Part shown: positions 1 through 64,000 of the stretch, one piece after another | Layout: each line of letters starts with the position of its first letter | Position numbering within the stretch: position 1 is the stretch's first letter | Source of the DNA: Amycolatopsis coloradensis | Lineage (GTDB): Bacteria > Actinomycetota > Actinomycetes > Mycobacteriales > Pseudonocardiaceae | Assembly: GCF_037997115.1 (NCBI RefSeq) | Contig: NZ_CP150484.1 | Location: 2,518,816-2,582,815 of the forward strand | Direction: 5' to 3' | Length of the DNA stretch: 64,000 bases | Position numbers and translations under genes: made by a program | The notes under the pieces: generated by a model | Database searches by the model: none | What the model was told of the DNA's origin: nothing | What the model saw: the letters and a program-made list of their open reading frames with translations, nothing else

Positions 1-474
1 CAGTCGAACATGCGTGGTGGAAGCGCGAGGATGACGGCGGGGTTCTGCTGGGACTGGAGCGACCCCATCGAAGTCGACGGCACACGTCGTCTGGTTGACG
101 ACGTGAAGATCGATGAGTGGTCGCGACCGTGGAACGCCAAGCCCAAAGCGCCCGTTCCAGGTGTTCCGTCGTCGTCGTTGTGGGCCTCCGACCCACGTGG
201 TTTCGGTCAAGTCGGCTGTATTTACAGCGCCCAGGGTTTCGAATACGACTGGGCAGGCGTGATCTTTGGCGATGACCTGGTGATTCGTGACAGGCGATGG
301 GTCTCGAACAGGAAGCCTTTGAAAGATCAGGCGGTGAAGAACGCCAAGGAGAGGGATTTCGACCGTTTGGTGCGGAACACGTACAAGGTGCTGCTGACTC
401 GGGGAATGCAGGGAGTGTGCCTTTATTCGAAAGACCCGGCGACGAACCGGGTACTTCGTAAATACGCGCGCTGA
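1..474 (+). CDS. DUF2075 (Schlafen-like ATPase/helicase) C-terminal part, cut by window edge
   Basis: The frame is open from base 1, so the gene starts upstream of the window. The visible 157 residues match the C-terminal part of DUF2075 proteins, P-loop ATPases related to superfamily 1 helicases. The diagnostic stretches are VGCIYSAQGFEYDWAGVIFG, then RNTYKVLLTRGMQGVCLY near the end. In SF1 enzymes these are the motif V and VI region, with the TRG arginine contacting ATP. The Walker A part lies outside the window. DUF2075 proteins are common in defence islands, which fits the neighbours at 2.9 to 16.9 kb. Family assignment is from recognised motifs; a defence role is inference. Confidence 0.75.
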   Translation, partial: QSNMRGGSARMTAGFCWDWSDPIEVDGTRRLVDDVKIDEWSRPWNAKPKAPVPGVPSSSLWASDPRGFGQVGCIYSAQGFEYDWAGVIFGDDLVIRDRRWVSNRKPLKDQAVKNAKERDFDRLVRNTYKVLLTRGMQGVCLYSKDPATNRVLRKYAR

Positions 475-1080
475 GCGCTCACCGTCGTCGATCCAAGAGC
501 GACTGGCCGGTTCGGAATCCGGGTGACCATGCCACGGCAGGTCTCAAGATCCGTTCCGGCCAGTGAGACCTCCGTGGGGTGCTCGATGTGCCCCCGGCGG
601 GAGCACCAAAGGATGGAAACAGGGCTGACCAGCGGTTTCACGGCGGCAGTCTGGTGGCGGAGTCAAGATTCGGGCTGTCCGTGCCCGATTAGCAACCGTG
701 GAGGTGGGGGCTCCGATCCCGCCCCCACGTCGGGCGTTGAGACGCGAGTCCCAACGCTGTGCCTGAGGCTGGCGTGAGACGACCGGCTGCTGGGGAGCTG
801 GCCGCCCGCCACGACCTCGGCGAGGCCACCAGCCCTCGAGGAGGCGGTGCGCGCGCATCTCGGCCCTGCCGCCAGCGCCCACAACGTCGGGGCGATCGAG
901 CGCGAGTACCTGCTGGCTCTGAACACGCTGCTTGACCCGGCCGGGCTCCACATCAAGGACGACCAGGCGAACGAGACGACCGAGTTCTAGTGCGAGTTGA
1001 GCGCGTCCTTGAACGCTTTGCCCGCCGTGCACTTGACGGTTTCGCCGCCGCGATCCAACGCAGCACACCCAGGGTAGCGC
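475..1080. other. gene-poor decayed stretch
   Basis: This 606-base stretch has no intact gene I can defend. Several open frames overlap here on both strands, but none has a recognisable domain, a good ribosome site or consistent actinomycete codon bias over its length. The only protein-like piece is the short plus-strand tail ending at 990, listed separately. I read the stretch as eroded island DNA. Confidence 0.5.
778..990 (+). pseudogene. C-terminal remnant of an unknown protein
   Basis: The frame is open for 70 codons after a TGA at 775 and ends at TAG 988. It has no ATG; GTG 847 is the only plausible start. The last 50 residues look like real protein, with helical amphipathic text such as GAIEREYLLALNTLLDPAG, whereas the text before residue 20 does not. 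I recognise no family. It may be the surviving tail of a decayed island gene. Confidence 0.25.
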
Positions 1081-1791
1081 TCAGATGCGAGGCAGGTAGG
1101 CGGAGACTTCGGCGATGGCGTCGAGGGTGTCACGGTCGAGGTGGCCGGAGACGAGTTCGGTTTCGGCGACGGTGACGGTCTTGCCGTTGCGATCGCTGCC
1201 GTAGTTCTCGCCGGTGAAGCGGATGTCCGCGGGGCCCAGCATCGCTGAGTCAAGAGGCCGGATGTCGCCGCTGCCGTGGATCTTCATCCCCGACTCGAAC
1301 TTGTCGGCGTCGCGAGCGGAGGCCAGACCGACCCAGGCCACCGACAGCACCGCGGTGTTACCCGCGCCGTCGCCGACCAGGAACAGGGCGCGGTCCAGGG
1401 AGGTGCAGCGGGTGCGGGTGAAGAAGTCGCGGATCTGCCCGAACGAGACCGCCACGCACTCGGCCTACTGACGCGCGGTGCGCTTGAGTGGCTTGACGCC
1501 GAGTCGCCGCCACGCGGCCTCGCTGTCGCCTTTGCGCGCGGACTTCTGTCCCTCGGACTTGCGGGCTTTGAGCTGAGCGGAGCCACCCGAGCCCGATCCG
1601 GAGCCAGCACCCTGCGCGGCGTTCTGCGCGCCCGCTCCGACTTCGGAGACCAGGCTGGATCCGCCCCCGAGGGGCAGGCCGCCGGTGTCGCCGGTCAAGC
1701 CGAGCGCGAGCACCCCGGCCGCTACCACCGCCCCGCTCTTACCACCGCCCTTGATCGGGACGCGCCGGCCGTTAATAGTTCTGAACTCCAT
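1081..1791 (-). pseudogene. actinomycete membrane/secreted hypothetical protein broken by an in-frame TAG
   Basis: On the minus strand one reading frame of 237 codons runs from ATG 1791 to 1081, interrupted by TAG at 1465-1467. The N-terminal half begins MEFRTINGRRVPI, then a hydrophobic segment (about residues 18 to 35) and a Gly/Ser/Ala-rich linker. The C-terminal half (SFGQIRDFFTRTRCTSLDRA onward) stays in frame to a normal stop. The flanking codons read CAG-TAG-GCC, so a single C-to-T change from CAG would explain the break. Proteins of this type sit in actinomycete integrative elements, but I know no function. The frame and stop are seen directly; the single-gene interpretation is inference. 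Confidence 0.6.
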
Positions 1792-2184
1792 CAGGTCCGC
1801 CCTTGACTAGATCGTGTCCGCACACCGACGCCGCATCCTGATCACCGATCTCGGGCCCCGCGACGAGAACTGTCGGTGATCGTGGCGCAGCGCTCTATGA
1901 GCCAGCGCCATCGGCAGTGGTGTTGACCGGCAAACGGGTGAAAACCGGCGGGGGCACCGGGACGGACGCCTGATCTGCACCGATCCGCCGTCCTGATGGC
2001 GTGTTCGCCTCTTGGCAGGCGGCTGGTGCGCGCACTAGCGTGAGCTGGGGGTGACCGCTGTCATATCATGCGGCGACACGGCGTGCTCAGCGGTCGGCCC
2101 TCGTCCACATTGCCTATGAGCGGGTGATGCGAATGTAGGTTGGGCACTACGGGATAGCCGCCGCGCAGGCCGAGATGGTCGACG
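1792..2184. other. no gene seen
   Basis: About 390 bases between two broken genes. I see no domain, tRNA, or convincing start with a ribosome site on either strand. Confidence 0.5.
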
Positions 2185-2520
2185 ATGTTGGACATGGTGT
2201 GCATCGCCGGCGACGTTGACACGGCCGTGGCCGATGAGCTGTGGTCGGCGACCCAGGCGCGACTCGAGTAGGCCGGGCGTGCGCTGGTGCTGGACTCGGC
2301 GGAGGTGACGTTCTTCGGCTCTGCCGGCATCACGCTGGTGATCTCCGCGTGGAACACCTGCTGGGATGGGTTCGCTGTGGACGCGCACTCCACCGTGCTC
2401 AAGCCGCTGCGGATCACTCAGGTCGATAGGTTCGTGCCGGTGCACCTGGACGTTCCCGCTGCCGCCGCCACGTGGCGCCCGCATCATGACCTGATGAGAA
2501 GCCCTCGCGGAAGTGTGTGA
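2185..2520 (+). pseudogene. STAS-domain anti-sigma-factor antagonist, broken by an in-frame TAG
   Basis: A STAS domain can be read in one frame from about 2194: VCIAGDVDTAVADELW, then an in-frame TAG at 2269-2271, then ALVLDSAEVTFFGSAGIT. The second block is the conserved STAS segment that carries the regulatory Ser (here FFGSAG) phosphorylated by anti-sigma kinases. The text continues to TGA at 2518. The true start is unclear; ATG 2185 or 2194 is possible. GTG 2287, after the stop, would give only a partial domain. STAS proteins of this kind normally control stress sigma factors. The nonsense codon makes a functional product unlikely. Confidence 0.6.
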
Positions 2521-2873
2521 CGCGGTGGTAGAGGTAAGGATGTCTGCAGTGTCGCCCAGATGGTCTCACGAAGCGGACAGCAGAGAATCAACGAGCTGCT
2601 CAGGCGCGTCCAAGGAACGATCATCGATCGGACTACAGCAGTGACCGTCGCCAGGCAGCAGGACGGCTTGAAACGATGCCGTGACGCCAGGCCGGTGCTT
2701 GCCAGGGAGGGCATCGTGGTGCTCGGGCACCAGAACGAGAGTCCGAAAGTCGCTCGTGCACTCCAACTCGAGGTGCCGAAAAAGGGCACGTTCGTATCAG
2801 CACGACTGGTCGGCGACGATCACTACGCCGTAGCGCCGCCCGGCGAATCGACGGAACCCGCACCTCCGATCCG
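2521..2873. other. no convincing gene
   Basis: The stretch lies downstream of the broken STAS gene and next to the end of the convergent methyltransferase. A 106-codon plus-strand frame from 2560 runs into the methyltransferase end but has no recognisable domain and no good ribosome site. I left it out as a gene. Confidence 0.4.
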
Positions 2874-4070
2874 CTACTGACGAGCGGCACACAACCTGCA
2901 CGGAGCAGGCTTCGGCCTGGCTGCGGTCGAGCCGTTGAGGTACGGCTTGAGAAGGTGTGCAATGGCCTCGGCCAGCATCGGCGGTACCGCGTTGCCGATC
3001 TGCTTGGCCACCTGGATTTTGGTGCCACACCACAAGAAGTCCGATGGGAAGCTCTGCAGGCGAGCGGCCTCCAGATGCGTGATCGGCCGATCCACGCGAT
3101 GACCGTTCGGTCCCGGCTCCCACTGCGGGTGCAGGTACTGACCCTTCTCGGGCTTGAAAAACTCTGTGCGGATTGTCAGAGATGGCTGATCCCACTGCAT
3201 ACGACCCATGACGTCGGTCGTGCCGGTCTTCTTCTCTCGCCAGCATCTCGACAGCAGCTCGTCCGGCAGGTTGAAGCGTCCGCCACCTGGCGGGATCCAG
3301 GCGTATCGCTTGAGTGATAGTTCAGTCGGCGTACGGCCGAGATGAAGGTCGGAGCTCTTGAAGACCCCTGGAAGCTCGTGGCCGAAGAACTCCACCGTGG
3401 AATCAGGAAGGGCTGTCGTCGGAGCCGCTTCGGGCAGCCCTGCGAGCACGTCGCGGGTGGTGTGCCACTCGGGTAGGTCGCCCAGCGTGCCCGGACGCGC
3501 ATGCGTGGGTTCCGGCAGCGGGATCTTGCCGATGCGCGAACCGATGACAATGGTGCGCTTGCGGCGCTGAGGCACTCCGAAGTCAGCCGCCAGCAGGAAG
3601 CCTGCGGACAGTGTGTACTCCTCGAGCAGACCACCAGGCGCTGCTTCTGCCTGAAGTAGCGCGAACTCGCTGGAGGAGAAGAACCGGTCGACGTTCTCGA
3701 TCACGAACACCTGGGGCGCCGCGTGCTTGACGAACCGGATGTACTCCTTCCACAGCTTGTTGCGTGGGTCCTTGACGTCACGCGAGCCGAGGTTGGAGAA
3801 GCCCTGGCATGGCGGGCCACCGATGATCAGATCAACTTCGGGGATGTCCGCATCAGGTACGAGGGCGATGTCGGTGTAGCGGGTGTGGTCTTCGCCGAAG
3901 TTGGCCGCATACGTGGCTGCGGCGTGAAGGTCGAACTCGACCGACATGACGGGCTTATAGCCCTTGGCGGCCATGAAACCAGAGGTCATGCCGCCGCAAC
4001 CTGCGAATAGATCGATCATCGTCAGCCGTCGTGATCCCACACCCAGCAGGTTAGTCGACACCCCTGACAA
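2874..4070 (-). CDS. DNA (cytosine-5-)-methyltransferase, DISARM-type (DrmMII-like)
   Basis: A 398-residue C5-cytosine DNA methyltransferase. All catalytic motifs are visible in order: motif I DLFAGCGG (residues 20-27, AdoMet binding), motif IV PPCQGF (86-91, nucleophile Cys88), motif VI ENV (125-127), motif VIII QRRKR (168-172), motif IX LEAARLQSFP (333-342) and motif X QIGNAVPP (357-364). The target-recognition region lies at about 185-330. It is the last gene of a minus-strand set; its start overlaps the end of the Vsr gene by 20 bases, so the two are likely co-translated. In class 2 DISARM the methylase is of this C5 type and marks self DNA. The recognition sequence cannot be read from the protein. 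Confidence 0.92.
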   Translation of the reverse strand: MSGVSTNLLGVGSRRLTMIDLFAGCGGMTSGFMAAKGYKPVMSVEFDLHAAATYAANFGEDHTRYTDIALVPDADIPEVDLIIGGPPCQGFSNLGSRDVKDPRNKLWKEYIRFVKHAAPQVFVIENVDRFFSSSEFALLQAEAAPGGLLEEYTLSAGFLLAADFGVPQRRKRTIVIGSRIGKIPLPEPTHARPGTLGDLPEWHTTRDVLAGLPEAAPTTALPDSTVEFFGHELPGVFKSSDLHLGRTPTELSLKRYAWIPPGGGRFNLPDELLSRCWREKKTGTTDVMGRMQWDQPSLTIRTEFFKPEKGQYLHPQWEPGPNGHRVDRPITHLEAARLQSFPSDFLWCGTKIQVAKQIGNAVPPMLAEAIAHLLKPYLNGSTAARPKPAPCRLCAARQ

Positions 4071-4506
4071 TATCTGGCATCGCCCCGCGAACCGGCCGTC
4101 GCGTTGCGATCACCTCGTGGATCCTCCCAGCTGCATCCGCTGCGTCCTCGTGTTCCCACACCCGGACCGACAACCATCCGGCCTCCGAGAGCAGCCGATC
4201 AGTCTCGAGATCGCGGCTGCGGTTCTTCTCGATCTTGGTTCGCCAGAAGTCGCGGTTGCGCTTGGGCCATGTTGCATGGTCAGGGCATCCATGCCAGAAG
4301 CATCCATCCACGAACACTGCGACCTTTGCCGGACCGAAGACCACGTCCGCCTCTCGACGGATACCGCGCAGTGGGCGCTGGTGGATGCGATAGCGCAGGC
4401 CGATCCGGTGCAGTTCGCGTCGCAGGGACATCTCCGCGGAGGTGTCACGTGAGCGCTGCTTGCTCATCCGAGCACGCGTGTCGTCGGTGCTGGGCAATTT
4501 GTCCAC
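4051..4506 (-). CDS. vsr: very short patch repair (Vsr-type) endonuclease
   Basis: A 151-residue protein with the Vsr fold signature. The metal-binding Asp lies in READVVFG and the segment FVDGCFWHGCPDH corresponds to the catalytic Thr/His region of E. coli Vsr. RRELHRIGLRYRIHQ precedes it, and WRTKIEKNRSRD and VRVWEHED follow. Vsr nicks 5' of T in T:G mismatches formed when 5-methylcytosine deaminates. It overlaps the downstream methyltransferase by 20 bases, which fits mutational repair at the methylated site. I chose GTG 4506 as start because it gives the normal N-terminal length of the family. In R-M-like islands such proteins can also act in restriction; that is possible here but not shown. 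Confidence 0.88.
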   Translation of the reverse strand: MDKLPSTDDTRARMSKQRSRDTSAEMSLRRELHRIGLRYRIHQRPLRGIRREADVVFGPAKVAVFVDGCFWHGCPDHATWPKRNRDFWRTKIEKNRSRDLETDRLLSEAGWLSVRVWEHEDAADAAGRIHEVIATRRPVRGAMPDIVRGVD

Positions 4507-4808
4507 ACAGGGATTGTGCTACTCGTCCTTCGGGTGTCGTACGAGGCCCGCCTGTCGATGTCTGTGAGTCATGATCGGGGATCAACCGGCGGAGGATGTG
4601 GTCCGGCCGGTGAGGTCGTCGCTCGTCCCGACAGTCTCCAAGCAGCGTTGCCGGCATCGACGGAAATGGTGACGGCTTCGGCAGGTGAAGTCTCCGCAGC
4701 TCTTGACCTGCGGATCACCGGTCGACGCCGCCTGAGATGGACGTTTGGTCGATCCGTGCACGGTAGATGCCTCGGACAGGATGTGCTGGGGTGTCGGGCG
4801 GATCGCCG
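4507..4808. other. intergenic, no gene seen
   Basis: About 300 bases separate the 218-residue gene from vsr on the minus strand. Overlapping frames here have no recognisable domains. A promoter for vsr and the methyltransferase could lie here, but I see no clear motif. Confidence 0.4.
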
Positions 4809-5465
4809 TTACGGAGCAAGTCGATAGCTGTTCGAGGCCAATGACGGATCATCGTCGGCCGAGTAGATGGTCCATCCTTTTGCTCGCAGATCGTCGATCG
4901 ACGACTTCCACATTCCTGTTTTTGCGACGTAGTCCAGGTCCTCGCGGTCGGCGGCATCAGGACTGACTTCTTTCAGGTATGCGAGCACCCGATCGCGGAC
5001 TGTGCCGCCGCTCTTGCGGATGTCCGAAGCCAGCCGCCATTTTTTTGCCAGTGCTTCGTCGCGTTCGGCTCGAATCAGAACGTACTGGTCGGAGCGCAAC
5101 TCGGGTCGTTGAACTCCGCTTTCGATGGGCCAGCCGTGTTCAACGCGCAGCTCGCGGATCCTTCGTGGCCACTCGGAGATTCCTGCGATACCTGATAGTT
5201 CGGGTCCTGAGACGACTTGACCGACATGTCGCAGCAGATAGCGCAACAGGCGCTTCTGAGCCCCGCCCAGACCGAGAAGAACGCCGACTCTGGCCAGGTG
5301 TTCCCGATGCAAGGCCATGTCTAGTCCCACGGATGCGCTGACGTCCTGCCAATCGTCTGCTGTCACTCTTTCGGCCGAACCGATCCGGTTCAGTTGGTCG
5401 ACCGCCGAGAGCAGGGCGTCTCGCGCCTCGGCGATGGCAGTACGCAACTCCTCGTCCGAAGTCAT
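4809..5465 (-). CDS. unknown 218-residue protein with two winged-helix-like segments, defence-island component
   Basis: I do not recognise a named family. Residues 1-75 are helical. Residues about 80-125 look like a winged helix: LLRYLLRHVGQVVSGPELSG, then ISEWPRRIRELRVEHGWPIE. A second similar unit appears at 155-205 (DRVLAYLKEVSP, then MWKSSIDDLRAKGWTIYS). The RIRELR-x-EHGW-x-I pattern is typical of DNA-binding modules attached to restriction-type proteins. It heads the minus-strand set with vsr and the methyltransferase and is divergent from the helicase operon. The ATG has no ribosome site; the sequence just upstream on the coding strand reads GACTATACCT, so a leaderless transcript is possible. 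It could be a regulator or DNA-recognition subunit; both are inference. Confidence 0.7.
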   Translation of the reverse strand: MTSDEELRTAIAEARDALLSAVDQLNRIGSAERVTADDWQDVSASVGLDMALHREHLARVGVLLGLGGAQKRLLRYLLRHVGQVVSGPELSGIAGISEWPRRIRELRVEHGWPIESGVQRPELRSDQYVLIRAERDEALAKKWRLASDIRKSGGTVRDRVLAYLKEVSPDAADREDLDYVAKTGMWKSSIDDLRAKGWTIYSADDDPSLASNSYRLAP

Positions 5466-5725
5466 AGGTATAGTCTGTCAGCCGCCGCAAGATCCCGCCT
5501 GTATCTGTGCGTCGAACACCACGCATGTCGTCGACTGTGTCGGGTAACGACCCGGGCGTCCGCCGACCTGGTCGTGTCACTGGTCGAGGCGGGCAGTAAT
5601 GGTCGGCGGTCGTCGTCGATGTAATGGTCGTCGGAGGAGTTGCACGTGGCCGGTCGATCGACAGGTCGGGAGTCGTGGCGGATCGATGGCGGTCGATGTC
5701 GACCAGGTATGGAGGGGGCGGGTCG
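5466..5725. promoter_or_regulatory. divergent promoter region of the defence system, with direct repeats
   Basis: This 260-base gap separates the divergent halves of the defence locus. The decamer GTAATGGTCG occurs twice in the same orientation, at 5596-5605 and 5621-5630, 25 bp apart, within a region rich in GGTCG words. Spacing of about 2.5 helical turns suits two bound protein units. The nearby winged-helix protein is a candidate binder. A good ribosome site, GGAGGGGG at 5711, serves the helicase gene. Confidence 0.35.
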
Positions 5726-8700
5726 ATGACTGTGGACGGTGCCTGGGGGAATGAAGATCCGGAGCTGATCGGCTGGCTTGAGCAGCATCGCGCGAAGACG
5801 CTCAAAGCCTATGCTGCAGACAGGCTTCTCCTGGGTGAGCATGCGAACCAAGAGGACAGCTTCAGGACTGGCGGATACTCTCAGCGGCAGGTTCTGGAAC
5901 TGGTGCAAAACGCTGCCGATGCGCAACACGACGATCAGCCGGGCCGGGTCGAGGTGCACCTTGTCGGGGACACCTTGTATTGCGCAAATGAAGGTACTCC
6001 GTTCGCCCAGGGAGGGCTTGAAGCCATCTGTCACGCTTTTCTCAGCGGCAAGCGCGATCACGCTATTGGCAGGTTCGGTCTAGGGTTCAAATCCGTTCTG
6101 CGCATAACCGGAAAGCCGGCGGTCTTCAGTCAATCGATCAGCTTCGGGTTCGACGCCGATCGATCGACAAACGAGCTTGGTTTTTTGGATCCTGATGCCA
6201 AGCGGTTTCCCGTGCTTCGCATGCCTGCTCACCTTGACGCGTCGGAGGAGATTCGCGGCGATACTGTGCTGGCGGACTTGGCGCAGTGGGCGACGACGGT
6301 CGTCCGGCTGCCCCTGGTGGCGGAGGCGGACCGAATCAGCCAGGAGCTCAAACAGTTCCCGGCAGAGTTCCTGCTGTTCGTGCCAAGGGTGTCCGTCCTG
6401 CGGACCGTCGTCGACCGACTTGGTGAACGTGTCGATTCGACACACGAGTGCATTGTTCTCGCCAACGGGGTGCGTCGACTGCGCGTCGAAGGTCAGGACT
6501 TGTCGGAGTGGCGGGTCTGGCATGGAGTTCACCGCCCCTCGCCTCAAGCCTTGGAGGAGGTCGGGGAGGCAATCAGGCGGGATAGCATTGCAGTGACGTG
6601 GGCAGCCCCGTTGTCCTCTGACCGCACTGCTCTTGGTCGATTCTGGGCCTACTACCCTTTGGCGGAGACCACATCGTTGCGTGGCATTCTGAACGCCCCA
6701 TGGCACGTCAACGATGACCGGACGAACCTCATCAGCGGGCGATTCAACGAGGAGATCCTCGATAAGATCGTTTCTTTGGTCGTCGAGGGGCTGCCGGAGC
6801 TCAGCGATCCAACGGATCCAGCGGGCCATTTCGACTACCTGCCTGCGCGTGGTCGGGAAGCGCCTAACTTCGCCGACCGCTTTCTCGCCGAGCGCGTACC
6901 GCGACTGGTTGCCACGAGTGCCTGCATTCCCGATCGCGATGGAGTTCTGCGTCGTGTCGACGAACTGAGGTTTCCTCACCAAGTGGACGTGCGGCTCGAT
7001 CCGGCCATGCTCGAGGCCTGGTACGCGGCGCCGGGATGCCCACGCTCCGTTCCTCACCTCCAATGCTTCCGCAATCAGGTCAGGCAGGCCCGGTTGCGTA
7101 GCCTGGTTCGTGCTGACGACACGCGAGCCGCGCCGGTCGAATTGTCTCCTCCTAGCTGGCTGGAGCAGATTCTCGGTGAGAGGACGGACGAGGACTGCGC
7201 TTCGGCTCTTCGGGTCGTAGCGATCACGAAGGACCACGACACCCAGCGGGAGTTCCTCTCCGCCCGAGTCCTGCCGGATGACACTGGGCGTCTTTGGCCC
7301 TTGAGCGCTACCAACGACGTCTTCCTGTACGGCAACGTGCTGACCCGGAAGGCCGAGATCAGCCTGGTGCGACCATCGCTGCTCTCGCTACCGGAAGTCG
7401 AGCGGCTTCTCCGCGGGTTTGGCTTCCAGGACGTTGATCCTGCCCAAGAGCTGGCGAAGCTCACTCGCGCGAACACCAGGAAGTGGACCGGTGCGGAGTG
7501 GGCCGAATTCTGGAAGCTCGTCTCCGATGTGCCGAAGTCGGCGGCAGAGCAACATCTGGAGGATCACCTTGCCAAGGGGCGCAGGCTCAAGGTCAGGTGC
7601 CGGGACAGCGGATGGCACTACTCCGACGAAGTCGTCATCGCCGGTGAGATCAGGCCCAGAAACCCGGTGATGCTCCTCGATGAGGAATTCCACCAGGACT
7701 TGCACCCTGACCTGCTGCGCCGGATTGGCATCGCCTCCAGGCCCGTCGTGAGCCGTGCGCTGGCACACGACTCCACTCACCTCGAGTACCTTCGAACGCT
7801 TCGTACGAGCACGTTGGCAAGGCTGCCGAAGCGTGGGCGGCCACCCGAGAGCGAGTTCGGCTTCCTCGACCACGAACCTGTGGGGCCGTTGCATGTGCTC
7901 CGCAGGTTCCACGATTCTGGTGACATCGACGCGTGCGTCGGCTGGACCGAAGCCCTCCTTCGGCTGGACGTTCCGGTCATGTGGAAGTTCGGACACTTCA
8001 CACGGAAGTCCTTTCCCTCCGACGACGTGCTCGCACCTTCACTTTGGGCGGCGCAGGAGTACGGACTCCTCGCGACATCGTGGGGACCGCGGCCGGCAAC
8101 AGCCGGTGTCGCCAAGTCACTGTCAAGTTATGCTCCGCTACTGCCCGTGGTAGAGTGGCTGGCCGCGGCCAAGCTGCCGTTGCCCGACTCCCTGGCGGGA
8201 GTCGGCACGGATATCTGGCGTGAGTTCCTGGATCGAGTTCCTCAGACCGGGGACCCGTGGACGCTGGGCGCACTGATCGGTGAGGCCGCACGAAGGCTGG
8301 CCGAAGACGATGTCCCGGAGTACGTGCCCGCGATCAGCGGCTCATCAGGCTGTCGGGTGCCTCGACAGAGTCTCTTGATCGCCCAGACCGAGGAGGAGAG
8401 CGACGTCCTCGCGCATCGGCGCCCGCCGTACATTGCGGTGGCTGACGAAGCGCTTGTCGCGCTTCTGGTCGACAAGTGGGGATGCGTTCTCGCATCCTCC
8501 ACGCTGCGCGTCGAGGTGCTGGCGGAAGACCAGGTTGAGGCGGTCGTCGCCCTGGACCGTTATCGGGGTCTCCGCCCATTGGCCACCGGTGCGCTCGATG
8601 GAGTGCAGCTCGTCGCGTGCGGTGATCTGTTCCGGCAGATCACCGGCCCGGACGGGACGGAGCGGGAACCTGCGGACCTGTTGCGTGACGGCGTCACCGT

Positions 8701-10384
8701 CTATCACCGGGCAACGCTTCAGGACGAGGATGTACTTGCGCGCCTCGCTGACGAGTTCGACCTCGATTTGACCACCGGTTCGATCAGCAGAATTCTCGAT
8801 GATGCCCAGGATGAGGCGGTGCAGCACCGCGTCGCTCTATGCGCGGCCGAACAGGACCACGCGCGAAAGCTCCTGCACCTGCTCGACGCTCGCACACTCG
8901 AGGCCAGACTGCCGACGGGATTGTTGGAGACTGTCCGCAAACTCGACGACCATGGAGGAGAACTCCAGGTCGCCAGGTTGCTCATGGATGTATACGGCCA
9001 CGACGTGCTGCGCGAACTGCGTCACGACCTCGAGGCAGCGGGATTTCCCGTACCCGACCGCTGGGCGGGCAGCCCACCTGCGGTCGGCTTCGTCCGCCGG
9101 CTCGGGTTTCCCACGGAGTACGCCGGAGAACGTGGATCCAATCTCCAGCCCGACCTCTTCGTGCTCGGGCCACCGAGGCTCGGACGTCTTCACCTCTACC
9201 AGCAGGAGCTCGTCGGAAGGATTCGGCGGCTGGTGGCCGACCGCAGCCGGGGGTTGCTGTTCCTGCCGACCGGTGCCGGAAAGACCCGAGTCGCGGTACA
9301 GGCGTTGGTGACGGCCTTCATCGAAGACGGCCTGACCGGTCATCTGCTTTGGGTTGCTCAAAGCGAGGAACTGTGTGAGCAGGCAGTGCAGACATGGAGC
9401 ACGGTCTGGCGAGACATGGGTGACGGCCGCGCCCTGAGAGTCTGTCGACTCTGGAACAGGAACGAAATCGCCCAAGGCGAAGACGAACTTGTGGTCGTCG
9501 TGGCCACCGACGCGAAACTTGCCGTCTGTCGCGGTGAAGCAGAGTATGCATGGCTCTCGGACCCCTCTGTCGTCGTAGTCGACGAAGCGCACGAAGCGAC
9601 TGGCACTGACTACACCAAGCTCCTCGCGTGGCTCGGGCTGGACTCCCGCCACACGAGCAGGCCGTTGCTCGGGTTGACCGCAACACCGTTCAAAGGCACC
9701 AGCGAGGAGATGACTGGACGCCTGGTGACACGCTTCGGCAACAACCTGCTCGACGTTCTCGGCGACGACCCGTACGGCACTTTGCAGCGTGAAGGCGTGC
9801 TCTCGGCCGTCGAGCACGAGGTCTTGGATGGTGGTGCGGTTTCCCTCAACGCTGAGGAGGCCGAGGCCACTCAACGCACGCGACTGCTGCCCTCCAGCGT
9901 CTTGGAGCGACTCGGCCGTGATGAATCCAGGACCCTGCGGTTGCTGGAGCACATCGAGCGCTTGCCGCGGGATTGGCCGGTCCTGGTGTTCGCCGCGTCC
10001 GTGCTGTCCGCACAGGTCCTGGCAGCTCTACTGCGTGTACGAGGGATCGAGGCGGCATCGATCAGCGGCTCCACCCGCATGCAGGAACGTCGTCGCAGCA
10101 TCGAGCGGTTCCGAACAGGCGATATTCAAGTGCTCACCAACTGCAACGTTCTCACTCAGGGATTCGACGTACCGGGGGTGAGAGCGCTGTACATCGCCCG
10201 CCCGACCTTCAGCCCGAACGCGTACATCCAGATGGTCGGCCGAGGGTTGCGTGGGCCAGTCAACGGAGGGAAGCCCGAGTGCCTTGTGGTCAACGTCGCG
10301 GACACGTTCGACCAGTTCGGTGAACGGCTCGCTTACCGGGACTTCAACTACCTGTGGGAGAGGCAGGGCGGGCGACGGTCATGA
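5726..10384 (+). CDS. GHKL-type ATPase fused to SF2 (DEAH) helicase, defence-system component
   Basis: A 1552-residue two-part protein. The N-terminus is a sacsin/HSP90-like GHKL ATPase: N-box LVQNAADAQ (about 59-67), G1-like DTLYCANEG (82-90) and G2 GRFGLGFKS (115-123). A long middle region has no recognised domain. The C-terminus is an SF2 helicase: Walker A LPTGAGKT (about 1179), DEAH (about 1284), TATPFKG (about 1317) and QMVGRGLRG (about 1502). I chose ATG 5726 because GGAGGGGG precedes it by 9 bases and conserved text begins soon after. The stop overlaps the next start (ATGA). Such fusions occur in prokaryotic conflict systems; here it likely senses or remodels invading DNA, which is inference. 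Confidence 0.88.
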   Translation: MTVDGAWGNEDPELIGWLEQHRAKTLKAYAADRLLLGEHANQEDSFRTGGYSQRQVLELVQNAADAQHDDQPGRVEVHLVGDTLYCANEGTPFAQGGLEAICHAFLSGKRDHAIGRFGLGFKSVLRITGKPAVFSQSISFGFDADRSTNELGFLDPDAKRFPVLRMPAHLDASEEIRGDTVLADLAQWATTVVRLPLVAEADRISQELKQFPAEFLLFVPRVSVLRTVVDRLGERVDSTHECIVLANGVRRLRVEGQDLSEWRVWHGVHRPSPQALEEVGEAIRRDSIAVTWAAPLSSDRTALGRFWAYYPLAETTSLRGILNAPWHVNDDRTNLISGRFNEEILDKIVSLVVEGLPELSDPTDPAGHFDYLPARGREAPNFADRFLAERVPRLVATSACIPDRDGVLRRVDELRFPHQVDVRLDPAMLEAWYAAPGCPRSVPHLQCFRNQVRQARLRSLVRADDTRAAPVELSPPSWLEQILGERTDEDCASALRVVAITKDHDTQREFLSARVLPDDTGRLWPLSATNDVFLYGNVLTRKAEISLVRPSLLSLPEVERLLRGFGFQDVDPAQELAKLTRANTRKWTGAEWAEFWKLVSDVPKSAAEQHLEDHLAKGRRLKVRCRDSGWHYSDEVVIAGEIRPRNPVMLLDEEFHQDLHPDLLRRIGIASRPVVSRALAHDSTHLEYLRTLRTSTLARLPKRGRPPESEFGFLDHEPVGPLHVLRRFHDSGDIDACVGWTEALLRLDVPVMWKFGHFTRKSFPSDDVLAPSLWAAQEYGLLATSWGPRPATAGVAKSLSSYAPLLPVVEWLAAAKLPLPDSLAGVGTDIWREFLDRVPQTGDPWTLGALIGEAARRLAEDDVPEYVPAISGSSGCRVPRQSLLIAQTEEESDVLAHRRPPYIAVADEALVALLVDKWGCVLASSTLRVEVLAEDQVEAVVALDRYRGLRPLATGALDGVQLVACGDLFRQITGPDGTEREPADLLRDGVTVYHRATLQDEDVLARLADEFDLDLTTGSISRILDDAQDEAVQHRVALCAAEQDHARKLLHLLDARTLEARLPTGLLETVRKLDDHGGELQVARLLMDVYGHDVLRELRHDLEAAGFPVPDRWAGSPPAVGFVRRLGFPTEYAGERGSNLQPDLFVLGPPRLGRLHLYQQELVGRIRRLVADRSRGLLFLPTGAGKTRVAVQALVTAFIEDGLTGHLLWVAQSEELCEQAVQTWSTVWRDMGDGRALRVCRLWNRNEIAQGEDELVVVVATDAKLAVCRGEAEYAWLSDPSVVVVDEAHEATGTDYTKLLAWLGLDSRHTSRPLLGLTATPFKGTSEEMTGRLVTRFGNNLLDVLGDDPYGTLQREGVLSAVEHEVLDGGAVSLNAEEAEATQRTRLLPSSVLERLGRDESRTLRLLEHIERLPRDWPVLVFAASVLSAQVLAALLRVRGIEAASISGSTRMQERRRSIERFRTGDIQVLTNCNVLTQGFDVPGVRALYIARPTFSPNAYIQMVGRGLRGPVNGGKPECLVVNVADTFDQFGERLAYRDFNYLWERQGGRRS

Positions 10385-11964
10385 GGATGATTCCCGCTGT
10401 CGAGACCTTCGGTCGAGTCGACAGTGCTGCCGAGTTGAGAGTCGCGCAGCTTCTTTCCCAGGTGGATCTTGGTACTCCCACGACCTGTCTGTACTCGGTG
10501 AGACTGCCTGTCCACGAGTACAAGCGGATGTCCGAAGTGGACTTCGTTGTGGTCTGGGACGACACAGTGCTAGTGATCGAGGTCAAGGGTGGGCGCCTGG
10601 GTCGTCGCGAGGGGTTGTGGACGTTCACAGATCGCTACGGGCAGGTGCACGAGAAGCGCGAGGGTCCTTTCGAGCAGGCCGCCTCAGCGATGTTCGCGCT
10701 GCAGCGCCGGCTCCAGGATCGTCTGCCGCGGCTCGACGTAGCGTTCGGCTTTTTGGTGATCACTCCGGATCAAGAACTCGGTCACGATGTGGAGTGGGAG
10801 CCTGCGCAACATGCCGGTCCGCGGAGTATGAGCGTCCTTGAGCTGGATCGTGCTCTTCGCCGTGCCCGAGCCTATTGGCATGAACGCCTCGGGCATCGGG
10901 TGCGAGGCGAGGCCCGCAAGGACTTGCTGGGCATCTTGCGTCCGGATTTCGACAGGGTGGCCAGCCTCGCCGCTCGGACCGCCGGACTTGAGCAGGGATA
11001 CGTCCAGCTGGCCGAGAGGCAGTACGACCTCATCGTCGGCATCGAGAGCAACGACCGTATCGTTTGCACCGGCGGTGCGGGGGCGGGCAAGACGCTGCTG
11101 GCTGTGGAGACGGCACGTCGCGAGGCGGCCTCCGGCAACAAGGTCGTGCTCACATGCCGATCCCCGTTGTTGGCAGCTGTGCTTCGTGAAGCCGTCGCGG
11201 GAACTGACGTCATGTGCGGTGCATTGGACGAACTGCGTGGAGCGCCTCCCGCGGAGGTCCTGGTAGTCGACGAGGCCCAAGATCTGATGGAAGTCGGTGC
11301 GCTGCTGCAGTTGGACGGCCTGGTCCAGGGAGGTTGGGCGAGCGGACGCTGGCGCGTCTTCTGCGATCCCAACAACCAGGCTAATGTGGACGGTGCGTTT
11401 GACGAGGAGGCGTACCGGGAACTTGAGTCCAATGCCATCGTGACCAAGCTGCCGTACAACTGTCGAAATACATCACCTGTTGTGCTGCAGACTCAACTTG
11501 TCACAGGAGCGGACCTCGGCGTGGCAAGGGCAGGCGCCGGCCCTGCAGTCGAGTACAAGCACTACCAGGACGATCAGGACGCGGCCCGGTTGCTCGACAC
11601 TCGCCTGAACGAGCTTCGGCAGCAGGACATCGATCTCGCCGACATCGCCGTCGTCACTCTCAGGAATCGTGTGGAGGATAGTTCCGCCGTACATTCCAAG
11701 GCTTTCCGAACTGGTCGGCTCAAGGATCAACCAGACCCAAGGCGGCGACAGCCCGGTACCGCTCGGCTGGTCACGACCGCGCAGATCAAGGGCCTGGAAG
11801 CGGCACATGTCTGCATGGTGGATGTGGACGACACCACAAGTGCAACGGATGCAGCTCGCTTGTACGTGGCGATGACCCGTCCGAGGATTAGCCTCTGGCT
11901 CGCCGTCAGCCAGACTGCATGGCGGCAGATCGAGCAGGGCCCCGAAAAGAGGACCACACGATGA
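10381..11964 (+). CDS. NERD-domain SF1 (UvrD/DUF2075-like) helicase
   Basis: A 527-residue protein. Residues about 14-110 form a NERD nuclease-related domain (AELRVAQLL, then EVDFVVVWDDTVLVIEVKGG, whose D...E-V-K matches the restriction-fold active site). A helicase core follows: Walker A GGAGAGKT (about 231), Walker B VVDEAQDL (about 295), motif III-like FCDPNNQ, and LYVAMTRPR near residue 494. ATG 10381 overlaps the upstream stop in ATGA, and the 3' end overlaps the DrmA gene in the same way. DISARM normally includes the PLD-fold nuclease DrmC. No PLD gene is present here, so NERD may supply the nuclease function; that is inference. Confidence 0.88.
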   Translation: MRMIPAVETFGRVDSAAELRVAQLLSQVDLGTPTTCLYSVRLPVHEYKRMSEVDFVVVWDDTVLVIEVKGGRLGRREGLWTFTDRYGQVHEKREGPFEQAASAMFALQRRLQDRLPRLDVAFGFLVITPDQELGHDVEWEPAQHAGPRSMSVLELDRALRRARAYWHERLGHRVRGEARKDLLGILRPDFDRVASLAARTAGLEQGYVQLAERQYDLIVGIESNDRIVCTGGAGAGKTLLAVETARREAASGNKVVLTCRSPLLAAVLREAVAGTDVMCGALDELRGAPPAEVLVVDEAQDLMEVGALLQLDGLVQGGWASGRWRVFCDPNNQANVDGAFDEEAYRELESNAIVTKLPYNCRNTSPVVLQTQLVTGADLGVARAGAGPAVEYKHYQDDQDAARLLDTRLNELRQQDIDLADIAVVTLRNRVEDSSAVHSKAFRTGRLKDQPDPRRRQPGTARLVTTAQIKGLEAAHVCMVDVDDTTSATDAARLYVAMTRPRISLWLAVSQTAWRQIEQGPEKRTTR

Positions 11965-14900
11965 GTGACTGCGACCCCGTCGGCGTGCGTGAGAACTTCT
12001 TCGACCACCTGCGGACGCACTACCTGGGGCCTGCATCAGGGCCGGAAGAGGTCATCCACACCCGACCGGAACACACCTACCTCGTCGGCACGCTGTACCC
12101 GCAGGGACCGGCCACCGAACGCCACTTCGGTGACACTCTCGGCACTGACGAGCATGACGAGGAGCTGGACCATCCCATCGAGATGGCGAACAACTGGCAC
12201 CCGGCTTCCGCTGCCATCTCGTTCCTTCACGACGCACCCAAGCTGCACTGCGTCATCACCGTGGGAACCTACGAGAAGGTGCCAGGAAAGAAACCCGGCC
12301 ATCGTGAGCAGTGGGTCCGCCGCGACTGGCGGGACGAGGTGGTCCTGCACGCCGAGCACGGCTCCCAAGGAAACAAGCTTGGCCTCTTCGACGACAGGGC
12401 GAAACTTGTCTGTGTCTGGAGGCGGACAGGTACGGCCTGGCTGGTCACCGTGGCATTAGAGAACTGTGCCGAACACGACCAGGCAGAGTCTCCGCCGCCT
12501 GCGGAGATGTGCCTGTTCCAAGCCGGTTTCGCCTGTCATGTCAAGGAAGGAAGGATTCTGCCTTACCCCAGCAGTGCGGACCTGTCGGATGACCCGGAAG
12601 ATCAGGAACTCCGGCTGCTGTACCGACATCGGCGTGTCTACGGGATCGGGCACGGTTGTTCCGTCGACTGGGACGGGGACCAGGACGGCGAGATCCGGAC
12701 AGTACGCACGGACATGCTGCCGACCACAATCGTTCGGGGTATGGCGCCGCCATCGGGTGACGCTGAGGTGCTCCGGCTGGCGCACCTCGCGGACGAGTCG
12801 GTCGAAACTGGTGTCCTGTGCGCCCAGCTCACGGCATTCGTCGGCGAGTACGAGAGCTGGATCGCCGTTCGTACAAAGGAAGCCGCCGGTCTCGAGGAGA
12901 TCCACAGGCCCGCCGCCGAGCGACTCCTCGAGCGGATGGGGCGCGCTGCCGAACGGATGCACGAGGGAGTAGCCCTCCTGCGGAGGGACGCCACAAGCCT
13001 GCTTGCGTTTCGGCTCGCCAACGCCGCGATGCGCGAACAGATGCTTCAAACGCGACACGTCCGAGCCCATCAGGGAGTTCTGGGGGCTCCACTCGCAGCC
13101 AGGGACACCGAAGCCAAGGAACCGAGCTGGCACCACTTCCAGCTTGGGTTCCAACTTCTGAGTCTCGCGTCGACCGCGAACGAGGGGCATACCGACCGAG
13201 AGACTGTCGATCTCATCTGGTTCCCCACCGGCGGCGGGAAGACAGAAGCCTACCTCGGACTCGGCGCATTCGAGATGATCCGCAGGCGCCTCGTGAACGG
13301 CATCCGCGGCGGGGGAACCGCCATCCTCATGCGCTACACCCTGAGGCTGTTGACCAGTCAGCAGTTTCAACGCGCCGCTACCTTGATCTGCGCGCTTGAA
13401 CGCCTCAGGGAGACTCACCCCGCTCTGGAGGGCACGCCGCAGTTCACAATCGGCCTGTGGGTGGGTGGAGAAACCACCCCGAACGACTATCGCGATGCCT
13501 TTGAGCAGTTCAAGGAACTCCTTCGCGCGCAGAAGCCCGACAATCCCTTCCAGCTGCTGAACTGCCCGTGGTGCGGTGTTCCCGTGGTTCCGAGGCGCCG
13601 GCAGGTCGGCGTCGACGGGGGAGCGAGCCCGGCGTACGGAATCAGGGCGACCAAGAGCACGTTCGAGTTCTTCTGTCCCCACGTGGACTGTCACTTCCAC
13701 GAAAGCCTGCCGGTGAGCGTAGTGGACGAGCAGATATTCGCGGAGCCGCCGACGCTCCTCCTGGCCACCGTGGACAAGCTCGCTCGCCTGCCGTGGGTTC
13801 CGGACGCGGGGCGCGTCTTCGGCAGGGCAATGCCTTATGACGCACCGAGTCTGGTGATCCAGGACGAACTGCACCTGCTGTCCGGGCCGCTCGGAACCAC
13901 CGTCGCGCTGTACGAGGCTGCTGTACACGCATTGCTCTCCTGGGACGGCAGCAAGCCCAAGATCGTGGCATCCACGGCAACCATTCGGGCAGCAGACCAT
14001 CAGGTGCGCAACCTGTACGGGTCGTCGGTCGAACTCTTCCCACCTGCTGGGCTCGACGCCGACGACAGCTTCTTCGCTCGTACCGATCGGACTAGTCCGG
14101 GCAGGTTGTACGTGGGGCTGATGCCACAGGCATTCACCCAGGCCTCTGCCACAATCCTGACCGCCGTGGCGATCCTTCAGGCGCCCTCGATGCTGGGATT
14201 GACCGGCGATGCTCTGGACGCCTACTGGACGCTCGTCATCTACCACAACAGCCTGCGCGAGCTCGGGCGAACCGTGACACAGGTCCGTGACGACGTCGAT
14301 GCCATGCTGCATGCTCGGAGAATCGACGGCAATGCGACGCGCAGTCTACGCGGCGACGGAGTCGTGGAACTCACCAGCGGAGTTCCGGCTGAACAGCTGC
14401 CAGAAATCATCAAACGGCTCGAACAGGGCGTCGGCCAGCAGGACGTCGTGGACGTCTTGGCGACCACGAACATGCTCTCGGTGGGCATCGACATCCCGAG
14501 GCTCGGGGTGATGGTCATGAACGGCCAGCCGAAGACGACGTCCGAATACATTCAGGCGACCAGCCGCGTAGGTCGCTCTGCCAAGGTTCCCGGGCTGGTT
14601 GTCACGTTGCTCCGGACGAACAAATCGCGGGACCGCTCCCACTACGAGTCCTTCCGGGCCTACCATGAATCGCTGTACCGGTACGTCGAGCCCACGAGCG
14701 TCACGCCCTGGTCACTTGCGTCCCGCGAGCGGTCATTGCGCGCTGCGTTCGTGCTGCTCGTACGGCATGGGGCCAGTCTCCGAAGAAATGAGCAGGCGGG
14801 CGATTTCTCGATGCATGATGCGTTCGTGCGACGGGCGCTTGACCATCTGATCTCAGCCGTTCAGCGCGCAGATCCGGACGAGGCAGAGGCGAGTGAGCGT

Positions 14901-15104
14901 GAGTTGCGACGTATCGCCCGGGAATGGCACGAACGTGCGGAGGCGCTCACCGAGCGCGGCGAACGTCTCTACTACCGGTCCAGAGAGCACGCCTCCCTGT
15001 TGAAAGACTTCAGTGCACAAGGAGAAGGTTGGCCGACTGCGCATTCCATGCGGTCGGTCGATCGCCAGGTCCGCATCCTGGCGGTGGGAGAGGGGCGTCG
15101 ATGA
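11961..15104 (+). CDS. drmA: DISARM-type helicase DrmA
   Basis: A 1047-residue SF2 helicase of DrmA type. Walker A is in LIWFPTGGGKTEAYLGLGAF (Lys about 423), followed by the family-typical MRYTLRLLTSQQFQRA. A Cys cluster with CPWCG and CPHVDCHFH (about 534-580) is probably zinc-binding. Motif II is the variant DELHLLSG (about 633). The C-terminal RecA domain carries TTNMLSVGIDIPR and QATSRVGRS (about 835-872). In DISARM, DrmA works with DrmB and is thought to load on incoming DNA. Start and stop both form ATGA overlaps with its neighbours, so translation is coupled in a four-gene operon. I am confident of the family, less so that the whole locus is a standard DISARM. Confidence 0.87.
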   Translation: MSDCDPVGVRENFFDHLRTHYLGPASGPEEVIHTRPEHTYLVGTLYPQGPATERHFGDTLGTDEHDEELDHPIEMANNWHPASAAISFLHDAPKLHCVITVGTYEKVPGKKPGHREQWVRRDWRDEVVLHAEHGSQGNKLGLFDDRAKLVCVWRRTGTAWLVTVALENCAEHDQAESPPPAEMCLFQAGFACHVKEGRILPYPSSADLSDDPEDQELRLLYRHRRVYGIGHGCSVDWDGDQDGEIRTVRTDMLPTTIVRGMAPPSGDAEVLRLAHLADESVETGVLCAQLTAFVGEYESWIAVRTKEAAGLEEIHRPAAERLLERMGRAAERMHEGVALLRRDATSLLAFRLANAAMREQMLQTRHVRAHQGVLGAPLAARDTEAKEPSWHHFQLGFQLLSLASTANEGHTDRETVDLIWFPTGGGKTEAYLGLGAFEMIRRRLVNGIRGGGTAILMRYTLRLLTSQQFQRAATLICALERLRETHPALEGTPQFTIGLWVGGETTPNDYRDAFEQFKELLRAQKPDNPFQLLNCPWCGVPVVPRRRQVGVDGGASPAYGIRATKSTFEFFCPHVDCHFHESLPVSVVDEQIFAEPPTLLLATVDKLARLPWVPDAGRVFGRAMPYDAPSLVIQDELHLLSGPLGTTVALYEAAVHALLSWDGSKPKIVASTATIRAADHQVRNLYGSSVELFPPAGLDADDSFFARTDRTSPGRLYVGLMPQAFTQASATILTAVAILQAPSMLGLTGDALDAYWTLVIYHNSLRELGRTVTQVRDDVDAMLHARRIDGNATRSLRGDGVVELTSGVPAEQLPEIIKRLEQGVGQQDVVDVLATTNMLSVGIDIPRLGVMVMNGQPKTTSEYIQATSRVGRSAKVPGLVVTLLRTNKSRDRSHYESFRAYHESLYRYVEPTSVTPWSLASRERSLRAAFVLLVRHGASLRRNEQAGDFSMHDAFVRRALDHLISAVQRADPDEAEASERELRRIAREWHERAEALTERGERLYYRSREHASLLKDFSAQGEGWPTAHSMRSVDRQVRILAVGEGRR

Positions 15105-16918
15105 GAACCGTGCGGTTGAGTCAGACCATCTCGCCGTTCGGCGTGGGGGCCATCATCGACGTCATGGGGGAATCCCTCATGGGTGTCGACATCAGCGAAT
15201 GGCCCTACGACAGAACCGTGCGTGTGGAGTCCAAGCGCCTTGAGGAACGTCTCGGCGTGCAGGAATTGCGGTCTCCCCCAAGCGTTCCATCGCGACCGTC
15301 GATCAACAGCCCGGGGATTCCATACCAGCGCTTCCCGCGGTGGCTCTTCTGCCAGGACTGCCGGCGCATGGACCACTACCGGGCCCAGCAGGAGACGGGC
15401 GAGTCGCCACAGTGCAACCAATGCCGCGGAAAGTTGGTGCCTATGCGGTTCATCGCAGTGTGCACCACCAAGGGCCACGTCAGAGACGTCCCGTGGGACA
15501 CGTGGGCACACTCCGCAACGGAGTCGGATTCCCAACTACGTTGCCACGATCGGGTGCTCGTGTTCGACATGGCGGTAAAGGGCAACGAAGGCCTGTCAGG
15601 GCTCGCTGTGCGCTGTCTGACTTGCGATGCCGTTCGGAATCTCGGTGATCTCCCGGCCCGTGGGGCTTTGCGTCGGATCGGTGTGAGTTGTCTTGGCGGG
15701 CAGCCATGGCAGCGCAACACACTTCCGTGCGACGAACCCCTTGAAGTGCTGCAGCGCGGTGCAACCAACGTCACCTTGGCCGACACCACGACAGCCCTCG
15801 ACATCCCGGAACCTCTGGAGGGAGTGCGAGACATCGCGGCTGAGGTGCGGCAGCATCGCAACTTCGAGGATGTTCGCAGTGCTCCTCACGGCCCACGGGC
15901 GGCAATTCTCATCGGTCTCATCGCCGATGACCTCGGAATCGACGAGAGCCTCGTCCGTCAAGCTCTCGACGGGGATCCGAACGAGGTTCTGCGCGAGGCC
16001 CGCCGAGGTCTTCTCAGCGATGAGTGGGACGCTTTCCTCCAAGCTGTCGGCTCGACCGACGAGCCTGTCGGCACCCAGGACTTCGTCATCAGTGCGACCG
16101 AGTTCGCCCGTCCCGCAGTCGATACGTCTCCAGTGATCGAGCGATTTGCCAAAGACATCGACGCGGTGGTGCTCGCCCACAGACTTCGGGAGATCCGGGT
16201 CTTGCACGGGTTCCGCCGCTACTCGGCGGACGCCGATCTGGTCGACGTGCATCTGGGGCGGCGAGGACGCGGGCGCTGGCTTCCCGCTGTCGAATCGTTC
16301 GGGGAGGGGATCTTCCTCGCTTTCAACCAACAGAGGCTGGCAGAATGGGAACAACTGGACGAGGTCCAGTCTCGCGTGAGCCTGCTTGAGTCCCGCCGTC
16401 GTAATAGCATTCTGGGATCACGGCTTTTCGAGGCAACTCCTCGCGCGATCCTGCTTCACACGCTGGCCCACCTGTTGATGCGCAGGCTCGCCTTCTCGTG
16501 CGGGTACTCGTCCGCCTCCTTGAGGGAACGCATCTATGCCGAGACGACGCCGAGGTCAGAGGCAGGGATCTTGATCTACACCGCTGCCGGCGACGCTGAA
16601 GGGACGCTCGGTGGACTCGTACGAGAGGGAGAGGCGCCAAGACTCGCTCGCACGCTGGTGTCGGCCGTCGAAGAAGCCGGTTGGTGCTCGGCCGATCCGC
16701 TGTGTCGGGAAAGTCGCGGTCAAGGACCAAGCAGTCTGAACCGCGCAGCGTGCCACGCTTGTTCGCTCGTTTCTGAAACTTCTTGTGAACGGTCTAATGT
16801 CCTTTTGGACAGGGTCTTGGTGATCGGCGACCATAGAACGCCTGGATTCTTTCAGGAAGGGCTTGAAACGATCCGATCCGAGGTGGTTCGGCGAACCCAA
16901 TCCCTTGAGGGGAGATAG
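15101..16918 (+). CDS. drmB: DISARM-type DUF1998 protein DrmB
   Basis: A 605-residue partner of DrmA. The N-terminus RLSQTISPFGVGAIIDVMGE is typical of DrmB. A zinc-ribbon-like pair, CQDCRRMDH and CNQCRGK, lies near residues 84-110. The C-terminal DUF1998 domain includes LLHTLAHLLMRRLAF, the segment AGILIYTAAGDAEGTLGG, and a Cys-rich end, CSADPLCRES then CHACSLVSETSCERSN. ATG 15101 overlaps the drmA stop. It is the last gene of the operon; about 230 bases later the recombinase remnant begins. DrmA plus DrmB is the conserved core of DISARM. Confidence 0.87.
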   Translation: MRTVRLSQTISPFGVGAIIDVMGESLMGVDISEWPYDRTVRVESKRLEERLGVQELRSPPSVPSRPSINSPGIPYQRFPRWLFCQDCRRMDHYRAQQETGESPQCNQCRGKLVPMRFIAVCTTKGHVRDVPWDTWAHSATESDSQLRCHDRVLVFDMAVKGNEGLSGLAVRCLTCDAVRNLGDLPARGALRRIGVSCLGGQPWQRNTLPCDEPLEVLQRGATNVTLADTTTALDIPEPLEGVRDIAAEVRQHRNFEDVRSAPHGPRAAILIGLIADDLGIDESLVRQALDGDPNEVLREARRGLLSDEWDAFLQAVGSTDEPVGTQDFVISATEFARPAVDTSPVIERFAKDIDAVVLAHRLREIRVLHGFRRYSADADLVDVHLGRRGRGRWLPAVESFGEGIFLAFNQQRLAEWEQLDEVQSRVSLLESRRRNSILGSRLFEATPRAILLHTLAHLLMRRLAFSCGYSSASLRERIYAETTPRSEAGILIYTAAGDAEGTLGGLVREGEAPRLARTLVSAVEEAGWCSADPLCRESRGQGPSSLNRAACHACSLVSETSCERSNVLLDRVLVIGDHRTPGFFQEGLETIRSEVVRRTQSLEGR

Positions 16919-17152
16919 TTGCCGGACGCCATAACACTGCTGGGCATGATCTACCGGACTCGGCAATGGCGACTGTGGCGCTGCATGCGCTACCAGAGCA
17001 GCCGAAGCGACCCTGCTTGGCGATGACCGCGTTGCGTGCCTTCGATAATAACGTCGTTGGTCAACGATCAGCATCGTCTGCGAACTGATGATCAAGTGCT
17101 GAGGGTGCAGGGAAACATCAACTCGGACACTCGCTCGAGAGCTGCGGCGGTG

Positions 17153-17740
17153 TGCGCATCTTGCTTCCTGTCCGACCACGTCTTCGGCGATTACCGGCGC
17201 CAACTGCTCAACGCAACACTTTTTGCGACCTCAGCGCCACCGCAGTGCAGGAACGAGAGCAGCGGATCGCCGGACTACGGCGAGCCATCACCGACATGGA
17301 CGTCAAGATCAAAGGGCACGATCCGTAACTTTGATCTCGTCGATGACCCCGACGAACACTTCATCCGCGACATCAACGAAAGACGCGCCGAGCTCCGAGC
17401 CCAACGCGAACAGCTGGAGCTACAGCTCGCAGAGGTTGAACTGCGCATACTGGTCGCACCCAACCCCGCCCTGCTCGGCGCACTCCCCATGATGAAGATC
17501 GAAGTCGACCCACTACCCCAGGAACTCGCTCGTGTACTGTTCGAAGCCCTCTGGCTGGAGGTCCGCTACAACTGCGACACCAACACCGTCACCTGTCGGG
17601 CCACGCTGAGCGGCCCCACCGTCGCCGCCGCCAGCCGCGCCGCCCACGAAGCGGCGGTCATCTGGCTCGTTGACGCTCGACAGCGCCATGTACAGTGCAA
17701 ACAAGAAAAAGGGAACAAGATCACCGGCTGCGGCCGATGA
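17153..17740 (+). pseudogene. large serine recombinase, C-terminal remnant with frameshifts
   Basis: Only the C-terminal third of a large serine recombinase is left. One frame reads FLSDHVFGDYRRQLLNATL; the text then continues in another frame as LSATAVQEREQRIAGLRRAI up to a stop near 17327. It then returns to the first frame at LVDDPDEHFIRDINERRAEL and runs through LFEALWLEVRYN to TGA 17740. This is the coiled-coil and C-terminal part of recombinases from actinomycete integrative elements. The catalytic resolvase domain and zinc ribbon are missing, so the element cannot move with this enzyme. It lies beside a tRNA gene at the island edge. Confidence 0.72.
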
Positions 17741-17750
17741 TCTTGTTCCC
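17711..17750. terminator. bidirectional hairpin at the island edge
   Basis: A perfect 13-bp stem: GGGAACAAGATCA (17711-17723) pairs with TGATCTTGTTCCC (17738-17750) around a 14-base loop. The recombinase stop codon lies inside the second arm. No long U tract follows. It sits 10 bases from the 3' end of the minus-strand tRNA-Arg and could end transcription from both sides. Confidence 0.65.
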
Positions 17751-17760
17751 ATCCGTTTTG

Positions 17761-17833
17761 TGCCCCCGGCAGGATTCGAACCTGCGACACCCGCTTTAGG
17801 AGAGCGGTGCTCTATCCCCTGAGCTACGAGGGC
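17761..17833 (-). tRNA. tRNA-Arg (anticodon CCT)
   Basis: The reverse complement folds as a tRNA. The acceptor stem is GCCCTCG/CGGGGGC with discriminator A; the D arm is GCTC/GAGC; the anticodon stem is ACCGC/GCGGG with a CTCCTAA loop and anticodon CCT; the T arm is GCAGG-TTCGAAT-CCTGC. CCA is not encoded. It reads the rare Arg codon AGG. Its 3' end faces the island and recombinase remnant, as expected for an integration target, although I could not find the matching repeat at the other island end, which may lie outside the window. Confidence 0.93.
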
Positions 17834-18203
17834 ATGTACTGCCACGCGCAGCTTACCGTGTAGCCACGCGAGGGAGCACGGGAGGGCGTCGTCACATCGG
17901 AGCGCGCCAGCGGCCAGCCCGGTGAAAGCCCCGAATGCCCCGAACGGCGGTTGCCCGACAGGCCGCGAGAGAGCATGCGGCCAGACCGGGACACTGGCCG
18001 CCTAGTGACACTCGACCTGCGGATCCGCCCAGGAGCAGCCACACTCTCCAGCAACAAACCAGGGTCTGAATCGAGCGCTAGATCGACACAGATGACCCGC
18101 GCGGGTCACTCGTACGTGTCTGGTTTCGAAACCCTGAACAACAGTAGGTAATCTTCGTTAACGGGACGCGAGACGCCGCTCCCCCGGCTGCCGGAGGGCT
18201 TCG
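17834..18203. other. intergenic, promoter space only
   Basis: About 370 bases between the tRNA and the response regulator. No gene is seen. The last bases carry GGAGGG (18193-18198), the ribosome site of the next gene. Confidence 0.45.
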
Positions 18204-18857
18204 TTGATCAAGCTCATGTTCGCCGACGACGAGGAACTGGTCCGTTCGGGCCTGCGTGCCATGATGTCGGGCGCTGCCGATATCGAGATCGTGGGCGAGG
18301 CGAGCGACGGGAGATCAGCGGTCGAGGTCGCCCGGCGGTACCACCCTGACGTCGCGTTACTCGACATCAAGATGCGGGCGCCTGACGACGGTATTCGCGC
18401 GTTGAGGGCGATTTTGGCCCTGCCGGATCCGCCGACCGTGGCCATGTTGACCACGTTCGACATCGACGACTACGTCAGTCTCGCGCTCAGGCTCGGGGCC
18501 AACGGCTTCCTCCTCAAGGATATCGACCCGGCGGCTCTCCTTCGGGCAGTGAGGGACCTCGCCAGGGGTGGCGCGGTGCTGGATCCGGGGGTCGCGGCGC
18601 GCATGGTCCAGTCGCACCGGGACGAGCAGCGGGCCGCGCAGCCGGCGCGCAAGCTGCTCGCGTCGCTGTCCGAGCGGGAGCGTGAGGTCGTCGGGCTGAT
18701 AGGGCAGGGGCTGTCCAACGCCGAGATCGGCGGACGCCTGCACCTGTCCGAGGCCACGGTCAAGGGCTACGTCTCGGCCGTCCTGTCCAAGATCGGCGCG
18801 GCGAACCGGGTGCAGGCCGCGCTGCTGGCGTACCGCGGTGGCCTGCTCGACCAGTAA
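18204..18857 (+). CDS. NarL/LuxR-family response regulator (orphan)
   Basis: A 217-residue regulator. The receiver domain (1-120) has acidic residues in FADDEE, phospho-acceptor Asp54 in VALLDIKM, and the conserved Lys in GFLLKDID. The LuxR HTH lies at about 150-212 (LSEREREVVGLIGQGLSNAE, then ATVKGYVSAVLSKIGA). The start is TTG 18204, chosen because GGAGGG ends five bases before it. No histidine kinase is adjacent, so the partner is unknown. Its stop TAA shares one base with the next ATG, so it is probably co-transcribed with the TRIC-type channel gene. Confidence 0.88.
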   Translation: MIKLMFADDEELVRSGLRAMMSGAADIEIVGEASDGRSAVEVARRYHPDVALLDIKMRAPDDGIRALRAILALPDPPTVAMLTTFDIDDYVSLALRLGANGFLLKDIDPAALLRAVRDLARGGAVLDPGVAARMVQSHRDEQRAAQPARKLLASLSEREREVVGLIGQGLSNAEIGGRLHLSEATVKGYVSAVLSKIGAANRVQAALLAYRGGLLDQ

Positions 18858-19471
18858 TGATCCTCACCGCGCTCGAGTTCCTCGGCTTGATCGCGTTCGC
18901 CGCTTCGGGTGCCCTCGCGGCGGTGCGGTCCAGGTTGGACGTCTTCGGAGTCGTGGTCGTCGGGTTGACGACCGCGCTCGGCGGCGGGGTCATCCGTGAC
19001 GTCCTGCTCGGGATCACGCCCCCCACGACCCTGCGGACCTGGCCCTATCTCGCGGTCTGCGGCGGGACGGCGCTGGTCGTGTTCGTCTTCCATCCGCAGA
19101 TCGCGAAGCTGCGGCGCGCCGTGCTGCTCGCGGACGCGCTCGGGCTCGGGGTGTTCGCGACGGCGGGGACCACCATCGCGTTGAACGCGGGCGCCACTCC
19201 CTACGCGGCGTGCTTGATCGGGATGACGACGGGTATCGGAGGCGGCGCCGTGCGTGATCTTCTCCTGCGGGAAATCCCGCTCGTGCTGCGGAAGGAGATC
19301 TACGCGGTCGCGGCGCTCGCGGGGGCCGTACTCGTCGTGATCGGTCACTCTCTGCGACTGCCGCCGGGGGCGGTGACGGTGGTGGCAGCCGCCGCCGTGG
19401 TGGGGGTCCGGATGCTCGCTTTGTGGCGGAGATGGAACGCACCCGTTGCGAAAGGGCCCGAGACCGGCTGA
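18857..19471 (+). CDS. TRIC cation channel family membrane protein (UPF0126/YicG-like)
   Basis: A 204-residue protein with about seven hydrophobic segments. It has the duplicated UPF0126 pattern: FAASGALAAVRSRLDVFGV and GGGVIRDVLLG in the first half, GIGGGAVRDLLLREIP in the second. The paired GG-x-x-RD motifs are typical of TRIC-type trimeric cation channels, which conduct potassium in homologues. It overlaps the response regulator stop by one base. The transported ion here is not known. Confidence 0.85.
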   Translation: MILTALEFLGLIAFAASGALAAVRSRLDVFGVVVVGLTTALGGGVIRDVLLGITPPTTLRTWPYLAVCGGTALVVFVFHPQIAKLRRAVLLADALGLGVFATAGTTIALNAGATPYAACLIGMTTGIGGGAVRDLLLREIPLVLRKEIYAVAALAGAVLVVIGHSLRLPPGAVTVVAAAAVVGVRMLALWRRWNAPVAKGPETG

Positions 19472-19556
19472 AACGTCATCTGGACCGCCGGATTTCCTTT
19501 GTTGGTTCTGTGTGTGTTCTTAGGCGAGTCTCAGCACTCTGCGTAAGACTGTCGCC

Positions 19557-20249
19557 ATGCGCATCCTCGTAGTGGACGACGACAGGGCCGTCCGTGAATC
19601 ACTCAGGCGATCCCTTGAGTTCAACGGGTACCAGGTGGAACTGGCCGGGGACGGCGCACAGGCCTTGGAAGCGATCATCGCCAACAGACCCGACGCGATG
19701 GTCCTCGACGTCATGATGCCGCGGCTCGACGGCCTCGAGGTCGCCCGGAGGCTGCGGAGCACCGGAGACGACCTTCCGATTCTCGTCCTCACCGCGCGGG
19801 ACACCGTTTCCGACCGGGTGTCCGGCCTCGACGCCGGCGCGGACGACTACCTACCGAAGCCCTTCGCGCTCGAAGAGCTTCTCGCGCGCCTTCGCGCGCT
19901 TCTGCGCCGGGCGATCCCGGATCCGCAGGCCGGACAGAACGCCGAAATCCTCTCGTTCGCGGACCTCACCTTGGACCCGGGGACGCGTGAGGTGCGCCGG
20001 GCTGGGCGGGAGATCAGTCTCACGAGGACCGAATTCGCCTTGCTGGAGCTGTTCCTCTCCTACCCGAAGCACGTTCTGACCCGCAGCCGGATCCTGGAGG
20101 AAGTATGGGGATACGACTTCCCGACGTCGGGCAACGCGCTGGAGGTCTACGTCGGTTATTTGCGCCGAAAGACCGAGGCTGGGAACGAACCGAGGCTGAT
20201 CCACACGGTGCGGGGAGTGGGTTACGTCCTGAGGGAAACCCCGCCGTGA
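19557..20249 (+). CDS. mprA: OmpR-family response regulator, MprA-like
   Basis: A 230-residue regulator with a receiver domain (Asp51 in VLDVMMP, Lys in LPKPF) and a C-terminal winged helix (about 130-228: [13 protein letters not shown], then [11 protein letters not shown] and VRGVGYVLR). It overlaps the following kinase gene as GTGA, the usual MprA/MprB arrangement. In mycobacteria MprAB answers envelope stress and controls sigma factors. A TCTCAG word lies about 25 bases upstream of the ATG and could be part of an autoregulatory site. The gene symbol rests on overall resemblance. Confidence 0.85.
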
Positions 20250-21670
20250 CGGAGCCGGTCCCGGTCGTCGACGTGTCCGAAAAGGATCCGCGCGGCGACC
20301 GCTGGGGCACGCGGCGCTTCTCGCTCCGCGGCCGGGTGACGCTGCTCGCGGCCGCTTCGGTGGCGGGTGCGGTGGCGCTGGTGTCGCTCGGCGCGTACCT
20401 CGTCGTGCGCGACAACCTCTACCAGCAGGTGGACGACAACCTGCTCGCCCGCGCGCAGGCCGCGGTCGATTCGCCGCAGGTGCAGACCGAACTGCAGCAG
20501 GTGCCCGGCGCCTTCCTCGCCAGCGCGGACCTGCAGATCGGGCAGCTGACGGTCGGGGAGAAGGTCCGGCTGACCTATCCGCAGTCCGGGAGCCGCCCGC
20601 CGTACGGCGAGGACGAGATCGCGGTCGCCTCCGGGGACAAGGCGTTCTCCCTGCGCACCGACCCGAGGACCGACAGCCGCGTCGTCGCCCTCCCGCAGGG
20701 GGACGGCCAGGCGATGGTGCTCGCCCAGTCGCTCGGGCCGACGAAGCGCACCCTGAACGAGCTTTCGGTGGTCCTGTTCCTGATCGGCGGCGCCGGGATC
20801 CTGGTCGCCGCGGCCGCGGGAACGGCCGTCGCGAGAGCGGGCCTGCGGCCGGTCGACAGACTCACGTCGGCGGCGGAACGCGTCGCCACCACGGGTGATC
20901 TGCGGCCGATCCCGGTCAGCGGCGACGACGAACTCGCCCGCCTCACCCAGAGTTTCAACACGATGCTGGGCACGGTCGCCGAATCGCAGGAGCGGCAACG
21001 GCAACTCGTCGCCGACGCCGGCCACGAACTCCGCACCCCGCTGACGTCGCTCCGCACCAACCTGGAGCTGCTCCTGTCCGCGAGCAGGCCCGGCGCGCGG
21101 ACGCTGTCCGACGAGGACCGCAGCGACATCGAGGCCGACATCCGCGGCCAGCTCGACGAGCTGACCCAGCTGATCGGCGACCTCGTCGAACTGGCGCGCC
21201 AGGACGAGCCGCGGATCGAGCACGAGCGGGTCGAGATGGTCGACGTCGTCGAGCGTGCGCTGGACAGGGCACGCCGCCGCGCGGGCGAGATCGAGTTCGA
21301 CGTCTCGCTCCAGCCATGGGTGCTGACCGGCGACACGAGCGCGCTGGAGCGCGCGGTGCTGAACCTGCTGGACAACGCGGTGAAGTTCTCGCCGGAAGGA
21401 TCGACGGTCGGGGTCCGGCTGTACCCGGTCGGCGACGGCACCGCGGTGCTCGAAGTCGAGGACTCGGGGCCGGGGATCGCCGACGAGGACCTGCCGAAGG
21501 TGTTCGACCGCTTCTACCGCTCGTCGGAGGCGCGGACGCTGCCCGGTTCCGGGCTCGGGCTGGCCATCGTCCAGCACGCGGCGCAGCGGCACGGCGGCGA
21601 CGTCTACGCGGGGCGCGCGTCCACCGGTGGCGCTCTGATGACCTTGCGGCTCCCGGGAGCCCCGGCCTGA
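20246..21670 (+). CDS. mprB: sensor histidine kinase, MprB-like
   Basis: A 474-residue membrane kinase starting at GTG 20246, which overlaps the regulator stop. The first TM segment is near 33-55, an extracytoplasmic sensor region spans about 56-170, and the second TM is near 175-197. HAMP follows. The dimerisation domain carries the phospho-acceptor His260 in [15 protein letters not shown]. The ATPase part has LLDNAVKFS (N box), [11 protein letters not shown] (G1) and GSGLGLAIV (G2). It pairs with the preceding MprA-like regulator. Confidence 0.87.
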
Positions 21671-21692
21671 CGGGTGATTACGCTGACGGGTG

Positions 21693-22199
21693 ATGAGCAC
21701 CGAGAACGCGCCTGAGATGCCGCCCCGCCGTCTGCTGTGGACACTGCTGGTGGCCGCGGTGCTGCTGGCCGCCGACCAGCTGACCAAATGGTGGGCCGTC
21801 GACGCCCTCACCGGCCACGCGCCGATCCCGGTGATCGGCGACTTCATCCGGTTCCGGCTGCTCTACAACCCCGGCGCGGCGTTCTCGCTGGGCGCGAACT
21901 CCACCTGGATCTTCGCGATCCTGGCCGCGGCCGCGGTGGTCGCGCTGCTGTGGATCTCCCGCAAGGTCCGCTCGGCGGGCTGGGCGATCTCGCTCGGGCT
22001 GCTGCTCGGTGGCGCGACTACGCATCTGGGCGACCGTTTGTTCCGCGAGCCCGGTTTCGCGCGTGGCCACGTCGTCGACTTCATCGACTACAACGGCTGG
22101 TTCGTCGGGAACGTCGCCGACATCGCGCTGTTCTTCGGCGCCGTCTCGCTTTTCGTGCTGAGTTTCCGCGGCGTCCCGATCGAAGGCGTCAAGGAATAA
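21693..22199 (+). CDS. lspA: lipoprotein signal peptidase (signal peptidase II)
   Basis: A 168-residue protein with four TM segments. It has the family signatures ADQLTKWW, LLYNPGAAFSLGA, and the catalytic-Asp segments HVVDFIDY and GNVADIAL, where two aspartates cut prolipoproteins after lipidation. ATG 21693 is preferred over the GTG three bases upstream because family members start close to the first helix. The gene is convergent with a small VOC-like gene and overlaps it by 11 bases. Confidence 0.93.
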   Translation: MSTENAPEMPPRRLLWTLLVAAVLLAADQLTKWWAVDALTGHAPIPVIGDFIRFRLLYNPGAAFSLGANSTWIFAILAAAAVVALLWISRKVRSAGWAISLGLLLGGATTHLGDRLFREPGFARGHVVDFIDYNGWFVGNVADIALFFGAVSLFVLSFRGVPIEGVKE

Positions 22200-22491
22200 C
22201 GAGACAGAACTCGTTCCCTTCCGGATCGGCGAGTACACGCGCGCCCAAGGCGACGAGCCGTTCGACGCTGTCTCCCGTCAGGTCCTGATTGAAGAAGAGC
22301 CGCGGTCCCGACGCTGCTTCGACCAGTACCGAAGGATCGTCTTCGGGGCCCGAAAACCCCAGTGAACGAAGGCGATCAAGCTCTTCTTCGTCATAGGGTG
22401 CGACTTCGTAGCCGTCGAGCGCGGCCGCCCGGAAACGGGCGAGCGAAGCCGGATGACGGCAGTCGAAGACGACGTCGCGAAGCCTGGCCAT
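22189..22491 (-). CDS. short VOC/glyoxalase-like protein
   Basis: A 100-residue protein opening like actinomycete glyoxalase-6 proteins (DVVFDCRHPASLARF, VLVEAASGPRLFFNQ) and closing with DPEGNEFCLV. The usual central strand with its metal-ligand segment between these halves is missing: LFFNQDLTGDSVERLVALGA jumps directly to the last third. The family is normally about 115-125 residues. It may be an internally deleted, inactive copy. It overlaps the lspA end. Confidence 0.6.
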   Translation of the reverse strand: MARLRDVVFDCRHPASLARFRAAALDGYEVAPYDEEELDRLRSLGFSGPEDDPSVLVEAASGPRLFFNQDLTGDSVERLVALGARVLADPEGNEFCLVIP

Positions 22492-22573
22492 GGCCTCATG
22501 GTGACAGTCGGCGCGGCTCGTCGCGCCATGTTTGATCGTGTAGGATTTTGTGTAGTTGATCCAGGGAGGCTTA

Positions 22574-23374
22574 GTGCTCGCGCGGCAACGGCAGGCGGTG
22601 ATCCTCGAGGAGGCGCGCCGGACCGGGGCGGTCCGGGTCAGCGATCTCGTCGCGAGGCTCGGCGTCTCCGATATGACGGTGCGCCGCGACCTCGACGTGC
22701 TCGCCGGCCGCGGACTGGTCGAGAAGGTCTACGGCGGCGCCACCTCCGTCGCCGGCAAGAGCACCGACGAGCCCGGATTCGAGGCCAAGTCCGTGCGCCA
22801 GCGCGCGCAGAAGGAGGCCATCGCCCACCTCGCCGCCGGGCTGGTCCGGCCGGGCACCGCGATCGGCATCTCCGCGGGCACCACCACGTGGACGCTGGCC
22901 AGGGCGCTCGACGAGGTCGCGGGCCTGACTATCGTCACGAACTCCATCCAGGTCGCCGACGTGCTGCGCGGCGTGAACCAGCCGGATCGCACGGTGGTCC
23001 TCACCGGCGGCGTCCGCACCCCGTCGGACGCGCTGGTCGGTCCGGTCGCCGTGCAGAGCCTGCGGTCGCTGCACCTGGACGTCGTCTTCCTCGGCGTGCA
23101 CGGGATGGCCGAGGGCCCGGGGTTCACCACGCCGAATCTCACCGAGTCCGAGACCGACCGCGCGCTGGTCGAAGCGGGCCGCAAGCTGGTCGTGCTGGCC
23201 GACCACACCAAATGGGGCATCGTCGGCATCTCCACGATCGCCGGGCTCGAAGAGGCCGACGTCGTCGTCTCGGACGACGGTTTGCCCGACAAGGCAAGGG
23301 AAAGGCTCATCGAGCAGGCGGGTGAGCTGATGATCGCCGAAACGGAGGAGACGGCTGAGGCCGAAGACGCGTGA
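22574..23374 (+). CDS. DeoR/GlpR-family sugar-metabolism repressor
   Basis: A 266-residue regulator. The N-terminal HTH includes RQAVILEEARRTGAVRVSDL and VSDMTVRRDLDVL. The C-terminal sugar-phosphate sensor domain (DeoRC) has GISAGTTTWTLARAL, LTGG and VVLADHTKWG. The start is GTG 22574 with GGGAGG four bases upstream. No sugar operon adjoins it, so the target is unknown. The Glu/Ala-rich tail after residue 245 is an extension beyond the fold. Confidence 0.88.
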   Translation: MLARQRQAVILEEARRTGAVRVSDLVARLGVSDMTVRRDLDVLAGRGLVEKVYGGATSVAGKSTDEPGFEAKSVRQRAQKEAIAHLAAGLVRPGTAIGISAGTTTWTLARALDEVAGLTIVTNSIQVADVLRGVNQPDRTVVLTGGVRTPSDALVGPVAVQSLRSLHLDVVFLGVHGMAEGPGFTTPNLTESETDRALVEAGRKLVVLADHTKWGIVGISTIAGLEEADVVVSDDGLPDKARERLIEQAGELMIAETEETAEAEDA

Positions 23375-23491
23375 AACGCCAGGCCGGGAGACGCGAACAG
23401 GCTGCGCGCCACCCGCCGCCGGGGCCATACTCATGTCCGATGCACAGCTTTGGCTCAGGAACTTCTCAGGACCATCCCGCAAGGTGAAGAC

Positions 23492-24910
23492 ATGACCGAG
23501 AACGACCCCAGCGGCCAGGACGCCGAGAAGGCGCGGCCCGCCGGCGCTCAGCCGGACGCGGAGCCGAGCGCGAGCTGGGCGGCCCAGCCCGCGCCGCAGC
23601 AGCCTGACGCGACCGGCCTCGGCGGCCATGCCACTCCGCACACCGGAGCGCAGCAGGCCTACACCCCGGAACAGCAGCAGTACAACCCGTGGTCTCCCCA
23701 GGCGCAGTCCCAGGAACACCAGACGCAGGGTCACTACGCCCAGGGACACCAGGTGCCGGGCCAGCAGACGCCGTTCACCCAGCCGGGTCCGTCGGTGTAC
23801 GCGGTCCCGCAGCAGCGGCAGGCGCAGAAGTCCACGTCGGGCAAGCTGCTCGCCGGTGTCGCGGCGATCGCGCTGGTCGTCGGCGGTGTCGCGGGCGGCA
23901 CGGTCGGCTACCTGACCGGTGACGCGTCCGGCGGCTCTTCCGTGAACGCGCTCGACGCGCCGAAGCCCGCCCAGCAGACGGGCAATCTGCCCGCCGGTTC
24001 GGTCGAAGCGGTGGCACAGAAGCTTTCGCCGAGCGTGGTCGAGCTCCAGGTGTCGGGGCGCTCGGGCGCGGGCGAGGGTTCCGGTTTCGTGCTCAGTACC
24101 GACGGCTACGTGCTGACCAACAACCACGTCGTCGAGGTCGCCGCCGGTGGCGGGCAGATCCAGGCGGTGTTCCAGGACGGCAAGAAGGGCACGGCGACCG
24201 TCGTCGGCCGTGACCCCACGACGGATATCGCCGTGGTGAAGGTCAGCGGTGTCAGCGGCCTGACCCCGGTGGAACTCGGCCGCTCCGACGACCTGCGCGT
24301 CGGGCAGCCGGTGGTCGCCATCGGTTCGCCGTTCGAACTGACGGGCACGGTCACCTCGGGCATCGTCAGCGCGCTGAACCGGCCGGTGAGCGCCGGCGGC
24401 AACGGCGACCAGACCACCGTGATGTCGGCGGTGCAGACCGACGCGGCGATCAATCCCGGTAACTCCGGTGGCCCGCTCGCGAACATGGCAGGTCAGGTCA
24501 TCGGCATCAACTCGGCGATCTACAGCCCGAAGTCCGCGCAGGGCCAGGGCGGCGAGAGCGGCGGCAACGTCGGCATCGGCTTCGCGATCCCGATCGACCA
24601 GGCGCGCCGCACGGCCGACGACATCATCAACACCGGCCAGGCGACGCAGACCTTCATCGGCGCGCGAGTGCAGACGGCGCCGACCGGCGGAGCGCAGCTC
24701 GGTGAGATCTCGCCGGGCAGCCCGGCGGAGAAGGCGGGCCTCAAATCCGGTGACGTCGTGACGAAGCTGGACGACCGGCCGATACCCAACGCGGACGCGC
24801 TCGTCGCCGAGATCCGCACCCGGGCGCCGAACGACAAGGTGAAGTTCACGCTCAGCGGGGACAAGGTCATCGAGGTGACCCTCGGCGGGCAGCCCGTCAC
24901 CCCGAACTAG
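23492..24910 (+). CDS. HtrA/DegP-family membrane-anchored serine protease
   Basis: A 472-residue protein. A Gln/Pro-rich cytoplasmic tail (1-115) precedes one TM helix (about 122-145). The trypsin-like domain has catalytic His212 (NNHVVE), Asp245 (TTDIAVV) and Ser325 (NPGNSGGP). The C-terminal PDZ domain has SPGSPAEKAGLKSGDVV. Proteases of this type handle misfolded or signalling proteins outside the membrane. ATG 23492 follows AAGGTGAAG. Two hairpins downstream probably end the transcript. Confidence 0.92.
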   Translation: MTENDPSGQDAEKARPAGAQPDAEPSASWAAQPAPQQPDATGLGGHATPHTGAQQAYTPEQQQYNPWSPQAQSQEHQTQGHYAQGHQVPGQQTPFTQPGPSVYAVPQQRQAQKSTSGKLLAGVAAIALVVGGVAGGTVGYLTGDASGGSSVNALDAPKPAQQTGNLPAGSVEAVAQKLSPSVVELQVSGRSGAGEGSGFVLSTDGYVLTNNHVVEVAAGGGQIQAVFQDGKKGTATVVGRDPTTDIAVVKVSGVSGLTPVELGRSDDLRVGQPVVAIGSPFELTGTVTSGIVSALNRPVSAGGNGDQTTVMSAVQTDAAINPGNSGGPLANMAGQVIGINSAIYSPKSAQGQGGESGGNVGIGFAIPIDQARRTADDIINTGQATQTFIGARVQTAPTGGAQLGEISPGSPAEKAGLKSGDVVTKLDDRPIPNADALVAEIRTRAPNDKVKFTLSGDKVIEVTLGGQPVTPN

Positions 24911-24924
24911 CCCATCCAGAGACG

Positions 24925-24947
24925 CTCGGCCGCAGTGCGCGGCCGAG
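24925..24947. terminator. hairpin after htrA-like gene
   Basis: CTCGGCCGC (24925-24933) pairs perfectly with GCGGCCGAG (24939-24947) around a 5-base loop, 14 bases after the protease stop. No T tract follows. Confidence 0.55.
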
Positions 24948-24988
24948 ACCAGCTCCGGCTCGAACCCCCAGCGGGCCGGACCCGAAGA

Positions 24989-25029
24989 GGCCACGCGCGA
25001 CCGGCTGCCAATCCCGGTCGCGCGTGGCC
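24989..25029. terminator. strong second hairpin
   Basis: A perfect 16-bp stem, GGCCACGCGCGACCGG (24989-25004) with CCGGTCGCGCGTGGCC (25014-25029), has a 9-base loop and CTTTCC just after it. It is the more convincing terminator for the protease gene. Confidence 0.65.
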
Positions 25030-25060
25030 CTTTCCAGGGAGAAGAAGAGCGAACGTGTCA

Positions 25061-25160
25061 GGTTCGTGGGCGGGGCCGGCGGTGGGCCGAAGCCTCCCTT
25101 CGTCGCGTCCGATGCAGCGAAAGGAGCCTTCGGCTGCGGCAGGTGCGTGGCGAGCTGAGC
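25061..25160 (+). repeat. dispersed intergenic repeat, copy 1
   Basis: The stretch from CGTGGGCGGG through TGGGCCGAAG, CGATGCAGCG and GGAGCCTTCGG to GTGGCGAGCTGAGCC matches the reverse complement of about 62920-63050 closely, with scattered substitutions and a small length difference. It contains palindromic AAGG/CCTT words. The second copy lies inside the MITE-like element at 62659-63101. Confidence 0.65.
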
Positions 25161-25428
25161 CTCCGACGAGCGCAGGAGGCCTTCGTGACATGGTTCCGGA
25201 CTGGCCATGGGAGCCGATCGTGGCCCGAGTGTCCACAAGGGACACTTTCGCGCGATGAAATGTCTGGTTTATGGCTAGATGTTCGGTTCTTGACAAGGGT
25301 CGTGAGTGCTCAAAATGGACACTGTTCCCCGACTGGAGTCCCTTGTGGACGATCAAGAGCACGTCAGGCTCCGGGCGGCCTGCTTCGCCATTGACTCGAT
25401 CACGCCACCTTTGACTTTCGACCCGATA

Positions 25429-25836
25429 TCACGCCTTCCGCCGGACCAGCGCGGCCACGAGTACGCCGAGCCAGACGACCGCCAGGGTGACGAGCAGACC
25501 GGTGACGGTGTCGGCGTCGTGCAGGCCCGGGTTCCGAGCGCCGCCGAAAGGACGCCACAGCAACGGGAACGCGAGCAACGTCAGCACACCGGTGAGCACC
25601 GCGCCCGTCTTGACCGGCGTCTTCCAGCGTTCCGGGAGGAACCTGCTCAGCGTGAATCCCACGGCGCCGACCAGCGGCGCGATCAGCAGGTCGTGCGCCA
25701 GCGGGCCGCCGACGAGCCATCCGAGTGTCCCGAAGACGTCCGGGCGCAGCGGGAAGGCGTACTCGGAGAACAGCACCGCGCCCCATGTGAGCGCGGCGAG
25801 GCCGGGCAGTAACAGCAGCAGCCGCAACGTCTTCAC
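25429..25836 (-). CDS. small integral membrane protein
   Basis: A 135-residue protein starting at GTG 25836, which overlaps the stop of the molybdopterin oxidoreductase as GTGA. It has about four hydrophobic segments (LRLLLLLPGLAALTWGAVLF, then LLIAPLVGAVGF, GAVLTGVLTLLAF and VTLAVVWLGVLVAAL). I know no function. It is the last gene of a five-gene operon whose neighbour has a b-type membrane domain, so an accessory membrane role is possible. Confidence 0.75.
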   Translation of the reverse strand: MKTLRLLLLLPGLAALTWGAVLFSEYAFPLRPDVFGTLGWLVGGPLAHDLLIAPLVGAVGFTLSRFLPERWKTPVKTGAVLTGVLTLLAFPLLWRPFGGARNPGLHDADTVTGLLVTLAVVWLGVLVAALVRRKA

Positions 25837-26900
25837 AGCGTCTCCAAACGGGTGACCCATTTCGTCTGCAGGACGCCCGGCCGGCTCGGGGCGATGATCC
25901 GGCACGGGAAGCCGTGGTCGGCGTCGAGCACTTCACCGTTGAGTTCCAGCGCCAGCAGGGTGAGGTCGTCCGCGGTGTGCTCGCCGGGGAGTTCGCTGAT
26001 CCCGTAGAGCCCGGCCTTCTCCAGCGAGAACACGCGGACCGGAGTGCCTGGTGCGCTTCCGGCGTGCCGCAACAGCTCCGGCAGGGAGACACCGCTCCAG
26101 CGCGCGGACTCGCTCCATCCCTCGACGCACGCGATCGGCAGCTCGGCCGAAGTCCTCGGGAGGGCTCGAAGCTGTTCCAGCGAATAGGTCTTCGTGCCGT
26201 CCGGGGTCACCACAGAAAGCCGCCAGCCGGGGTCGTTCGCCGTGTCCACGACGCCTGCCGCCGCGGCGGTCCGGTTCACCGGCAGCCCTTGTGGCCCCTT
26301 ACCGCTGCGCCACGAGAGGCCGGAAACGTTACGCAGCAACGGAACCGTGGCCCCGGCTGTGGCGGCGACGGCGACTCCCGCGGCCAGCCAGGTCGTGCGG
26401 AGGAAGGCTCGTCGCGAGGGCTCGGGCTTCCGGGTGATCGAGCGGCGGATGCTGGGGAGCTTCACCGCGATGTGCACCAGGATCGAGCCGATCGCCACCC
26501 ACGCGACCGCGTAATGCAGCTGCGGGAAGTAGAAGTTCCACGGATAGTTCTGCGCGACGTTGAACAGACCGGTGACGAGTTCGAAGAAGGCGGCCGCGGA
26601 AAGCACGAGGATCGACAGACGTTCGAGCGCGTGCGGCAGCGACCGGATCACCGGTCGTTCGAACAGTTTCGGGTAGACGCTCCAGAGTTTGGCCAGCAGC
26701 AGGGGAACCGACGCGATACCGGAGAGCACATGCGTGCCCTGCGTGATCCGGTACAGCCAGACCGGGCGGCTCGGCCAGCCGAACCACGACGGCGGATGCT
26801 GGACGAGATGGCTGAGCAGGCCGGTGACGAAGCACAGCGTGAACGTGACGGCGAGCGCGAGCCCGATCCGGGACGTCACCCGTTCCGAAGGTGTGTTCAT
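25833..26900 (-). CDS. molybdopterin-dependent oxidoreductase with N-terminal membrane domain
   Basis: A 355-residue protein. Residues 1-155 form four to five TM helices resembling a cytochrome-b-type domain, with histidines in LSHLVQH, GTHVLSG and QLHYAVAW. An Arg-rich twin-Arg-like segment (SRRAFLRTTW) precedes another hydrophobic stretch. The C-terminal half is a sulfite-oxidase-type molybdopterin fold: ELPIACVEGWS provides the Mo-ligand Cys, followed by GYD-like region VLDADHGFPCRIIAP and KWVTRLE. ATG 26900 overlaps the upstream stop. The substrate is unknown. Confidence 0.85.
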   Translation of the reverse strand: MNTPSERVTSRIGLALAVTFTLCFVTGLLSHLVQHPPSWFGWPSRPVWLYRITQGTHVLSGIASVPLLLAKLWSVYPKLFERPVIRSLPHALERLSILVLSAAAFFELVTGLFNVAQNYPWNFYFPQLHYAVAWVAIGSILVHIAVKLPSIRRSITRKPEPSRRAFLRTTWLAAGVAVAATAGATVPLLRNVSGLSWRSGKGPQGLPVNRTAAAAGVVDTANDPGWRLSVVTPDGTKTYSLEQLRALPRTSAELPIACVEGWSESARWSGVSLPELLRHAGSAPGTPVRVFSLEKAGLYGISELPGEHTADDLTLLALELNGEVLDADHGFPCRIIAPSRPGVLQTKWVTRLETL

Positions 26901-27505
26901 GCTTTCTCCAGGCAGGCGAACCAGCGGTGGCCGTGGCTGGTGGACCACGCGACGCGGAACGCGGTGCGGGCGGCGAGGTCCGCGATCGCCTCGACGCCGA
27001 CCCACGCCCAGGTGAACCACGGTCCTTTGTCGGGACGCAGCCGGACCCGGTCCTGGCGGAGTCCGCGGCCCGGCGGGTCGAGTTCGACGAGTACCGTCCC
27101 GCCGTCCGTGATCAGTTCCGCCATCCGCGCGAGGAGGCGGTGCGGATCGCCGCCGATGCCGATGTTCCCGTCGGCGAGCAGGACATGCCGCCAGCGCCCT
27201 TCGCCGGGGAGCCGGTCGAACACGTCCCGGTGCAGCGCGGCGGCACCACGGGCGTGAGTGAGCCGCACGGCGGTGGCCGAGATGTCGACGCCGAGCGAGG
27301 CGACGCCGCGTTCGGTCAGCGCGGCGGTGAGCCTGCCGGGCCCGCAGCCGACGTCGAGGGTCGGGCCGTCACAAGCGGTGAGGAGGACGTCGTCGCCTTC
27401 GCAGGGGATGGCCGTCCAGCGGTCGACCGGCAGGTCGACGCGTTCGCCGGTCGCCAGTTCCAGCCAGCAGCGGTGGCCGAGCAGGCCGCGGTCGAAAGTG
27501 GTCAC
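26897..27505 (-). CDS. class I SAM-dependent methyltransferase
   Basis: A 202-residue methyltransferase: motif I TLDVGCGPGRLTAAL, motif II acidic end in LGVDIS, and VLLADGNIGIGGDP as the post-motif segment. It starts at GTG 27505 overlapping the DUF2064 stop and ends overlapping the oxidoreductase start. Substrate unknown. Co-occurrence with GT2 and DUF2064 genes is a common actinomycete arrangement and suggests modification of a cell-envelope or secondary sugar compound (inference). Confidence 0.85.
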   Translation of the reverse strand: MTTFDRGLLGHRCWLELATGERVDLPVDRWTAIPCEGDDVLLTACDGPTLDVGCGPGRLTAALTERGVASLGVDISATAVRLTHARGAAALHRDVFDRLPGEGRWRHVLLADGNIGIGGDPHRLLARMAELITDGGTVLVELDPPGRGLRQDRVRLRPDKGPWFTWAWVGVEAIADLAARTAFRVAWSTSHGHRWFACLEKA

Positions 27506-28146
27506 CGGACTTCGGCCACCGCTCGGGCGAACCGGCCGTGCGGAGCCGCCGCCGCGACCCGGCGCGCGTCCGCGAAAGTGTCCACATCGGACAGTGTGGG
27601 CAGGGCGCCGGGGCGGAGGCCGATGCCGGCCAGTGCGCGCAGGGTCTGACGTCCGGTGTCGTCACGCGACATCGGCACCCCGGCGAGAGCCTTGGCGTGC
27701 GAAGGATCCTTGAGCCCGAGCGCCCACCAGCCGCCGTCCTCGGCGGGCCCGAGGACGGCATCTCCGGGCCGGTCCGCGGCTTCGGCCAGGAGCGCCGGGG
27801 TGACCTGCGGGGTGTCCATCCCGATCTGCAGCACCGGTTCCCCGGGACGGGGCGCGTCGGCGTGGGCGTTGACGAGCCGCAGGTCGAAACCTTCCCCGCG
27901 TTGGGCGATCACCTCCGTTTTCCGGAGTGTCGCGGCGATCTCCGTGCCGCGGGCGGCCCTGCGGAGTTCGCCGGTCATGGCGACGACCACGCGTGCGTCC
28001 GGCGTCAGGAGGGCGGCTTCGAGGGTGTCGAGCAGTGAGGCGGCCGCGATCTCGGCGGCCTGTTCCGGTGTCGCGGGCGGGCACAGCCGCGTCTTCGCGA
28101 AACCGGGCACGGGCGCCTTGGCGACGATCAACAGGCAGAAGGTCAT
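27502..28146 (-). CDS. DUF2064 (TIGR04282) nucleotidyl/glycosyltransferase-fold protein
   Basis: A 214-residue protein beginning MTFCLLIVAKAPVPGFAKTR, the hallmark of TIGR04282, with GMDTPQVTPALL and VLGPAEDGGWWALGL as the central motifs. The fold is that of GT-A transferases. ATG 28146 overlaps the GT2 stop. Its true reaction is not established; neighbours suggest work together with the GT2 enzyme. Confidence 0.87.
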   Translation of the reverse strand: MTFCLLIVAKAPVPGFAKTRLCPPATPEQAAEIAAASLLDTLEAALLTPDARVVVAMTGELRRAARGTEIAATLRKTEVIAQRGEGFDLRLVNAHADAPRPGEPVLQIGMDTPQVTPALLAEAADRPGDAVLGPAEDGGWWALGLKDPSHAKALAGVPMSRDDTGRQTLRALAGIGLRPGALPTLSDVDTFADARRVAAAAPHGRFARAVAEVR

Positions 28147-28808
28147 CGGCTCAGCACCCGCCCGAAATCCCGCGCGGCGCGGAACGTTCCCCGCAGCGAG
28201 CCGGAGACCTTCGACTTCGTGCCCTTGGCGCGTTCGCCGTAGGACACGTCGAACTCGGCGACCCGCCATCCCGCGCGCCTCGCCTTGATCAGCAGTTCGA
28301 GCGGGTAACCGAAGGCGCGATCGGTGACGTCGAGATCGAGGAGCGCCTGCCGCCGGACGGCTCGTAGCGGCGCGATGTCGCGGACCGGCAATCCCTTGTA
28401 TCGCAAGAGCGACGAGATCACGGCGTTGCCCGCTCTCGCGTGCCACGGCCAGACACCGGGACCGCTGGGCATCCGCCGCCCGACCGTCAGCTCGGCGTCG
28501 GCGAGGCCGCCGACCAGCATCGGCAGTTCGGCGAGGTCGAGGGAACCGTCGGCGTCGGCGAAACAGACGACGTCCGCCGTGGCCGCCTCCAGCCCGGTGT
28601 GCACAGCGGCGCCGTAACCGCGCCGGGGTTCGTGGACGACCTTCGCCCCGAGCCCGGCCGCGATTCCGGCGGAACCGTCCGTGGAACCGTTGTCGACCAC
28701 GATCGCCCGATACCGCTCGGGCAGGGCCGCCAGCACGCCGGGAAGGGCACCGGCCTCGTCGAGACAGGGGAGCACGACGTCAACCTGGTCATCGTTCACG
28801 CAACGCAC
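28143..28808 (-). CDS. GT2-family glycosyltransferase (DPM/DPG-synthase-like)
   Basis: A 221-residue GT-A enzyme: VDVVLPCLDEAGALPGVL, VVDNGSTDGSAG, and the DxD-like FADADGSLD. It has no C-terminal TM helices, unlike many polyprenyl-phosphate sugar synthases. First gene of the five-gene operon. GTG 28808 or GTG 28800 can be the start; I used the longer. The promoter gap carries two direct repeats. Confidence 0.86.
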   Translation of the reverse strand: MRCVNDDQVDVVLPCLDEAGALPGVLAALPERYRAIVVDNGSTDGSAGIAAGLGAKVVHEPRRGYGAAVHTGLEAATADVVCFADADGSLDLAELPMLVGGLADAELTVGRRMPSGPGVWPWHARAGNAVISSLLRYKGLPVRDIAPLRAVRRQALLDLDVTDRAFGYPLELLIKARRAGWRVAEFDVSYGERAKGTKSKVSGSLRGTFRAARDFGRVLSR

Positions 28809-28846
28809 GTTAAGTCCGGGATGGAGGGACCAAAACCCTTGTGCTG

Positions 28847-28891
28847 CTTACCGAATTCTGACGTCGGGGAAGTTCTTACCGAGTTCTGACG
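28847..28891. promoter_or_regulatory. direct repeats in a divergent promoter
   Basis: CTTACCGAATTCTGACG (28847-28863) and CTTACCGAGTTCTGACG (28875-28891) differ at one base and are spaced 28 bp start to start. They lie between the divergent GT2 operon and the membrane protein gene. They could be an operator or promoter elements controlling both. Confidence 0.5.
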
Positions 28892-28930
28892 GACCGCGGC
28901 ACCGGGCCGTCGGAGGCCGAAAACGCGGTT

Positions 28931-30283
28931 ATGGTGCCGGTGATGTCCACAGTCACCGCCCCTTCCCGTGCCGGCCGCCGGGCCGATCTGATCGCCGTGG
29001 GGCTGGCGATGCTCGTGGTCGCCGCCGCGATCGCGGTCGGCCTCCACTACAACCGTCCCGATTCCGGCGTGGTGATCTATGCTTTCGCGCCGCCGCTGTT
29101 CGGGCTGTGGCTGCCGCATGTGGGTCCGGGTTCGGTGGCCGCGCTCGTGCTCGCGCTCGTGGTCGTCACCAAAGGTCCCTTGCTCGCCGCGAGGCTGCGA
29201 TGGCGTCCGCTGCTCGCGCTCGGCTACGTGACCGCGCTGGCGTGGACGTTCTCGCTGGCGATGATCGACGGTTGGACACGGGGTTTCACCGGCAGGCTCA
29301 CCACGGAACACGAATACCTGCACGAGGTCCCGGGGATCACCGACATCCCGAAGATGCTGGACGAGTTCTCCTCGCGCATCCTGGATTTCCAGCCGGATTC
29401 GTGGACGACGCACGTCTCCGGGCATCCGCCGGGCGCCACGCTGGTCTTCGTCTGGCTCGACCGGCTCGGTCTGCAGGGCGGCGCGTGGGCCTCGACGGTC
29501 GTCGTGCTGGTCGGCTGTCTCGCGGTGGTCGCGGTGCCGGTGACGCTCTCCGCGCTGGGCAGGCAGGACGCCGCGAGGACCGTCCTGCCGTTCGCCGTCC
29601 TGACGCCGGGCGCGATCTGGATCGGCGTGTCCGCGGACGGTCTCTTCGCGGGTGTCACGGCGACCGGGATCGCGCTCCTGGCGCTCGCCACGCGACGGCG
29701 GATCCTCGCGCTCCCCGGCGGTCTGCTGCTCGGGTTCGGGCTCTTCCTCTCCTACGGTCTCGTGCTGCTCGGCGTGATCGTGCTCGCCGTCGTCGTGCTG
29801 ACCCGGGAGTGGCGGATCCTGCTTCTCGCCACGGCGGGGGCCGCCACGGTCGTCGTGGCGTTCGCGCTGGCCGGGTTCTGGTGGATCGACGGCTATCACC
29901 TGGTGGTCGAGCGCTACTACCAGGGAATCGCGACGCTGCGTCCGTACTCCTACTGGGTGTGGGCGGATATCGCGGCGGTGCTGATCGCGCTCGGCCCGGC
30001 CGTGATCGCCGGGACGCGGCGGGCGGGCGCGGAGTTCCTCGCCGAGCCGAAACGGTCGTTCCGCGAGCCGGTCACGCTGATCGTGGCGGCCGCGGCGCTG
30101 GCGATCGCTTTCGCCGATCTGTCCGGCCTGTCGAAGGCGGAGGTCGAACGCATCTGGCTACCGTTCGCGGTGTGGCTGCTGCCCGCGGTGGCGCTGCTGC
30201 CGCCGAAGGGACGGCGGTGGTGGCTCGCCGCGTCGGCGGCGACAGCGCTGGTGGTGAACCATCTGGTGCTGACGAGCTGGTGA
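28931..30283 (+). CDS. polytopic membrane protein, possible GT-C/mannosyltransferase-like
   Basis: A 450-residue protein with about ten TM helices. A large loop after TM3 reads TRGFTGRLTTEHEYL, then PKMLDEFSSR and THVSGHPPGATLVFVWLDRL. The conserved SGHPPG in an outer loop is typical of an uncharacterised actinobacterial membrane family resembling GT-C glycosyltransferases. The reaction is unknown. ATG 28931 and ATG 28943 are both possible starts. A 168-nt repeat begins three bases after its stop. Confidence 0.75.
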   Translation: MVPVMSTVTAPSRAGRRADLIAVGLAMLVVAAAIAVGLHYNRPDSGVVIYAFAPPLFGLWLPHVGPGSVAALVLALVVVTKGPLLAARLRWRPLLALGYVTALAWTFSLAMIDGWTRGFTGRLTTEHEYLHEVPGITDIPKMLDEFSSRILDFQPDSWTTHVSGHPPGATLVFVWLDRLGLQGGAWASTVVVLVGCLAVVAVPVTLSALGRQDAARTVLPFAVLTPGAIWIGVSADGLFAGVTATGIALLALATRRRILALPGGLLLGFGLFLSYGLVLLGVIVLAVVVLTREWRILLLATAGAATVVVAFALAGFWWIDGYHLVVERYYQGIATLRPYSYWVWADIAAVLIALGPAVIAGTRRAGAEFLAEPKRSFREPVTLIVAAAALAIAFADLSGLSKAEVERIWLPFAVWLLPAVALLPPKGRRWWLAASAATALVVNHLVLTSW

Positions 30284-30286
30284 GTA

Positions 30287-30454
30287 CCTGTTGGCGGAGC
30301 TGCGACGAATTCGGAAAGGTGACAATACGCGTGAACCCGCCCGGCCGAAGGCCCCGCTATCGCGGTGGCAGGGCGCCCTCGCAACCCGACGTGAGTCGCT
30401 CGACCGGGCAGCGTCCTGCCGACGTCGATCGCGGCCGCGGGTTCACTGACAGAC
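30287..30454 (+). repeat. 168-nt structured repeat, copy A
   Basis: Nearly the same sequence occurs at 50092-50259 in the same orientation. Shared blocks are CCTGTTGGCGGAGCTGCGAC at the start, CGCGTGAACCCGCC, GGCCGAAGGCC, CCGCTATCGCGG, TGGCAGGGCGCC, and GCGGGTTCAC near the end. It can fold: GTGAACCCGC pairs with GCGGGTTCAC, GGCAGGGCG pairs with CGTCCTGCC, and the outer CTGTTGG pairs with CTGACAG using two G-U pairs. Between lie hairpins GGCC-GAA-GGCC and CCGC-TATC-GCGG. It fills the gap before the response regulator at 30470, so it would form much of its 5' leader. It may be a MITE or a structured RNA. Confidence 0.7.
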
Positions 30455-30469
30455 GATGAGGTGGACGAC

Positions 30470-31168
30470 ATGACAGAGCAGGGCCGCGTACTCGTGGTCG
30501 ACGACGACGAGACCGTGCGGGACGTCGTCCGGCGGTACCTGGAGGTCGCGGGCTTCGACGTCGACGTCGCCGGTGACGGCACCGAGGGGTTGCGGCTGTT
30601 CTCCGCGACCGGGCCGGATCTCGTGGTCCTCGACGTCATGATGCCCGGGCTCAACGGACTCGAGGTCTGCCGCCGCCTGCGGCAGGTGAGCCAGGTGCCG
30701 GTCGTGATGCTGACCGCGCTCGGCGAGGAGGAGAACCGCATCGCCGGGCTCCAGCTCGGCGCCGACGACTACGTCACGAAACCGTTCAGCCCCAAGGAAC
30801 TCGCGTTGCGCGTGGCGTCGGTCCTGCGGCGGGCGCGGATGCCGAGGCCCGAACCGGCGGCGCGCGTGATCACCGACGGCGACCTCGCGTTGCAGATGAC
30901 GGCCCGGCAGGCGGCCCTCGGCGGCGTGGAACTTCCCCTGACGAGCCGGGAATTCGATCTGCTCGCGTTCTTCCTCACCCATCCCGGCGTGGCGTTCTCC
31001 CGCGCCGATCTGCTGGAGAAGGTCTGGGGCTGGGACTTCGGCGATCAGTCCACCGTGACCGTCCACGTGAGACGGTTGCGGGAGAAGATCGAGAAGAACC
31101 CGGCGAAACCCGTCCGCGTCGCCACCGTGTGGGGCGTCGGCTACCGGTACGACCCGGTGCGGCGATGA
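30470..31168 (+). CDS. OmpR-family response regulator
   Basis: A 232-residue regulator: receiver domain with Asp55 in VVLDVMMPG and the Lys in VTKPFSP; winged helix at about 130-230 ([35 protein letters not shown]). ATG 30470 follows GAGGTG at proper distance. The stop overlaps the kinase start (ATGA). Three 11-bp phased GTGTCA repeats upstream of the beta-lactamase-family gene at 32269 are good candidates for its binding site. Confidence 0.9.
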
Positions 31169-32214
31169 TCGGCTCCGGTGAGTCGTTCGGCGAGATGCTG
31201 GCGCACGCCTGGCATATCCTGCCGTTCGCGCTGATGTTCGCGCTGCCGGTGATGCTGCTCGGCGGGCTGGCGCTGTACCTGCTCCGGCGCGGCTCGCTGG
31301 CCAGCACGATGACGATCCTCGTGCTGATCCCGGTGCTCGCGACGCTGATCGCGGTGCTCGGGATCAGCGGGTTCATGTTCACCCCCGCGCTGACCACGAT
31401 GACGCTGGTCTGTGTGCTGGTCGCGCTGGTGACCGTGCCGGCGGCGCTCGTGCTCGGCCGCGCGATCGCGCGCCGCAGCGTATGGGAGCGGGAGGCGCGG
31501 GAACGGGAGCGCGCGGCCGAGGCGTCGCGGCGCGAACTGGTCGCGTGGATCAGCCACGACCTGCGGAGCCCGCTGGCCGGGATCCAGGCGATGGCCGAGG
31601 CCGTCGCGGACGGCGTCGTCGCCGACCCGATCGAGGTCACCGGCTACGCGCGGCGGATCAGCGGTGAGACCACGCGGCTGTCCGGCATGGTCGGCGACCT
31701 GTTCGAACTGTCGCGGATCACCGCGGGCGCGCTGCGGCTGACCATGGCCGCCGTGCCGTTGCGCGACGTCGTGAGCGACGCCGTCGCCGCGCAAGCGCCG
31801 CTCGCCGAGCAGAAACGCGTGCGGATGATCGAATACGCCGAAGTGTGGCCGGTCGTCTCCGGCAGCGACCCGGAACTGGCGCGGATCGTGCGCAACCTCG
31901 TGTCCAACGCCGTACGGCACACGCCGCCGGACGGGACGGTCGCGGTCCAGATCGGCATCGACGGCGGCGAGGCGCTGCTCGCGGTCTCCGACGGCTGCGG
32001 CGGGATCCCCGAGGACGAGATCGGCCGGGTCTTCGACGTCGCGTTCCGCGGGACGACGGCGCGCACCCCCGAGCGCGGCGGGCTGGCGAGTGGCGGCGGG
32101 CTCGGGCTCGCGATCGCGAAAGGCCTCGTCGAAGCCCATCGCGGCCGCATCGGCGTCCGGAACGACGGCCCCGGCTGCCGGTTCGAGGTCCGGCTTCCGC
32201 TCGCCATGCCCTGA
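31165..32214 (+). CDS. sensor histidine kinase without large extracellular domain
   Basis: A 349-residue kinase. Three TM helices occupy residues about 15-105 with only short loops between them, so any signal is likely read in the membrane. The phospho-acceptor is His131 in [15 protein letters not shown]. The ATPase domain has [14 protein letters not shown] (N box), [11 protein letters not shown] (G1) and [10 protein letters not shown] (G2). Cognate partner of the preceding regulator. The small sensor resembles kinases for cell-wall stress. Confidence 0.88.
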
Positions 32215-32216
32215 CC

Positions 32217-32247
32217 GTGTCAGCGGCGTGTCACCGCGGTGTCAGCG
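32217..32247 (+). promoter_or_regulatory. three 11-bp phased direct repeats (response-regulator operator)
   Basis: GTGTCA begins at 32217, 32228 and 32239, exactly 11 bp apart, each followed by a C/G-rich pentamer. OmpR-family regulators typically bind head-to-tail sites with about one helical turn of spacing. The repeats end about 22 bases before the ATG of the beta-lactamase-family gene and follow the kinase gene directly. Confidence 0.6.
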
Positions 32248-32268
32248 CGGACCGCGATCGTCGCAGCC

Positions 32269-33435
32269 ATGACGACTTCAGCGAAGCGATTCTTCCGACG
32301 GGCCGGGATCACCGCGGTGGCGGCCGCACTGCTGGCCGGGGTCGCGCCCGGCGTGGCCGCCGCGAGCGACGGGCGGGACCGGCCGGATCTGCGGGCGATG
32401 GCCGAGCAGATCGCCGCCTCCGGCTTCGCCGGGACACAGCTGCGGGTGCACGACGCGCGGGGCGACTGGACCGGCAGCGCCGGGGTGCGCGAGCTGGGCT
32501 CGGCCGCCAAGCCGCCGACGAACGGGCGGTTCCGGATCGGCAGCAACACCAAGACCTTCGTGTCCACCGTCGTCCTGCAGCTGGTGGGGGAGGGCAAGGT
32601 GGGCCTGGACGCGCCGGTGACCGGATACCTGCCCGAGTTCGGCCTCGACCGGCGGATCACGGTGCGGATGCTGTTGCAGCACACCAGCGGCCTGTTCGAC
32701 TACACCGGCGCGATGCTGCCCGACGGCACGATCGTGCCGGGAATCCCCTTGACCGGTAAGGAGTTCCTGGACAACCGGTTCCACACCTACCGGCCGGAGG
32801 AACTGGTGCGCTTCGGGCTGTCCAAGCCGCCGCTGTTCGCGCCGGGCACGGACTGGACCTACACGAACATCAACTACGTCCTGGCCGGGCTGGTGATCGA
32901 GAAGGTCTCCGGCCGCCCCTACGGCGACGAAATCCAGCGGCGGATCCTGCGGCCGCTCGGACTGCGGGACACCGTGGTGCCCGGTACCTGGCCGGGCATC
33001 CCCGGGCCGCACGCGCACGGCTACTACCGCTACGAGGAGAAGCCCGGGCAGTGGAAGACGGTCGACATCACGAACCAGAACCCGTCGTGGGCGTCCAGCG
33101 CCGGTGAGCTGATCTCGACCACGAAGGACCTCCACACGTTCTTCTCCTCGCTGCTGGGCGGAAAGCTCCTGCCGGCCCCGCTGCTCGCCGAGATGCGCAA
33201 ACCGCACCCGAAGGGCGGCTACGGCCTGGGCGTGTACGTCCAGGAAGCGAGCTGCGGCACCGTCCTCAAGGGCATGGGCGGCTTCCACGGTTACGGGACA
33301 GTGATGGCCAGTACCCCCGACGGCAGCAGGACCTTCGAGCTCTCCATGACCTACGGCGACTCGGACGCCGATCTGGGGCAGGCCTACAACAAGGCGGACC
33401 AGCTGCTCACCGACAAGGTGCTCTGCGGCAAGTAG
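32269..33435 (+). CDS. secreted serine beta-lactamase-family hydrolase / D-Ala-D-Ala carboxypeptidase
   Basis: A 388-residue protein. Residues 1-35 form a signal peptide (FFRRAGITAVAAALLAG, then a VAAAS cut region). The class C/peptidase S12 motifs are SNTK (Ser92-x-x-Lys95), YTN in DWTYTNINYVLAG, and HGYG in GGFHGYGT. Enzymes of this type act on D-Ala-D-Ala or beta-lactams outside the cell. Its place after a two-component pair and an apparent operator suggests inducible wall-related function. The gene is convergent with an MBL-fold gene. Confidence 0.88.
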   Translation: MTTSAKRFFRRAGITAVAAALLAGVAPGVAAASDGRDRPDLRAMAEQIAASGFAGTQLRVHDARGDWTGSAGVRELGSAAKPPTNGRFRIGSNTKTFVSTVVLQLVGEGKVGLDAPVTGYLPEFGLDRRITVRMLLQHTSGLFDYTGAMLPDGTIVPGIPLTGKEFLDNRFHTYRPEELVRFGLSKPPLFAPGTDWTYTNINYVLAGLVIEKVSGRPYGDEIQRRILRPLGLRDTVVPGTWPGIPGPHAHGYYRYEEKPGQWKTVDITNQNPSWASSAGELISTTKDLHTFFSSLLGGKLLPAPLLAEMRKPHPKGGYGLGVYVQEASCGTVLKGMGGFHGYGTVMASTPDGSRTFELSMTYGDSDADLGQAYNKADQLLTDKVLCGK

Positions 33436-33436
33436 G

Positions 33437-34240
33437 TCAGAGCCGCAGGAACCCCATGTCCGGGAAGTGGGCCGGCGCGATGATCGCGCCGGTCTCTTCC
33501 GCTTCCGCGAGGAACCGCTGCCGGGTGCGGAGCGCGAGTTCCGGGTCGACGTCGCCGAGGAAACCCACGCGCGTGTCCGTCAGCTGCGCGGGCGTGTGCA
33601 GGACGTCGCCGAGCAGCAGCAGGCGCTCGTCGTCCGCGGTGATGTCGAGGACGTAGTGGCCGGGCGTGTGACCGGGGGCGTGCCGCGCCACGATCCCGGG
33701 CGCGATCTCGACGACGTCGCCGCTGATCGCCTCGGTCAGCCCCGCGCCGCGAGCGGTCTCCATACCGACACGGCTCCATTCGCCCGTCCCGGCGGGCGCG
33801 ATCAAGGCGTCCCAGTCGAGTTGGCCGAAGACCACCTGAGCGCCGGGGAAGGTCAGGTCGCCTTCGGGGGCGATCCAGCCGATGTGGTCGTTGTGCAGGT
33901 GGGTGAGGAAGACGGTGTCGATCTCGTCGACCGGGCAGCCCGCCTTGTCCAGCGCGGCAGCGAGGTCGCCGCCGGTGCCCATCGGCGGGGTGGGGTCGCC
34001 CTTGGCGGGCGTCATCCCCGGCGGGAAGGCGAATTCGCGCGGGCCGAGGCCGGTGTCGACGAGGATCGTGCGGCCGTTGCCGCGGATCAGGTACGCGCCG
34101 GTCGGGACGTGCACGGTGCCGTCCTCGTCGAAGACGTCCGGGTGGGCTTCGGGGTCGAGACCCGGGAAGAACGCGAGCGGCAGCCTGATCAGACCGTCCC
34201 CGATCGCTTCGATCTCGATGTCTCCGACGGTGATGCCCAC
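33437..34240 (-). CDS. MBL-fold metallohydrolase
   Basis: A 267-residue metallo-beta-lactamase-fold enzyme with the metal motif THLHNDHIGW (HxHxDH), the second-shell His in APGHTPGHYV and Asp in LLGDVLHTP. AHFPDMGF carries the last His. GTG 34240 is the likely start because GGGGG lies five bases before it; TTG 34252 would add four residues. Substrate unknown; lactonase-like enzymes share this layout. Confidence 0.83.
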   Translation of the reverse strand: MGITVGDIEIEAIGDGLIRLPLAFFPGLDPEAHPDVFDEDGTVHVPTGAYLIRGNGRTILVDTGLGPREFAFPPGMTPAKGDPTPPMGTGGDLAAALDKAGCPVDEIDTVFLTHLHNDHIGWIAPEGDLTFPGAQVVFGQLDWDALIAPAGTGEWSRVGMETARGAGLTEAISGDVVEIAPGIVARHAPGHTPGHYVLDITADDERLLLLGDVLHTPAQLTDTRVGFLGDVDPELALRTRQRFLAEAEETGAIIAPAHFPDMGFLRL

Positions 34241-34312
34241 CAAAACCCCCAAAAAAAGTCGATTCCGTTGCCGGGAACGACAACCCAGCGGGGGCCGGGT
34301 CTGTTCCCGGTT

Positions 34313-35377
34313 TCAGAGACCGACCGGTTCCCGCAGCTCAGCGGTGGCGAACCCGGCGATGCCTTCGGTGAAACCGGTTCGCGCGGTGAAGCCGAGCAGC
34401 CGCCGGGCGCGGGCGGGGTCGGCGACGACGTGCCGGACGTCGGCGGGCCGGGCACCCCCGGCGATCTTCGGAGCCGGTCCTCCGCAGGCCTTCGCGAGTT
34501 CCTCGGCGAGTTCGCCGACGGAGTGGGGTTGCCCGGAACAGATGTTCAGCGGAGTCAGGTCACCTTCGGGCCCGTCGGTGCCCAGCGCCAGGACGTTCGC
34601 CCTCGCCACGTCGTGGACGTGCACGAAGTCGCGCTGCTGTTTCCCGTCCTCCAGCACGATCGGCGCCTCACCGCGCAAGAGCGAGGACCGGAACAGCGAC
34701 GCGACGCCCGCGTACGGGGTGTTCTGCGGCATCCGCGGCCCGTAGACGTTGTGGTAGCGCAGGGCCCAGACCGTTCCGCCGGTCTGCCGGGCCCACGCCG
34801 CCACCAGATGTTCCTGCGCGAGCTTGGTGGCCGCGTAGGTGCTTCGCGGCCGCAGCGGCGCGTCTTCGGGGACCAGCCGCCAGCCGAGCTCGGCGCCGCA
34901 AGCCGCGCACGTGGGCTCGAAGCGTCCGGCATCCACATCGGACTGTTTCCGCGGCGACGGCGGGACGATGCCGTGGGCAGGGCATTCGTAGCGACCTTCG
35001 CCGTAGACGACCATCGACGAGGCGAGCACCAGTTTCCGGACCTTCGCCCGGTGCATCGCCGCGAGCAGCACGGCGGTCCCGTAGTCGTTGTTCAGCGCGT
35101 ACGACGGCGCGTCGGACGGATCGACCCCGTGCCCGACGACGGCCGCCTGATGGCAGACCGCGTCGACACCGTCCAGCAGTTCCGCGACCAGCTCCGTGTC
35201 GGCGACGTCGCCCCGAAGGAACCGGTGGCGGCCGGTGTACCCCGGCGGGTGCGACGAACCGTGCGCGGTGCTCAGGAGGTTGTCGAGGACGACGACCTCG
35301 TGACCTTCATCGGACAGCAGATCGGCCACGTGGGAGCCGATGAACCCGGCCCCGCCGGTTATCAGTGTTCGCACCAC
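34313..35377 (-). CDS. NAD-dependent epimerase/dehydratase (extended SDR) with Cys insertion
   Basis: A 354-residue extended SDR. The nucleotide motif is ITGGAGFIGSHVADLL and the catalytic pair is in STYAATKLAQE (Tyr-x-x-x-Lys). Between the Ser strand (LASSMVVYGEG) and that pair lies an insert with ECPAHG and CAACG, a likely zinc knuckle. Such inserts occur in a subgroup of UDP-glucose-epimerase-like enzymes. The sugar-nucleotide substrate is unknown. The start is one of two adjacent GTG codons. Confidence 0.85.
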   Translation of the reverse strand: MVRTLITGGAGFIGSHVADLLSDEGHEVVVLDNLLSTAHGSSHPPGYTGRHRFLRGDVADTELVAELLDGVDAVCHQAAVVGHGVDPSDAPSYALNNDYGTAVLLAAMHRAKVRKLVLASSMVVYGEGRYECPAHGIVPPSPRKQSDVDAGRFEPTCAACGAELGWRLVPEDAPLRPRSTYAATKLAQEHLVAAWARQTGGTVWALRYHNVYGPRMPQNTPYAGVASLFRSSLLRGEAPIVLEDGKQQRDFVHVHDVARANVLALGTDGPEGDLTPLNICSGQPHSVGELAEELAKACGGPAPKIAGGARPADVRHVVADPARARRLLGFTARTGFTEGIAGFATAELREPVGL

Positions 35378-35496
35378 TCCGACGCTAGGGGCGATTTCCG
35401 GCGGTGAACCCGGATTACCGGCTCACGTCAGGGAATCGTCACAACTACGCGGCACCGCCGGAGCGAAGATCAGCCGAAACCGGATACGGTGTGCCT

Positions 35497-35997
35497 ATGG
35501 AACGGAGCGCACAACGGCTGGGCCGCGCACTGGTGGTCATCGTGGACGATCGCGTCGCCCACGGCGAACACGAGGACAACACGGGACCGCTGGTCACGGA
35601 GCTGCTCGAAGAGGCCGGGTTCATCGTCGACGGCGTCGTCGTGGTCGAGGCCGAGACGGCCGCGATCCGCAACGCGCTCAACACCGCGGTGATCGGCGGT
35701 GCCGACCTGGTGATCACCGTCGGCGGCACAGGGGTCTCCCCGCGCGACCGCACTCCCGACGCGACGGCCGGTGTGCTCGACCGCCCGATCCCGGGCATCG
35801 GCGAAGCGCTCCGCGCGTCCGGCCTCGCCGCCGGCGCGGTGGACGCGGGCATCTCCCGCGGGCTCGTCGGGGTCTCCGGCAGCACGCTGGTGGTCAACCT
35901 CGCGGGTTCACGCGCGGCGGTCCGCGACGGCATGGCGACGCTCTCGTCGCTGGTGCCGTACGTGATCGACGAGCTGTCCGGGCTCGAAGAGGCCTAG
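35497..35997 (+). CDS. MoaB/MogA-family molybdenum cofactor protein
   Basis: A 166-residue protein with ADLVITVGGTGVSPRDRTPD, the conserved substrate-binding segment of MogA/MoaB, and VSGSTLVVNLAGS near the end. These adenylate molybdopterin before molybdenum insertion. It could serve the molybdopterin oxidoreductase at 25.8 kb. ATG 35497 fits the family start. Confidence 0.88.
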   Translation: MERSAQRLGRALVVIVDDRVAHGEHEDNTGPLVTELLEEAGFIVDGVVVVEAETAAIRNALNTAVIGGADLVITVGGTGVSPRDRTPDATAGVLDRPIPGIGEALRASGLAAGAVDAGISRGLVGVSGSTLVVNLAGSRAAVRDGMATLSSLVPYVIDELSGLEEA

Positions 35998-36001
35998 TTC
36001 T

Positions 36002-36280
36002 TCAGTTCTTCGGGGCGGGTCCGGGTTCGGTCCCGGGCTCGCCCTTCTTGTCCTGGTGCAGCACTCCTTCCACTTTTTCGGTGACCTGGCCGATCTTGTC
36101 CTCGAACCGGCCGCCGGTGACCTTGTTCGCCCCAGCCGACGCGGCCGAGACACCCTTGGCCGCGACGTCGCCCGCCTTCTCGGCCAGCGGCCCGGCCTTC
36201 TCGCGGACCTCGCCCGCGACCTCTTCCGCCTTGTGGATGGCCTGCGCGGCCAGCCCCTTCGCTTTGTCGACGATGCTCAT
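36002..36280 (-). CDS. Rv0909/MT0933-like antitoxin-family small protein
   Basis: A 92-residue Lys/Ala/Glu-rich protein beginning MSIVDKAKGLAAQ, with repeated helical text (KAEEVAGEVREKAG, EKAGDVAAKGV) and VTGGRFEDKIGQVTEKVE. This is the pattern of the MT0933 antitoxin family of actinobacteria. No toxin-like gene is adjacent, so a toxin-antitoxin role is doubtful. It resembles CsbD-type stress proteins too. Confidence 0.65.
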   Translation of the reverse strand: MSIVDKAKGLAAQAIHKAEEVAGEVREKAGPLAEKAGDVAAKGVSAASAGANKVTGGRFEDKIGQVTEKVEGVLHQDKKGEPGTEPGPAPKN

Positions 36281-36335
36281 GCGCTGATGGTCCCACCGGC
36301 GGGCGGCCCCCGCGACCGGTGCGAAAATGGACGTC

Positions 36336-36509
36336 ATGCCAGGTGAACACGAAGACAAGCGCCCCTCCGCGGCGGAGAAACGGCGGGTCGACGAGATCTT
36401 CGGCGACGTCCTGCCGGACACGACCTCCGACGAGCGAGAGCCGGGGCAGCGCTCCCCGGACTCCGACTCGTGGTTCCTGGAGAACCGGCCGCCTCATCAC
36501 GACCGGTGA
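36336..36509 (+). CDS. conserved small actinobacterial protein
   Basis: A 57-residue acidic protein (SAAEKRRVDEIFGDVLPDTT, then SDSWFLENRPPHHD). I have seen similar short proteins in this order but know no function. It is divergent from the antitoxin-like gene and convergent with mscL. Confidence 0.55.
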   Translation: MPGEHEDKRPSAAEKRRVDEIFGDVLPDTTSDEREPGQRSPDSDSWFLENRPPHHDR

Positions 36510-36515
36510 TCCGGC

Positions 36516-36920
36516 TCAGCTCGCGCGGTTCTGCTGCGCGCGCAGCAGGTCGCGGATCTCGGTGAGCAGCTCGACATCGGTCGGCTCCGAGGGGCCTGCC
36601 TCTTCACCGCGCTTGCGCCGCTCCTGGACGTGCTTGACCGGCAGCACGATCACGAAGTAGACGACGGCCGCCACGATCACGAAGTTGATCGCCGCGTTGA
36701 TCACGCCACCGAAGTCCATGAACGTCGAGTCGTTCGCGCTCAGGATGTTGAACCCCAGCCCCTTGGCGGCGTCCGAACCGCCGATGGCGTTGATCAGCGG
36801 TTTGATCAGGCCGTTCGTGAAGGCCGTGACGATCGCTGTGAACGCGGCGCCGATGACCACCGCGACCGCCAGGTCGACGACGTTCCCGCGCATCAGGAAG
36901 TCCTTGAAGCCCTTGATCAA
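36516..36920 (-). CDS. mscL: large-conductance mechanosensitive channel
   Basis: A 134-residue MscL. The N-terminus is GFKDFLMRGNVVDLAVAVVI (TM1, gate), then the periplasmic loop and TM2 (INFVIVAAVVYFVIVLPV), and a charged C-terminal helix (VELLTEIRDLL). I place the start at TTG 36920: the upstream in-frame ATG 36938 is followed at once by AAAGAGGAGAG, which is the ribosome site and not likely coding. Confidence 0.92.
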   Translation of the reverse strand: MIKGFKDFLMRGNVVDLAVAVVIGAAFTAIVTAFTNGLIKPLINAIGGSDAAKGLGFNILSANDSTFMDFGGVINAAINFVIVAAVVYFVIVLPVKHVQERRKRGEEAGPSEPTDVELLTEIRDLLRAQQNRAS

Positions 36921-37013
36921 GACGCTCTCCTCTTTCACCTGGGACGGTTCGCCGACCGTCCCATCTCCATACCGGGGGGACGCAGGCGCCCGCCGCCACA
37001 GGGCAGGCGCGAG

Positions 37014-37655
37014 CTAGCGGAGAGTAACCGTTATGGACCGTTCCAGCGAGGTGGCCGCGACTCGTGTCGCGATCGCGGACGGCAGGGAAAGCAGCACCAA
37101 AGGTCCCTTGCTCCCGGCACCGGAGGACTTCGGGTCGCGGGTGCCCTGCTCGCCCACCGCCGCCACGACGGCCGCGCTGGCCAGCACAGACGCCTCGTTC
37201 CCGGCTTCGGCGGCCGCGACGACGTCGACCCGACGGCCCGGCCTGAGTAACTCCGCGACACCGGCGTCGGCGAGCCGCACCGGGACAGTTGAATTCTCGG
37301 GATCACCCGATCCGGGGATACCCGCGTCCAGCAGGCGGACGTCCGTCAGCGGTTCACCCGCCCGCGCCGCACCGACGAGCATCCGACCCTCCACCGAGGA
37401 CGGCAGGCCGGTGGCGCCCAGGGGACGGACGTCGTCCGGGAGGTCGACGAGTCTGACGTCCCCGGCACTCAGCAGCGAACCCGCCGGGAGGTCGCGGGCG
37501 GAGACGACGGTCGCGGTGCCGGGCGTGCCGCGGGCGGACGCGGGCAGGAACAGCGTGATCAGGCCGCCGAGCAGCAGGGACAGGGCGAGCCAGCGGCGGA
37601 GCAGCCGGGCGGGCCTGCCGTGGAGTCTTCGCAGGACGGGCAGATGGTGGAGCAC
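37014..37655 (-). CDS. SAF-domain (CpaB/RcpC-like) pilus-assembly-type protein
   Basis: A 213-residue protein with one N-terminal TM helix (about 22-40) and an SAF domain (VVSARDLPAGSLLSAGDVRL, then VEGRMLVGAARAGEPLTDVRL). SAF/RcpC proteins assist Flp pilus or sugar-binding systems, but no tad genes adjoin. GTG 37655 has GAGGGGGG upstream. Confidence 0.8.
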   Translation of the reverse strand: MLHHLPVLRRLHGRPARLLRRWLALSLLLGGLITLFLPASARGTPGTATVVSARDLPAGSLLSAGDVRLVDLPDDVRPLGATGLPSSVEGRMLVGAARAGEPLTDVRLLDAGIPGSGDPENSTVPVRLADAGVAELLRPGRRVDVVAAAEAGNEASVLASAAVVAAVGEQGTRDPKSSGAGSKGPLVLLSLPSAIATRVAATSLERSITVTLR

Positions 37656-37771
37656 GGGATCCCCCCTCGTCGATCGGTGATGATCTCGACGCTAGGGGCG
37701 GGTGCGCTGCCCTGGAAAGTACGAAAACCCCCGGCTGTGGATAACCGGGGGCCTGTGGACAACTCGGGACG

Positions 37772-38071
37772 TCAGGAAGCGGCGGCGGCCGTTTTCGTCG
37801 TACCCGCGGAGGAGGATGCGGCGCTCTTGGTCTCCGGCTTCGACTCCGACTTGGTCTCGGTCTTGGCCGGGGCCGAGGTGGTGCTGGCCTTCGAGTCACG
37901 CGAATCGGTGCGGTAGAAACCGCTGCCCTTGAAGACCACGCCGACCGAGCTGAAGACCTTGCGAAGCGGCCCCGAGCACTGCGGGCACACGGTCAAGCTC
38001 GCGTCGGAGAACGACTGCACGGCCTCGAAAGCGTGGTCGCATTCCTTGCAGGCGTATTGGTAGGTGGGCAC
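37772..38071 (-). CDS. FmdB-family zinc-ribbon protein
   Basis: A 99-residue protein: MPTYQYACKECDHAFEAVQS then LTVCPQCSGPLRKVFSSVG; the two Cys-x-x-Cys pairs form a zinc ribbon. A Lys/Ser/Thr/Ala-rich tail (about 60-99) is low complexity. GTG 38071 with AAGGAG before it is the start. These regulators are widespread; the target is unknown. Confidence 0.9.
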   Translation of the reverse strand: MPTYQYACKECDHAFEAVQSFSDASLTVCPQCSGPLRKVFSSVGVVFKGSGFYRTDSRDSKASTTSAPAKTETKSESKPETKSAASSSAGTTKTAAAAS

Positions 38072-38304
38072 TGCTGCTCCTTCGTGCATTGGCACTCAGC
38101 CGACAAGAGTGCTAACGCCACACGGTACCGGGGCATTCCGACGCAGGTCAAACAAGGTTTCCCAAGGTCACATGACGACCTGGTCACGCTGTTCGTTTCG
38201 CACCTGGTCCGCGCCGGTGTGCGGTGACCCGGTCGACCGGGGCGAGTCGATCTTGACCGGCGTGGGATGTGGTGGCGCGCGATCGGATGCGGTGAGATGA
38301 CCTC

Positions 38305-38613
38305 ATGACGTCACAGGATGGGCAGGGGGAAGCGGCGGAACTGGGGCAGCTGAAAGAAGCCATGCATTCGCTGCCCGTGATCGAGCAGGCGAAGGGCATG
38401 TTCATGGTGTTGCGCACCTGGGGGCCTGACGAAGCCTTCGAGGCGCTCGTGAGCATCTCGCAGCACACGAACGTGAAACTGCACGACGTGGCGGCGGTGG
38501 TGGTCGCCGCGGGGAGCGGCAGCGGGGTGTCCGGGGTTGATCCGCTCGTGTACGCACGCGTTCTCGAAGAGGTTCGGCCGCTCTTCGGCGGACTGGCTGA
38601 AGACAGTGCGTAG
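38305..38613 (+). CDS. ANTAR-domain RNA-binding antiterminator-like protein
   Basis: A 102-residue protein with an ANTAR three-helix domain: LPVIEQAKGMFMVLRTWGPD, then FEALVSISQHTNVKLHDVAA. ANTAR proteins bind dual hairpins in RNA to prevent termination. No receiver or GAF domain is fused, so control would be by a partner or expression level. Confidence 0.85.
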   Translation: MTSQDGQGEAAELGQLKEAMHSLPVIEQAKGMFMVLRTWGPDEAFEALVSISQHTNVKLHDVAAVVVAAGSGSGVSGVDPLVYARVLEEVRPLFGGLAEDSA

Positions 38614-38667
38614 GGCAGGCCAACGGCGGTCACCCGCGCCGCGCCGGGAGCGGTCTACGATCCGGCC

Positions 38668-38997
38668 GTGACGTGGACCGACCGCGTGGACCGGTGGACG
38701 CGGACACACCCGATCGTTCCGGACGTCCTCTTCGCGCTGGCCGTCGCGGCATTGCTGGGGCCGCCGTCGCTCGACATCCTCCTGGTGGCGGACTCCCCGG
38801 CCTGGGTGCTGTGGGTGGCGGGTCTTTGCGCATTCACGGTGCTCGTCAGCGTCGCGTTGCGGCGGTTCGCCACCGTGGCCGCGTTCATCGCCGCCGGACT
38901 CGCGATGGCGGTGACCGTCGCGCTGCCGAACACGGAGGTCCGGCCCGCGCCGCTGGGGCTGGCGAGCGCGAGCGACAGCATGGAGATCCCGCTGTGA
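38668..38997 (+). pseudogene. N-terminal membrane part of a sensor-kinase-like protein, truncated
   Basis: 109 codons give TWTDRVDRWTRTHPIVPDVL followed by four hydrophobic segments. This is the layout of the N-terminal membrane domain of small NarX-type actinomycete kinases, but no dimerisation or ATPase domain follows. It stops at TGA 38997, and the same frame goes on into the next membrane fragment. I read it as a truncated gene. Confidence 0.45.
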
Positions 38998-39300
38998 TTC
39001 TTCAACACGGTCACGCTGGCCCCTTCACCCGACCGGCTTCCCATGGCCGAGGCGTTCTGGTTCGGCCCGGGCAGTTTCGGGGTGCCGTTGCTTCTGCTCG
39101 GCGCGCTGGTGCTCCGGCAGACCCGGCGCGGCGATCGCGTGCCCGGCTGGCTTGGCTCGGGCGTTGTCGCGTGGGCGGTCCTGCTCGGACTGCTGGGTGG
39201 TTTCGACGGCGGAACGCTCATCCTGCTGCTCATCGGCGCTCTGTTCCTGGCAGGCGCCTGGTTCGGGAAGAACCCGCACGCCGCGGTCGTGGAATCATGA
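38998..39300 (+). pseudogene. C-terminal part of a DUF6463-like membrane protein
   Basis: In the same frame as the preceding fragment but after its stop, the text reads FFNTVTLAPSPDRLP, then AEAFWFGPGSFGVPLLLLGA and three hydrophobic segments. It resembles the second half of DUF6463-like four-TM proteins. Translation could restart at ATG 39043 (85 residues), but the first helix of the family is missing. A deletion joining two genes would explain both pieces. Confidence 0.45.
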
Positions 39301-39325
39301 ACGAATGACGGAAGAGGGTCGTCGG

Positions 39326-40723
39326 ATGACCGAGTTGCGGGATCTGCTGGCCGACGTCGCCTCCCGTGTCACCCGTTACCGCGAAAACGTCGCCGACGCC
39401 CCGGTCTTCCCCGATGACACGACGGGTGTCCGGGAGAAGCTCGGTGACCTGCCCGAGAAACCCGCCGCGCCCGCCGACGTGATCCGGCGGCTGGCGGACG
39501 CCGTCGAGCCGGCCCTGGTGGCGAACACCGGCCCGAGGTACTTCGGTTTCGTCACCGGTGGGGCGTTGGACGCCGCGACGGCGGCCGACATGCTGGCGAC
39601 CGGTTGGGATCAGCCCGCGTTCAACGAGATCACCTCGCCCGCCGCCGCGATCGTCGAGGAGGTGGCGGGCGAATGGCTCAAGGACGTCCTCGGCCTGCCG
39701 TCCGGTGCCTCGTTCGGTTTCGTGACCGGTGGGCAGGGCGCGAACACGGTCGGCCTCGCCGCCGCCCGGCATCACGTCCTCGCGCGGGCCGGGTGGGACG
39801 TCGAGCGCCGCGGGTTGCACGGGGCGCCGCCGCTGCCGGTCGTCGCCAGTGAGGAGCGGCACGCGACGATCGACCGGTCCCTCCGCTTGCTCGGCCTGGG
39901 CACCGACGCCGTCCGGCCGGTCCGCGCGGACGGCCAGGGCGCCATCGACATCGCCGATCTCGAGCGGCAGCTCGACGGACCCGCAATCGTTTGCCTTCAG
40001 GCCGGGAACGTGAACACCGGCGCGTTCGACGACTTCGCCGCCGCGTCGGAGATCGCCCACCGTCACGGAGCGTGGGTGCATGTCGACGGCGCTTTCGGGC
40101 TCTGGGCGGCCGCCGCCCCCGCGCTCGAACGGCTGACCGCGGGGCTGGAAGAGGCCGACTCCTGGGCGGTCGACGGGCACAAGTGGCTCAACGTCCCCTA
40201 CGACTGCGGGTACGCCTTCTGTGCCCATCCCGAGTCGCACCGGGCCGCGATGGCGCTCACCGCCGCGTACCTGACCGGCCAGGGAGAGGGCGGGGTGAGG
40301 GCGCCGAGCGACTTCGTGCCCGAGTCCTCCCGCCGGGCACGAGGGTTCGCGACATGGGCGGCGCTCAGCGAACTCGGCCGCGCGGGGATCGCCGAGATGA
40401 TCGAACGGTGCTGCGCGCTGGCCAGGAGGTTCGCCGAGAAACTCGAAGCGTGCGAAGGCGTCACCGTCGTGAACGACGTGGTGCTGAATCAGGTGCTGGT
40501 CAGCTTCGGCGACGATACGGACAGGGTCGTCGAGGCCCTTCAGCGTTCCGGCGAGTGCTGGATGGGCGCGACCACCTGGCACGGCATGCGCCTGATGCGC
40601 GTCTCCGTGTCCAACTGGAGCACGACCGAAGCGGACGTCGATCGCAGTGTCGCCGCGATCCGGGCGGCGATGAAGAGCGATCAGGAATCGAGAAGCGTCG
40701 CGAACCGGTCTCACCTAGCGTGA
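39326..40723 (+). CDS. PLP-dependent group II decarboxylase family protein
   Basis: A 465-residue fold-type I enzyme of the aromatic amino acid/glutamate decarboxylase family. Key text: GFVTGGQGANTVGLAAARHH (phosphate binding), HVDGAFGLWAA (Asp for pyridine N) and WAVDGHKWLNVPYDCG (PLP Lys). ATG 39326 follows AGAGGG; ATG 39305 is also possible. The last about 15 residues come from a segment duplicated at 49.88 kb. Substrate unknown; many homologues act on tyrosine or tryptophan. Confidence 0.86.
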   Translation: MTELRDLLADVASRVTRYRENVADAPVFPDDTTGVREKLGDLPEKPAAPADVIRRLADAVEPALVANTGPRYFGFVTGGALDAATAADMLATGWDQPAFNEITSPAAAIVEEVAGEWLKDVLGLPSGASFGFVTGGQGANTVGLAAARHHVLARAGWDVERRGLHGAPPLPVVASEERHATIDRSLRLLGLGTDAVRPVRADGQGAIDIADLERQLDGPAIVCLQAGNVNTGAFDDFAAASEIAHRHGAWVHVDGAFGLWAAAAPALERLTAGLEEADSWAVDGHKWLNVPYDCGYAFCAHPESHRAAMALTAAYLTGQGEGGVRAPSDFVPESSRRARGFATWAALSELGRAGIAEMIERCCALARRFAEKLEACEGVTVVNDVVLNQVLVSFGDDTDRVVEALQRSGECWMGATTWHGMRLMRVSVSNWSTTEADVDRSVAAIRAAMKSDQESRSVANRSHLA

Positions 40724-40876
40724 CCGTCATGGACATCGCCATTCACGGGAGCTTCCTCCCGCAGACCGACCCCGAAGCCGCTCTGGCCTTCTACCGCGAC
40801 ACCCTCGGCTTCGAGGTGCGCAACGACGTCGGCTACGACGGCATGCGCTGGATCACCGTCGGCCCGCCGGGGCAGC
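40678..40876 (+). repeat. segment duplicated at 49876-50074, intact copy
   Basis: From CGATCAGGAATCG onward this matches 49876-50074 with scattered changes and no length change in the first 160 bases. It includes the last 15 codons of the decarboxylase gene, its stop, and the first third of the VOC gene. It is the likely original because the VOC gene here is intact. Confidence 0.75.
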
Positions 40877-41136
40877 CGGTGTCGATCGTGCTGCACCCGC
40901 CCGCCGTCGACCCGGGTATCACCGAGGACGAACGCCGCGTCATCGGCGAGATGATGGCCAAGGGCACCTACGCGAGCATCCTGTTCTCCTCCGACGACCT
41001 CGACGGTCTCTTCAAGCACCTGCAGGAGTCGGGCGCCGAGGTCATCCAGGAGCCCACCGACCAGCCGTACGGCCTGCGTGACGGCGCCGTCCGCGACCCG
41101 TCGGGGAACCTGATCCGTATCCAGCAGCGCGTCTGA
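40729..41136 (+). CDS. VOC-family protein (glyoxalase/bleomycin-resistance fold)
   Basis: A 135-residue VOC protein: HGSFLPQTDPEAALAFYRDT opens the first half, SILFSSDDLDGLFKHLQESG the second, and RDPSGNLIRIQQ closes it. It starts five bases after the decarboxylase stop. A decayed copy of its 5' end lies at 49927. Enzymatic or binding role unknown. Confidence 0.87.
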   Translation: MDIAIHGSFLPQTDPEAALAFYRDTLGFEVRNDVGYDGMRWITVGPPGQPVSIVLHPPAVDPGITEDERRVIGEMMAKGTYASILFSSDDLDGLFKHLQESGAEVIQEPTDQPYGLRDGAVRDPSGNLIRIQQRV

Positions 41137-41140
41137 GAGC

Positions 41141-41698
41141 TCACCGGGTGCGGGCGCGGACGTGGACTCGTTCGCCCTGTTCGCCGAAGAGGCTCAGCAC
41201 CTCGACCCGCCCGCGGCCGGTGGCGCCGAACCAGTGCGGCGTCCGGCAGTCGAACTCGGCGGCCTCGCCGGCGCCGAGCACGACGTCCTGGTCGCCGAGC
41301 ACGAGCCGGAGCCTGCCCCTCAGCACGTAGAGCCACTCGCGTCCGCCGTGCGATCGCGGGCGGGGTTCGTCGTCGCTCGCCGGGATCGTCATCTTGTAGG
41401 CGCGGGGCCCTTCCTCGTGCCGGGTGAGCGGGATGAGGACCCGGCCGTCCGCGGGCGGTTCGAGCACTCTCGGTGAGGAGACGATCTCGTCGACGCGCAG
41501 GCCCAGCGCGGCGATGACCGGCAGCAGCAGTTCGAGACTCGGTTTGCGCTGCCCGGATTCGAGGCGGGACAGGGTGCTGGTGGAGATGCCGGTGGCGCGG
41601 CCGAGTTCCACCAGCGTGGTGCCCTTCTTCTCCCGGGCGCGGCGCAGCCGGGGCGCGATCTGTTCGATCGCCGCGATGACGGTGGGTTGGCTCTCCAT
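41141..41698 (-). CDS. XRE-family regulator with cupin domain
   Basis: A 185-residue regulator: HTH at about 14-68 (LRRAREKKGTTLVELGRATG, then STLSRLESGQRKP) and a C-terminal cupin (about 110-180: REWLYVLRGRLRLVLGD, AAEFDCRTPHWFGA). Such proteins repress a neighbouring exporter until a ligand binds. The divergent MFS gene starts 78 bases away across a perfect palindrome. Confidence 0.9.
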   Translation of the reverse strand: MESQPTVIAAIEQIAPRLRRAREKKGTTLVELGRATGISTSTLSRLESGQRKPSLELLLPVIAALGLRVDEIVSSPRVLEPPADGRVLIPLTRHEEGPRAYKMTIPASDDEPRPRSHGGREWLYVLRGRLRLVLGDQDVVLGAGEAAEFDCRTPHWFGATGRGRVEVLSLFGEQGERVHVRARTR

Positions 41699-41727
41699 GC
41701 CGCCAGCACAGCACCTCGTCCCGGTTC

Positions 41728-41745
41728 CGGCAAAGTTCTTTGCCG
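41728..41745. promoter_or_regulatory. palindromic operator between XRE regulator and MFS gene
   Basis: CGGCAAAGTTCTTTGCCG is a perfect 18-bp palindrome with 8-bp arms and a TT centre. It sits midway in the divergent promoter and is the obvious binding site for the XRE/cupin regulator. Confidence 0.65.
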
Positions 41746-41775
41746 AAACAGCCAGAAGCTTCCGATGCTGGCGGC

Positions 41776-42936
41776 ATGATCGAGACGAAACGCCTTCCCG
41801 CCGGGGTCTACCTCCTCGCTTTCAGCCTGTTCGCGATGGGGAGCGCCGAGTTCCTGATGGCCGGGGTCCTGCCCGCGGCCGCCGCGGACCTCGGCGTCTC
41901 CCTGTCGTCCGCGGGTGCCCTCATCACCGCGTTCGCCCTCGGGGTCGTCCTCGGCGGCCCGCCGTTCGCCGTGCTGAGCCTGAAGTGGCCACGGCGCACG
42001 GCCTTGACGACGACGCAGGCCGTCTTCGCCGCCGCCATCGCGGTCGGCCTGCTCGCCGACGACTACTGGATCCTCCTGATCACCAGGTTCCTCGCCGGTC
42101 TCGCCTACGCCGGTTTCTTCGCCGTCGCCGCCGTGACCGCGATCAGCCTGGTCACCCCCGACCGCAACGCCCGCGCTTCGGGTGTCGTCGTCGCCGGGCT
42201 CAGCGTCGCCATGGTGGCCGGGGGACCGGCGGGCACCCTGCTGAGCAACCTCACCGACTGGACCGGCGGCTTTTGGGGCGTCGTCGCGCTCACCGCCCTG
42301 GGCGTGGTCGCCTGCGCCGTCGGCCTGCCGGCCACCACCTCCGCCGCCCCGAGCCTTTCGGGTGAACTGCGCGCCATGCGGACACCGAGCCTCTGGGGCG
42401 TCTACGCGATCACCATCCTGAGCACGGCCGCGTACATGGTGTCCTTCAACTACTTGGCGGCGATGCTCGCGGACGTCCTGCCCGCGGTCTGGATCCCCGC
42501 GGTCCTCGCGCTGTTCGGGATCGGAGCCTTCGCCGGCCTGTCGCTCGGCGGCCGGATCTCGGACCGCCGTCCACACCAGGCGCTGCTGGGCGGCGGCGCC
42601 GGCATCGCGGTCTTTTCGGCGCTGCTCGCGCTTTTCGCCACTTCCGCCTGGGTGGTCGTGCCGACGGTGTTCCTGCTGGGTGTCGCGGCCTTCGTGCTCA
42701 ATCCGGCGCTCTACGGGCGGGTCTTCACGATCGCCGCGTCCGCCCCGACCCTCGCCGGCGCGACCACGGTCTCGGCCTTCCAACTGGGCATCAGCCTCAC
42801 CCCGGCCTTCGCCGCCGGTGCAGTGAACCTGGGAGCTTCACTGACCGCGATCCCGTGGATCGGCGCGGCGCTGGCGCTGGCCACGATCCCGCTGGTGCTC
42901 TTCGACCGCTCGCGTGATCGCATGCTCACTTGCTAG
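41776..42936 (+). CDS. MFS transporter (DHA1-like efflux)
   Basis: A 386-residue transporter with twelve TM segments. It resembles AraJ/YdhP-type DHA1 members: FSLFAMGSAEFLMAGVLP in TM1, ITRFLAGLAYAGFFAVAA in the motif-C region and LSLGGRISDRRPHQA at the mid-loop. Divergent from and probably repressed by the XRE regulator. Substrate not known. Confidence 0.88.
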   Translation: MIETKRLPAGVYLLAFSLFAMGSAEFLMAGVLPAAAADLGVSLSSAGALITAFALGVVLGGPPFAVLSLKWPRRTALTTTQAVFAAAIAVGLLADDYWILLITRFLAGLAYAGFFAVAAVTAISLVTPDRNARASGVVVAGLSVAMVAGGPAGTLLSNLTDWTGGFWGVVALTALGVVACAVGLPATTSAAPSLSGELRAMRTPSLWGVYAITILSTAAYMVSFNYLAAMLADVLPAVWIPAVLALFGIGAFAGLSLGGRISDRRPHQALLGGGAGIAVFSALLALFATSAWVVVPTVFLLGVAAFVLNPALYGRVFTIAASAPTLAGATTVSAFQLGISLTPAFAAGAVNLGASLTAIPWIGAALALATIPLVLFDRSRDRMLTC

Positions 42937-42948
42937 CATGCGAGCATG
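42921..42948. promoter_or_regulatory. inverted repeat over the start of the RHH gene
   Basis: CATGCTC (42921-42927) and GAGCATG (42942-42948) form an inverted repeat with the palindrome TGCTAGCA (42931-42938) between them. It covers the end of the MFS gene and the RHH start codon, a usual place for autorepression by a ribbon-helix-helix protein. Confidence 0.45.
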
Positions 42949-43107
42949 TCCCAGGTCGCCAAGCGGCAATTCAACGTCTATCTGCCGAACGACCTCATCA
43001 AGCGGGTGAAGCACGCGTCCGTCGACGCCGACGAGTCGCTCTCGTCGTTCGTCGAACGGGTGCTGGAGGAGTACCTGCGGCGGACCAGTGAGGAACGTGA
43101 GCGATGA
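42946..43107 (+). CDS. small ribbon-helix-helix (CopG-like) protein
   Basis: A 53-residue protein: SQVAKRQFNVYLPNDLIKRV then SLSSFVERVLEEYLRR, which is the beta strand and two helices of a ribbon-helix-helix DNA binder. Too short for many gene finders. Its stop overlaps the next ATG (ATGA). It likely represses its own operon through the repeat at its start. Confidence 0.8.
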   Translation: MSQVAKRQFNVYLPNDLIKRVKHASVDADESLSSFVERVLEEYLRRTSEERER

Positions 43108-43451
43108 GAGTCATGCCGATCCGCTACAGCGCGGACGTCGAGGCGATGACACGGTTCTACGAGACGCTCGGCCTCCGCGTCGGGCCGGTGTCACGGCCCG
43201 GAGGCTGGGTCGAGATGCCCGCCGCGGGCGGGATGCTGGCCATCCACCGGTCCTCCGGCGACGACGTGGGCCGGTGTGAGCTGGCCTTCGAGGTCGAAGA
43301 ACCGTTGGAGGACGTCGCGGAACGCCTGCGAGCGGCCGGATTCGAGCCGGGCCCGCCGATGGACGAAGGCTTCGGTCACTCGTTGCGCGTCCAGGACCCG
43401 GACGGGGTGTGGGTGCAGCTCAACCTGTACGACCGCGACCTCTACACGTGA
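43104..43451 (+). CDS. VOC-family protein
   Basis: A 115-residue VOC protein: [52 protein letters not shown]. Overlaps the RHH stop and the following MFS start (GTGA), so the three are one operon. With a transporter beside it, binding of a drug-like ligand is plausible but not shown. Confidence 0.85.
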
Positions 43452-44707
43452 CCGAGACCCGGCGCGCGGGTCCGCTGTTCCTCGCGGTGGGCATCGTCGC
43501 GCTCGAGTTCGCGGCGGCCGTCACCGGTTTCGTCGCTTCCAGCCTGCTGCCGATCGTCGCCGCCGATCTCGGCGCGAGGAACGACCTCGGGCTCCTGATC
43601 GCCGGCTCGACACTGGGATTGTTCGTCGCGCTTCCCTTGGCGAGCCGGGTTCTCGGCAGGCTGGGCCCGCGCGGCACACTCGCCGTCGGGATGGCCGCTT
43701 ACCTCGGCGGGCTCCTCCTGGCCGCGACGGCACGGACGGCATGGATGTTCGCCCTCGGCCAGTTCGCCGCCGGGCTCGCCGGCGGGCTGTTGGCGATTTT
43801 CGGCATCAGCTCGGCGATCCGGCATCTCGACGACCGGCTGCGGATCCGCGTGGTCGCGGCGTCCTCGGCGATGTGGATCGTGCCCGCGCTGGTCGGCCCG
43901 GCCGCGACCCTCGGCCTGGAACATCTCGTCGGCTGGCGGTGGACCCTGCTGCTCCCGGTGCCGTTCGTCCTCTTCGGACGGTTGCTGGTCGTGCGCGCCG
44001 CTCGCGGCGAACCGTCCACAGAGGACGGACAGCGACCGCTCGCGAAGACGCTGACCGTACCGCTGGGCGCGGCACTCGTCGTGTTCAGCGCGGGTTCCTG
44101 GCCGCTCGCGCTCGCCGGGGCGGCGATCACCGTCGCCGGGATGACCGCGATCCTGCCGCCGGGCACCGCGCGGCTCCGGCCGGGAACCCCAGCCGCACTC
44201 GGCGCGATGGTGCTTTTCGCCATCGGTTATTTCGGCGCGGACAGCCTGATCACCGTGCTCCTGACGAGCGGGTTCCGGGTGAGCCTCGGGCAGGCGGCGA
44301 TCGTCCTGAGCGCCGCCCCGCTCGGCTGGGCGGTGACCAGCCTGGTGACCGCCCGGTTCACCTCGGCCCGCTTCCCCGTCGTGGGCTTGGGCCTGACCGC
44401 CCTCGGCACCGCCGTCCTGACCTTCGGCGGTTCGTTCGTCACGGCGCTCGCCGCCTGGACCGTCGCCGGAATCGGCGTCGGACTCGCCTATCCTGGCCTG
44501 TACATCAGAGCCACCACCGCGGGTTCGAGCGGTTTCACCGCCGCGGAACTGGCGACCGCCGTCATCACCGCGGAATGCGTCGGGCAGCTGCTGGGCCGGG
44601 CCGTCGGTGGCGCCTTGAGCTCCTCCGGCACCGGATTGCTCGCCTCGTACACGCTTTTCGCGGTCGCCCTGGCGGCCGCCACCTACGCCGCGGCGCGCCG
44701 GGAATGA
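43448..44707 (+). CDS. MFS transporter
   Basis: A 419-residue transporter with about 14 hydrophobic segments and the layout of DHA2-like drug exporters ([20 protein letters not shown], then [13 protein letters not shown] in the loop after TM2). GTG 43448 overlaps the VOC stop. Third gene of the RHH-VOC-MFS operon. Substrate unknown. Confidence 0.87.
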
Positions 44708-45121
44708 ATCAGCCGGCCCGGAGATGGCGCCATGCACGTCCACGAGCACGCCGTCGGCGCCCACCGTGATCGCGGCCCGGCCCAGCGGCAGCACGAGATC
44801 GCGGCGACCGCCGGAATGCGACGGGTCGATCATCGCCGGCAGATGCGAAAGATGCTGGACCACCGGCGGCTGCGGCCTCATCTGCTTGTGCACTCTGCGC
44901 TAGCTCGACTTGGGTGCTTACTCGACCAAGGTGACCACGGCCGGGGGCCCCGATTCTTCTCCCGTCGTGCTCTCCCTTTTCTCTTGAGCAGTCGAGGAGA
45001 TGCCTCGCGTGCGAGGCGGCCGAGAATCAGGGCATTGCCTGACGGCGACCCGGGGAGGACGAACGTTTCCGCATTCGCAAGTAGCTTTCCGCCTGAAGGC
45101 CCCAAAGATCGGGGGAGAGAC
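44708..45121. other. intergenic, leader of the SDR-MFS-HAD-GT20 operon
   Basis: About 410 bases with no recognised gene. A frame runs through from 44732 into the next gene, but its text has no domain. GGGGGAGA at 45110-45117 is the ribosome site for GTG 45122. Promoters for the operon should lie here. Confidence 0.45.
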
Positions 45122-46519
45122 GTGGTCGAGAATATGTCCGGCAATTCCGCAACCATCCTGGCGGAAATCTCGCGGATGGCCCCGCCGGGGCCGGGCCTTG
45201 ACGAGGCGGTGCTGCCCAGGCTGCGAGAGCTGTCCGCGGCTCTCGTCGCCGCGTCCGGTGAAAGTGCGGCCGAGTTCCGGCGCTACCTGTCGGTGGCCGA
45301 GCGAAGTATCGAGGTGCCGGACGACGGCGTGCGGGAGTACCTCGCCGGGCGCACGGTCCTGGTCACCGGAGCGTCCGGATGCATCGGAACGGCGTTGCTC
45401 CGGCGGCTCGCGCGAGATCGGCCCGGCCGCCTTGTCGCCTTGGACCTGGTCGCGCCGAGGGCTCCGGTCGCGGCGTACCACCAGGTGGACGTGCGGGACC
45501 GGGACGCGCTGGTGAACACGGTCACCGAGATCAAGCCGGACGTGGTGTTCCACGCGGCCGCGCAGCGCGACCCGAGCCTTGCCGAGCGTGCCGTGCACCG
45601 AACGGTGACGACGAACGTTTTCGGTACGCGCAACCTGGTCGAGGCGTGCGCGCAGGCCGGGACAGACCGGCTCGTCCTCGCCTCGACCGGCAAGGCGCTG
45701 CGGCCCTACACGCCCGATGTGTACGCGGCCAGCAAGCGGGTCGCCGAGCTGATCGTGGCGGACGCCGCGACTCGGGGTGTGCTCCGGGCGTCAGCCGCCA
45801 GATTCACCCACGTGGTGGACAACGCCATCGTGCTGGATCGCTTCCGGAGCTGGTGCCGTCGCGGCGAGGTGGTTCGGCTGCACTCCGTCGACAGCATGTT
45901 CTACGCCCAGTCGGCCCGGGAGTCCGCCCAGCTCATGCTGGTCGCCGCGGTCACCTCCGCGGAGGACGGCCTCGGGCTGCACGCGATCAGGAACCTGGGC
46001 TGGCCGGTCGCGCTGCTGGACGTGGCGCTCGGGGCGATGGCCGAGCAGGGCGTGGCTCCGCTGCACATCTCCGGCTACGACCCCGGCTACGAGGAGCAGG
46101 CCTTCCCCGGCTTGTACGACCCGACGTTCGCCGGCGACCTGAGCCCGTTGATCAACTCTTTCGAGGCGCCCGGAGCCCGGGCCAGCGCCTCGCCGGACGT
46201 CGACCTCGTGGTCAACAAGGTCACCCTGCCGGAGGATGCGCGCCATCGCCTGGACGAACTGGACGCGTTGTGTGAGACGGAGCGCGACGCCGAGGTCGTG
46301 CGGGACGGCTTCGATCTGCTGTCCCGGACACTGCTCGAGGTCACGCTGGCGAGCGTGCCGCAGGACGTCCTGCGGCGGGTGGTCGACCTGGCCAGACCGC
46401 ATGTGCACCGGATGAACGAAACCAACATGTTCATTCACCACCGGGTCCGCATGCGCGCGGGCCAGGTCACCCGGCCGTCGTCCGCGCCGGTGGGGATTCG
46501 GAACGAAGCCGCGTCGTAG
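45122..46519 (+). CDS. NAD-dependent nucleoside-sugar epimerase/dehydratase (SDR)
   Basis: A 465-residue extended SDR with a 75-residue N-terminal addition. The Rossmann motif is VLVTGASGCIGTALLRRLA; DVVFHAAAQRDPSLAERAVH and the catalytic VYAASKRVAE follow. It resembles CapD/polysaccharide-biosynthesis dehydratases. The C-terminal 100 residues are helical and unassigned. GTG 45122 is favoured by its ribosome site; ATG 45134 is the alternative. First gene of a four-gene operon with transporter, HAD and GT20. Confidence 0.8.
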   Translation: MVENMSGNSATILAEISRMAPPGPGLDEAVLPRLRELSAALVAASGESAAEFRRYLSVAERSIEVPDDGVREYLAGRTVLVTGASGCIGTALLRRLARDRPGRLVALDLVAPRAPVAAYHQVDVRDRDALVNTVTEIKPDVVFHAAAQRDPSLAERAVHRTVTTNVFGTRNLVEACAQAGTDRLVLASTGKALRPYTPDVYAASKRVAELIVADAATRGVLRASAARFTHVVDNAIVLDRFRSWCRRGEVVRLHSVDSMFYAQSARESAQLMLVAAVTSAEDGLGLHAIRNLGWPVALLDVALGAMAEQGVAPLHISGYDPGYEEQAFPGLYDPTFAGDLSPLINSFEAPGARASASPDVDLVVNKVTLPEDARHRLDELDALCETERDAEVVRDGFDLLSRTLLEVTLASVPQDVLRRVVDLARPHVHRMNETNMFIHHRVRMRAGQVTRPSSAPVGIRNEAAS

Positions 46520-47724
46520 TGACCGGGATCCCTGGAACAGAACTGCGCCGTTCTCCTGCGACGAGGTCGCCGCTGTACCACCGACGGCTGGTGCTGTTGT
46601 GCGTCAGCCAGGCGGTGGGGTCGATCGGGCTGGCGGCCGGGGCCGTCGCCGGACCTTTGCTGGCCGAGACCGTCACCGGCTCGGCCGCCTATGGACCGCT
46701 TCCCTTGGGCCTGTTGGTGATCGGTGCCGCGTTGTCCGCACCGGTGGTCACCGGGGCGATGCGGTGGGTCGGCCGGGCCAGGGGCCTGGCCGCCTGTCAT
46801 GTGGTCGCCGCCGCCGGGGCTGCCGTCGTCGTGCTGGCCGGCGCGCGGCACCTGGCTCCGCTGCTGTCAGGCAGCTTGCTGCTGGGAGTCGGCAACACCG
46901 GGGTGATGCTCGGCCGGTACGCGGCGGCGGATCTGGCCACCCCGGAACGCCGGGCCGAGGCGATGGGTGTGGCCATGGCCGCGGTGACCGTTGGCGCCGT
47001 GGCCGGTCCGGCGCTGCTCGGCCCGGCCGGTGTGCTGGCCGCCCAGCTGGGCTTGCCCGCCGCGCTCGGGCTGTTCGTGCTGGCGCTGGCGCTGTTCCCG
47101 GTGACCGGGGCGATCGGGCTGCTGGCCGACCGCGGTGCCGAGGACCGGTCACCGGCCGCTCGGGCGCGCACGGTGACCGCGGCGAGCCGCGCGCGGCTCG
47201 CCCCGTTGCTGGTGCTCGCGGTCACCAACCTGACGATGGTGTCGGTGATGGGTGCGATGCCCAATCACCTGCGGCACCACGACTGGGACCTGCACGGGGC
47301 CGGCCTGGTCATCGGGACGCACGTTGCCGCCATGTTCGGCCCCTCGCCGCTGACCGGGCGGTTGATCAGGCAATTCGGTTACCGCAGGGTGTCGTTGTCC
47401 GGCGCGGTGCTGATGGTGGCCGCGATGGTGGTCGGTGTCTTCTGGACCGGCGAGGGAGATGTGGTCCTGCTCCTGCTCCTCGGTCTGGGGTGGAATCTGC
47501 AGTTGCTCGGCGGCACCGCATGGCTGATCGACGTCACGCCGGATGGGCTGCGGCACCGGGCGGAGGGGCTGGGCGAGGTGGTGATGGGCATGGCGGCCGC
47601 GACCGGCACACTGCTCGTCGCCGGTCCGCTGCTCGCCATCGGCGACCTTCCCATGCTGTGCCTCGCTTTCGTGGCGCTCAACGTCGCGGCCACCGCGGCG
47701 TTCGCAAGGGGTGGGCGTCGATGA
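46519..47724 (+). CDS. MFS transporter
   Basis: A 401-residue transporter, about twelve TM helices (VSQAVGSIGLAAGAVAGPLL, then GNTGVMLGRYAAADL). GTG 46519 shares one base with the SDR stop and the end overlaps the HAD gene (ATGA). By context it would export the operon's sugar product; that is inference. Confidence 0.87.
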   Translation: MTGIPGTELRRSPATRSPLYHRRLVLLCVSQAVGSIGLAAGAVAGPLLAETVTGSAAYGPLPLGLLVIGAALSAPVVTGAMRWVGRARGLAACHVVAAAGAAVVVLAGARHLAPLLSGSLLLGVGNTGVMLGRYAAADLATPERRAEAMGVAMAAVTVGAVAGPALLGPAGVLAAQLGLPAALGLFVLALALFPVTGAIGLLADRGAEDRSPAARARTVTAASRARLAPLLVLAVTNLTMVSVMGAMPNHLRHHDWDLHGAGLVIGTHVAAMFGPSPLTGRLIRQFGYRRVSLSGAVLMVAAMVVGVFWTGEGDVVLLLLLGLGWNLQLLGGTAWLIDVTPDGLRHRAEGLGEVVMGMAAATGTLLVAGPLLAIGDLPMLCLAFVALNVAATAAFARGGRR

Positions 47725-48404
47725 GCCGGGCCGTGCTGTTCGACTTTTCCGGCACCCTGTTCGACGACACGTCAGTGCTCACCGGAGCCCGGCTGGCCGC
47801 CCGCTGTGCCAGGCGGGACGTCCGGCTGACCATGGCCACCGCGAACGCGTTCCTCGCCGCCATGCAGTCCACTGTGGACTCTCCGGCCGGACGGTCGGCC
47901 TTGCGCGGCGCGGACGGCGACTCCGGTACCCACCGCGCGCGGTGGACCGCCCTCGCGGAGTCGGTGCCAGGGGCCGGACCGGCGATCGCCGCGGCGTACT
48001 ACGACTGTGTCACCGACGTGCGCGCCTGGCTGCCATACCCCGACACGGCCGCCACGCTCGGCGCGCTGAGGAGGGCCGGGGTTCCGGTCGCGGTGGTCAG
48101 CAACACCGGCTGGGACATCAGCGGTTCGTTCAGCGAGGCAGGCCTCGCCGGGCTGGTGGACGCCTTCGTGCTCTCCTGCGACCTCGGCCTCGAGAAGCCG
48201 GATCCGCGGCTCTTCGAGACCGCCTGCCAGAAGCTGGGTGTCCAGCCTGCCGACGCGCTCATGGTCGGCGATGATCCGGTCCGTGACGGTGGGGCCGCGG
48301 CGGCCGGTGTCCCGGTCTACCTGCTGCCCCGGGACCGTGCGGGCGACCGGCCCCGGGGCCTGTCCGCTGTGCTGAGGCTGGTCGGAGTGGAAGGAGTCGC
48401 ATGA
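47721..48404 (+). CDS. HAD-superfamily phosphatase
   Basis: A 227-residue HAD hydrolase. Motif I LFDFSGTLFDD has Asp nucleophile but Ser at the +2 position where Asp (acid/base) is usual. Motif II is VVSNT, motif III Lys in GLEKPDPR, motif IV MVGDDPVRDGG. The DxS form is an oddity; many phosphatases have DxD, whereas phosphonatases and dehalogenases lack the second Asp. Followed at once by GT20, it could dephosphorylate its product, as OtsB does after OtsA. Confidence 0.85.
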   Translation: MSRAVLFDFSGTLFDDTSVLTGARLAARCARRDVRLTMATANAFLAAMQSTVDSPAGRSALRGADGDSGTHRARWTALAESVPGAGPAIAAAYYDCVTDVRAWLPYPDTAATLGALRRAGVPVAVVSNTGWDISGSFSEAGLAGLVDAFVLSCDLGLEKPDPRLFETACQKLGVQPADALMVGDDPVRDGGAAAAGVPVYLLPRDRAGDRPRGLSAVLRLVGVEGVA

Positions 48405-49921
48405 CCATGACACCTGGGCGGGCGCCGCTGGTCGTCGCCTCGAACCGCGGCCCGGTCGAGCTGCGCGTGGACGAAGACGGCCGGGTGGTGGAGAACCGCG
48501 GCGGCGGCGGGCTGATCGGCGTGCTCGGACCGGCGTTGGCCAGCCGGAACGGAACCTGGGTCGCCGCGGCGCTCACCGAGGAGGACCGGCGCGCGGCCCG
48601 AACACGGGAAAGCGGGACGGTTGTCGAGCTGCCGGAAGGCGCGGTCCGGCTGCGGTCGCTTGACCTGGACCGACAGGACTACGACGGCTACTACCGCGAC
48701 ATTTCCAACGGGTTGTTGTGGTTCCTGCACCACCAGATGCTCGATCCTGCCCGTGAGCCGGTGATAGACGCGGGGCTGCGCGAAAGCTGGCGGGCCTTCC
48801 GTCGGATCAACGCGCGGTTCGCGAGCGCGTGCGCGAGCGAAGTCGCACCGTCCGGCCGGGTCCTGCTCCAGGACTACCACCTGTCGCTGGCCCCGCGGCA
48901 GCTCCGCACCGCGCGGCCGGATGTCGGAATCGCCCACTTCACCATGATCCCGTGGGCCGATCCGGCCACCTTCCGCGCGCTGCCGCCGGACCTGGCCACC
49001 GAGCTGCTCGACGGCATGCTCGGAGCCGACCTGCTCGCCTTCCTCGTGCCCCGCTGGGCAGAAGCGTTCGTCGCGACCTGCGAGGCCGCCGGCTACCCGG
49101 TGGATCGCGGCCGCGCCACGGTCACCGACCGCGACGGCAGGCGGGTCGGGATCTGTTGCCTTCCGGTCGGTGTCGATCCCGACCGGCTACGCCAGGCCTC
49201 CGCGGGCGCACCCGCGGAGGCGCACCGCCGAGAGCTGCGGCGGCTGGTCGGCGACCGCCGGCTGGTCGTGCGCGTCGACCGGATGGAACCCTCGAAGAAC
49301 CTGCTCCGCGGGCTGGACGGGTTCGCCGAACTCATCGGCAGGGACCCGTCCCGGCGCGAACGAGTGGTGCACTACGTCCTCGCCTACTCCTCGCGCCAGG
49401 GCGTTCCGGCCTACCAGGCCTATGACCGCGAGGTCCGCCGTCGCGTCCAGCTGATCAACGAGCGGTTCGGAACGCCGGATTGGCAACCCGTGGTGCTGGA
49501 GACCCGCAACGACTTCGAGCGTGGCCTAGCCGCGCTTACGCTGGCTGACGTCCTGGTGGTCAACGCGGTCCGGGACGGCATGAACCTCGTGGCCAAGGAG
49601 GGCCCGGTGGTCAGCCGCCGTGATCTCGCGCTCGTGCTGTCCACCGAGGTGGGCGCGGCCGACGAACTCGGCGATGCCGCGATCATGGTGCACCCCTTCG
49701 ACGTCAGCGCACTGGCCGACGGCATCGCGGCGGGGCTGGACATGCCGCGGGCCGAGCGGTCGGAGCGGCTGACCCGGCTGCGCAAGGCGGCGGGCGCGCT
49801 GCCGCCCCGGCAGTGGTTGGCCCAGGCCGTGCACGAACTCGACCAGCGGTTGGCCCGCACCGAAGATCCGCGGACCGATCAGGAATCGGAAAGCACCGGA
49901 AACCGGCCTCACCTCGCGTGA
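48401..49921 (+). CDS. GT20 trehalose-6-phosphate synthase-like (pseudo)glycosyltransferase
   Basis: A 506-residue GT20 enzyme. Conserved: VVASNRGPVE and GGGGLIGVLGPAL at the N-terminus, LQDYHL (catalytic-site Asp region), VDRMEPSKN (Arg and Lys that hold the donor phosphates) and VRDGMNLVAKE. Unusual: at the HIPFP position of E. coli OtsA this protein has FTMIPWAD, so the active-site His is Met. GT20 includes trehalose-6-phosphate synthases and the VldE/ValL pseudoglycosyltransferases of validamycin. The last about 15 residues come from a duplicated segment also found at 40.68 kb. Product unknown; a trehalose-like compound is likely. Confidence 0.8.
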   Translation: MTMTPGRAPLVVASNRGPVELRVDEDGRVVENRGGGGLIGVLGPALASRNGTWVAAALTEEDRRAARTRESGTVVELPEGAVRLRSLDLDRQDYDGYYRDISNGLLWFLHHQMLDPAREPVIDAGLRESWRAFRRINARFASACASEVAPSGRVLLQDYHLSLAPRQLRTARPDVGIAHFTMIPWADPATFRALPPDLATELLDGMLGADLLAFLVPRWAEAFVATCEAAGYPVDRGRATVTDRDGRRVGICCLPVGVDPDRLRQASAGAPAEAHRRELRRLVGDRRLVVRVDRMEPSKNLLRGLDGFAELIGRDPSRRERVVHYVLAYSSRQGVPAYQAYDREVRRRVQLINERFGTPDWQPVVLETRNDFERGLAALTLADVLVVNAVRDGMNLVAKEGPVVSRRDLALVLSTEVGAADELGDAAIMVHPFDVSALADGIAAGLDMPRAERSERLTRLRKAAGALPPRQWLAQAVHELDQRLARTEDPRTDQESESTGNRPHLA

Positions 49922-50074
49922 CCGTCATGGACATCAGCATTCACGGGAGCTTCCTCCCGCAGAACGACCCTGAAGCCGCGTTGACGTTCTACCGCGACAT
50001 CCTCGGTTTCGACGTGCGCAACGACGTCGGCTAGAGCGGGATGCGCCGGCTCACCATCGGCGCAGCTGACCGGG
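49876..50074 (+). repeat. segment duplicated from 40678-40876, decayed copy
   Basis: Matches the earlier segment from CGATCAGGAATCG onward. The stop codons of the upstream genes (decarboxylase, GT20) fall at the same aligned base, so both genes have the same type of C-terminal tail, ending NRSHLA and NRPHLA. Similarity fades after about 50070. Confidence 0.75.
49927..50074 (+). pseudogene. VOC-gene 5' fragment
   Basis: MDISIHGSFLPQNDPEAALT and the following FYRDILGFDVRNDVG match the start of the VOC protein at 40729. TAC for Tyr has become TAG at 50032-50034, and aligned text continues to about 50070 before it is lost. A repeat of 168 nt begins 18 bases later. Confidence 0.75.
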
Positions 50075-50091
50075 ACCGTGGCCCCTTAGAG

Positions 50092-50259
50092 CCTGTTGGC
50101 GGAGCTGCGACGTGCCTCGCGAAAGGGACATAACGCGTGAACCCGCCCCGGCCGAAGGCCCCGCTATCGCGGTGGCAGGGCGCCTCTGTCACCAACGTGA
50201 GAGGTATGACCAGGTCGCGCCCTGCCGACGCGATCGCGGACGCGGGTTCACCAACAGAC
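50092..50259 (+). repeat. 168-nt structured repeat, copy B
   Basis: Second copy of the element at 30287-30454, same orientation and length. In this copy the outer helix is perfect (CTGTTGG with CCAACAG), GTGAACCCGC pairs with GCGGGTTCAC, and GGCAGGGCG pairs with CGCCCTGCC. Its variable middle can form CCTCT/AGAGG. It ends 16 bases before the ATG of the VOC gene at 50276. Confidence 0.7.
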
Positions 50260-50275
50260 ACTTACACTGCGTGGC

Positions 50276-50710
50276 ATGACGATCTACCGGATGGATCACG
50301 CCGGCATTGTGGTCGAGGATCTCGCGGCCGCTATCGCGTTCTTCGTCGAACTCGGCCTGGAACTGGAGGGCGAGTCAGTGGTCGAGGGTAAATGGGTGGA
50401 CCAGATCCTCGGGCTTGACGACGTCCGAGCGGACATCGCCTTCGTGCGGACCCCGGACGGCCACAGCCGGGTCGAACTGTCGGCCTTCCGCACGCCGGTG
50501 GCCACCGGTGCCGGGCCGAGGATGCAGCCGAACACCCCGGGCATCTCTCGCCTCACGTTCGCCGTCGACGCCATCGACGACCTCCTCGGCCGCCTGCGCG
50601 CCCACGGCGCCGAACTCGTGGGCGAGGTGGCGCAGTACGAGGACTACTGCCGGTTCTGCTACATCCGCGGCCCCGGGGGCATCATCATCGGGCTGGTCGA
50701 GGAGCTCTGA
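50276..50710 (+). CDS. VOC-family protein
   Basis: A 144-residue VOC protein: YRMDHAGIVVEDLAAAIAFF, LTFAVDAIDDLLGRLRAHGA, YIRGPGGIIIGLVEEL. No good ribosome site precedes the ATG; the 168-nt structured repeat forms its leader. Convergent with the following minus-strand gene. Function unknown. Confidence 0.86.
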   Translation: MTIYRMDHAGIVVEDLAAAIAFFVELGLELEGESVVEGKWVDQILGLDDVRADIAFVRTPDGHSRVELSAFRTPVATGAGPRMQPNTPGISRLTFAVDAIDDLLGRLRAHGAELVGEVAQYEDYCRFCYIRGPGGIIIGLVEEL

Positions 50711-50731
50711 ACAACACGCCGAGTGCCGGCG

Positions 50732-51922
50732 TCACCGGATGCAGGCCGCGATGGCGGCCTGCAAGTCCGCGACGCTGCCTGTCGAGGAGAAGCCGCCGAC
50801 CGCGGAGATGACCGCGACCGTCTCGGCGGGCGTGCATGCCGAGCCGTGCGCACACGACGGGACAAGCCTCAGCCGCTTGAAGTCCGCGATCGCCGCCCGC
50901 TGGTATGCCGGATAGTCGGCGGGGCGTGCGTCACCGCGAGCGGGGATGGACCCCTTCCTGGTGTTGAAGGCCAGCTGACCCTCGAGGCTGGCCACGGTCT
51001 TCAGCCAGTCGTTCGCTCCCGCCGCGTTGGGGGCGTTCTCGGGCTGGACGAATGCGTCGCCGAGCCACTGGAAGGTCCCGTCGGCACCCGGGAACGGCTG
51101 GTACGAATAATCGGTGAACCCGTTGCGCTCCAACTCGCCGACGACCCAGTCGCCCATGAACAGGTAGCCGGCTCTGCCGCTGCTCAACAGCTTCGCCGCC
51201 TCGGTCCAGTGCAAGTTGTCGCGGTCCGGGTTCGAGTACGACAGCAGCCTCTTGTAGTCGTCGAGCACCCCGGTGACGTCACCTTTGGACCAGTCGGCCT
51301 TCGCGGTCCACAGCGCCTCGAACCGTTCGGCTCCGAGTTCGGCGAGCAGAAGCCCCTCGAGAAGTTCAAGCTGGGTCCAATTCGCGCCGAGCGCGAGCGG
51401 GTGATCGACGCCGGAGGCGCGGAGCACGTCCAGGTGGTGGATGAACTCGTCGAGGGTCGTGGGCTGGTCAGTGAGTCCAGCCTTTGCCAGCGCCTCCAGG
51501 TTGCTCCACAGCAACAAGCGGTGGATACCCGCGGGCACACAGTAGATGCTCCCGTTCACGGTGATGGCGTCGAGCAGACCCTTTGGCAGGACATCGATCA
51601 GACCCCACTGCGCGAACTGGTCGTTGAGATCCGCGAGTTGTCCGGCGTCGATGTAGTCCATCAGTTCCCCGCCGGGATGCACTTGGAAACTGTCCGGCGG
51701 GTCGTTTTCCCGCAACCGGGACCGGAGTGCCGCTACCGGGTCCGCCTGCCCACCTCTGGCGAGGACCGGATTGACGAATTCCCGCTCGGGACACCGTTGG
51801 GCGAACACCCCTGCGAGGGAGTCGACCGCGGCCTTCTCGATGGCCCTCTCGGGATCGTCGTCGGTCGCCCATGCGAAGACCTCGACTCTGTGGTCCTCTC
51901 GGTTCGAGGGCTCGATACTCAT
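50732..51922 (-). CDS. ABC sugar-type solute-binding protein homologue lacking a signal peptide
   Basis: A 396-residue protein with the fold of carbohydrate-binding ABC receptors: NDQFAQWGLIDVLPKGLLDA, YCVPAGIHRLLLWSNLEALA, TLDEFIHHLDVLRASG, and RAGYLFMGDWVVGELE. The N-terminus (MSIEPSNREDHRVEVF) has no hydrophobic signal or lipobox, so it should stay in the cytoplasm. No permease or ATPase genes adjoin. Its start overlaps the stop of the acyltransferase gene (ATGA). It may bind or present a sugar intermediate inside the cell; that is inference. Confidence 0.82.
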   Translation of the reverse strand: MSIEPSNREDHRVEVFAWATDDDPERAIEKAAVDSLAGVFAQRCPEREFVNPVLARGGQADPVAALRSRLRENDPPDSFQVHPGGELMDYIDAGQLADLNDQFAQWGLIDVLPKGLLDAITVNGSIYCVPAGIHRLLLWSNLEALAKAGLTDQPTTLDEFIHHLDVLRASGVDHPLALGANWTQLELLEGLLLAELGAERFEALWTAKADWSKGDVTGVLDDYKRLLSYSNPDRDNLHWTEAAKLLSSGRAGYLFMGDWVVGELERNGFTDYSYQPFPGADGTFQWLGDAFVQPENAPNAAGANDWLKTVASLEGQLAFNTRKGSIPARGDARPADYPAYQRAAIADFKRLRLVPSCAHGSACTPAETVAVISAVGGFSSTGSVADLQAAIAACIR

Positions 51923-53175
51923 GCCGCGCTACGTTCCTCGCTCGCGTCAGGAGACTTCAGATCGGCGCCGCGCGGCTGAACCGGCGCCGCGGGCTCGCCC
52001 GGCTTGCGGCCGAACCGGCGCATCATGGGTGTCTCCACGAAACGGAACAGGAGCCATCCACCGAGCAGGGTCATGGCGAACATGCCGAGCGAGAGCAGCA
52101 GGGCGCCCGCCAGGTCGTACTTCGGACCGCCCGTCACGGCCCGGAAGTAGAAGACCGTCACAGCCTGGCACATGTAGAAACCGAAGGAGATCTTCCCGAG
52201 GAACACCATGCGCTTGCCGCGGACAAGGGTTCGCGTTCCCCGCAGGTCCGCGTTGGCGAAGGCGGCCACCACGATACCGATCGGGGCGAGGGTGATCAGG
52301 TTGAGTGCCAGCTGCACCGGTACGAACAAGGTGGCGGCGTAGCCGACCGCCATGATCAGTGTCGCGACCAGCGGGCCGAGCCGGGCAGGCCACTGTCCCG
52401 TGATGACGATGCGAGCAAGGAACATGCCGAGCAGGAACTCGAAGATGCGCCCGACCGGGAAGAGATAGGCGAGCCAGTACTGCGTGTCGGACATGGGCAC
52501 CCCGGAACCGGCGGCCGGGCCGGGGATGAAGGTGGAGACGGCCAGCTGGTACAACCCGAGGCCGACGACCATCGCCGCCGCCCCGATCCACAACCCGCGT
52601 GAGGACAGCCGGAAGAGCGGCTTCACGAGGAAGGGGAAGGACAGGTAGAAGAGCAGCTCGGCGCACAGCGACCAGGCCGGCACGTTCATGGACTGGCTGA
52701 TCGTGTAGGTCGGGAACCACGACTGCACCAGGAAGAGGTTGGGCAGCCACACCTGCCAGCTGACGACGCCGCCGGCGAACAACAGCATCACCGCCGCCCA
52801 CATGACCAGGTGGTTGGGGAAGACCTTCACCAGCCTGCGGCGGATGAACGCTCGCGCCGACGTACCGGGCTTCGCTGACCAGGTGATCACGAATCCACTG
52901 AGTACGAAGAAAAAGGAGAGTCCGATGTAGCCGCTGTAGCCGAAGAACCAGTAAATCGACTCCGCGAGGCCGGTGTCGGCGAACGGACTGATCGCCGGCC
53001 AGCTGAAATCGAGCGGGTTGACCAGAACGGTGATGTGGAAGAGGAACGTCATAAGGGCGGCGACAAAACGTATCCCTGTCAACGAGTCCAGCGTCTTCGA
53101 CGGCTGTGTTGTCGCACTACCGGAGCCGGGGCTGACCGGCACAAGCCTCGCCCTGTCGCCGTTGCTGTCACTCAC
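51919..53175 (-). CDS. acyltransferase-3 family membrane protein (OafA/MdmB-like)
   Basis: A 418-residue protein with about ten TM helices. Conserved: LTGIRFVAALMTFLFHITVL (His), SFFFVLSGFVITWS, FIRRRLVKVFPNHL, NVPAWSLCAELLFYL. These enzymes O-acylate sugars, lipopolysaccharide or macrolides at the membrane. Transcribed ahead of the solute-binding homologue. A 14-bp palindrome lies 40 bases upstream. Confidence 0.9.
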   Translation of the reverse strand: MSDSNGDRARLVPVSPGSGSATTQPSKTLDSLTGIRFVAALMTFLFHITVLVNPLDFSWPAISPFADTGLAESIYWFFGYSGYIGLSFFFVLSGFVITWSAKPGTSARAFIRRRLVKVFPNHLVMWAAVMLLFAGGVVSWQVWLPNLFLVQSWFPTYTISQSMNVPAWSLCAELLFYLSFPFLVKPLFRLSSRGLWIGAAAMVVGLGLYQLAVSTFIPGPAAGSGVPMSDTQYWLAYLFPVGRIFEFLLGMFLARIVITGQWPARLGPLVATLIMAVGYAATLFVPVQLALNLITLAPIGIVVAAFANADLRGTRTLVRGKRMVFLGKISFGFYMCQAVTVFYFRAVTGGPKYDLAGALLLSLGMFAMTLLGGWLLFRFVETPMMRRFGRKPGEPAAPVQPRGADLKSPDASEERSAA

Positions 53176-53213
53176 GACCTACTCCTTCGCGCTGGTCGGC
53201 TGATTCTCTGGTG

Positions 53214-53227
53214 GAACCGTACGGTTC
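53214..53227. promoter_or_regulatory. palindrome upstream of the acyltransferase
   Basis: GAACCGTACGGTTC is a perfect 14-bp palindrome about 40 bases before the start of the minus-strand acyltransferase gene, and could be a repressor site. Confidence 0.4.
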
Positions 53228-53334
53228 GACGATCCGGATGGACGTCTCCGTGCTTGCGGCCATCGGGGTGGTGGGGCGGGAGTCGTTGGCGGGCAAGGAT
53301 TCGCGGATCCTCTTTGCCCGCGGTACCGCCTCGC

Positions 53335-54099
53335 TCACGCCGCCCGGTCCGCGGGGGCGGTCGTCCGCACGACGCCGGCCAGGGCGCGCAGCACCGTTTC
53401 CTTGTGCTGCCGGAAATAGAAGTGATCGCCGGGGAAACAGCGAACGCCGATCTCACCGGTCACGTGCCGTTGCCATGCGCGCAGCGCATCGGCGCCGATC
53501 GCGTCTTCGCTGCCGCCGAACACGGTCAGCGGCACGGGCAACGGGGTGTCGGCGCGCCATTCGTAGGTTTCCAGGATCTGGTAGTCGGCCCGAAGGTATC
53601 GGGCGACCCTGGTCTTCCGCTCGGGATCGGCCAGAACCTCGCTGGACAGGCCGCCGTGTCGCCTGCCCACCTCGTTGAGGAGGTCGTCTTCGGGCAGATG
53701 GTGGATGGACGGCTCGGTACGCGGTATCGAGGGTGCCGGGAAGCCGGAGACGATCAGGTGGTTCGGCAGCCCGCGCCCGGCGCGGCGCAGTTCCCTGGTG
53801 ACTTCGTAGGCCACCAGTGCGCCGAAGCTGTGTCCGAACATCGCGTACGGCGCGCCGGCCGGCATGATGCCGACCACCTCGGCGACCAGTTCGTCCATTC
53901 GCGTCAGTACGGGTTCGGAAAGGCGGGAACCGCGACCGGGCAGTTCGACGGCGCTGATCTCGACGTCGGGAAGAAGGCGTGACCAACGGACGAATTCCGC
54001 CGCGGCACCTCCGCCGTGCGGGAAACAGAACAGCCGTGGCCTGCCGGGCCGCGCTGGGCCCCGGATGAGCCATCGGCCGGTCGTGCGCGCGTTCATCAT
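53335..54099 (-). CDS. type II thioesterase (editing alpha/beta hydrolase)
   Basis: A 254-residue thioesterase: RLFCFPHGGGAAAEFVRW, MFGHSFGALVAYEVTRELR (nucleophile Ser), and GDHFYFRQHKETVL (catalytic His); Asp in the middle. Such enzymes free stalled polyketide or peptide synthases of wrong acyl groups. ATG 54099 follows GGAGG by six bases. Its presence suggests a synthase cluster in the genome nearby, not visible here. Confidence 0.9.
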   Translation of the reverse strand: MMNARTTGRWLIRGPARPGRPRLFCFPHGGGAAAEFVRWSRLLPDVEISAVELPGRGSRLSEPVLTRMDELVAEVVGIMPAGAPYAMFGHSFGALVAYEVTRELRRAGRGLPNHLIVSGFPAPSIPRTEPSIHHLPEDDLLNEVGRRHGGLSSEVLADPERKTRVARYLRADYQILETYEWRADTPLPVPLTVFGGSEDAIGADALRAWQRHVTGEIGVRCFPGDHFYFRQHKETVLRALAGVVRTTAPADRAA

Positions 54100-54427
54100 C
54101 GTTGGCCTCCTGCCCACTCGGCGGTCACAAGACGAGCTCGCGTCGCCGGTCGGTGCGTCCCGCGGATCGACGATGTCGACGGTGAACCGGGTGACATGTC
54201 CTTGCCGGCCAGCATGGTCGGTGGTGAGACACCGGACGCCTTCCGGCGTGCTCTGTGCTGAGCATGGCGTGAGGAAGGCTGCCGGCGGGCCGATACCGCA
54301 TGTGACGAGACGTGCTCGCTGTCGCGTCTGCGGGATAGTCGGCTCCGTCCACGTGAGCCGATGCCGGGTGTCCTCGAGCGACGCGCCCGCGGACGGACGT
54401 GATCCCACGACATCGGGAGTGATCTGC
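54100..54427. other. divergent promoter region
   Basis: About 330 bases between the thioesterase and the acyltransferase gene, transcribed apart. No gene is seen; GGGAG at 54416 serves GTG 54428. I see no strong operator. Confidence 0.45.
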
Positions 54428-55642
54428 GTGACTCAGGAATCGATCGAGGTGCGCGGGGGCGCGCGCCCGGCGCTGACGAGCCTCCGGTTCTTCGGCGCCT
54501 TGCTGGTTTTCATCACCCACGCCGCGTACCTGGCGCCGTTCGCGAGCGTTGCCCTCGCGGGCGGCTTCATCTTCATCGGCATCAATGCCGGGCACTTCGG
54601 TGTGTCGTTGTTCTTCGTGCTCAGCGGTTTCGTTCTCACTTGGTCGACCGGGGCGGGGGTCCGGTGGCGCGACTTCTACCGCCGACGCTTCATGAGGATC
54701 ATCCCGAGCCACCTCGTGGTGTTCGTCCCGGCGCTCGTCGTGACGTTGCTGGTCGCGGGGATCGGGCTCTTCCCGCTCCTGTTCAATTACCTGTTCCTGC
54801 TGCAGGCTTGGGTCTGGGACTTCGGTTTCGCGTCGCAATCCCCCAACCCCCCGACGTGGACGCTGGGGGTCGAGATCTTCTTCTACGCCCTGTTCCCGCT
54901 GTTCTACATGCTGGTGCGGCGGATCCGGCACAACCGAGTGTGGCACTGGTGGGTGGCCACCGGGCTGCTCGTCCTCGCCATCACGATCGTGGTCGGCGCG
55001 ATCCTCCCGAGCGGCCCGCCCAGCCCCGCCTTCCCCAGCGGCACCTGGCTGCAGCACAAGGCGCTCCTGTTCTTTCCCGTCACCCGGTTGCCCGACTTCG
55101 TGATCGGCATGCTCACCGCGCGCCTGGTGCAGGAGGGTCGGTTCTTGAAGATCGGTGTCGGGTGGGCGATGGCCTTCACCACGGTTGTCTACGTCGCCAC
55201 GCTTTTCCTGCCGCCCATCTACGGGTACTCGGGAATGTGGGCCTTCCCGGCGGCGCTGCTGATCGGCGCGGCGGCCACGCGCGACCCGCGCCGGCCGGGG
55301 TTGCTGGAGAGCCGCCCCGCCCTTTGGGCAGGCGAGACCACCTACGCGTTCTACCTGGTGCACCTGCCGTTGCTGTTGTTCGCGCTCTACGTGGCCGGGA
55401 ACGGGTCACTGGCCGGCGCGAAGATGGGCACGGTGCCGGGGATCCTCTTCCTGCTTGGCATGTTCGTCGTCTCGCTGCTCGTGGCCCGGCTGTTGTTCGT
55501 CACCGTCGAGCGGCCCGCGATGCGGCGCTGGGGGCGCTCGCGGCGCACCGGCCCCGGCCTGCGGCCCGTCACGGTGGGCGGCGAGGACACCGTGCGGTCC
55601 GACGACGGCGAGCCCGAACGCCCTGGGCGTGCCGCGGCCTGA
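54428..55642 (+). CDS. acyltransferase-3 family membrane protein
   Basis: A 404-residue relative of the protein at 51919, again with about ten TM helices: LTSLRFFGALLVFITHAAYL, SLFFVLSGFVLTWS, FYRRRFMRIIPSHL, PPTWTLGVEIFFYALFPL. A charged tail follows TM10. GTG 54428 fits a GGGAG site. Two such enzymes in one cluster suggest two acylations on the product. Confidence 0.88.
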   Translation: MTQESIEVRGGARPALTSLRFFGALLVFITHAAYLAPFASVALAGGFIFIGINAGHFGVSLFFVLSGFVLTWSTGAGVRWRDFYRRRFMRIIPSHLVVFVPALVVTLLVAGIGLFPLLFNYLFLLQAWVWDFGFASQSPNPPTWTLGVEIFFYALFPLFYMLVRRIRHNRVWHWWVATGLLVLAITIVVGAILPSGPPSPAFPSGTWLQHKALLFFPVTRLPDFVIGMLTARLVQEGRFLKIGVGWAMAFTTVVYVATLFLPPIYGYSGMWAFPAALLIGAAATRDPRRPGLLESRPALWAGETTYAFYLVHLPLLLFALYVAGNGSLAGAKMGTVPGILFLLGMFVVSLLVARLLFVTVERPAMRRWGRSRRTGPGLRPVTVGGEDTVRSDDGEPERPGRAAA

Positions 55643-55646
55643 CAGA

Positions 55647-55684
55647 CCGCTGCCCGGCGGGCGAAGAGGCCCGCCGGGCAGCGG
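55647..55684. terminator. strong hairpin after acyltransferase gene
   Basis: CCGCTGCCCGGCGGGC (55647-55662) pairs perfectly over 16 bp with 55669-55684 around GAAGAG. It begins five bases after the stop codon. Confidence 0.7.
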
Positions 55685-55805
55685 TACCGGCACCGTGACA
55701 TGGCGACACCGAGCCACCTCGATCCGTTCTCCGGCCCGGAGGCGGCAGTTCCGGGGCCGCAGTTCAGGAGACGAGCGAGAGCGGTAGCGGGCCGGACAAT
55801 GGACA

Positions 55806-55835
55806 GGCTCCGATCCGGCGGTCCGGATCGGAGCC
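55806..55835. terminator. second hairpin before the glycosyltransferase
   Basis: GGCTCCGATCCGG (55806-55818) pairs with CCGGATCGGAGCC (55823-55835) around four bases. It lies 63 bases before the glycosyltransferase start; it may be an extra terminator or a leader structure. Confidence 0.5.
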
Positions 55836-55898
55836 GTCAGCCCACATCGACCATCGCGAGATTCCGCGTCGGCACTCCTAGCACGGGGGTCTATACCC

Positions 55899-57083
55899 AT
55901 GCATGTCGCCATTGTCGTCCAACCAGCTCATGGTCACGTCAACCCGATGCTTCCGCTGGTCCCGGAGTTACTTTCTCGTGGCCACCGCGTCACTTACGCG
56001 ACGGGCCCGGAGTGCGTACCCGCGGTCACGGCCGCCGGTGCGAAGGTCATCACCATCCCGGCCCGGGTGCCCCCCATGTACTGGCCGGAGGGGGCGAACG
56101 ACGAACGTGTCGACGGGATGCTGAGCGCGCTGTCCACTGGCGTCGGGGAGAGCCTTCCGATCCTTTTGCGCGAGTTCACACAGGACCCGCCCGATGTGCT
56201 GTGCTACGACCTGACCACCGAGGTCGGGCGGATCCTGGCGAAGATTCTCGACGTGCCGTCGGCGGCGTTGGTGCCCCATTTCGCGTTCAACGAGGACCTC
56301 GGGATGCGTGACGCCATCGCGATCGAGGAGGATTGGAGTTCGCAGGACCCTGGGTGGCCGTGGCACCGCTACCTCGCGGCGATGGAGGAGATCGCGGCGA
56401 GGTATGGCGTGACGTGGAAGGACGACGCCCTCGACGGAACCGCGCCCGCTGATCTGAATCTTGTGCTGATTCCCAAGGATTTCCAGTACAAGGCCGAGAC
56501 GTTCGACGAGCGGTTCCAATTCATCGGGCCGCTGGACAACAGCCGGGTCCAGATCGGGCAGTGGGCGCCGAGGAACCCCGCCGCGGAATTGTTGTTCATT
56601 TCGTTCGGCACGTTGTTCAACAACAATCCTCAGTTCTACCGCACTTGTTTCGAAGCGTTCGGTGATCTCGATTGGGAGGTCGCGATGGCCGCGCACAAGC
56701 TGGATGTCGCCGAACTCGGTCCCATTCCATCGAACTTCGAGGTGCGTCCGCATTTCCCGCAGCTCGACGTCTTGCGAAATGCCTCGGCGGTCGTGTCGCA
56801 CACGGGGATCAAGACCCTTATGGATGCCACGACATGCGGCGTCCCGATGGTGATCGTGCCACCGGTGCCGATGTGCAAGCTGATCGCGCGGCGTGCCGAG
56901 GCTGTGGGCCTGGCCCGATGCCTCGACCCCGTCACCCTGGACGCCGAGACGCTGCGGAACGCCGTCGAACAGATCCCGCACGACGAGGAGATCCGTCTCG
57001 GTGTCAAGCGATACCAGCAGCTCATCGCCGACTGCGGTGGCGCGAAGGCGGGGGCGGACGCACTCGAGGCGTACCGAGGCTGA
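55899..57083 (+). CDS. MGT/GT1-family glycosyltransferase
   Basis: A 394-residue GT-B enzyme: HVAIVVQPAHGHVNPMLPLV (acceptor-side His), ISFGTLFNNNPQFYRTCFEA, and the donor signature VVSHTGIKTLMDATTCGVPM. The final donor motif, usually with Asp/Glu-Gln for the sugar, is here VPPVPMCKLIARRAE, so the sugar contact differs from OleD-type enzymes. It is followed by a sugar 3-dehydrase, so it may transfer a deoxysugar onto a natural product. Confidence 0.87.
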   Translation: MHVAIVVQPAHGHVNPMLPLVPELLSRGHRVTYATGPECVPAVTAAGAKVITIPARVPPMYWPEGANDERVDGMLSALSTGVGESLPILLREFTQDPPDVLCYDLTTEVGRILAKILDVPSAALVPHFAFNEDLGMRDAIAIEEDWSSQDPGWPWHRYLAAMEEIAARYGVTWKDDALDGTAPADLNLVLIPKDFQYKAETFDERFQFIGPLDNSRVQIGQWAPRNPAAELLFISFGTLFNNNPQFYRTCFEAFGDLDWEVAMAAHKLDVAELGPIPSNFEVRPHFPQLDVLRNASAVVSHTGIKTLMDATTCGVPMVIVPPVPMCKLIARRAEAVGLARCLDPVTLDAETLRNAVEQIPHDEEIRLGVKRYQQLIADCGGAKAGADALEAYRG

Positions 57084-57126
57084 ACCGCGCTGCCAGCTGG
57101 CTGCCTGCCCGACCGGGAGGACGTTA

Positions 57127-58443
57127 ATGAGCGACCGCAAGGAAAAACTACTAGACGACGTGGCCAAGTACCACGCCGATGTCAGCACGTCCCGACCGTT
57201 CGTTCCGGGGCATACCGAGATCTGGCCCGCGGGCGCGGTGCTGGATGCCGCCGACCGCACCGCGCTGGTCGAGGCGGCTCTCGACCTGCGGATCGCGCAT
57301 GGGCGCTCGGCGCGGGAGTTCGAGTCGGCGTTCGCGCGCCGCATCGGGGTCCGCAAGGCGCTGCTGACCAACTCGGGGTCTTCGGCCAACCTGCTGGGGA
57401 TCACGGCCCTTACCTCGCCGTTGCTCGGAAAGCGTCGCCTGCGGCCGGGGGACGAGGTCATCACCGTCGCCGCCGGCTTCCCGACCACGGTGAACCCAGT
57501 GGTGCAGAACGGCTTGGTCCCGGTGTTCGTCGACGTCGACCTGAAGACTTACAACGCGACGGTGGAACAGGTGGCGGCGGCCATCGGTCCGCGGACGCGG
57601 GGGATCGCGCTGGCACATACGCTGGGCAACCCCTTCCCGGCCGCCGAGATCGCGTCGCTGGCCCGTGAGCACGACCTGTTCCTGCTCGAGGACAACTGCG
57701 ACGCCGTCGGCTCGCTGTATGACGGCAAGCCGACGGGCACTTTCGGCGACCTCGCGACTACGAGCTTCTACCCCGCGCACCATCTCACGATGGGCGAGGG
57801 TGGCAGTGTGCTGACGTCCAGGCCCCTGCTCGCCAAGATCGTCGAGTCGCTGCGGGACTGGGGCCGCGACTGCTGGTGCGCGCCGGGCGCGAGCGACACC
57901 TGCTGCAAGCGATTCGTGCAGCAGAAGGGCACGTTGCCCGCCGGCTATGACCACAAGTACGTCTACTCCCACGTCGGTTTCAACCTCAAGTCCACCGATA
58001 TCCAGGCCGCGCTCGGTCTCTCCCAGCTCGACAAGCTCGACTGGTTCACCTCGGTCCGGCGGGAGAATTGGGCCCGGTTGCGGGCGGCGTTGGAGGGAAC
58101 GCCCTACCTGCTGCTGCCCTCGGCGACCCCTGGCAGCACCCCGAGTTGGTTCGGCTTCGTGCTCACCCTCACCGCGGACGCCCCCTTCGGCAGGCCGGAG
58201 CTGATCCGGTTCCTCGAGGAACGCAAGATCGGCACCCGTCACCTGTTCGCGGGCAACCTCACCCGGCACCCCGCCTACCAGGATGTGCGCTATCGCGTCG
58301 TCGGGGAGCTCACCAACAGCGACATCATCACCGAGCGCTCCTTCTGGGTCGGGGTCTACCCAGGGCTGACCGCCGAGATGATCGACTACATCGCCGCGTC
58401 GATCCGATCCTTCGCCGAGAACAGGGGCAGAGCCGTTGCCTGA
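57127..58443 (+). CDS. PMP/[2Fe-2S]-dependent sugar 3-dehydrase (E1/RfbH/SpnQ-like)
   Basis: A 438-residue DegT-fold enzyme of E1 type. The PLP Lys is replaced by His: FYPAHHLTMGEGG with His219. The iron-sulphur ligands are exactly spaced: Cys191-x57-Cys249-x1-Cys251-x7-Cys259 (CDAVG, then RDCWCAPG and DTCCKRF). These are the marks of CDP- or TDP-4-keto-6-deoxyhexose 3-dehydrases, which remove the 3-OH in 3,6-dideoxy sugars. A reductase partner (E3) is not in the window; SpnQ-type enzymes use general reductases. GGGAGG is seven bases before the ATG. Confidence 0.9.
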   Translation: MSDRKEKLLDDVAKYHADVSTSRPFVPGHTEIWPAGAVLDAADRTALVEAALDLRIAHGRSAREFESAFARRIGVRKALLTNSGSSANLLGITALTSPLLGKRRLRPGDEVITVAAGFPTTVNPVVQNGLVPVFVDVDLKTYNATVEQVAAAIGPRTRGIALAHTLGNPFPAAEIASLAREHDLFLLEDNCDAVGSLYDGKPTGTFGDLATTSFYPAHHLTMGEGGSVLTSRPLLAKIVESLRDWGRDCWCAPGASDTCCKRFVQQKGTLPAGYDHKYVYSHVGFNLKSTDIQAALGLSQLDKLDWFTSVRRENWARLRAALEGTPYLLLPSATPGSTPSWFGFVLTLTADAPFGRPELIRFLEERKIGTRHLFAGNLTRHPAYQDVRYRVVGELTNSDIITERSFWVGVYPGLTAEMIDYIAASIRSFAENRGRAVA

Positions 58444-58656
58444 GGTCCTCGTTCCTTCCGGCTGGTCCGCAACCTCGAAGTGGTGCGCGGGCTCGGCGCT
58501 GGAACACCATGAGTTCGGAACAAGGACAGCTCGATCCAGCGCTGGCCGGAGCATCGGGGTCTGCGCCAGGGGCCTCTGAAGCAGGATGACTGGCCGGAAA
58601 CGATCACTTACCGCTCGAGATCTTTCATCGAAGCCATTCGTATTAGGAGAACACTC

Positions 58657-60039
58657 GTGACGACAACCGGACCGCTTCCGTCCTGTTTGACCCCTGCCGA
58701 GCTCGAAGCACTCGACCGGCGCCACCTGATCCGCTCGATGCACCGCGGCGACATCGCCGACCGCGTCATCATCGTGCGTGGCAAGGGCTGCACGGTCTGG
58801 GACTCCGAAGGCAACGAACTGCTCGACGCGGCAGGTGGCGGCGTGTGGCACTCGCCGATCGGTCACGGCCGCGAAGACCTCGCCGAGGTCGCCGCGAAGC
58901 AGATGACCGAGCTGGAGTTCTTCACCAGCCTGCTCGAGTTCTCCAACGACAAGGCCATCATGCTCGCCGCGCGCCTCGCCGAGCTCGCCCCCGAGGGGAT
59001 CAACCGGGTCGCGTTCTCCAGCGGTGGCTCCGAAGCCGTCGAGACGGCGATCAAGTCCGCGCGCCTGTTCCACTTCCGCAGTGGCCGCCCCGAAAAGACG
59101 TGGATCCTTTCGCGACAGTACGCGTTCCACGGCGCGACCTACGGTGCGGGCACCGCGACCGGCTTTCCCCCGATGCAGTACGGCGTCGGGCCGAACCTGT
59201 CGAACTTCGAGCACCTCTCGCCCGCCACGACGTACCGCGGCCAGTTCCTGTACGGCGGCGAGAACGCGACTGACTTCCTTGTGCGCGAACTGGAGCAGAC
59301 GATCGAGCGCATCGGCGCCGACAACATCGCCGCCTTCATCGGTGAACCCATCATGGCCGGCGGCGGGGTGCTCGCGCCGCCGGAGGGCTACTGGCCGCGC
59401 GTGCGCGAAGTCCTTTCCAAGAACGGGATCCTGCTGATCGCCGACGAGGTCGTGACCGCGTTCGGCCGCACCGGCGCCTGGTTCGAGTCGGACCGGCTCG
59501 GGATGAAGCCGGACATGATCACCGCGGCGAAGGGAATCGCCGGCGGGTACGCCCCGCTCGGCGCGACCCTGATGACCGACGAGATCGCTGACGTCGTGAT
59601 CGGCGAGAGCGGCTTCTTCCACGGCTACACGTTCCAGGGTCACCCGGTCGCCTGCGCGCTGGGCCTGGCGACGCTGGAAATCATCGAGAAGGAGGGCCTG
59701 ATCCTCAAGGCCGACCTGATCGCGGACTGGCTGAAGGCCGGGCTGGCGCCGGTGAAGGACGTGCCGCTGGTCGGCGACCTCCGTGTCGAAGGGTCGCTCG
59801 CCTGCCTCGAACTCATCGCCGACCCGCAGACCACGCAGCCGGTCGAGTGGCAAGTCTGCGAGAAGGCGGCGTTCGAAATCCGCAAGCAGCACGGCGTGAT
59901 CGCGCGGCCTTACGGTCACAACCTCGTGCTCGCCCCGCCGCTCGTCATCAGCCAGGAGGAGACGGCCCGTGCGACGGCAGCGGTCGTCGACGTGGTGTCG
60001 CGGCTGTCCGCGGACGGCACCCTCGCACCCCGCCAGTAG
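58657..60039 (+). CDS. class III (omega) aminotransferase
   Basis: A 460-residue fold-type I transaminase: DAAGGGVWHSPIGHG, FSSGGSEAVETAIKSAR, QYAFHGATYGAGTAT, LLIADEVVTAFGRTG and the PLP Lys292 in TAAKGIAGGYAPLGA. The start is GTG 58657 after AGGAGA. It is followed by a GMC oxidoreductase 39 bases later, a pair that can turn an alcohol into an amine through an aldehyde, as in 6'-amination of aminoglycosides. Confidence 0.9.
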   Translation: MTTTGPLPSCLTPAELEALDRRHLIRSMHRGDIADRVIIVRGKGCTVWDSEGNELLDAAGGGVWHSPIGHGREDLAEVAAKQMTELEFFTSLLEFSNDKAIMLAARLAELAPEGINRVAFSSGGSEAVETAIKSARLFHFRSGRPEKTWILSRQYAFHGATYGAGTATGFPPMQYGVGPNLSNFEHLSPATTYRGQFLYGGENATDFLVRELEQTIERIGADNIAAFIGEPIMAGGGVLAPPEGYWPRVREVLSKNGILLIADEVVTAFGRTGAWFESDRLGMKPDMITAAKGIAGGYAPLGATLMTDEIADVVIGESGFFHGYTFQGHPVACALGLATLEIIEKEGLILKADLIADWLKAGLAPVKDVPLVGDLRVEGSLACLELIADPQTTQPVEWQVCEKAAFEIRKQHGVIARPYGHNLVLAPPLVISQEETARATAAVVDVVSRLSADGTLAPRQ

Positions 60040-60078
60040 CCCACTGTCCTTCGGCTGCCTGAATCAGGAGAACGAAGA

Positions 60079-61641
60079 ATGTATGACTATGTGATCGTCG
60101 GCGCGGGCTCGGCGGGCAGTGCGCTCGCGGCCCGGCTGAGCGAGGACCCCGACGTCAAGGTGTGCGTGGTCGAGGCGGGCGGCCAGGACACGGTCGAGAA
60201 CATCCACATCCCGGCGATGTTCGGCGACCTGTTCCGGACCAAGGTCGACTGGGACTACGACTCGGCGGAGGAGCCCGAACTGGGCAACCGCCGGATCTTC
60301 CTGCCGCGCGGCAAGGTGCTCGGCGGGACCAGTTCGATCAACGCGATGCTTTACATTCGAGGCCACAAGAGTGACTACGACGGCTGGAACCAGCCGGGCT
60401 GGAGTTACGACGAGCTCCTGCCGTACTTCAAGCGGTCCGAGGACAACGAGCGCGGCGCGTCCGAGTTCCACGGCGCCGGCGGCCCGATGAGCGTCTCGGA
60501 TGGCCGGTCGAACAATCCGATGTCGAAGGCGCTCGTCGAGGCCGCGATCGAGGCAGGCCATCCGTTCAACGACGACTTCAACGCCGGTGACCTGGACGGC
60601 TTCGGCTATTTCCAGTTGACCCAGCGGAACGGCAGGCGCTGGAGCACCGCGCAGGGCTACCTGCACCCCTCCTCGGATCGGCCGAACCTGACGGTGAAGA
60701 CCAACGTCGAGGTGCACAAGGTCCTGATCGAGAACGGCCGTGCCGTCGGCATCGTCGGGGAGCGCTTCGACGAGCCGGTGACCATCCGCGCCGAGCGGGA
60801 GGTCATTCTCAGCGCCGGCGCGTACAACTCGCCGAAGCTGCTGATGCTGTCGGGAATCGGCCCGGCCGACGAGCTTAGCATGCTCGGCCTCGACGTCATC
60901 CTCGACCAGCCGCACGTCGGGCAGAACCTGCAGGACCACGCGTTCGTGCCGATGATCTTCTCGCACTCGCAGCCGGTCAGCCTGCTGATCGCGCACACGC
61001 CGGAGGCGCATCGGCAGTTCGAGGAGAATGGCGTCGGACCACTGACGTCGAACGGCCCGGAGTGCGGCGGTTTCGTCCGGACGCGTCCCGGTCTCGACGC
61101 CCCCGATGTGGTGTTCTTCGCCGGTCCGCTGATGTTTCCCGACAGCGGCTTGAGCATGCCCACCGCACACGCGATCACGTACGGCCCGATCATGCTCACC
61201 CCGCGCAGCCGCGGCCACGTCTCGCTGATCGCGGCCGACCCGACCACCAAGCCGAAGATCGAGCACAACTACTACGCCGACCCCGATGACCTGCAGACCG
61301 CGGTCGACGGTGTCAAGATCGGCATGGAGATCGCAAGGCAGGCACCGATGGCGCCGTACACGGAGACGTACTACCAGGCGCCCGAGTCGGACTCCGACGC
61401 CGACGTGCGCGCCTTCGTCCGCCGTCGGACGCACGCGATCTTCCACGCGTCCGGGACGTGCGCGCTCGGCACGGTCGTCGACGAGCAACTGCGTGTCAAG
61501 GGGATCGACGGCCTGCGGGTCGCCGACGTCTCGATCATGCCGAAGGTCGGGCGTGGTGCCCCGAACGCCACGGCGATCATGATCGGTGAGCGCGCGGCCG
61601 ACATCATCGCGGGCGCGGTCAGCCGAGCGAAGGCAGCGTAA
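60079..61641 (+). CDS. GMC-family FAD-dependent alcohol oxidoreductase
   Basis: A 520-residue GMC enzyme: YDYVIVGAGSAGSALAARLS (FAD), GGTSSINAMLYIRGHKSDYD (GMC signature 1), ILSAGAYNSPKLLMLSGIG (signature 2), and FHASGTCALGT and APNATAIMIGERAA at the active site. It oxidises primary or secondary alcohols. Operon partner of the preceding transaminase. AGGAGAA precedes the ATG. Confidence 0.92.
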   Translation: MYDYVIVGAGSAGSALAARLSEDPDVKVCVVEAGGQDTVENIHIPAMFGDLFRTKVDWDYDSAEEPELGNRRIFLPRGKVLGGTSSINAMLYIRGHKSDYDGWNQPGWSYDELLPYFKRSEDNERGASEFHGAGGPMSVSDGRSNNPMSKALVEAAIEAGHPFNDDFNAGDLDGFGYFQLTQRNGRRWSTAQGYLHPSSDRPNLTVKTNVEVHKVLIENGRAVGIVGERFDEPVTIRAEREVILSAGAYNSPKLLMLSGIGPADELSMLGLDVILDQPHVGQNLQDHAFVPMIFSHSQPVSLLIAHTPEAHRQFEENGVGPLTSNGPECGGFVRTRPGLDAPDVVFFAGPLMFPDSGLSMPTAHAITYGPIMLTPRSRGHVSLIAADPTTKPKIEHNYYADPDDLQTAVDGVKIGMEIARQAPMAPYTETYYQAPESDSDADVRAFVRRRTHAIFHASGTCALGTVVDEQLRVKGIDGLRVADVSIMPKVGRGAPNATAIMIGERAADIIAGAVSRAKAA

Positions 61642-61653
61642 GCCCGGGCGGGT

Positions 61654-61701
61654 CGTGAGTGGCGATTCGGTTATTTCATGGAATACGAATCGCCACTCAC
61701 G
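61654..61701. terminator. hairpin after GMC gene, related to MITE ends
   Basis: CGTGAGTGGCGATTCG (61654-61669) pairs perfectly with 61686-61701 over 16 bp. The first part, GGTCGTGAGTGGC, is the same word that forms both ends of the element at 62659-63101. It can end transcription of the GMC gene. Confidence 0.6.
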
Positions 61702-61839
61702 GCCTCCTTGCGTGGCTGCGAAGACCGCACGATAGGAGATGCGCTCGGTGATCGCCAGGCCTGACAATGCCGGATTGCCGCCGCTGATCCGGTTCCCGGT
61801 ATCGCGAGAAATCGGATTCAATCCCGATTTGTAGGAGAA

Positions 61840-62430
61840 ATGAGCGCTGCTATAGTTGGAGCTATGCGTAAACTCATAGTTCAGCAGTGGGTTACCGTCG
61901 ACAACATCGCCGCCGAAGAAGACGGCGGCCTGAGCTTCGTGGCAGGCGAACCGTTCGACGACAACACCCAAAGTGCCTTCAAGGACAGCGTGATGGGTTT
62001 CATCGACTCGGTCGACACGATGATCCTCGGCGCCAACACCTACAACCAGACCAAGGGGTACTGGCCCTACGCCGAGGAGCAGGGAAAGTACGGCGAGAAA
62101 CTCAACAACCTCACCAAGTTCGTCGCTTCGTCGAAGCTGGATGAGGCCCCATGGGGCGACTTTTCCGCCGCGACCGTGACGCGCGACCCGGCCGCCACCA
62201 TCCGGGAGCTCAAGGGGCAGAGCGGCAAGGACATCTGGCTGTGGGGGAGCTTGACACTCATGCGCTCCTTGCTGGACGACGGCCTTGTCGACGAAGTCCA
62301 GATGCGGGTCTGCCCAGCGTCACGCGGTAAGGGAACGCGCGTTTTCGAGGATCGGCAAGACCTGGAGCTGCTCGAAGGCACCGCGTTCGAAAACGGCGTG
62401 GTACTCCTGCGTTACGGGATCAAGAAATAA
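61840..62430 (+). CDS. RibD C-terminal/dihydrofolate-reductase-like protein
   Basis: A 196-residue protein with the RibD-C fold: RKLIVQQWVTVDNIAAEEDG, DTMILGANTYNQTKGYWPY, DIWLWGSLTLMRSLLDDGLV, VQMRVCPASRGKGTRVFED. These NADPH-dependent reductases share the DHFR fold; many have unknown substrates. ATG 61840 has AGGAG close by; ATG 61864 matches the usual family start. A hairpin follows the gene. Confidence 0.85.
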   Translation: MSAAIVGAMRKLIVQQWVTVDNIAAEEDGGLSFVAGEPFDDNTQSAFKDSVMGFIDSVDTMILGANTYNQTKGYWPYAEEQGKYGEKLNNLTKFVASSKLDEAPWGDFSAATVTRDPAATIRELKGQSGKDIWLWGSLTLMRSLLDDGLVDEVQMRVCPASRGKGTRVFEDRQDLELLEGTAFENGVVLLRYGIKK

Positions 62431-62460
62431 GCGAAAAGTCCGCACTTTCGAATAAATCGG

Positions 62461-62498
62461 ACGCCGGGCGATACCGCTCGTTTCGGTATCGTCGGCGT
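62461..62498. terminator. hairpin after RibD-C gene
   Basis: CGATACCG (62469-62476) pairs with CGGTATCG (62484-62491), and the flanks ACGCC and GGCGT extend the stem with a small bulge. It lies about 30 bases after the stop. Confidence 0.5.
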
Positions 62499-62658
62499 TC
62501 GCTCTTCCGTCACCGTTCACCGGTCACCGACATATAGCTCCGGCTGCTCCGTCGCGGCGCCGAGTGCCTCGTTATCCTCGTCGCTGGAGAACTCTCCGTA
62601 GCAGGCGTCCACCGGGGCGCGGCCAATGGCTCGTAGCTTAAGTTGATCTTGGACGGGA

Positions 62659-63101
62659 GGGGTCGTGAGTGGCAAGGTCGTTCTATTGAGGGGTAAGGCA
62701 AAGGTGGCAGGTTGCGAAAGCGGCTTTCGCAGCGTCGAGCGACAGGTGCGGTAGCGAAGTGGGTCTTCGCTGAACCCAAGGGTCGAGATGCGTCGCGAAA
62801 GTGGCTTTCGCGACACGGCAACCCAATGGCCGCGAGTGAACCTCGCGACCCGATATGCAGGACCTTGCCACGAAGGCCTCTGCCCACCATGAAGCCACCG
62901 AAAGAGTCCCTCGCCGAAGGCTCGGCTCGCCACGTTCACCCTTCGGCACACAACCCGGCGACCCCGTATCCGGCCGGCGCCGAAGGCTCCTTGCGCTGCA
63001 TCAGACGCGGCGAAGGGAGCCTTCGGCCCACCGCGGGCCCGCCCACGATCACGCCACCTTCGACTTACCCCTCAATAACGCTCATTGCCACTCACGACCC
63101 C
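62659..63101. repeat. 443-bp MITE-like element with terminal inverted repeats
   Basis: The left end 62659-62697 and the right end 63064-63101 are inverted copies: both read GGGGTCGTGAGTGGCAA at the outside and TATTGAGGGGTAAG at the inside, with a short differing middle. Similarity extends inward to AAGGTGGC. The interior codes for nothing and holds small palindromes: GCGAAAG/CTTTCGC at 62714, GCGAAG/CTTCGC at 62754, GTCGCGAAAG/CTTTCGCGAC at 62792. The right half matches 25061-25160 in inverse orientation. No transposase is present. Confidence 0.65.
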
Positions 63102-63604
63102 GTGTCGCAGCTGCGCAAAGCCCCGATCGGGCACCTGGATCCAGACTGGCGTCCCGCGTGAACAGTCGCGCCTCGGGTCCGCTGCCGGTGACTTGTCCGG
63201 CTTGATCGAGCAGACCGGCAGCCGCTGAAGATCCTCGTTCAAGATCAACTTGAGCTGCGTGGCATTGGCGCGGTCCCCGGCCTTCGCGCGCCGATCATCT
63301 CTTCGAGATCAGACCGAATCGGCCGCATTCTCGGCACGGAATCTCTCTTGACGACCTGTCGCGCCCATGGTCGTGGCCGCGCTGTCGGATTCGGAGGCTT
63401 TCGAGGAGTAGACGCCTCCGGCGGGGGTCAGAAGAATCAGTCACAGCCGGGCAGGCTCGACTGTGCGGGTCCGGAGCTTGGAAGTCCATTGAATGACTGC
63501 GATATCCACCGCTTCGTGCGCTTGGGAGTTCTGCTTCCCCCGACGCCGGTGGCCAGGTCCCGGCCGGCGCCCGCGACCTGAAACGCTGAGACTTGGGAGT
63601 GGAC

Positions 63605-63805
63605 ATGACGCTCGTGACGGAAAGCCCATCGTCGTCCTCCTGCACCGTCGGCGAGGCGCCGGTGAGGGTGCCGCTTCTTGGCGGCGTGCCCAGGCGGTGG
63701 CGCCGGCCCCTGGAGTTCCTGACCGCGCTGCCGGCGCACGGTGTCGCCGTGGTGGCAGGCCTCGCACCGGTCCGCGGTGAAGTGGCCGTGGGGAGGCGGG
63801 CCTGA
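63605..63805 (+). CDS. small unknown protein coupled to the next gene
   Basis: A 66-residue reading frame from ATG 63605 with GGGAG five bases before it; the stop overlaps the next ATG (TGATG). The text (EAPVRVPLLGGVPRRWRRPL, then FLTALPAHGVAVVAGLAP) matches no family I know. Coupling to the next gene is the main support. Confidence 0.5.
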   Translation: MTLVTESPSSSSCTVGEAPVRVPLLGGVPRRWRRPLEFLTALPAHGVAVVAGLAPVRGEVAVGRRA

Positions 63806-64000
63806 TGGCCTCGACCGAAATCGCGGTCCACGCGCAGTTGTTGGACTGTCTTCAGGCCAACCTCGCGGTCCTCGCCGACCGGCACCACGGCTCGGGCACC
63901 CATCTGGCGCTGGGAGCCGCCCTGCGGTTCCGGCCCACCGCCGGCACGGGCGAGCTGCCGACCGTCGAGCCGAGTCTGGCAGACCATCTCACCGACGCGG
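63805..64000 (+). CDS. N-terminal part of an unknown protein, cut by window edge
   Basis: From ATG 63805 the frame is open to the window end (65 residues: IAVHAQLLDCLQANLAVLAD, then HLALGAALRFRP). The early Cys followed by a Leu-rich helix and a short loop could fit an N-terminal-nucleophile domain such as BtrH, known from butirosin-type clusters. The evidence is thin, and the rest of the gene is needed. Confidence 0.5.
   Translation, partial: MASTEIAVHAQLLDCLQANLAVLADRHHGSGTHLALGAALRFRPTAGTGELPTVEPSLADHLTDA

What the first reader, a model, noticed from the sequence alone, without database searches (positions are those of the whole stretch)
2874..16918. Noncanonical DISARM-like defence locus built from seven genes
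DrmA and DrmB are encoded as the last two genes of an ATGA-coupled operon, with a C5 DNA methylase close by, as in class 2 DISARM. The other usual parts (DrmC with PLD fold, DrmE, or DrmD in class 1) are absent. Their places are taken by a GHKL/SF2 fusion and a NERD/SF1 helicase; a Vsr nuclease and an unknown winged-helix-like protein form the divergent arm. This gene set may define a separate DISARM subtype.
Basis: partly seen in the sequence, partly recalled or inferred. Interest (0 to 1): 0.85.

Follow-up and report, generated by a model that had tools for sequence, protein, structure and literature searches.

The report
DISARM-like defence locus with Hsp90-type helicase
An actinobacterium carries a recurring four-gene set that joins the two core proteins of the DISARM phage-defence system to a fused Hsp90-like/helicase protein and a nuclease-helicase, next to a swappable DNA-marking cassette; it looks like a widespread, so far unnamed branch of anti-phage defence.

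Summary
The seven genes are real and open. DrmA and DrmB match DISARM models and the solved DrmAB complex; all three + strand junctions are ATGA. No convincing drmC was found near the locus or in the genome; drmE was not found (weak control). 12 of 297 genomes of the family carry the full-length GHKL/SF2 protein, all 12 followed by DrmA-DrmB; so are 88 of 91 distinct loci collected by GHKL similarity. The seven-gene reading is only partly right. The co-inherited unit is four genes: GHKL-SF2, an SF1 helicase (NERD-fused or UvrD-like), DrmA, DrmB (distance correlations 0.96-0.98). The GHKL half is homologous to a subunit of a Z1-type, MORC-like restriction operon. Best reading: a DISARM-like system merged in evolution with MORC/paraMORC-type restriction, acting on unmarked DNA. 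DrmA falls below NCBI's DISARM cut-off, and GHKL-linked DrmAs are not one clade. New variant of a known kind; no function was tested.

The parts
2560..2880 (+). Remnant of a NaeI-family type II restriction gene (106 aa, C-terminal part only)
   Evidence: 59% identity over 116 alignment columns to residues 251-366 of the 371-aa NaeI-family protein (Pfam NaeI 8.4e-92) of locus L032
2874..4070 (-). C5 cytosine DNA methyltransferase (NaeI-cassette type)
   Evidence: Pfam DNA_methylase 1.9e-57; NCBIfam dcm 174.7 bits, cut-off 100.65; nearest relatives come from loci with NaeI or H genes
4051..4506 (-). Vsr-family endonuclease
   Evidence: Pfam Vsr 2.6e-17; NCBIfam vsr 111 bits, cut-off 97.85
4809..5465 (-). 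Protein H: N-terminal helices and two predicted winged-helix units; seven relatives have a further C-terminal cysteine-rich part, HNH-like by eye only, that is absent here
   Evidence: family alignment; AlphaFold2 model pLDDT 92.5; no Pfam or NCBIfam match over a cut-off, no Pfam match for the longer relative L044 either; fold matches weak
5726..10384 (+). GHKL-S5 (sacsin/MORC/Hsp90-like) ATPase fused to an SF2 helicase; ORF opens at 5624, start by alignment 5726
   Evidence: NCBIfam P_loop_sacsin 72.6 bits, cut-off 50; ResIII and Helicase_C; alignment of 12; model of residues 1-1150
10381..11964 (+). NERD nuclease-domain / SF1 helicase fusion
   Evidence: Pfam NERD 1e-9, AAA_30 3.9e-6, UvrD_C_2 3.6e-6 just under its cut-off; PADLOC RTasNERD-Hel 3e-17
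11961..15104 (+). DrmA-type YprA-family helicase
   Evidence: PADLOC DrmA 1.2e-203; PDB 7s9v_A 7.6e-141; NCBIfam DISARM_DrmAS 876.2 bits, below cut-off 950
15101..16918 (+). DrmB (DUF1998/MZB protein)
   Evidence: PADLOC DrmB 3.9e-74; NCBIfam DrmB_fam 424.7 bits, cut-off 240; PDB 7s9v_B 2.3e-67
17036..17740 (+). [quoted passage not shown]
   Evidence: 48% identical over 137 residues to part of a 555-aa frame in G239 that carries Pfam Recombinase 9.4e-12; the window frame itself has no Pfam match
17760..17833 (-). tRNA-Arg (CCT), possible integration site
   Evidence: ARAGORN; GC 0.62-0.66 left of it, 0.67-0.72 from 18 to 50 kb

Best explanation
It is an anti-invader defence locus with a four-gene effector core (GHKL-SF2, SF1 helicase with NERD nuclease domain, DrmA, DrmB) that is inherited as a unit, plus an exchangeable modification cassette (C5 methylase, Vsr, here also protein H and a dead NaeI gene). 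Proposed action: the methylase marks host DNA (probably at the NaeI site GCCGGC, recalled); Vsr mends the T:G mismatches that 5-methylcytosine causes; DrmAB loads on unmarked single-stranded or 5'-overhang DNA, as shown for Serratia DISARM; the GHKL-S5 clamp with its SF2 motor loops or holds the invading DNA; the NERD-SF1 protein unwinds and cuts it, in the place of DrmC. Shown here: gene content, open frames with key motif residues, recurrence, co-inheritance of the core, exchange of the cassette. Inferred: every functional step.
For: Core recurs: 12 of 12 in the family sample; 88 of 91 distinct loci have DrmA-DrmB downstream of GHKL-SF2 on the same strand, 83 of them with an SF1 gene between; median gaps between neighbouring profile matches of the core -15 to +10.5 bp. 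Co-inheritance: Mantel r 0.97-0.98 in 38 NERD-type and 0.96-0.98 in 45 UvrD-type loci. A C5 methylase lies near the core in 76 of 84 loci with full flanks; whole genomes of the family hold 66 PF00145 matches in 40 genomes, so well under 1% would be expected per 25 kb (inference). Four of the five loci without SF1 carry a DrmD-like SNF2 helicase and a large methylase, the class 1 DISARM pair. The GHKL half is homologous over about 1000 residues to a subunit of a Dcm/GHKL/PD-DExK/Z1 operon. The DrmA valine proposed to sense the DNA base in Serratia (V1296) is kept (passages of PMC9142583). Wadjet-like JetA and JetC genes lie 9-16 kb left of the window.
Against: No activity tested. DrmA scores below NCBI's DISARM_DrmAS cut-off. 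8 of 84 loci have no C5 methylase in reach, 2 of them with a DrmMI-like methylase instead, so marking may not be essential. GHKL-linked DrmAs are not one clade. In the phylum sample five DrmA loci have a NERD-SF1 neighbour without GHKL-SF2, and two more a weak or divergent SF1 match, so GHKL-SF2 may be an add-on to a broader SF1-DrmAB group. In UvrD-type loci methylase and Vsr follow the core partly (r 0.56-0.60). Class 2 DISARM also acts on modified phage (PMC9142583), so self-marking may not be the whole story.
Confidence: 0.6

Rival explanations
1. Two independent neighbours: a decayed NaeI-type restriction-modification system (methylase, Vsr, protein H, NaeI stump) and a separate GHKL-SF1-DrmAB system that does not need the methylase.
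For: NaeI stump beside the methylase; methylase distances do not follow the core in 30 NERD-type loci (r 0.13 and 0.10, p 0.09 and 0.11); cassette inverted relative to the core in L032; 8 of 84 loci lack a C5 methylase.
Against: 76 of 84 loci have a C5 methylase, of different kinds, which suggests that some mark is wanted; NaeI, counting the window's stump, recurs in 12 of 91 distinct loci and on a Rhodococcus plasmid with NERD-DrmA-DrmB.
Confidence: 0.22
2. One reading: seven genes form one fixed DISARM subtype in which Vsr and the winged-helix-like protein are working parts.
For: All seven occur together in 9 of 91 distinct loci. The window lies in a starred 10-row DrmA clade; 9 of these rows (8 genomes, L032 and L043 being one) have all seven genes, the tenth (L050) does not; the ninth such locus, L049, lies elsewhere in the tree.
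Against: 82 of 91 loci lack at least one of the seven; H is missing in 77 of 91; Vsr is found in 57 of 84; order and strand of methylase, Vsr and H vary.
Confidence: 0.12
3. A DNA-repair locus of the MrfA/YprA kind, not a defence system.
For: YprA-family helicases also act in repair (PMC12458937, parts 1-2 of 8 read); Vsr is a repair enzyme (recalled).
Against: DrmA/DrmB match the DISARM branch; sporadic distribution (12 of 297 family genomes), low GC and defence neighbours.
Confidence: 0.04

Closest known systems
DISARM (class 1 and class 2)
   Same: DrmA-type helicase followed by DrmB, DNA methylase nearby, defence-island setting
   Different: No drmC, drmD or drmMI found, drmE not found; GHKL-SF2 and NERD-SF1 instead; DrmA below the NCBI DISARM cut-off
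MORC/paraMORC restriction systems (Iyer, Abhiman, Aravind 2008, PMC2292703; section 3 parts 1-2 of 4 read)
   Same: GHKL-S5 ATPase with SF2 helicase, C5 methylase and Vsr in one neighbourhood
   Different: GHKL and SF2 are one polypeptide here; DrmA-DrmB and an SF1 helicase are part of the operon; no Z1 domain among its Pfam matches
Dcm/GHKL/PD-DExK/Z1 operon of Arthrobacter plasmid p2MP (L132)
   Same: GHKL protein 30% identical over about 1000 residues, C5 methylase next door
   Different: GHKL not fused to SF2; Z1 and PD-DExK proteins (the latter by annotation) in place of SF1 and DrmAB
NaeI type II restriction-modification
   Same: methylase with its nearest relatives in loci with NaeI or H genes, Vsr, NaeI stump
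   Different: NaeI gene has lost its N-terminal two thirds
ARMADA / Druantia / TALON (YprA-family systems, preprint PMC12458937)
   Same: YprA-family helicase with DUF1998; Vsr or NERD nuclease in some
   Different: There DUF1998 is typically fused to the helicase and partner genes differ (BrxHII-like, PglX-like in ARMADA); here DrmA and DrmB are separate

Membership tests
DISARM | DrmA helicase: NCBIfam DISARM_DrmAS equivalog cut-off (950 bits) | tested here: not met
   876.2 bits; PADLOC DrmA models, shown without a cut-off, match at 1.2e-203
DISARM | DrmB (DUF1998) gene directly after drmA | tested here: met
   DrmB_fam 424.7 bits, cut-off 240; ATGA junction
DISARM | DrmC PLD nuclease in the locus | tested here: not met
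   no hit in the locus nor among the 25 of 31 PADLOC families shown for 25 flank proteins; genome best 19.8 bits 1.9 Mb away, while four class 1 genomes match at 2.0e-45 or better, two of which gave sequences to the query. The GHKL-bearing genome G072 has a DrmC-like match (5.4e-43) about 2.4 Mb from its locus. DrmC is often missing in DISARM (PMC9142583)
DISARM class 1 | DrmD SNF2 helicase and DrmMI methylase | tested here: not met
   own profiles find neither in the window's first 20 kb; found in 4 of the 92 GHKL loci (drmD 232-240 bits, drmMI 132-151 bits)
DISARM class 2 | DrmE | tested here: inconclusive
   NF038316 not found in the whole genome, but it rings in only 1 of 14 control genomes and over the cut-off in none
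DISARM class 2 | C5 methylase DrmMII | tested here: inconclusive
   a C5 methylase is present; best PADLOC model is DruM2 2.7e-117, best DrmMII 1.5e-47; nearest relatives are NaeI-linked
MORC/paraMORC restriction systems | GHKL domain with S5 domain | tested here: met
   model residues 30-360 align to TopoVI-B, SMCHD1, Hsp90, MORC2/3 (Z 13-14), residues 31-243 to sacsin SR1 (Z 14.2); P_loop_sacsin over cut-off
MORC/paraMORC restriction systems | family-specific S5 motif of MORC or paraMORC families | not tested
   motifs given in PMC2292703 were not scored on the alignment
ARMADA | DUF1998 region fused to the helicase; BrxHII-like and PglX-like genes | tested here: not met
   DrmA and DrmB are separate genes; no such partner among the genes of the locus
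NaeI restriction-modification | intact NaeI endonuclease | tested here: not met
   only a C-terminal part remains, 2560-2880; a translated search of the window's first 6 kb finds no other piece
anti-phage defence system | phage or plasmid restriction | not testable with these tools
   needs experiment

The most novel reading that the evidence does not exclude
A further large branch of DISARM-like immunity, widespread in Actinomycetota, in which an Hsp90/MORC-like ATPase welded to an SF2 motor and an SF1 helicase, often with a nuclease domain, replace DrmC/D/E, and into which different modification cassettes (NaeI-type, double C5 methylase with PDC-M33-like genes, or the class 1 DrmD-DrmMI pair) are plugged: a physical and evolutionary bridge between MutL/MORC-type restriction and DISARM.
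Probability: 0.45. Interest if true: 0.75.

Novelty: new variant of a known kind. Interest (0 to 1): 0.6.

Why it matters
It links two families of DNA-based immunity that were described apart (DISARM and MORC/paraMORC restriction), suggests that the DrmAB engine accepts different modification modules, and offers a clear test of what replaces the DrmC nuclease. GHKL/MORC proteins in restriction have been proposed since 2008 to loop DNA; a system with DrmAB, for which substrate assays exist, would make that testable.

Tried and rejected
A DrmE comparison with ~800-aa proteins upstream of drmA on three plasmids was dropped as a DrmE test: none of the three matches PADLOC, and only one reaches NCBIfam DrmE_fam, weakly (24 bits, cut-off 80). 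My label 'class2like' is therefore not class 2 DISARM, and canonical class 2 DrmA was not in the tree under that name.

A second copy of the tRNA-Arg end as the other attachment site: only one match in the genome, so the left border of the island is unknown. GC also falls again to the right of 50 kb, so low GC alone does not define the island.

Plasmids: of 176 records with a match none covers 80% of GHKL-SF2.

Own classification mended: a locus counted as NERD-type if a NERD gene lay anywhere near. L082, L121 and L139 have a UvrD-type gene between GHKL-SF2 and DrmA and NERD after DrmB, and they group with the UvrD-type loci in the tree. One search repeats the counts and correlations by the gene that lies between; it raised the lowest core correlation from 0.91 to 0.96. 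I quote.

Rows dropped: 8 of 92 loci (the duplicate L032, and WIN, L047, L055, L056, L058, L073, L075 for short flanks, so the window itself is not among the 84). In the DrmA tree (quick method, midpoint root, several long branches) two rows under 700 residues (L081, L159). In some searches the best-scoring methylase per locus was used, which can lower r where a locus has two kinds. Loci were picked by similarity to 12 GHKL proteins that all sit beside DrmAB, so recurrence counts hold for close relatives of this protein only. Clusters c11, c13 and c18-c20 were not pursued; c12, c16, c17 look like antisense frames.

Fold of protein H: Foldseek gives no match at E 0.001 or better, only weak winged-helix matches. 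The C-terminal part of its relatives looks HNH-like by eye, but Pfam finds nothing in L044's copy. For the GHKL model, parts beyond residue 366 are barely tested and pTM is 0.57.

Literature: in nine searches I saw no listing or passage that describes GHKL-SF2 with DrmA-DrmB. The DISARM discovery paper (Ofir 2018) is not held and supplementary tables could not be read. The preprint of Bell 2025 (PMC12458937; parts 1-2 of 8 and passages seen) says that the DISARM-like clade holds many uncharacterised classes, so this one may be among them unnamed.
Full report
OBSERVATION. Pfam, PADLOC and NCBIfam give: C5 methylase, Vsr, an unassigned protein, a sacsin-type GHKL ATPase fused to an SF2 helicase, a NERD/SF1 helicase, DrmA and DrmB. 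By alignment the GHKL gene starts at 5726 rather than 5624. The three operon junctions at 10381, 11961 and 15101 are ATGA. The residues of the GHKL nucleotide site and of the SF2 Walker A, DEAH and arginine-finger motifs (motif names recalled) are among the invariant columns of 12 relatives. DrmA and DrmB match the solved Serratia DrmA and DrmB, and the DrmA valine proposed to sense the DNA base (V1296 in PMC9142583, passages seen; placed by position in the chain) is kept.

A 106-residue C-terminal piece of a NaeI-family restriction enzyme lies convergently beside the methylase at 2560-2880. The nearest relative, Kibdelosporangium banguiense (L032 = L043; core proteins 76-84% identical), has a full 371-aa NaeI gene, and there the block Vsr-methylase-NaeI is inverted relative to the H and GHKL genes. 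The 13 best-scoring relatives of the window's methylase (58-77% identity, 12 genomes because L032 = L043) all come from loci with NaeI, H or both; the next, at 50%, does not. At its right end the locus meets a tRNA-Arg with a serine-recombinase remnant; GC is 0.62-0.66 to the left of it, 0.67-0.72 from 18 to 50 kb and 0.65-0.69 beyond. To the left of the window are Wadjet-like JetA and JetC genes and SLFN-g3 helicase genes.

RECURRENCE. A search of 297 genomes of the family found 12 with a full-length GHKL-SF2 match (E 1.4e-196 or better; the next is a partial match at 6.6e-45); all 12, own included, have DrmA and DrmB downstream. With own profiles, of 91 distinct loci (window, 10 of the family sample, 80 of the scan; L032 dropped as a copy of L043), 38 have NERD-SF1 and 45 UvrD-type SF1 between GHKL-SF2 and DrmA-DrmB on one strand, 5 have DrmA-DrmB without SF1 between, and 3 are odd: in L049 and L081 DrmA-DrmB lie on the other strand, in L120 they were not found in the stretch held. 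Of 84 loci with full flanks (the window is not among them), 76 have a C5 methylase, 57 Vsr, 10 NaeI and 12 H. All seven genes of the window occur in 9 of 91 loci. Retrieval was by similarity to GHKL proteins that all sit beside DrmAB, so the counts describe close relatives of this GHKL protein.

TWO FORMS AND A HYBRID. Of 32 NERD-type loci with full flanks 27 have a C5 methylase and 20 Vsr; of 45 UvrD-type loci 44 have a methylase, 34 Vsr, 37 two or more methylases and 37 three further genes, two of which match PADLOC's candidate system PDC-M33. Four loci (L063, L070, L077, L085) have GHKL-SF2, DrmA and DrmB without SF1 but with a divergent DrmD-like SNF2 gene and a large methylase, the class 1 DISARM pair (Pfam checked for one gene of each kind); a fifth without SF1, L073, has neither in its profile matches.

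CORE AND CASSETTE. Pairwise distances of GHKL-SF2, SF1, DrmA and DrmB correlate at 0.97-0.98 in 38 NERD-type and 0.96-0.98 in 45 UvrD-type loci. Methylase distances do not follow the core in 30 NERD-type loci (r 0.13 with GHKL, p 0.09; 0.10 with DrmA, p 0.11); Vsr follows weakly (22 loci, r 0.18 and 0.21, p 0.015 and 0.002). In UvrD-type loci both follow it partly (methylase 44 loci, 0.56 and 0.59; Vsr 35 loci, 0.60 and 0.60; p 0.001). So the four genes are one inherited unit and the cassette is swapped, above all in loci of the window's type.

ORIGIN OF THE GHKL HALF. The AlphaFold2 model of residues 1-1150 (52 sequences, pLDDT 89.1, pTM 0.57) has a GHKL-S5 module like sacsin (first part), Hsp90, TopoVI-B and MORC. 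The GHKL part aligns at 30% identity over about 1000 residues with a stand-alone protein of an operon on Arthrobacter plasmid p2MP that also has a C5 methylase, a second GHKL protein, a PD-DExK protein (annotation) and a Z1 protein. Iyer et al. 2008 (PMC2292703, section 3 parts 1-2 of 4 read) described restriction systems with GHKL, SF2 helicase, C5 methylase and Vsr, and proposed DNA looping.

PLACE AMONG DISARM SYSTEMS. In an even sample of 246 genomes of the phylum 19, own included, have a DrmA match at 1e-60 or better. Of these, own, L138 and L139 have GHKL-SF2 in the operon; L149 has a partial GHKL match on the other strand; five (L143, L144, L146, L148, L150) have class 1-type genes with drmC and L147 drmC alone; five (L133, L134, L137, L140, L141) have NERD-SF1 without GHKL-SF2, L135 a weak NERD match, L136 a divergent UvrD-type and a weak NERD match; L142 and L145 have none of these. 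In the DrmA tree of 125 rows, 44 UvrD-type DrmAs form one group (support 98), with the three UvrD-then-NERD loci L082, L121 and L139 next to it and class 1 nearby; 40 NERD-type rows, the four hybrids and L073 form another. GHKL-SF2 has thus met DrmAB at least twice, or was lost in between; rooting is unsure. NCBI's DISARM DrmA cut-off is not reached (876.2 of 950 bits) while DrmB's is. I therefore do not file it as a DISARM member, but it very probably works like one.

MECHANISM. Shown: parts, open frames, motif residues, co-inheritance. From the literature: Serratia DrmAB binds single-stranded and 5'-overhang DNA, its ATPase is lowered by methylated DNA, and DrmC is dispensable (PMC9142583, passages). 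Inferred: methylase marks self, Vsr guards against deamination damage, GHKL-SF2 clamps or loops DNA, NERD-SF1 cuts. The NaeI site GCCGGC is recalled.

NOVELTY. In nine full-text searches I saw no description of GHKL-SF2 with DrmA-DrmB. The preprint of Bell 2025 (PMC12458937), with no occurrence of GHKL or sacsin in its main text, states that many DISARM-like classes remain uncharacterised (figure legend passage). New variant of a known kind.

Noticed in passing
L160:3778-10468 (genome just left of the window): Wadjet-like JetA2 (DUF2397) and JetC2 genes next to each other; no JetB or JetD among the 25 of 31 PADLOC families shown for the flank.
   Followed up: partly
L160:16225-19901 and window 1-474: Two SLFN-g3 (DUF2075-type, recalled) helicase genes, divergent, the second running into the window.
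   Followed up: no
L044-L049, L072 (family H): Relatives of the window's winged-helix-like protein have an extra C-terminal cysteine-rich part, HNH-like by eye; Pfam finds no family in L044's copy.
   Followed up: partly
L125:7146-18607: Rhodococcus opacus B4 plasmid pROB02 carries NERD-DrmA-DrmB with Vsr, NaeI, an annotated HNH gene and a C5 methylase; no GHKL-SF2 match in the 21 kb held.
   Followed up: partly
L063, L070, L077, L085: Hybrid loci: GHKL-SF2 with DrmA-DrmB and a divergent DrmD-like helicase plus a large methylase.
   Followed up: partly
L123:5117-13967: Streptomyces plasmid DrmA-DrmB preceded by a 1273-aa protein annotated as sigma factor that matches PADLOC MzaA.
   Followed up: no
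L049, L081, L120: Loci in which DrmA-DrmB lie on the other strand from GHKL-SF2 (L049, L081) or were not found in the stretch held (L120).
   Followed up: no
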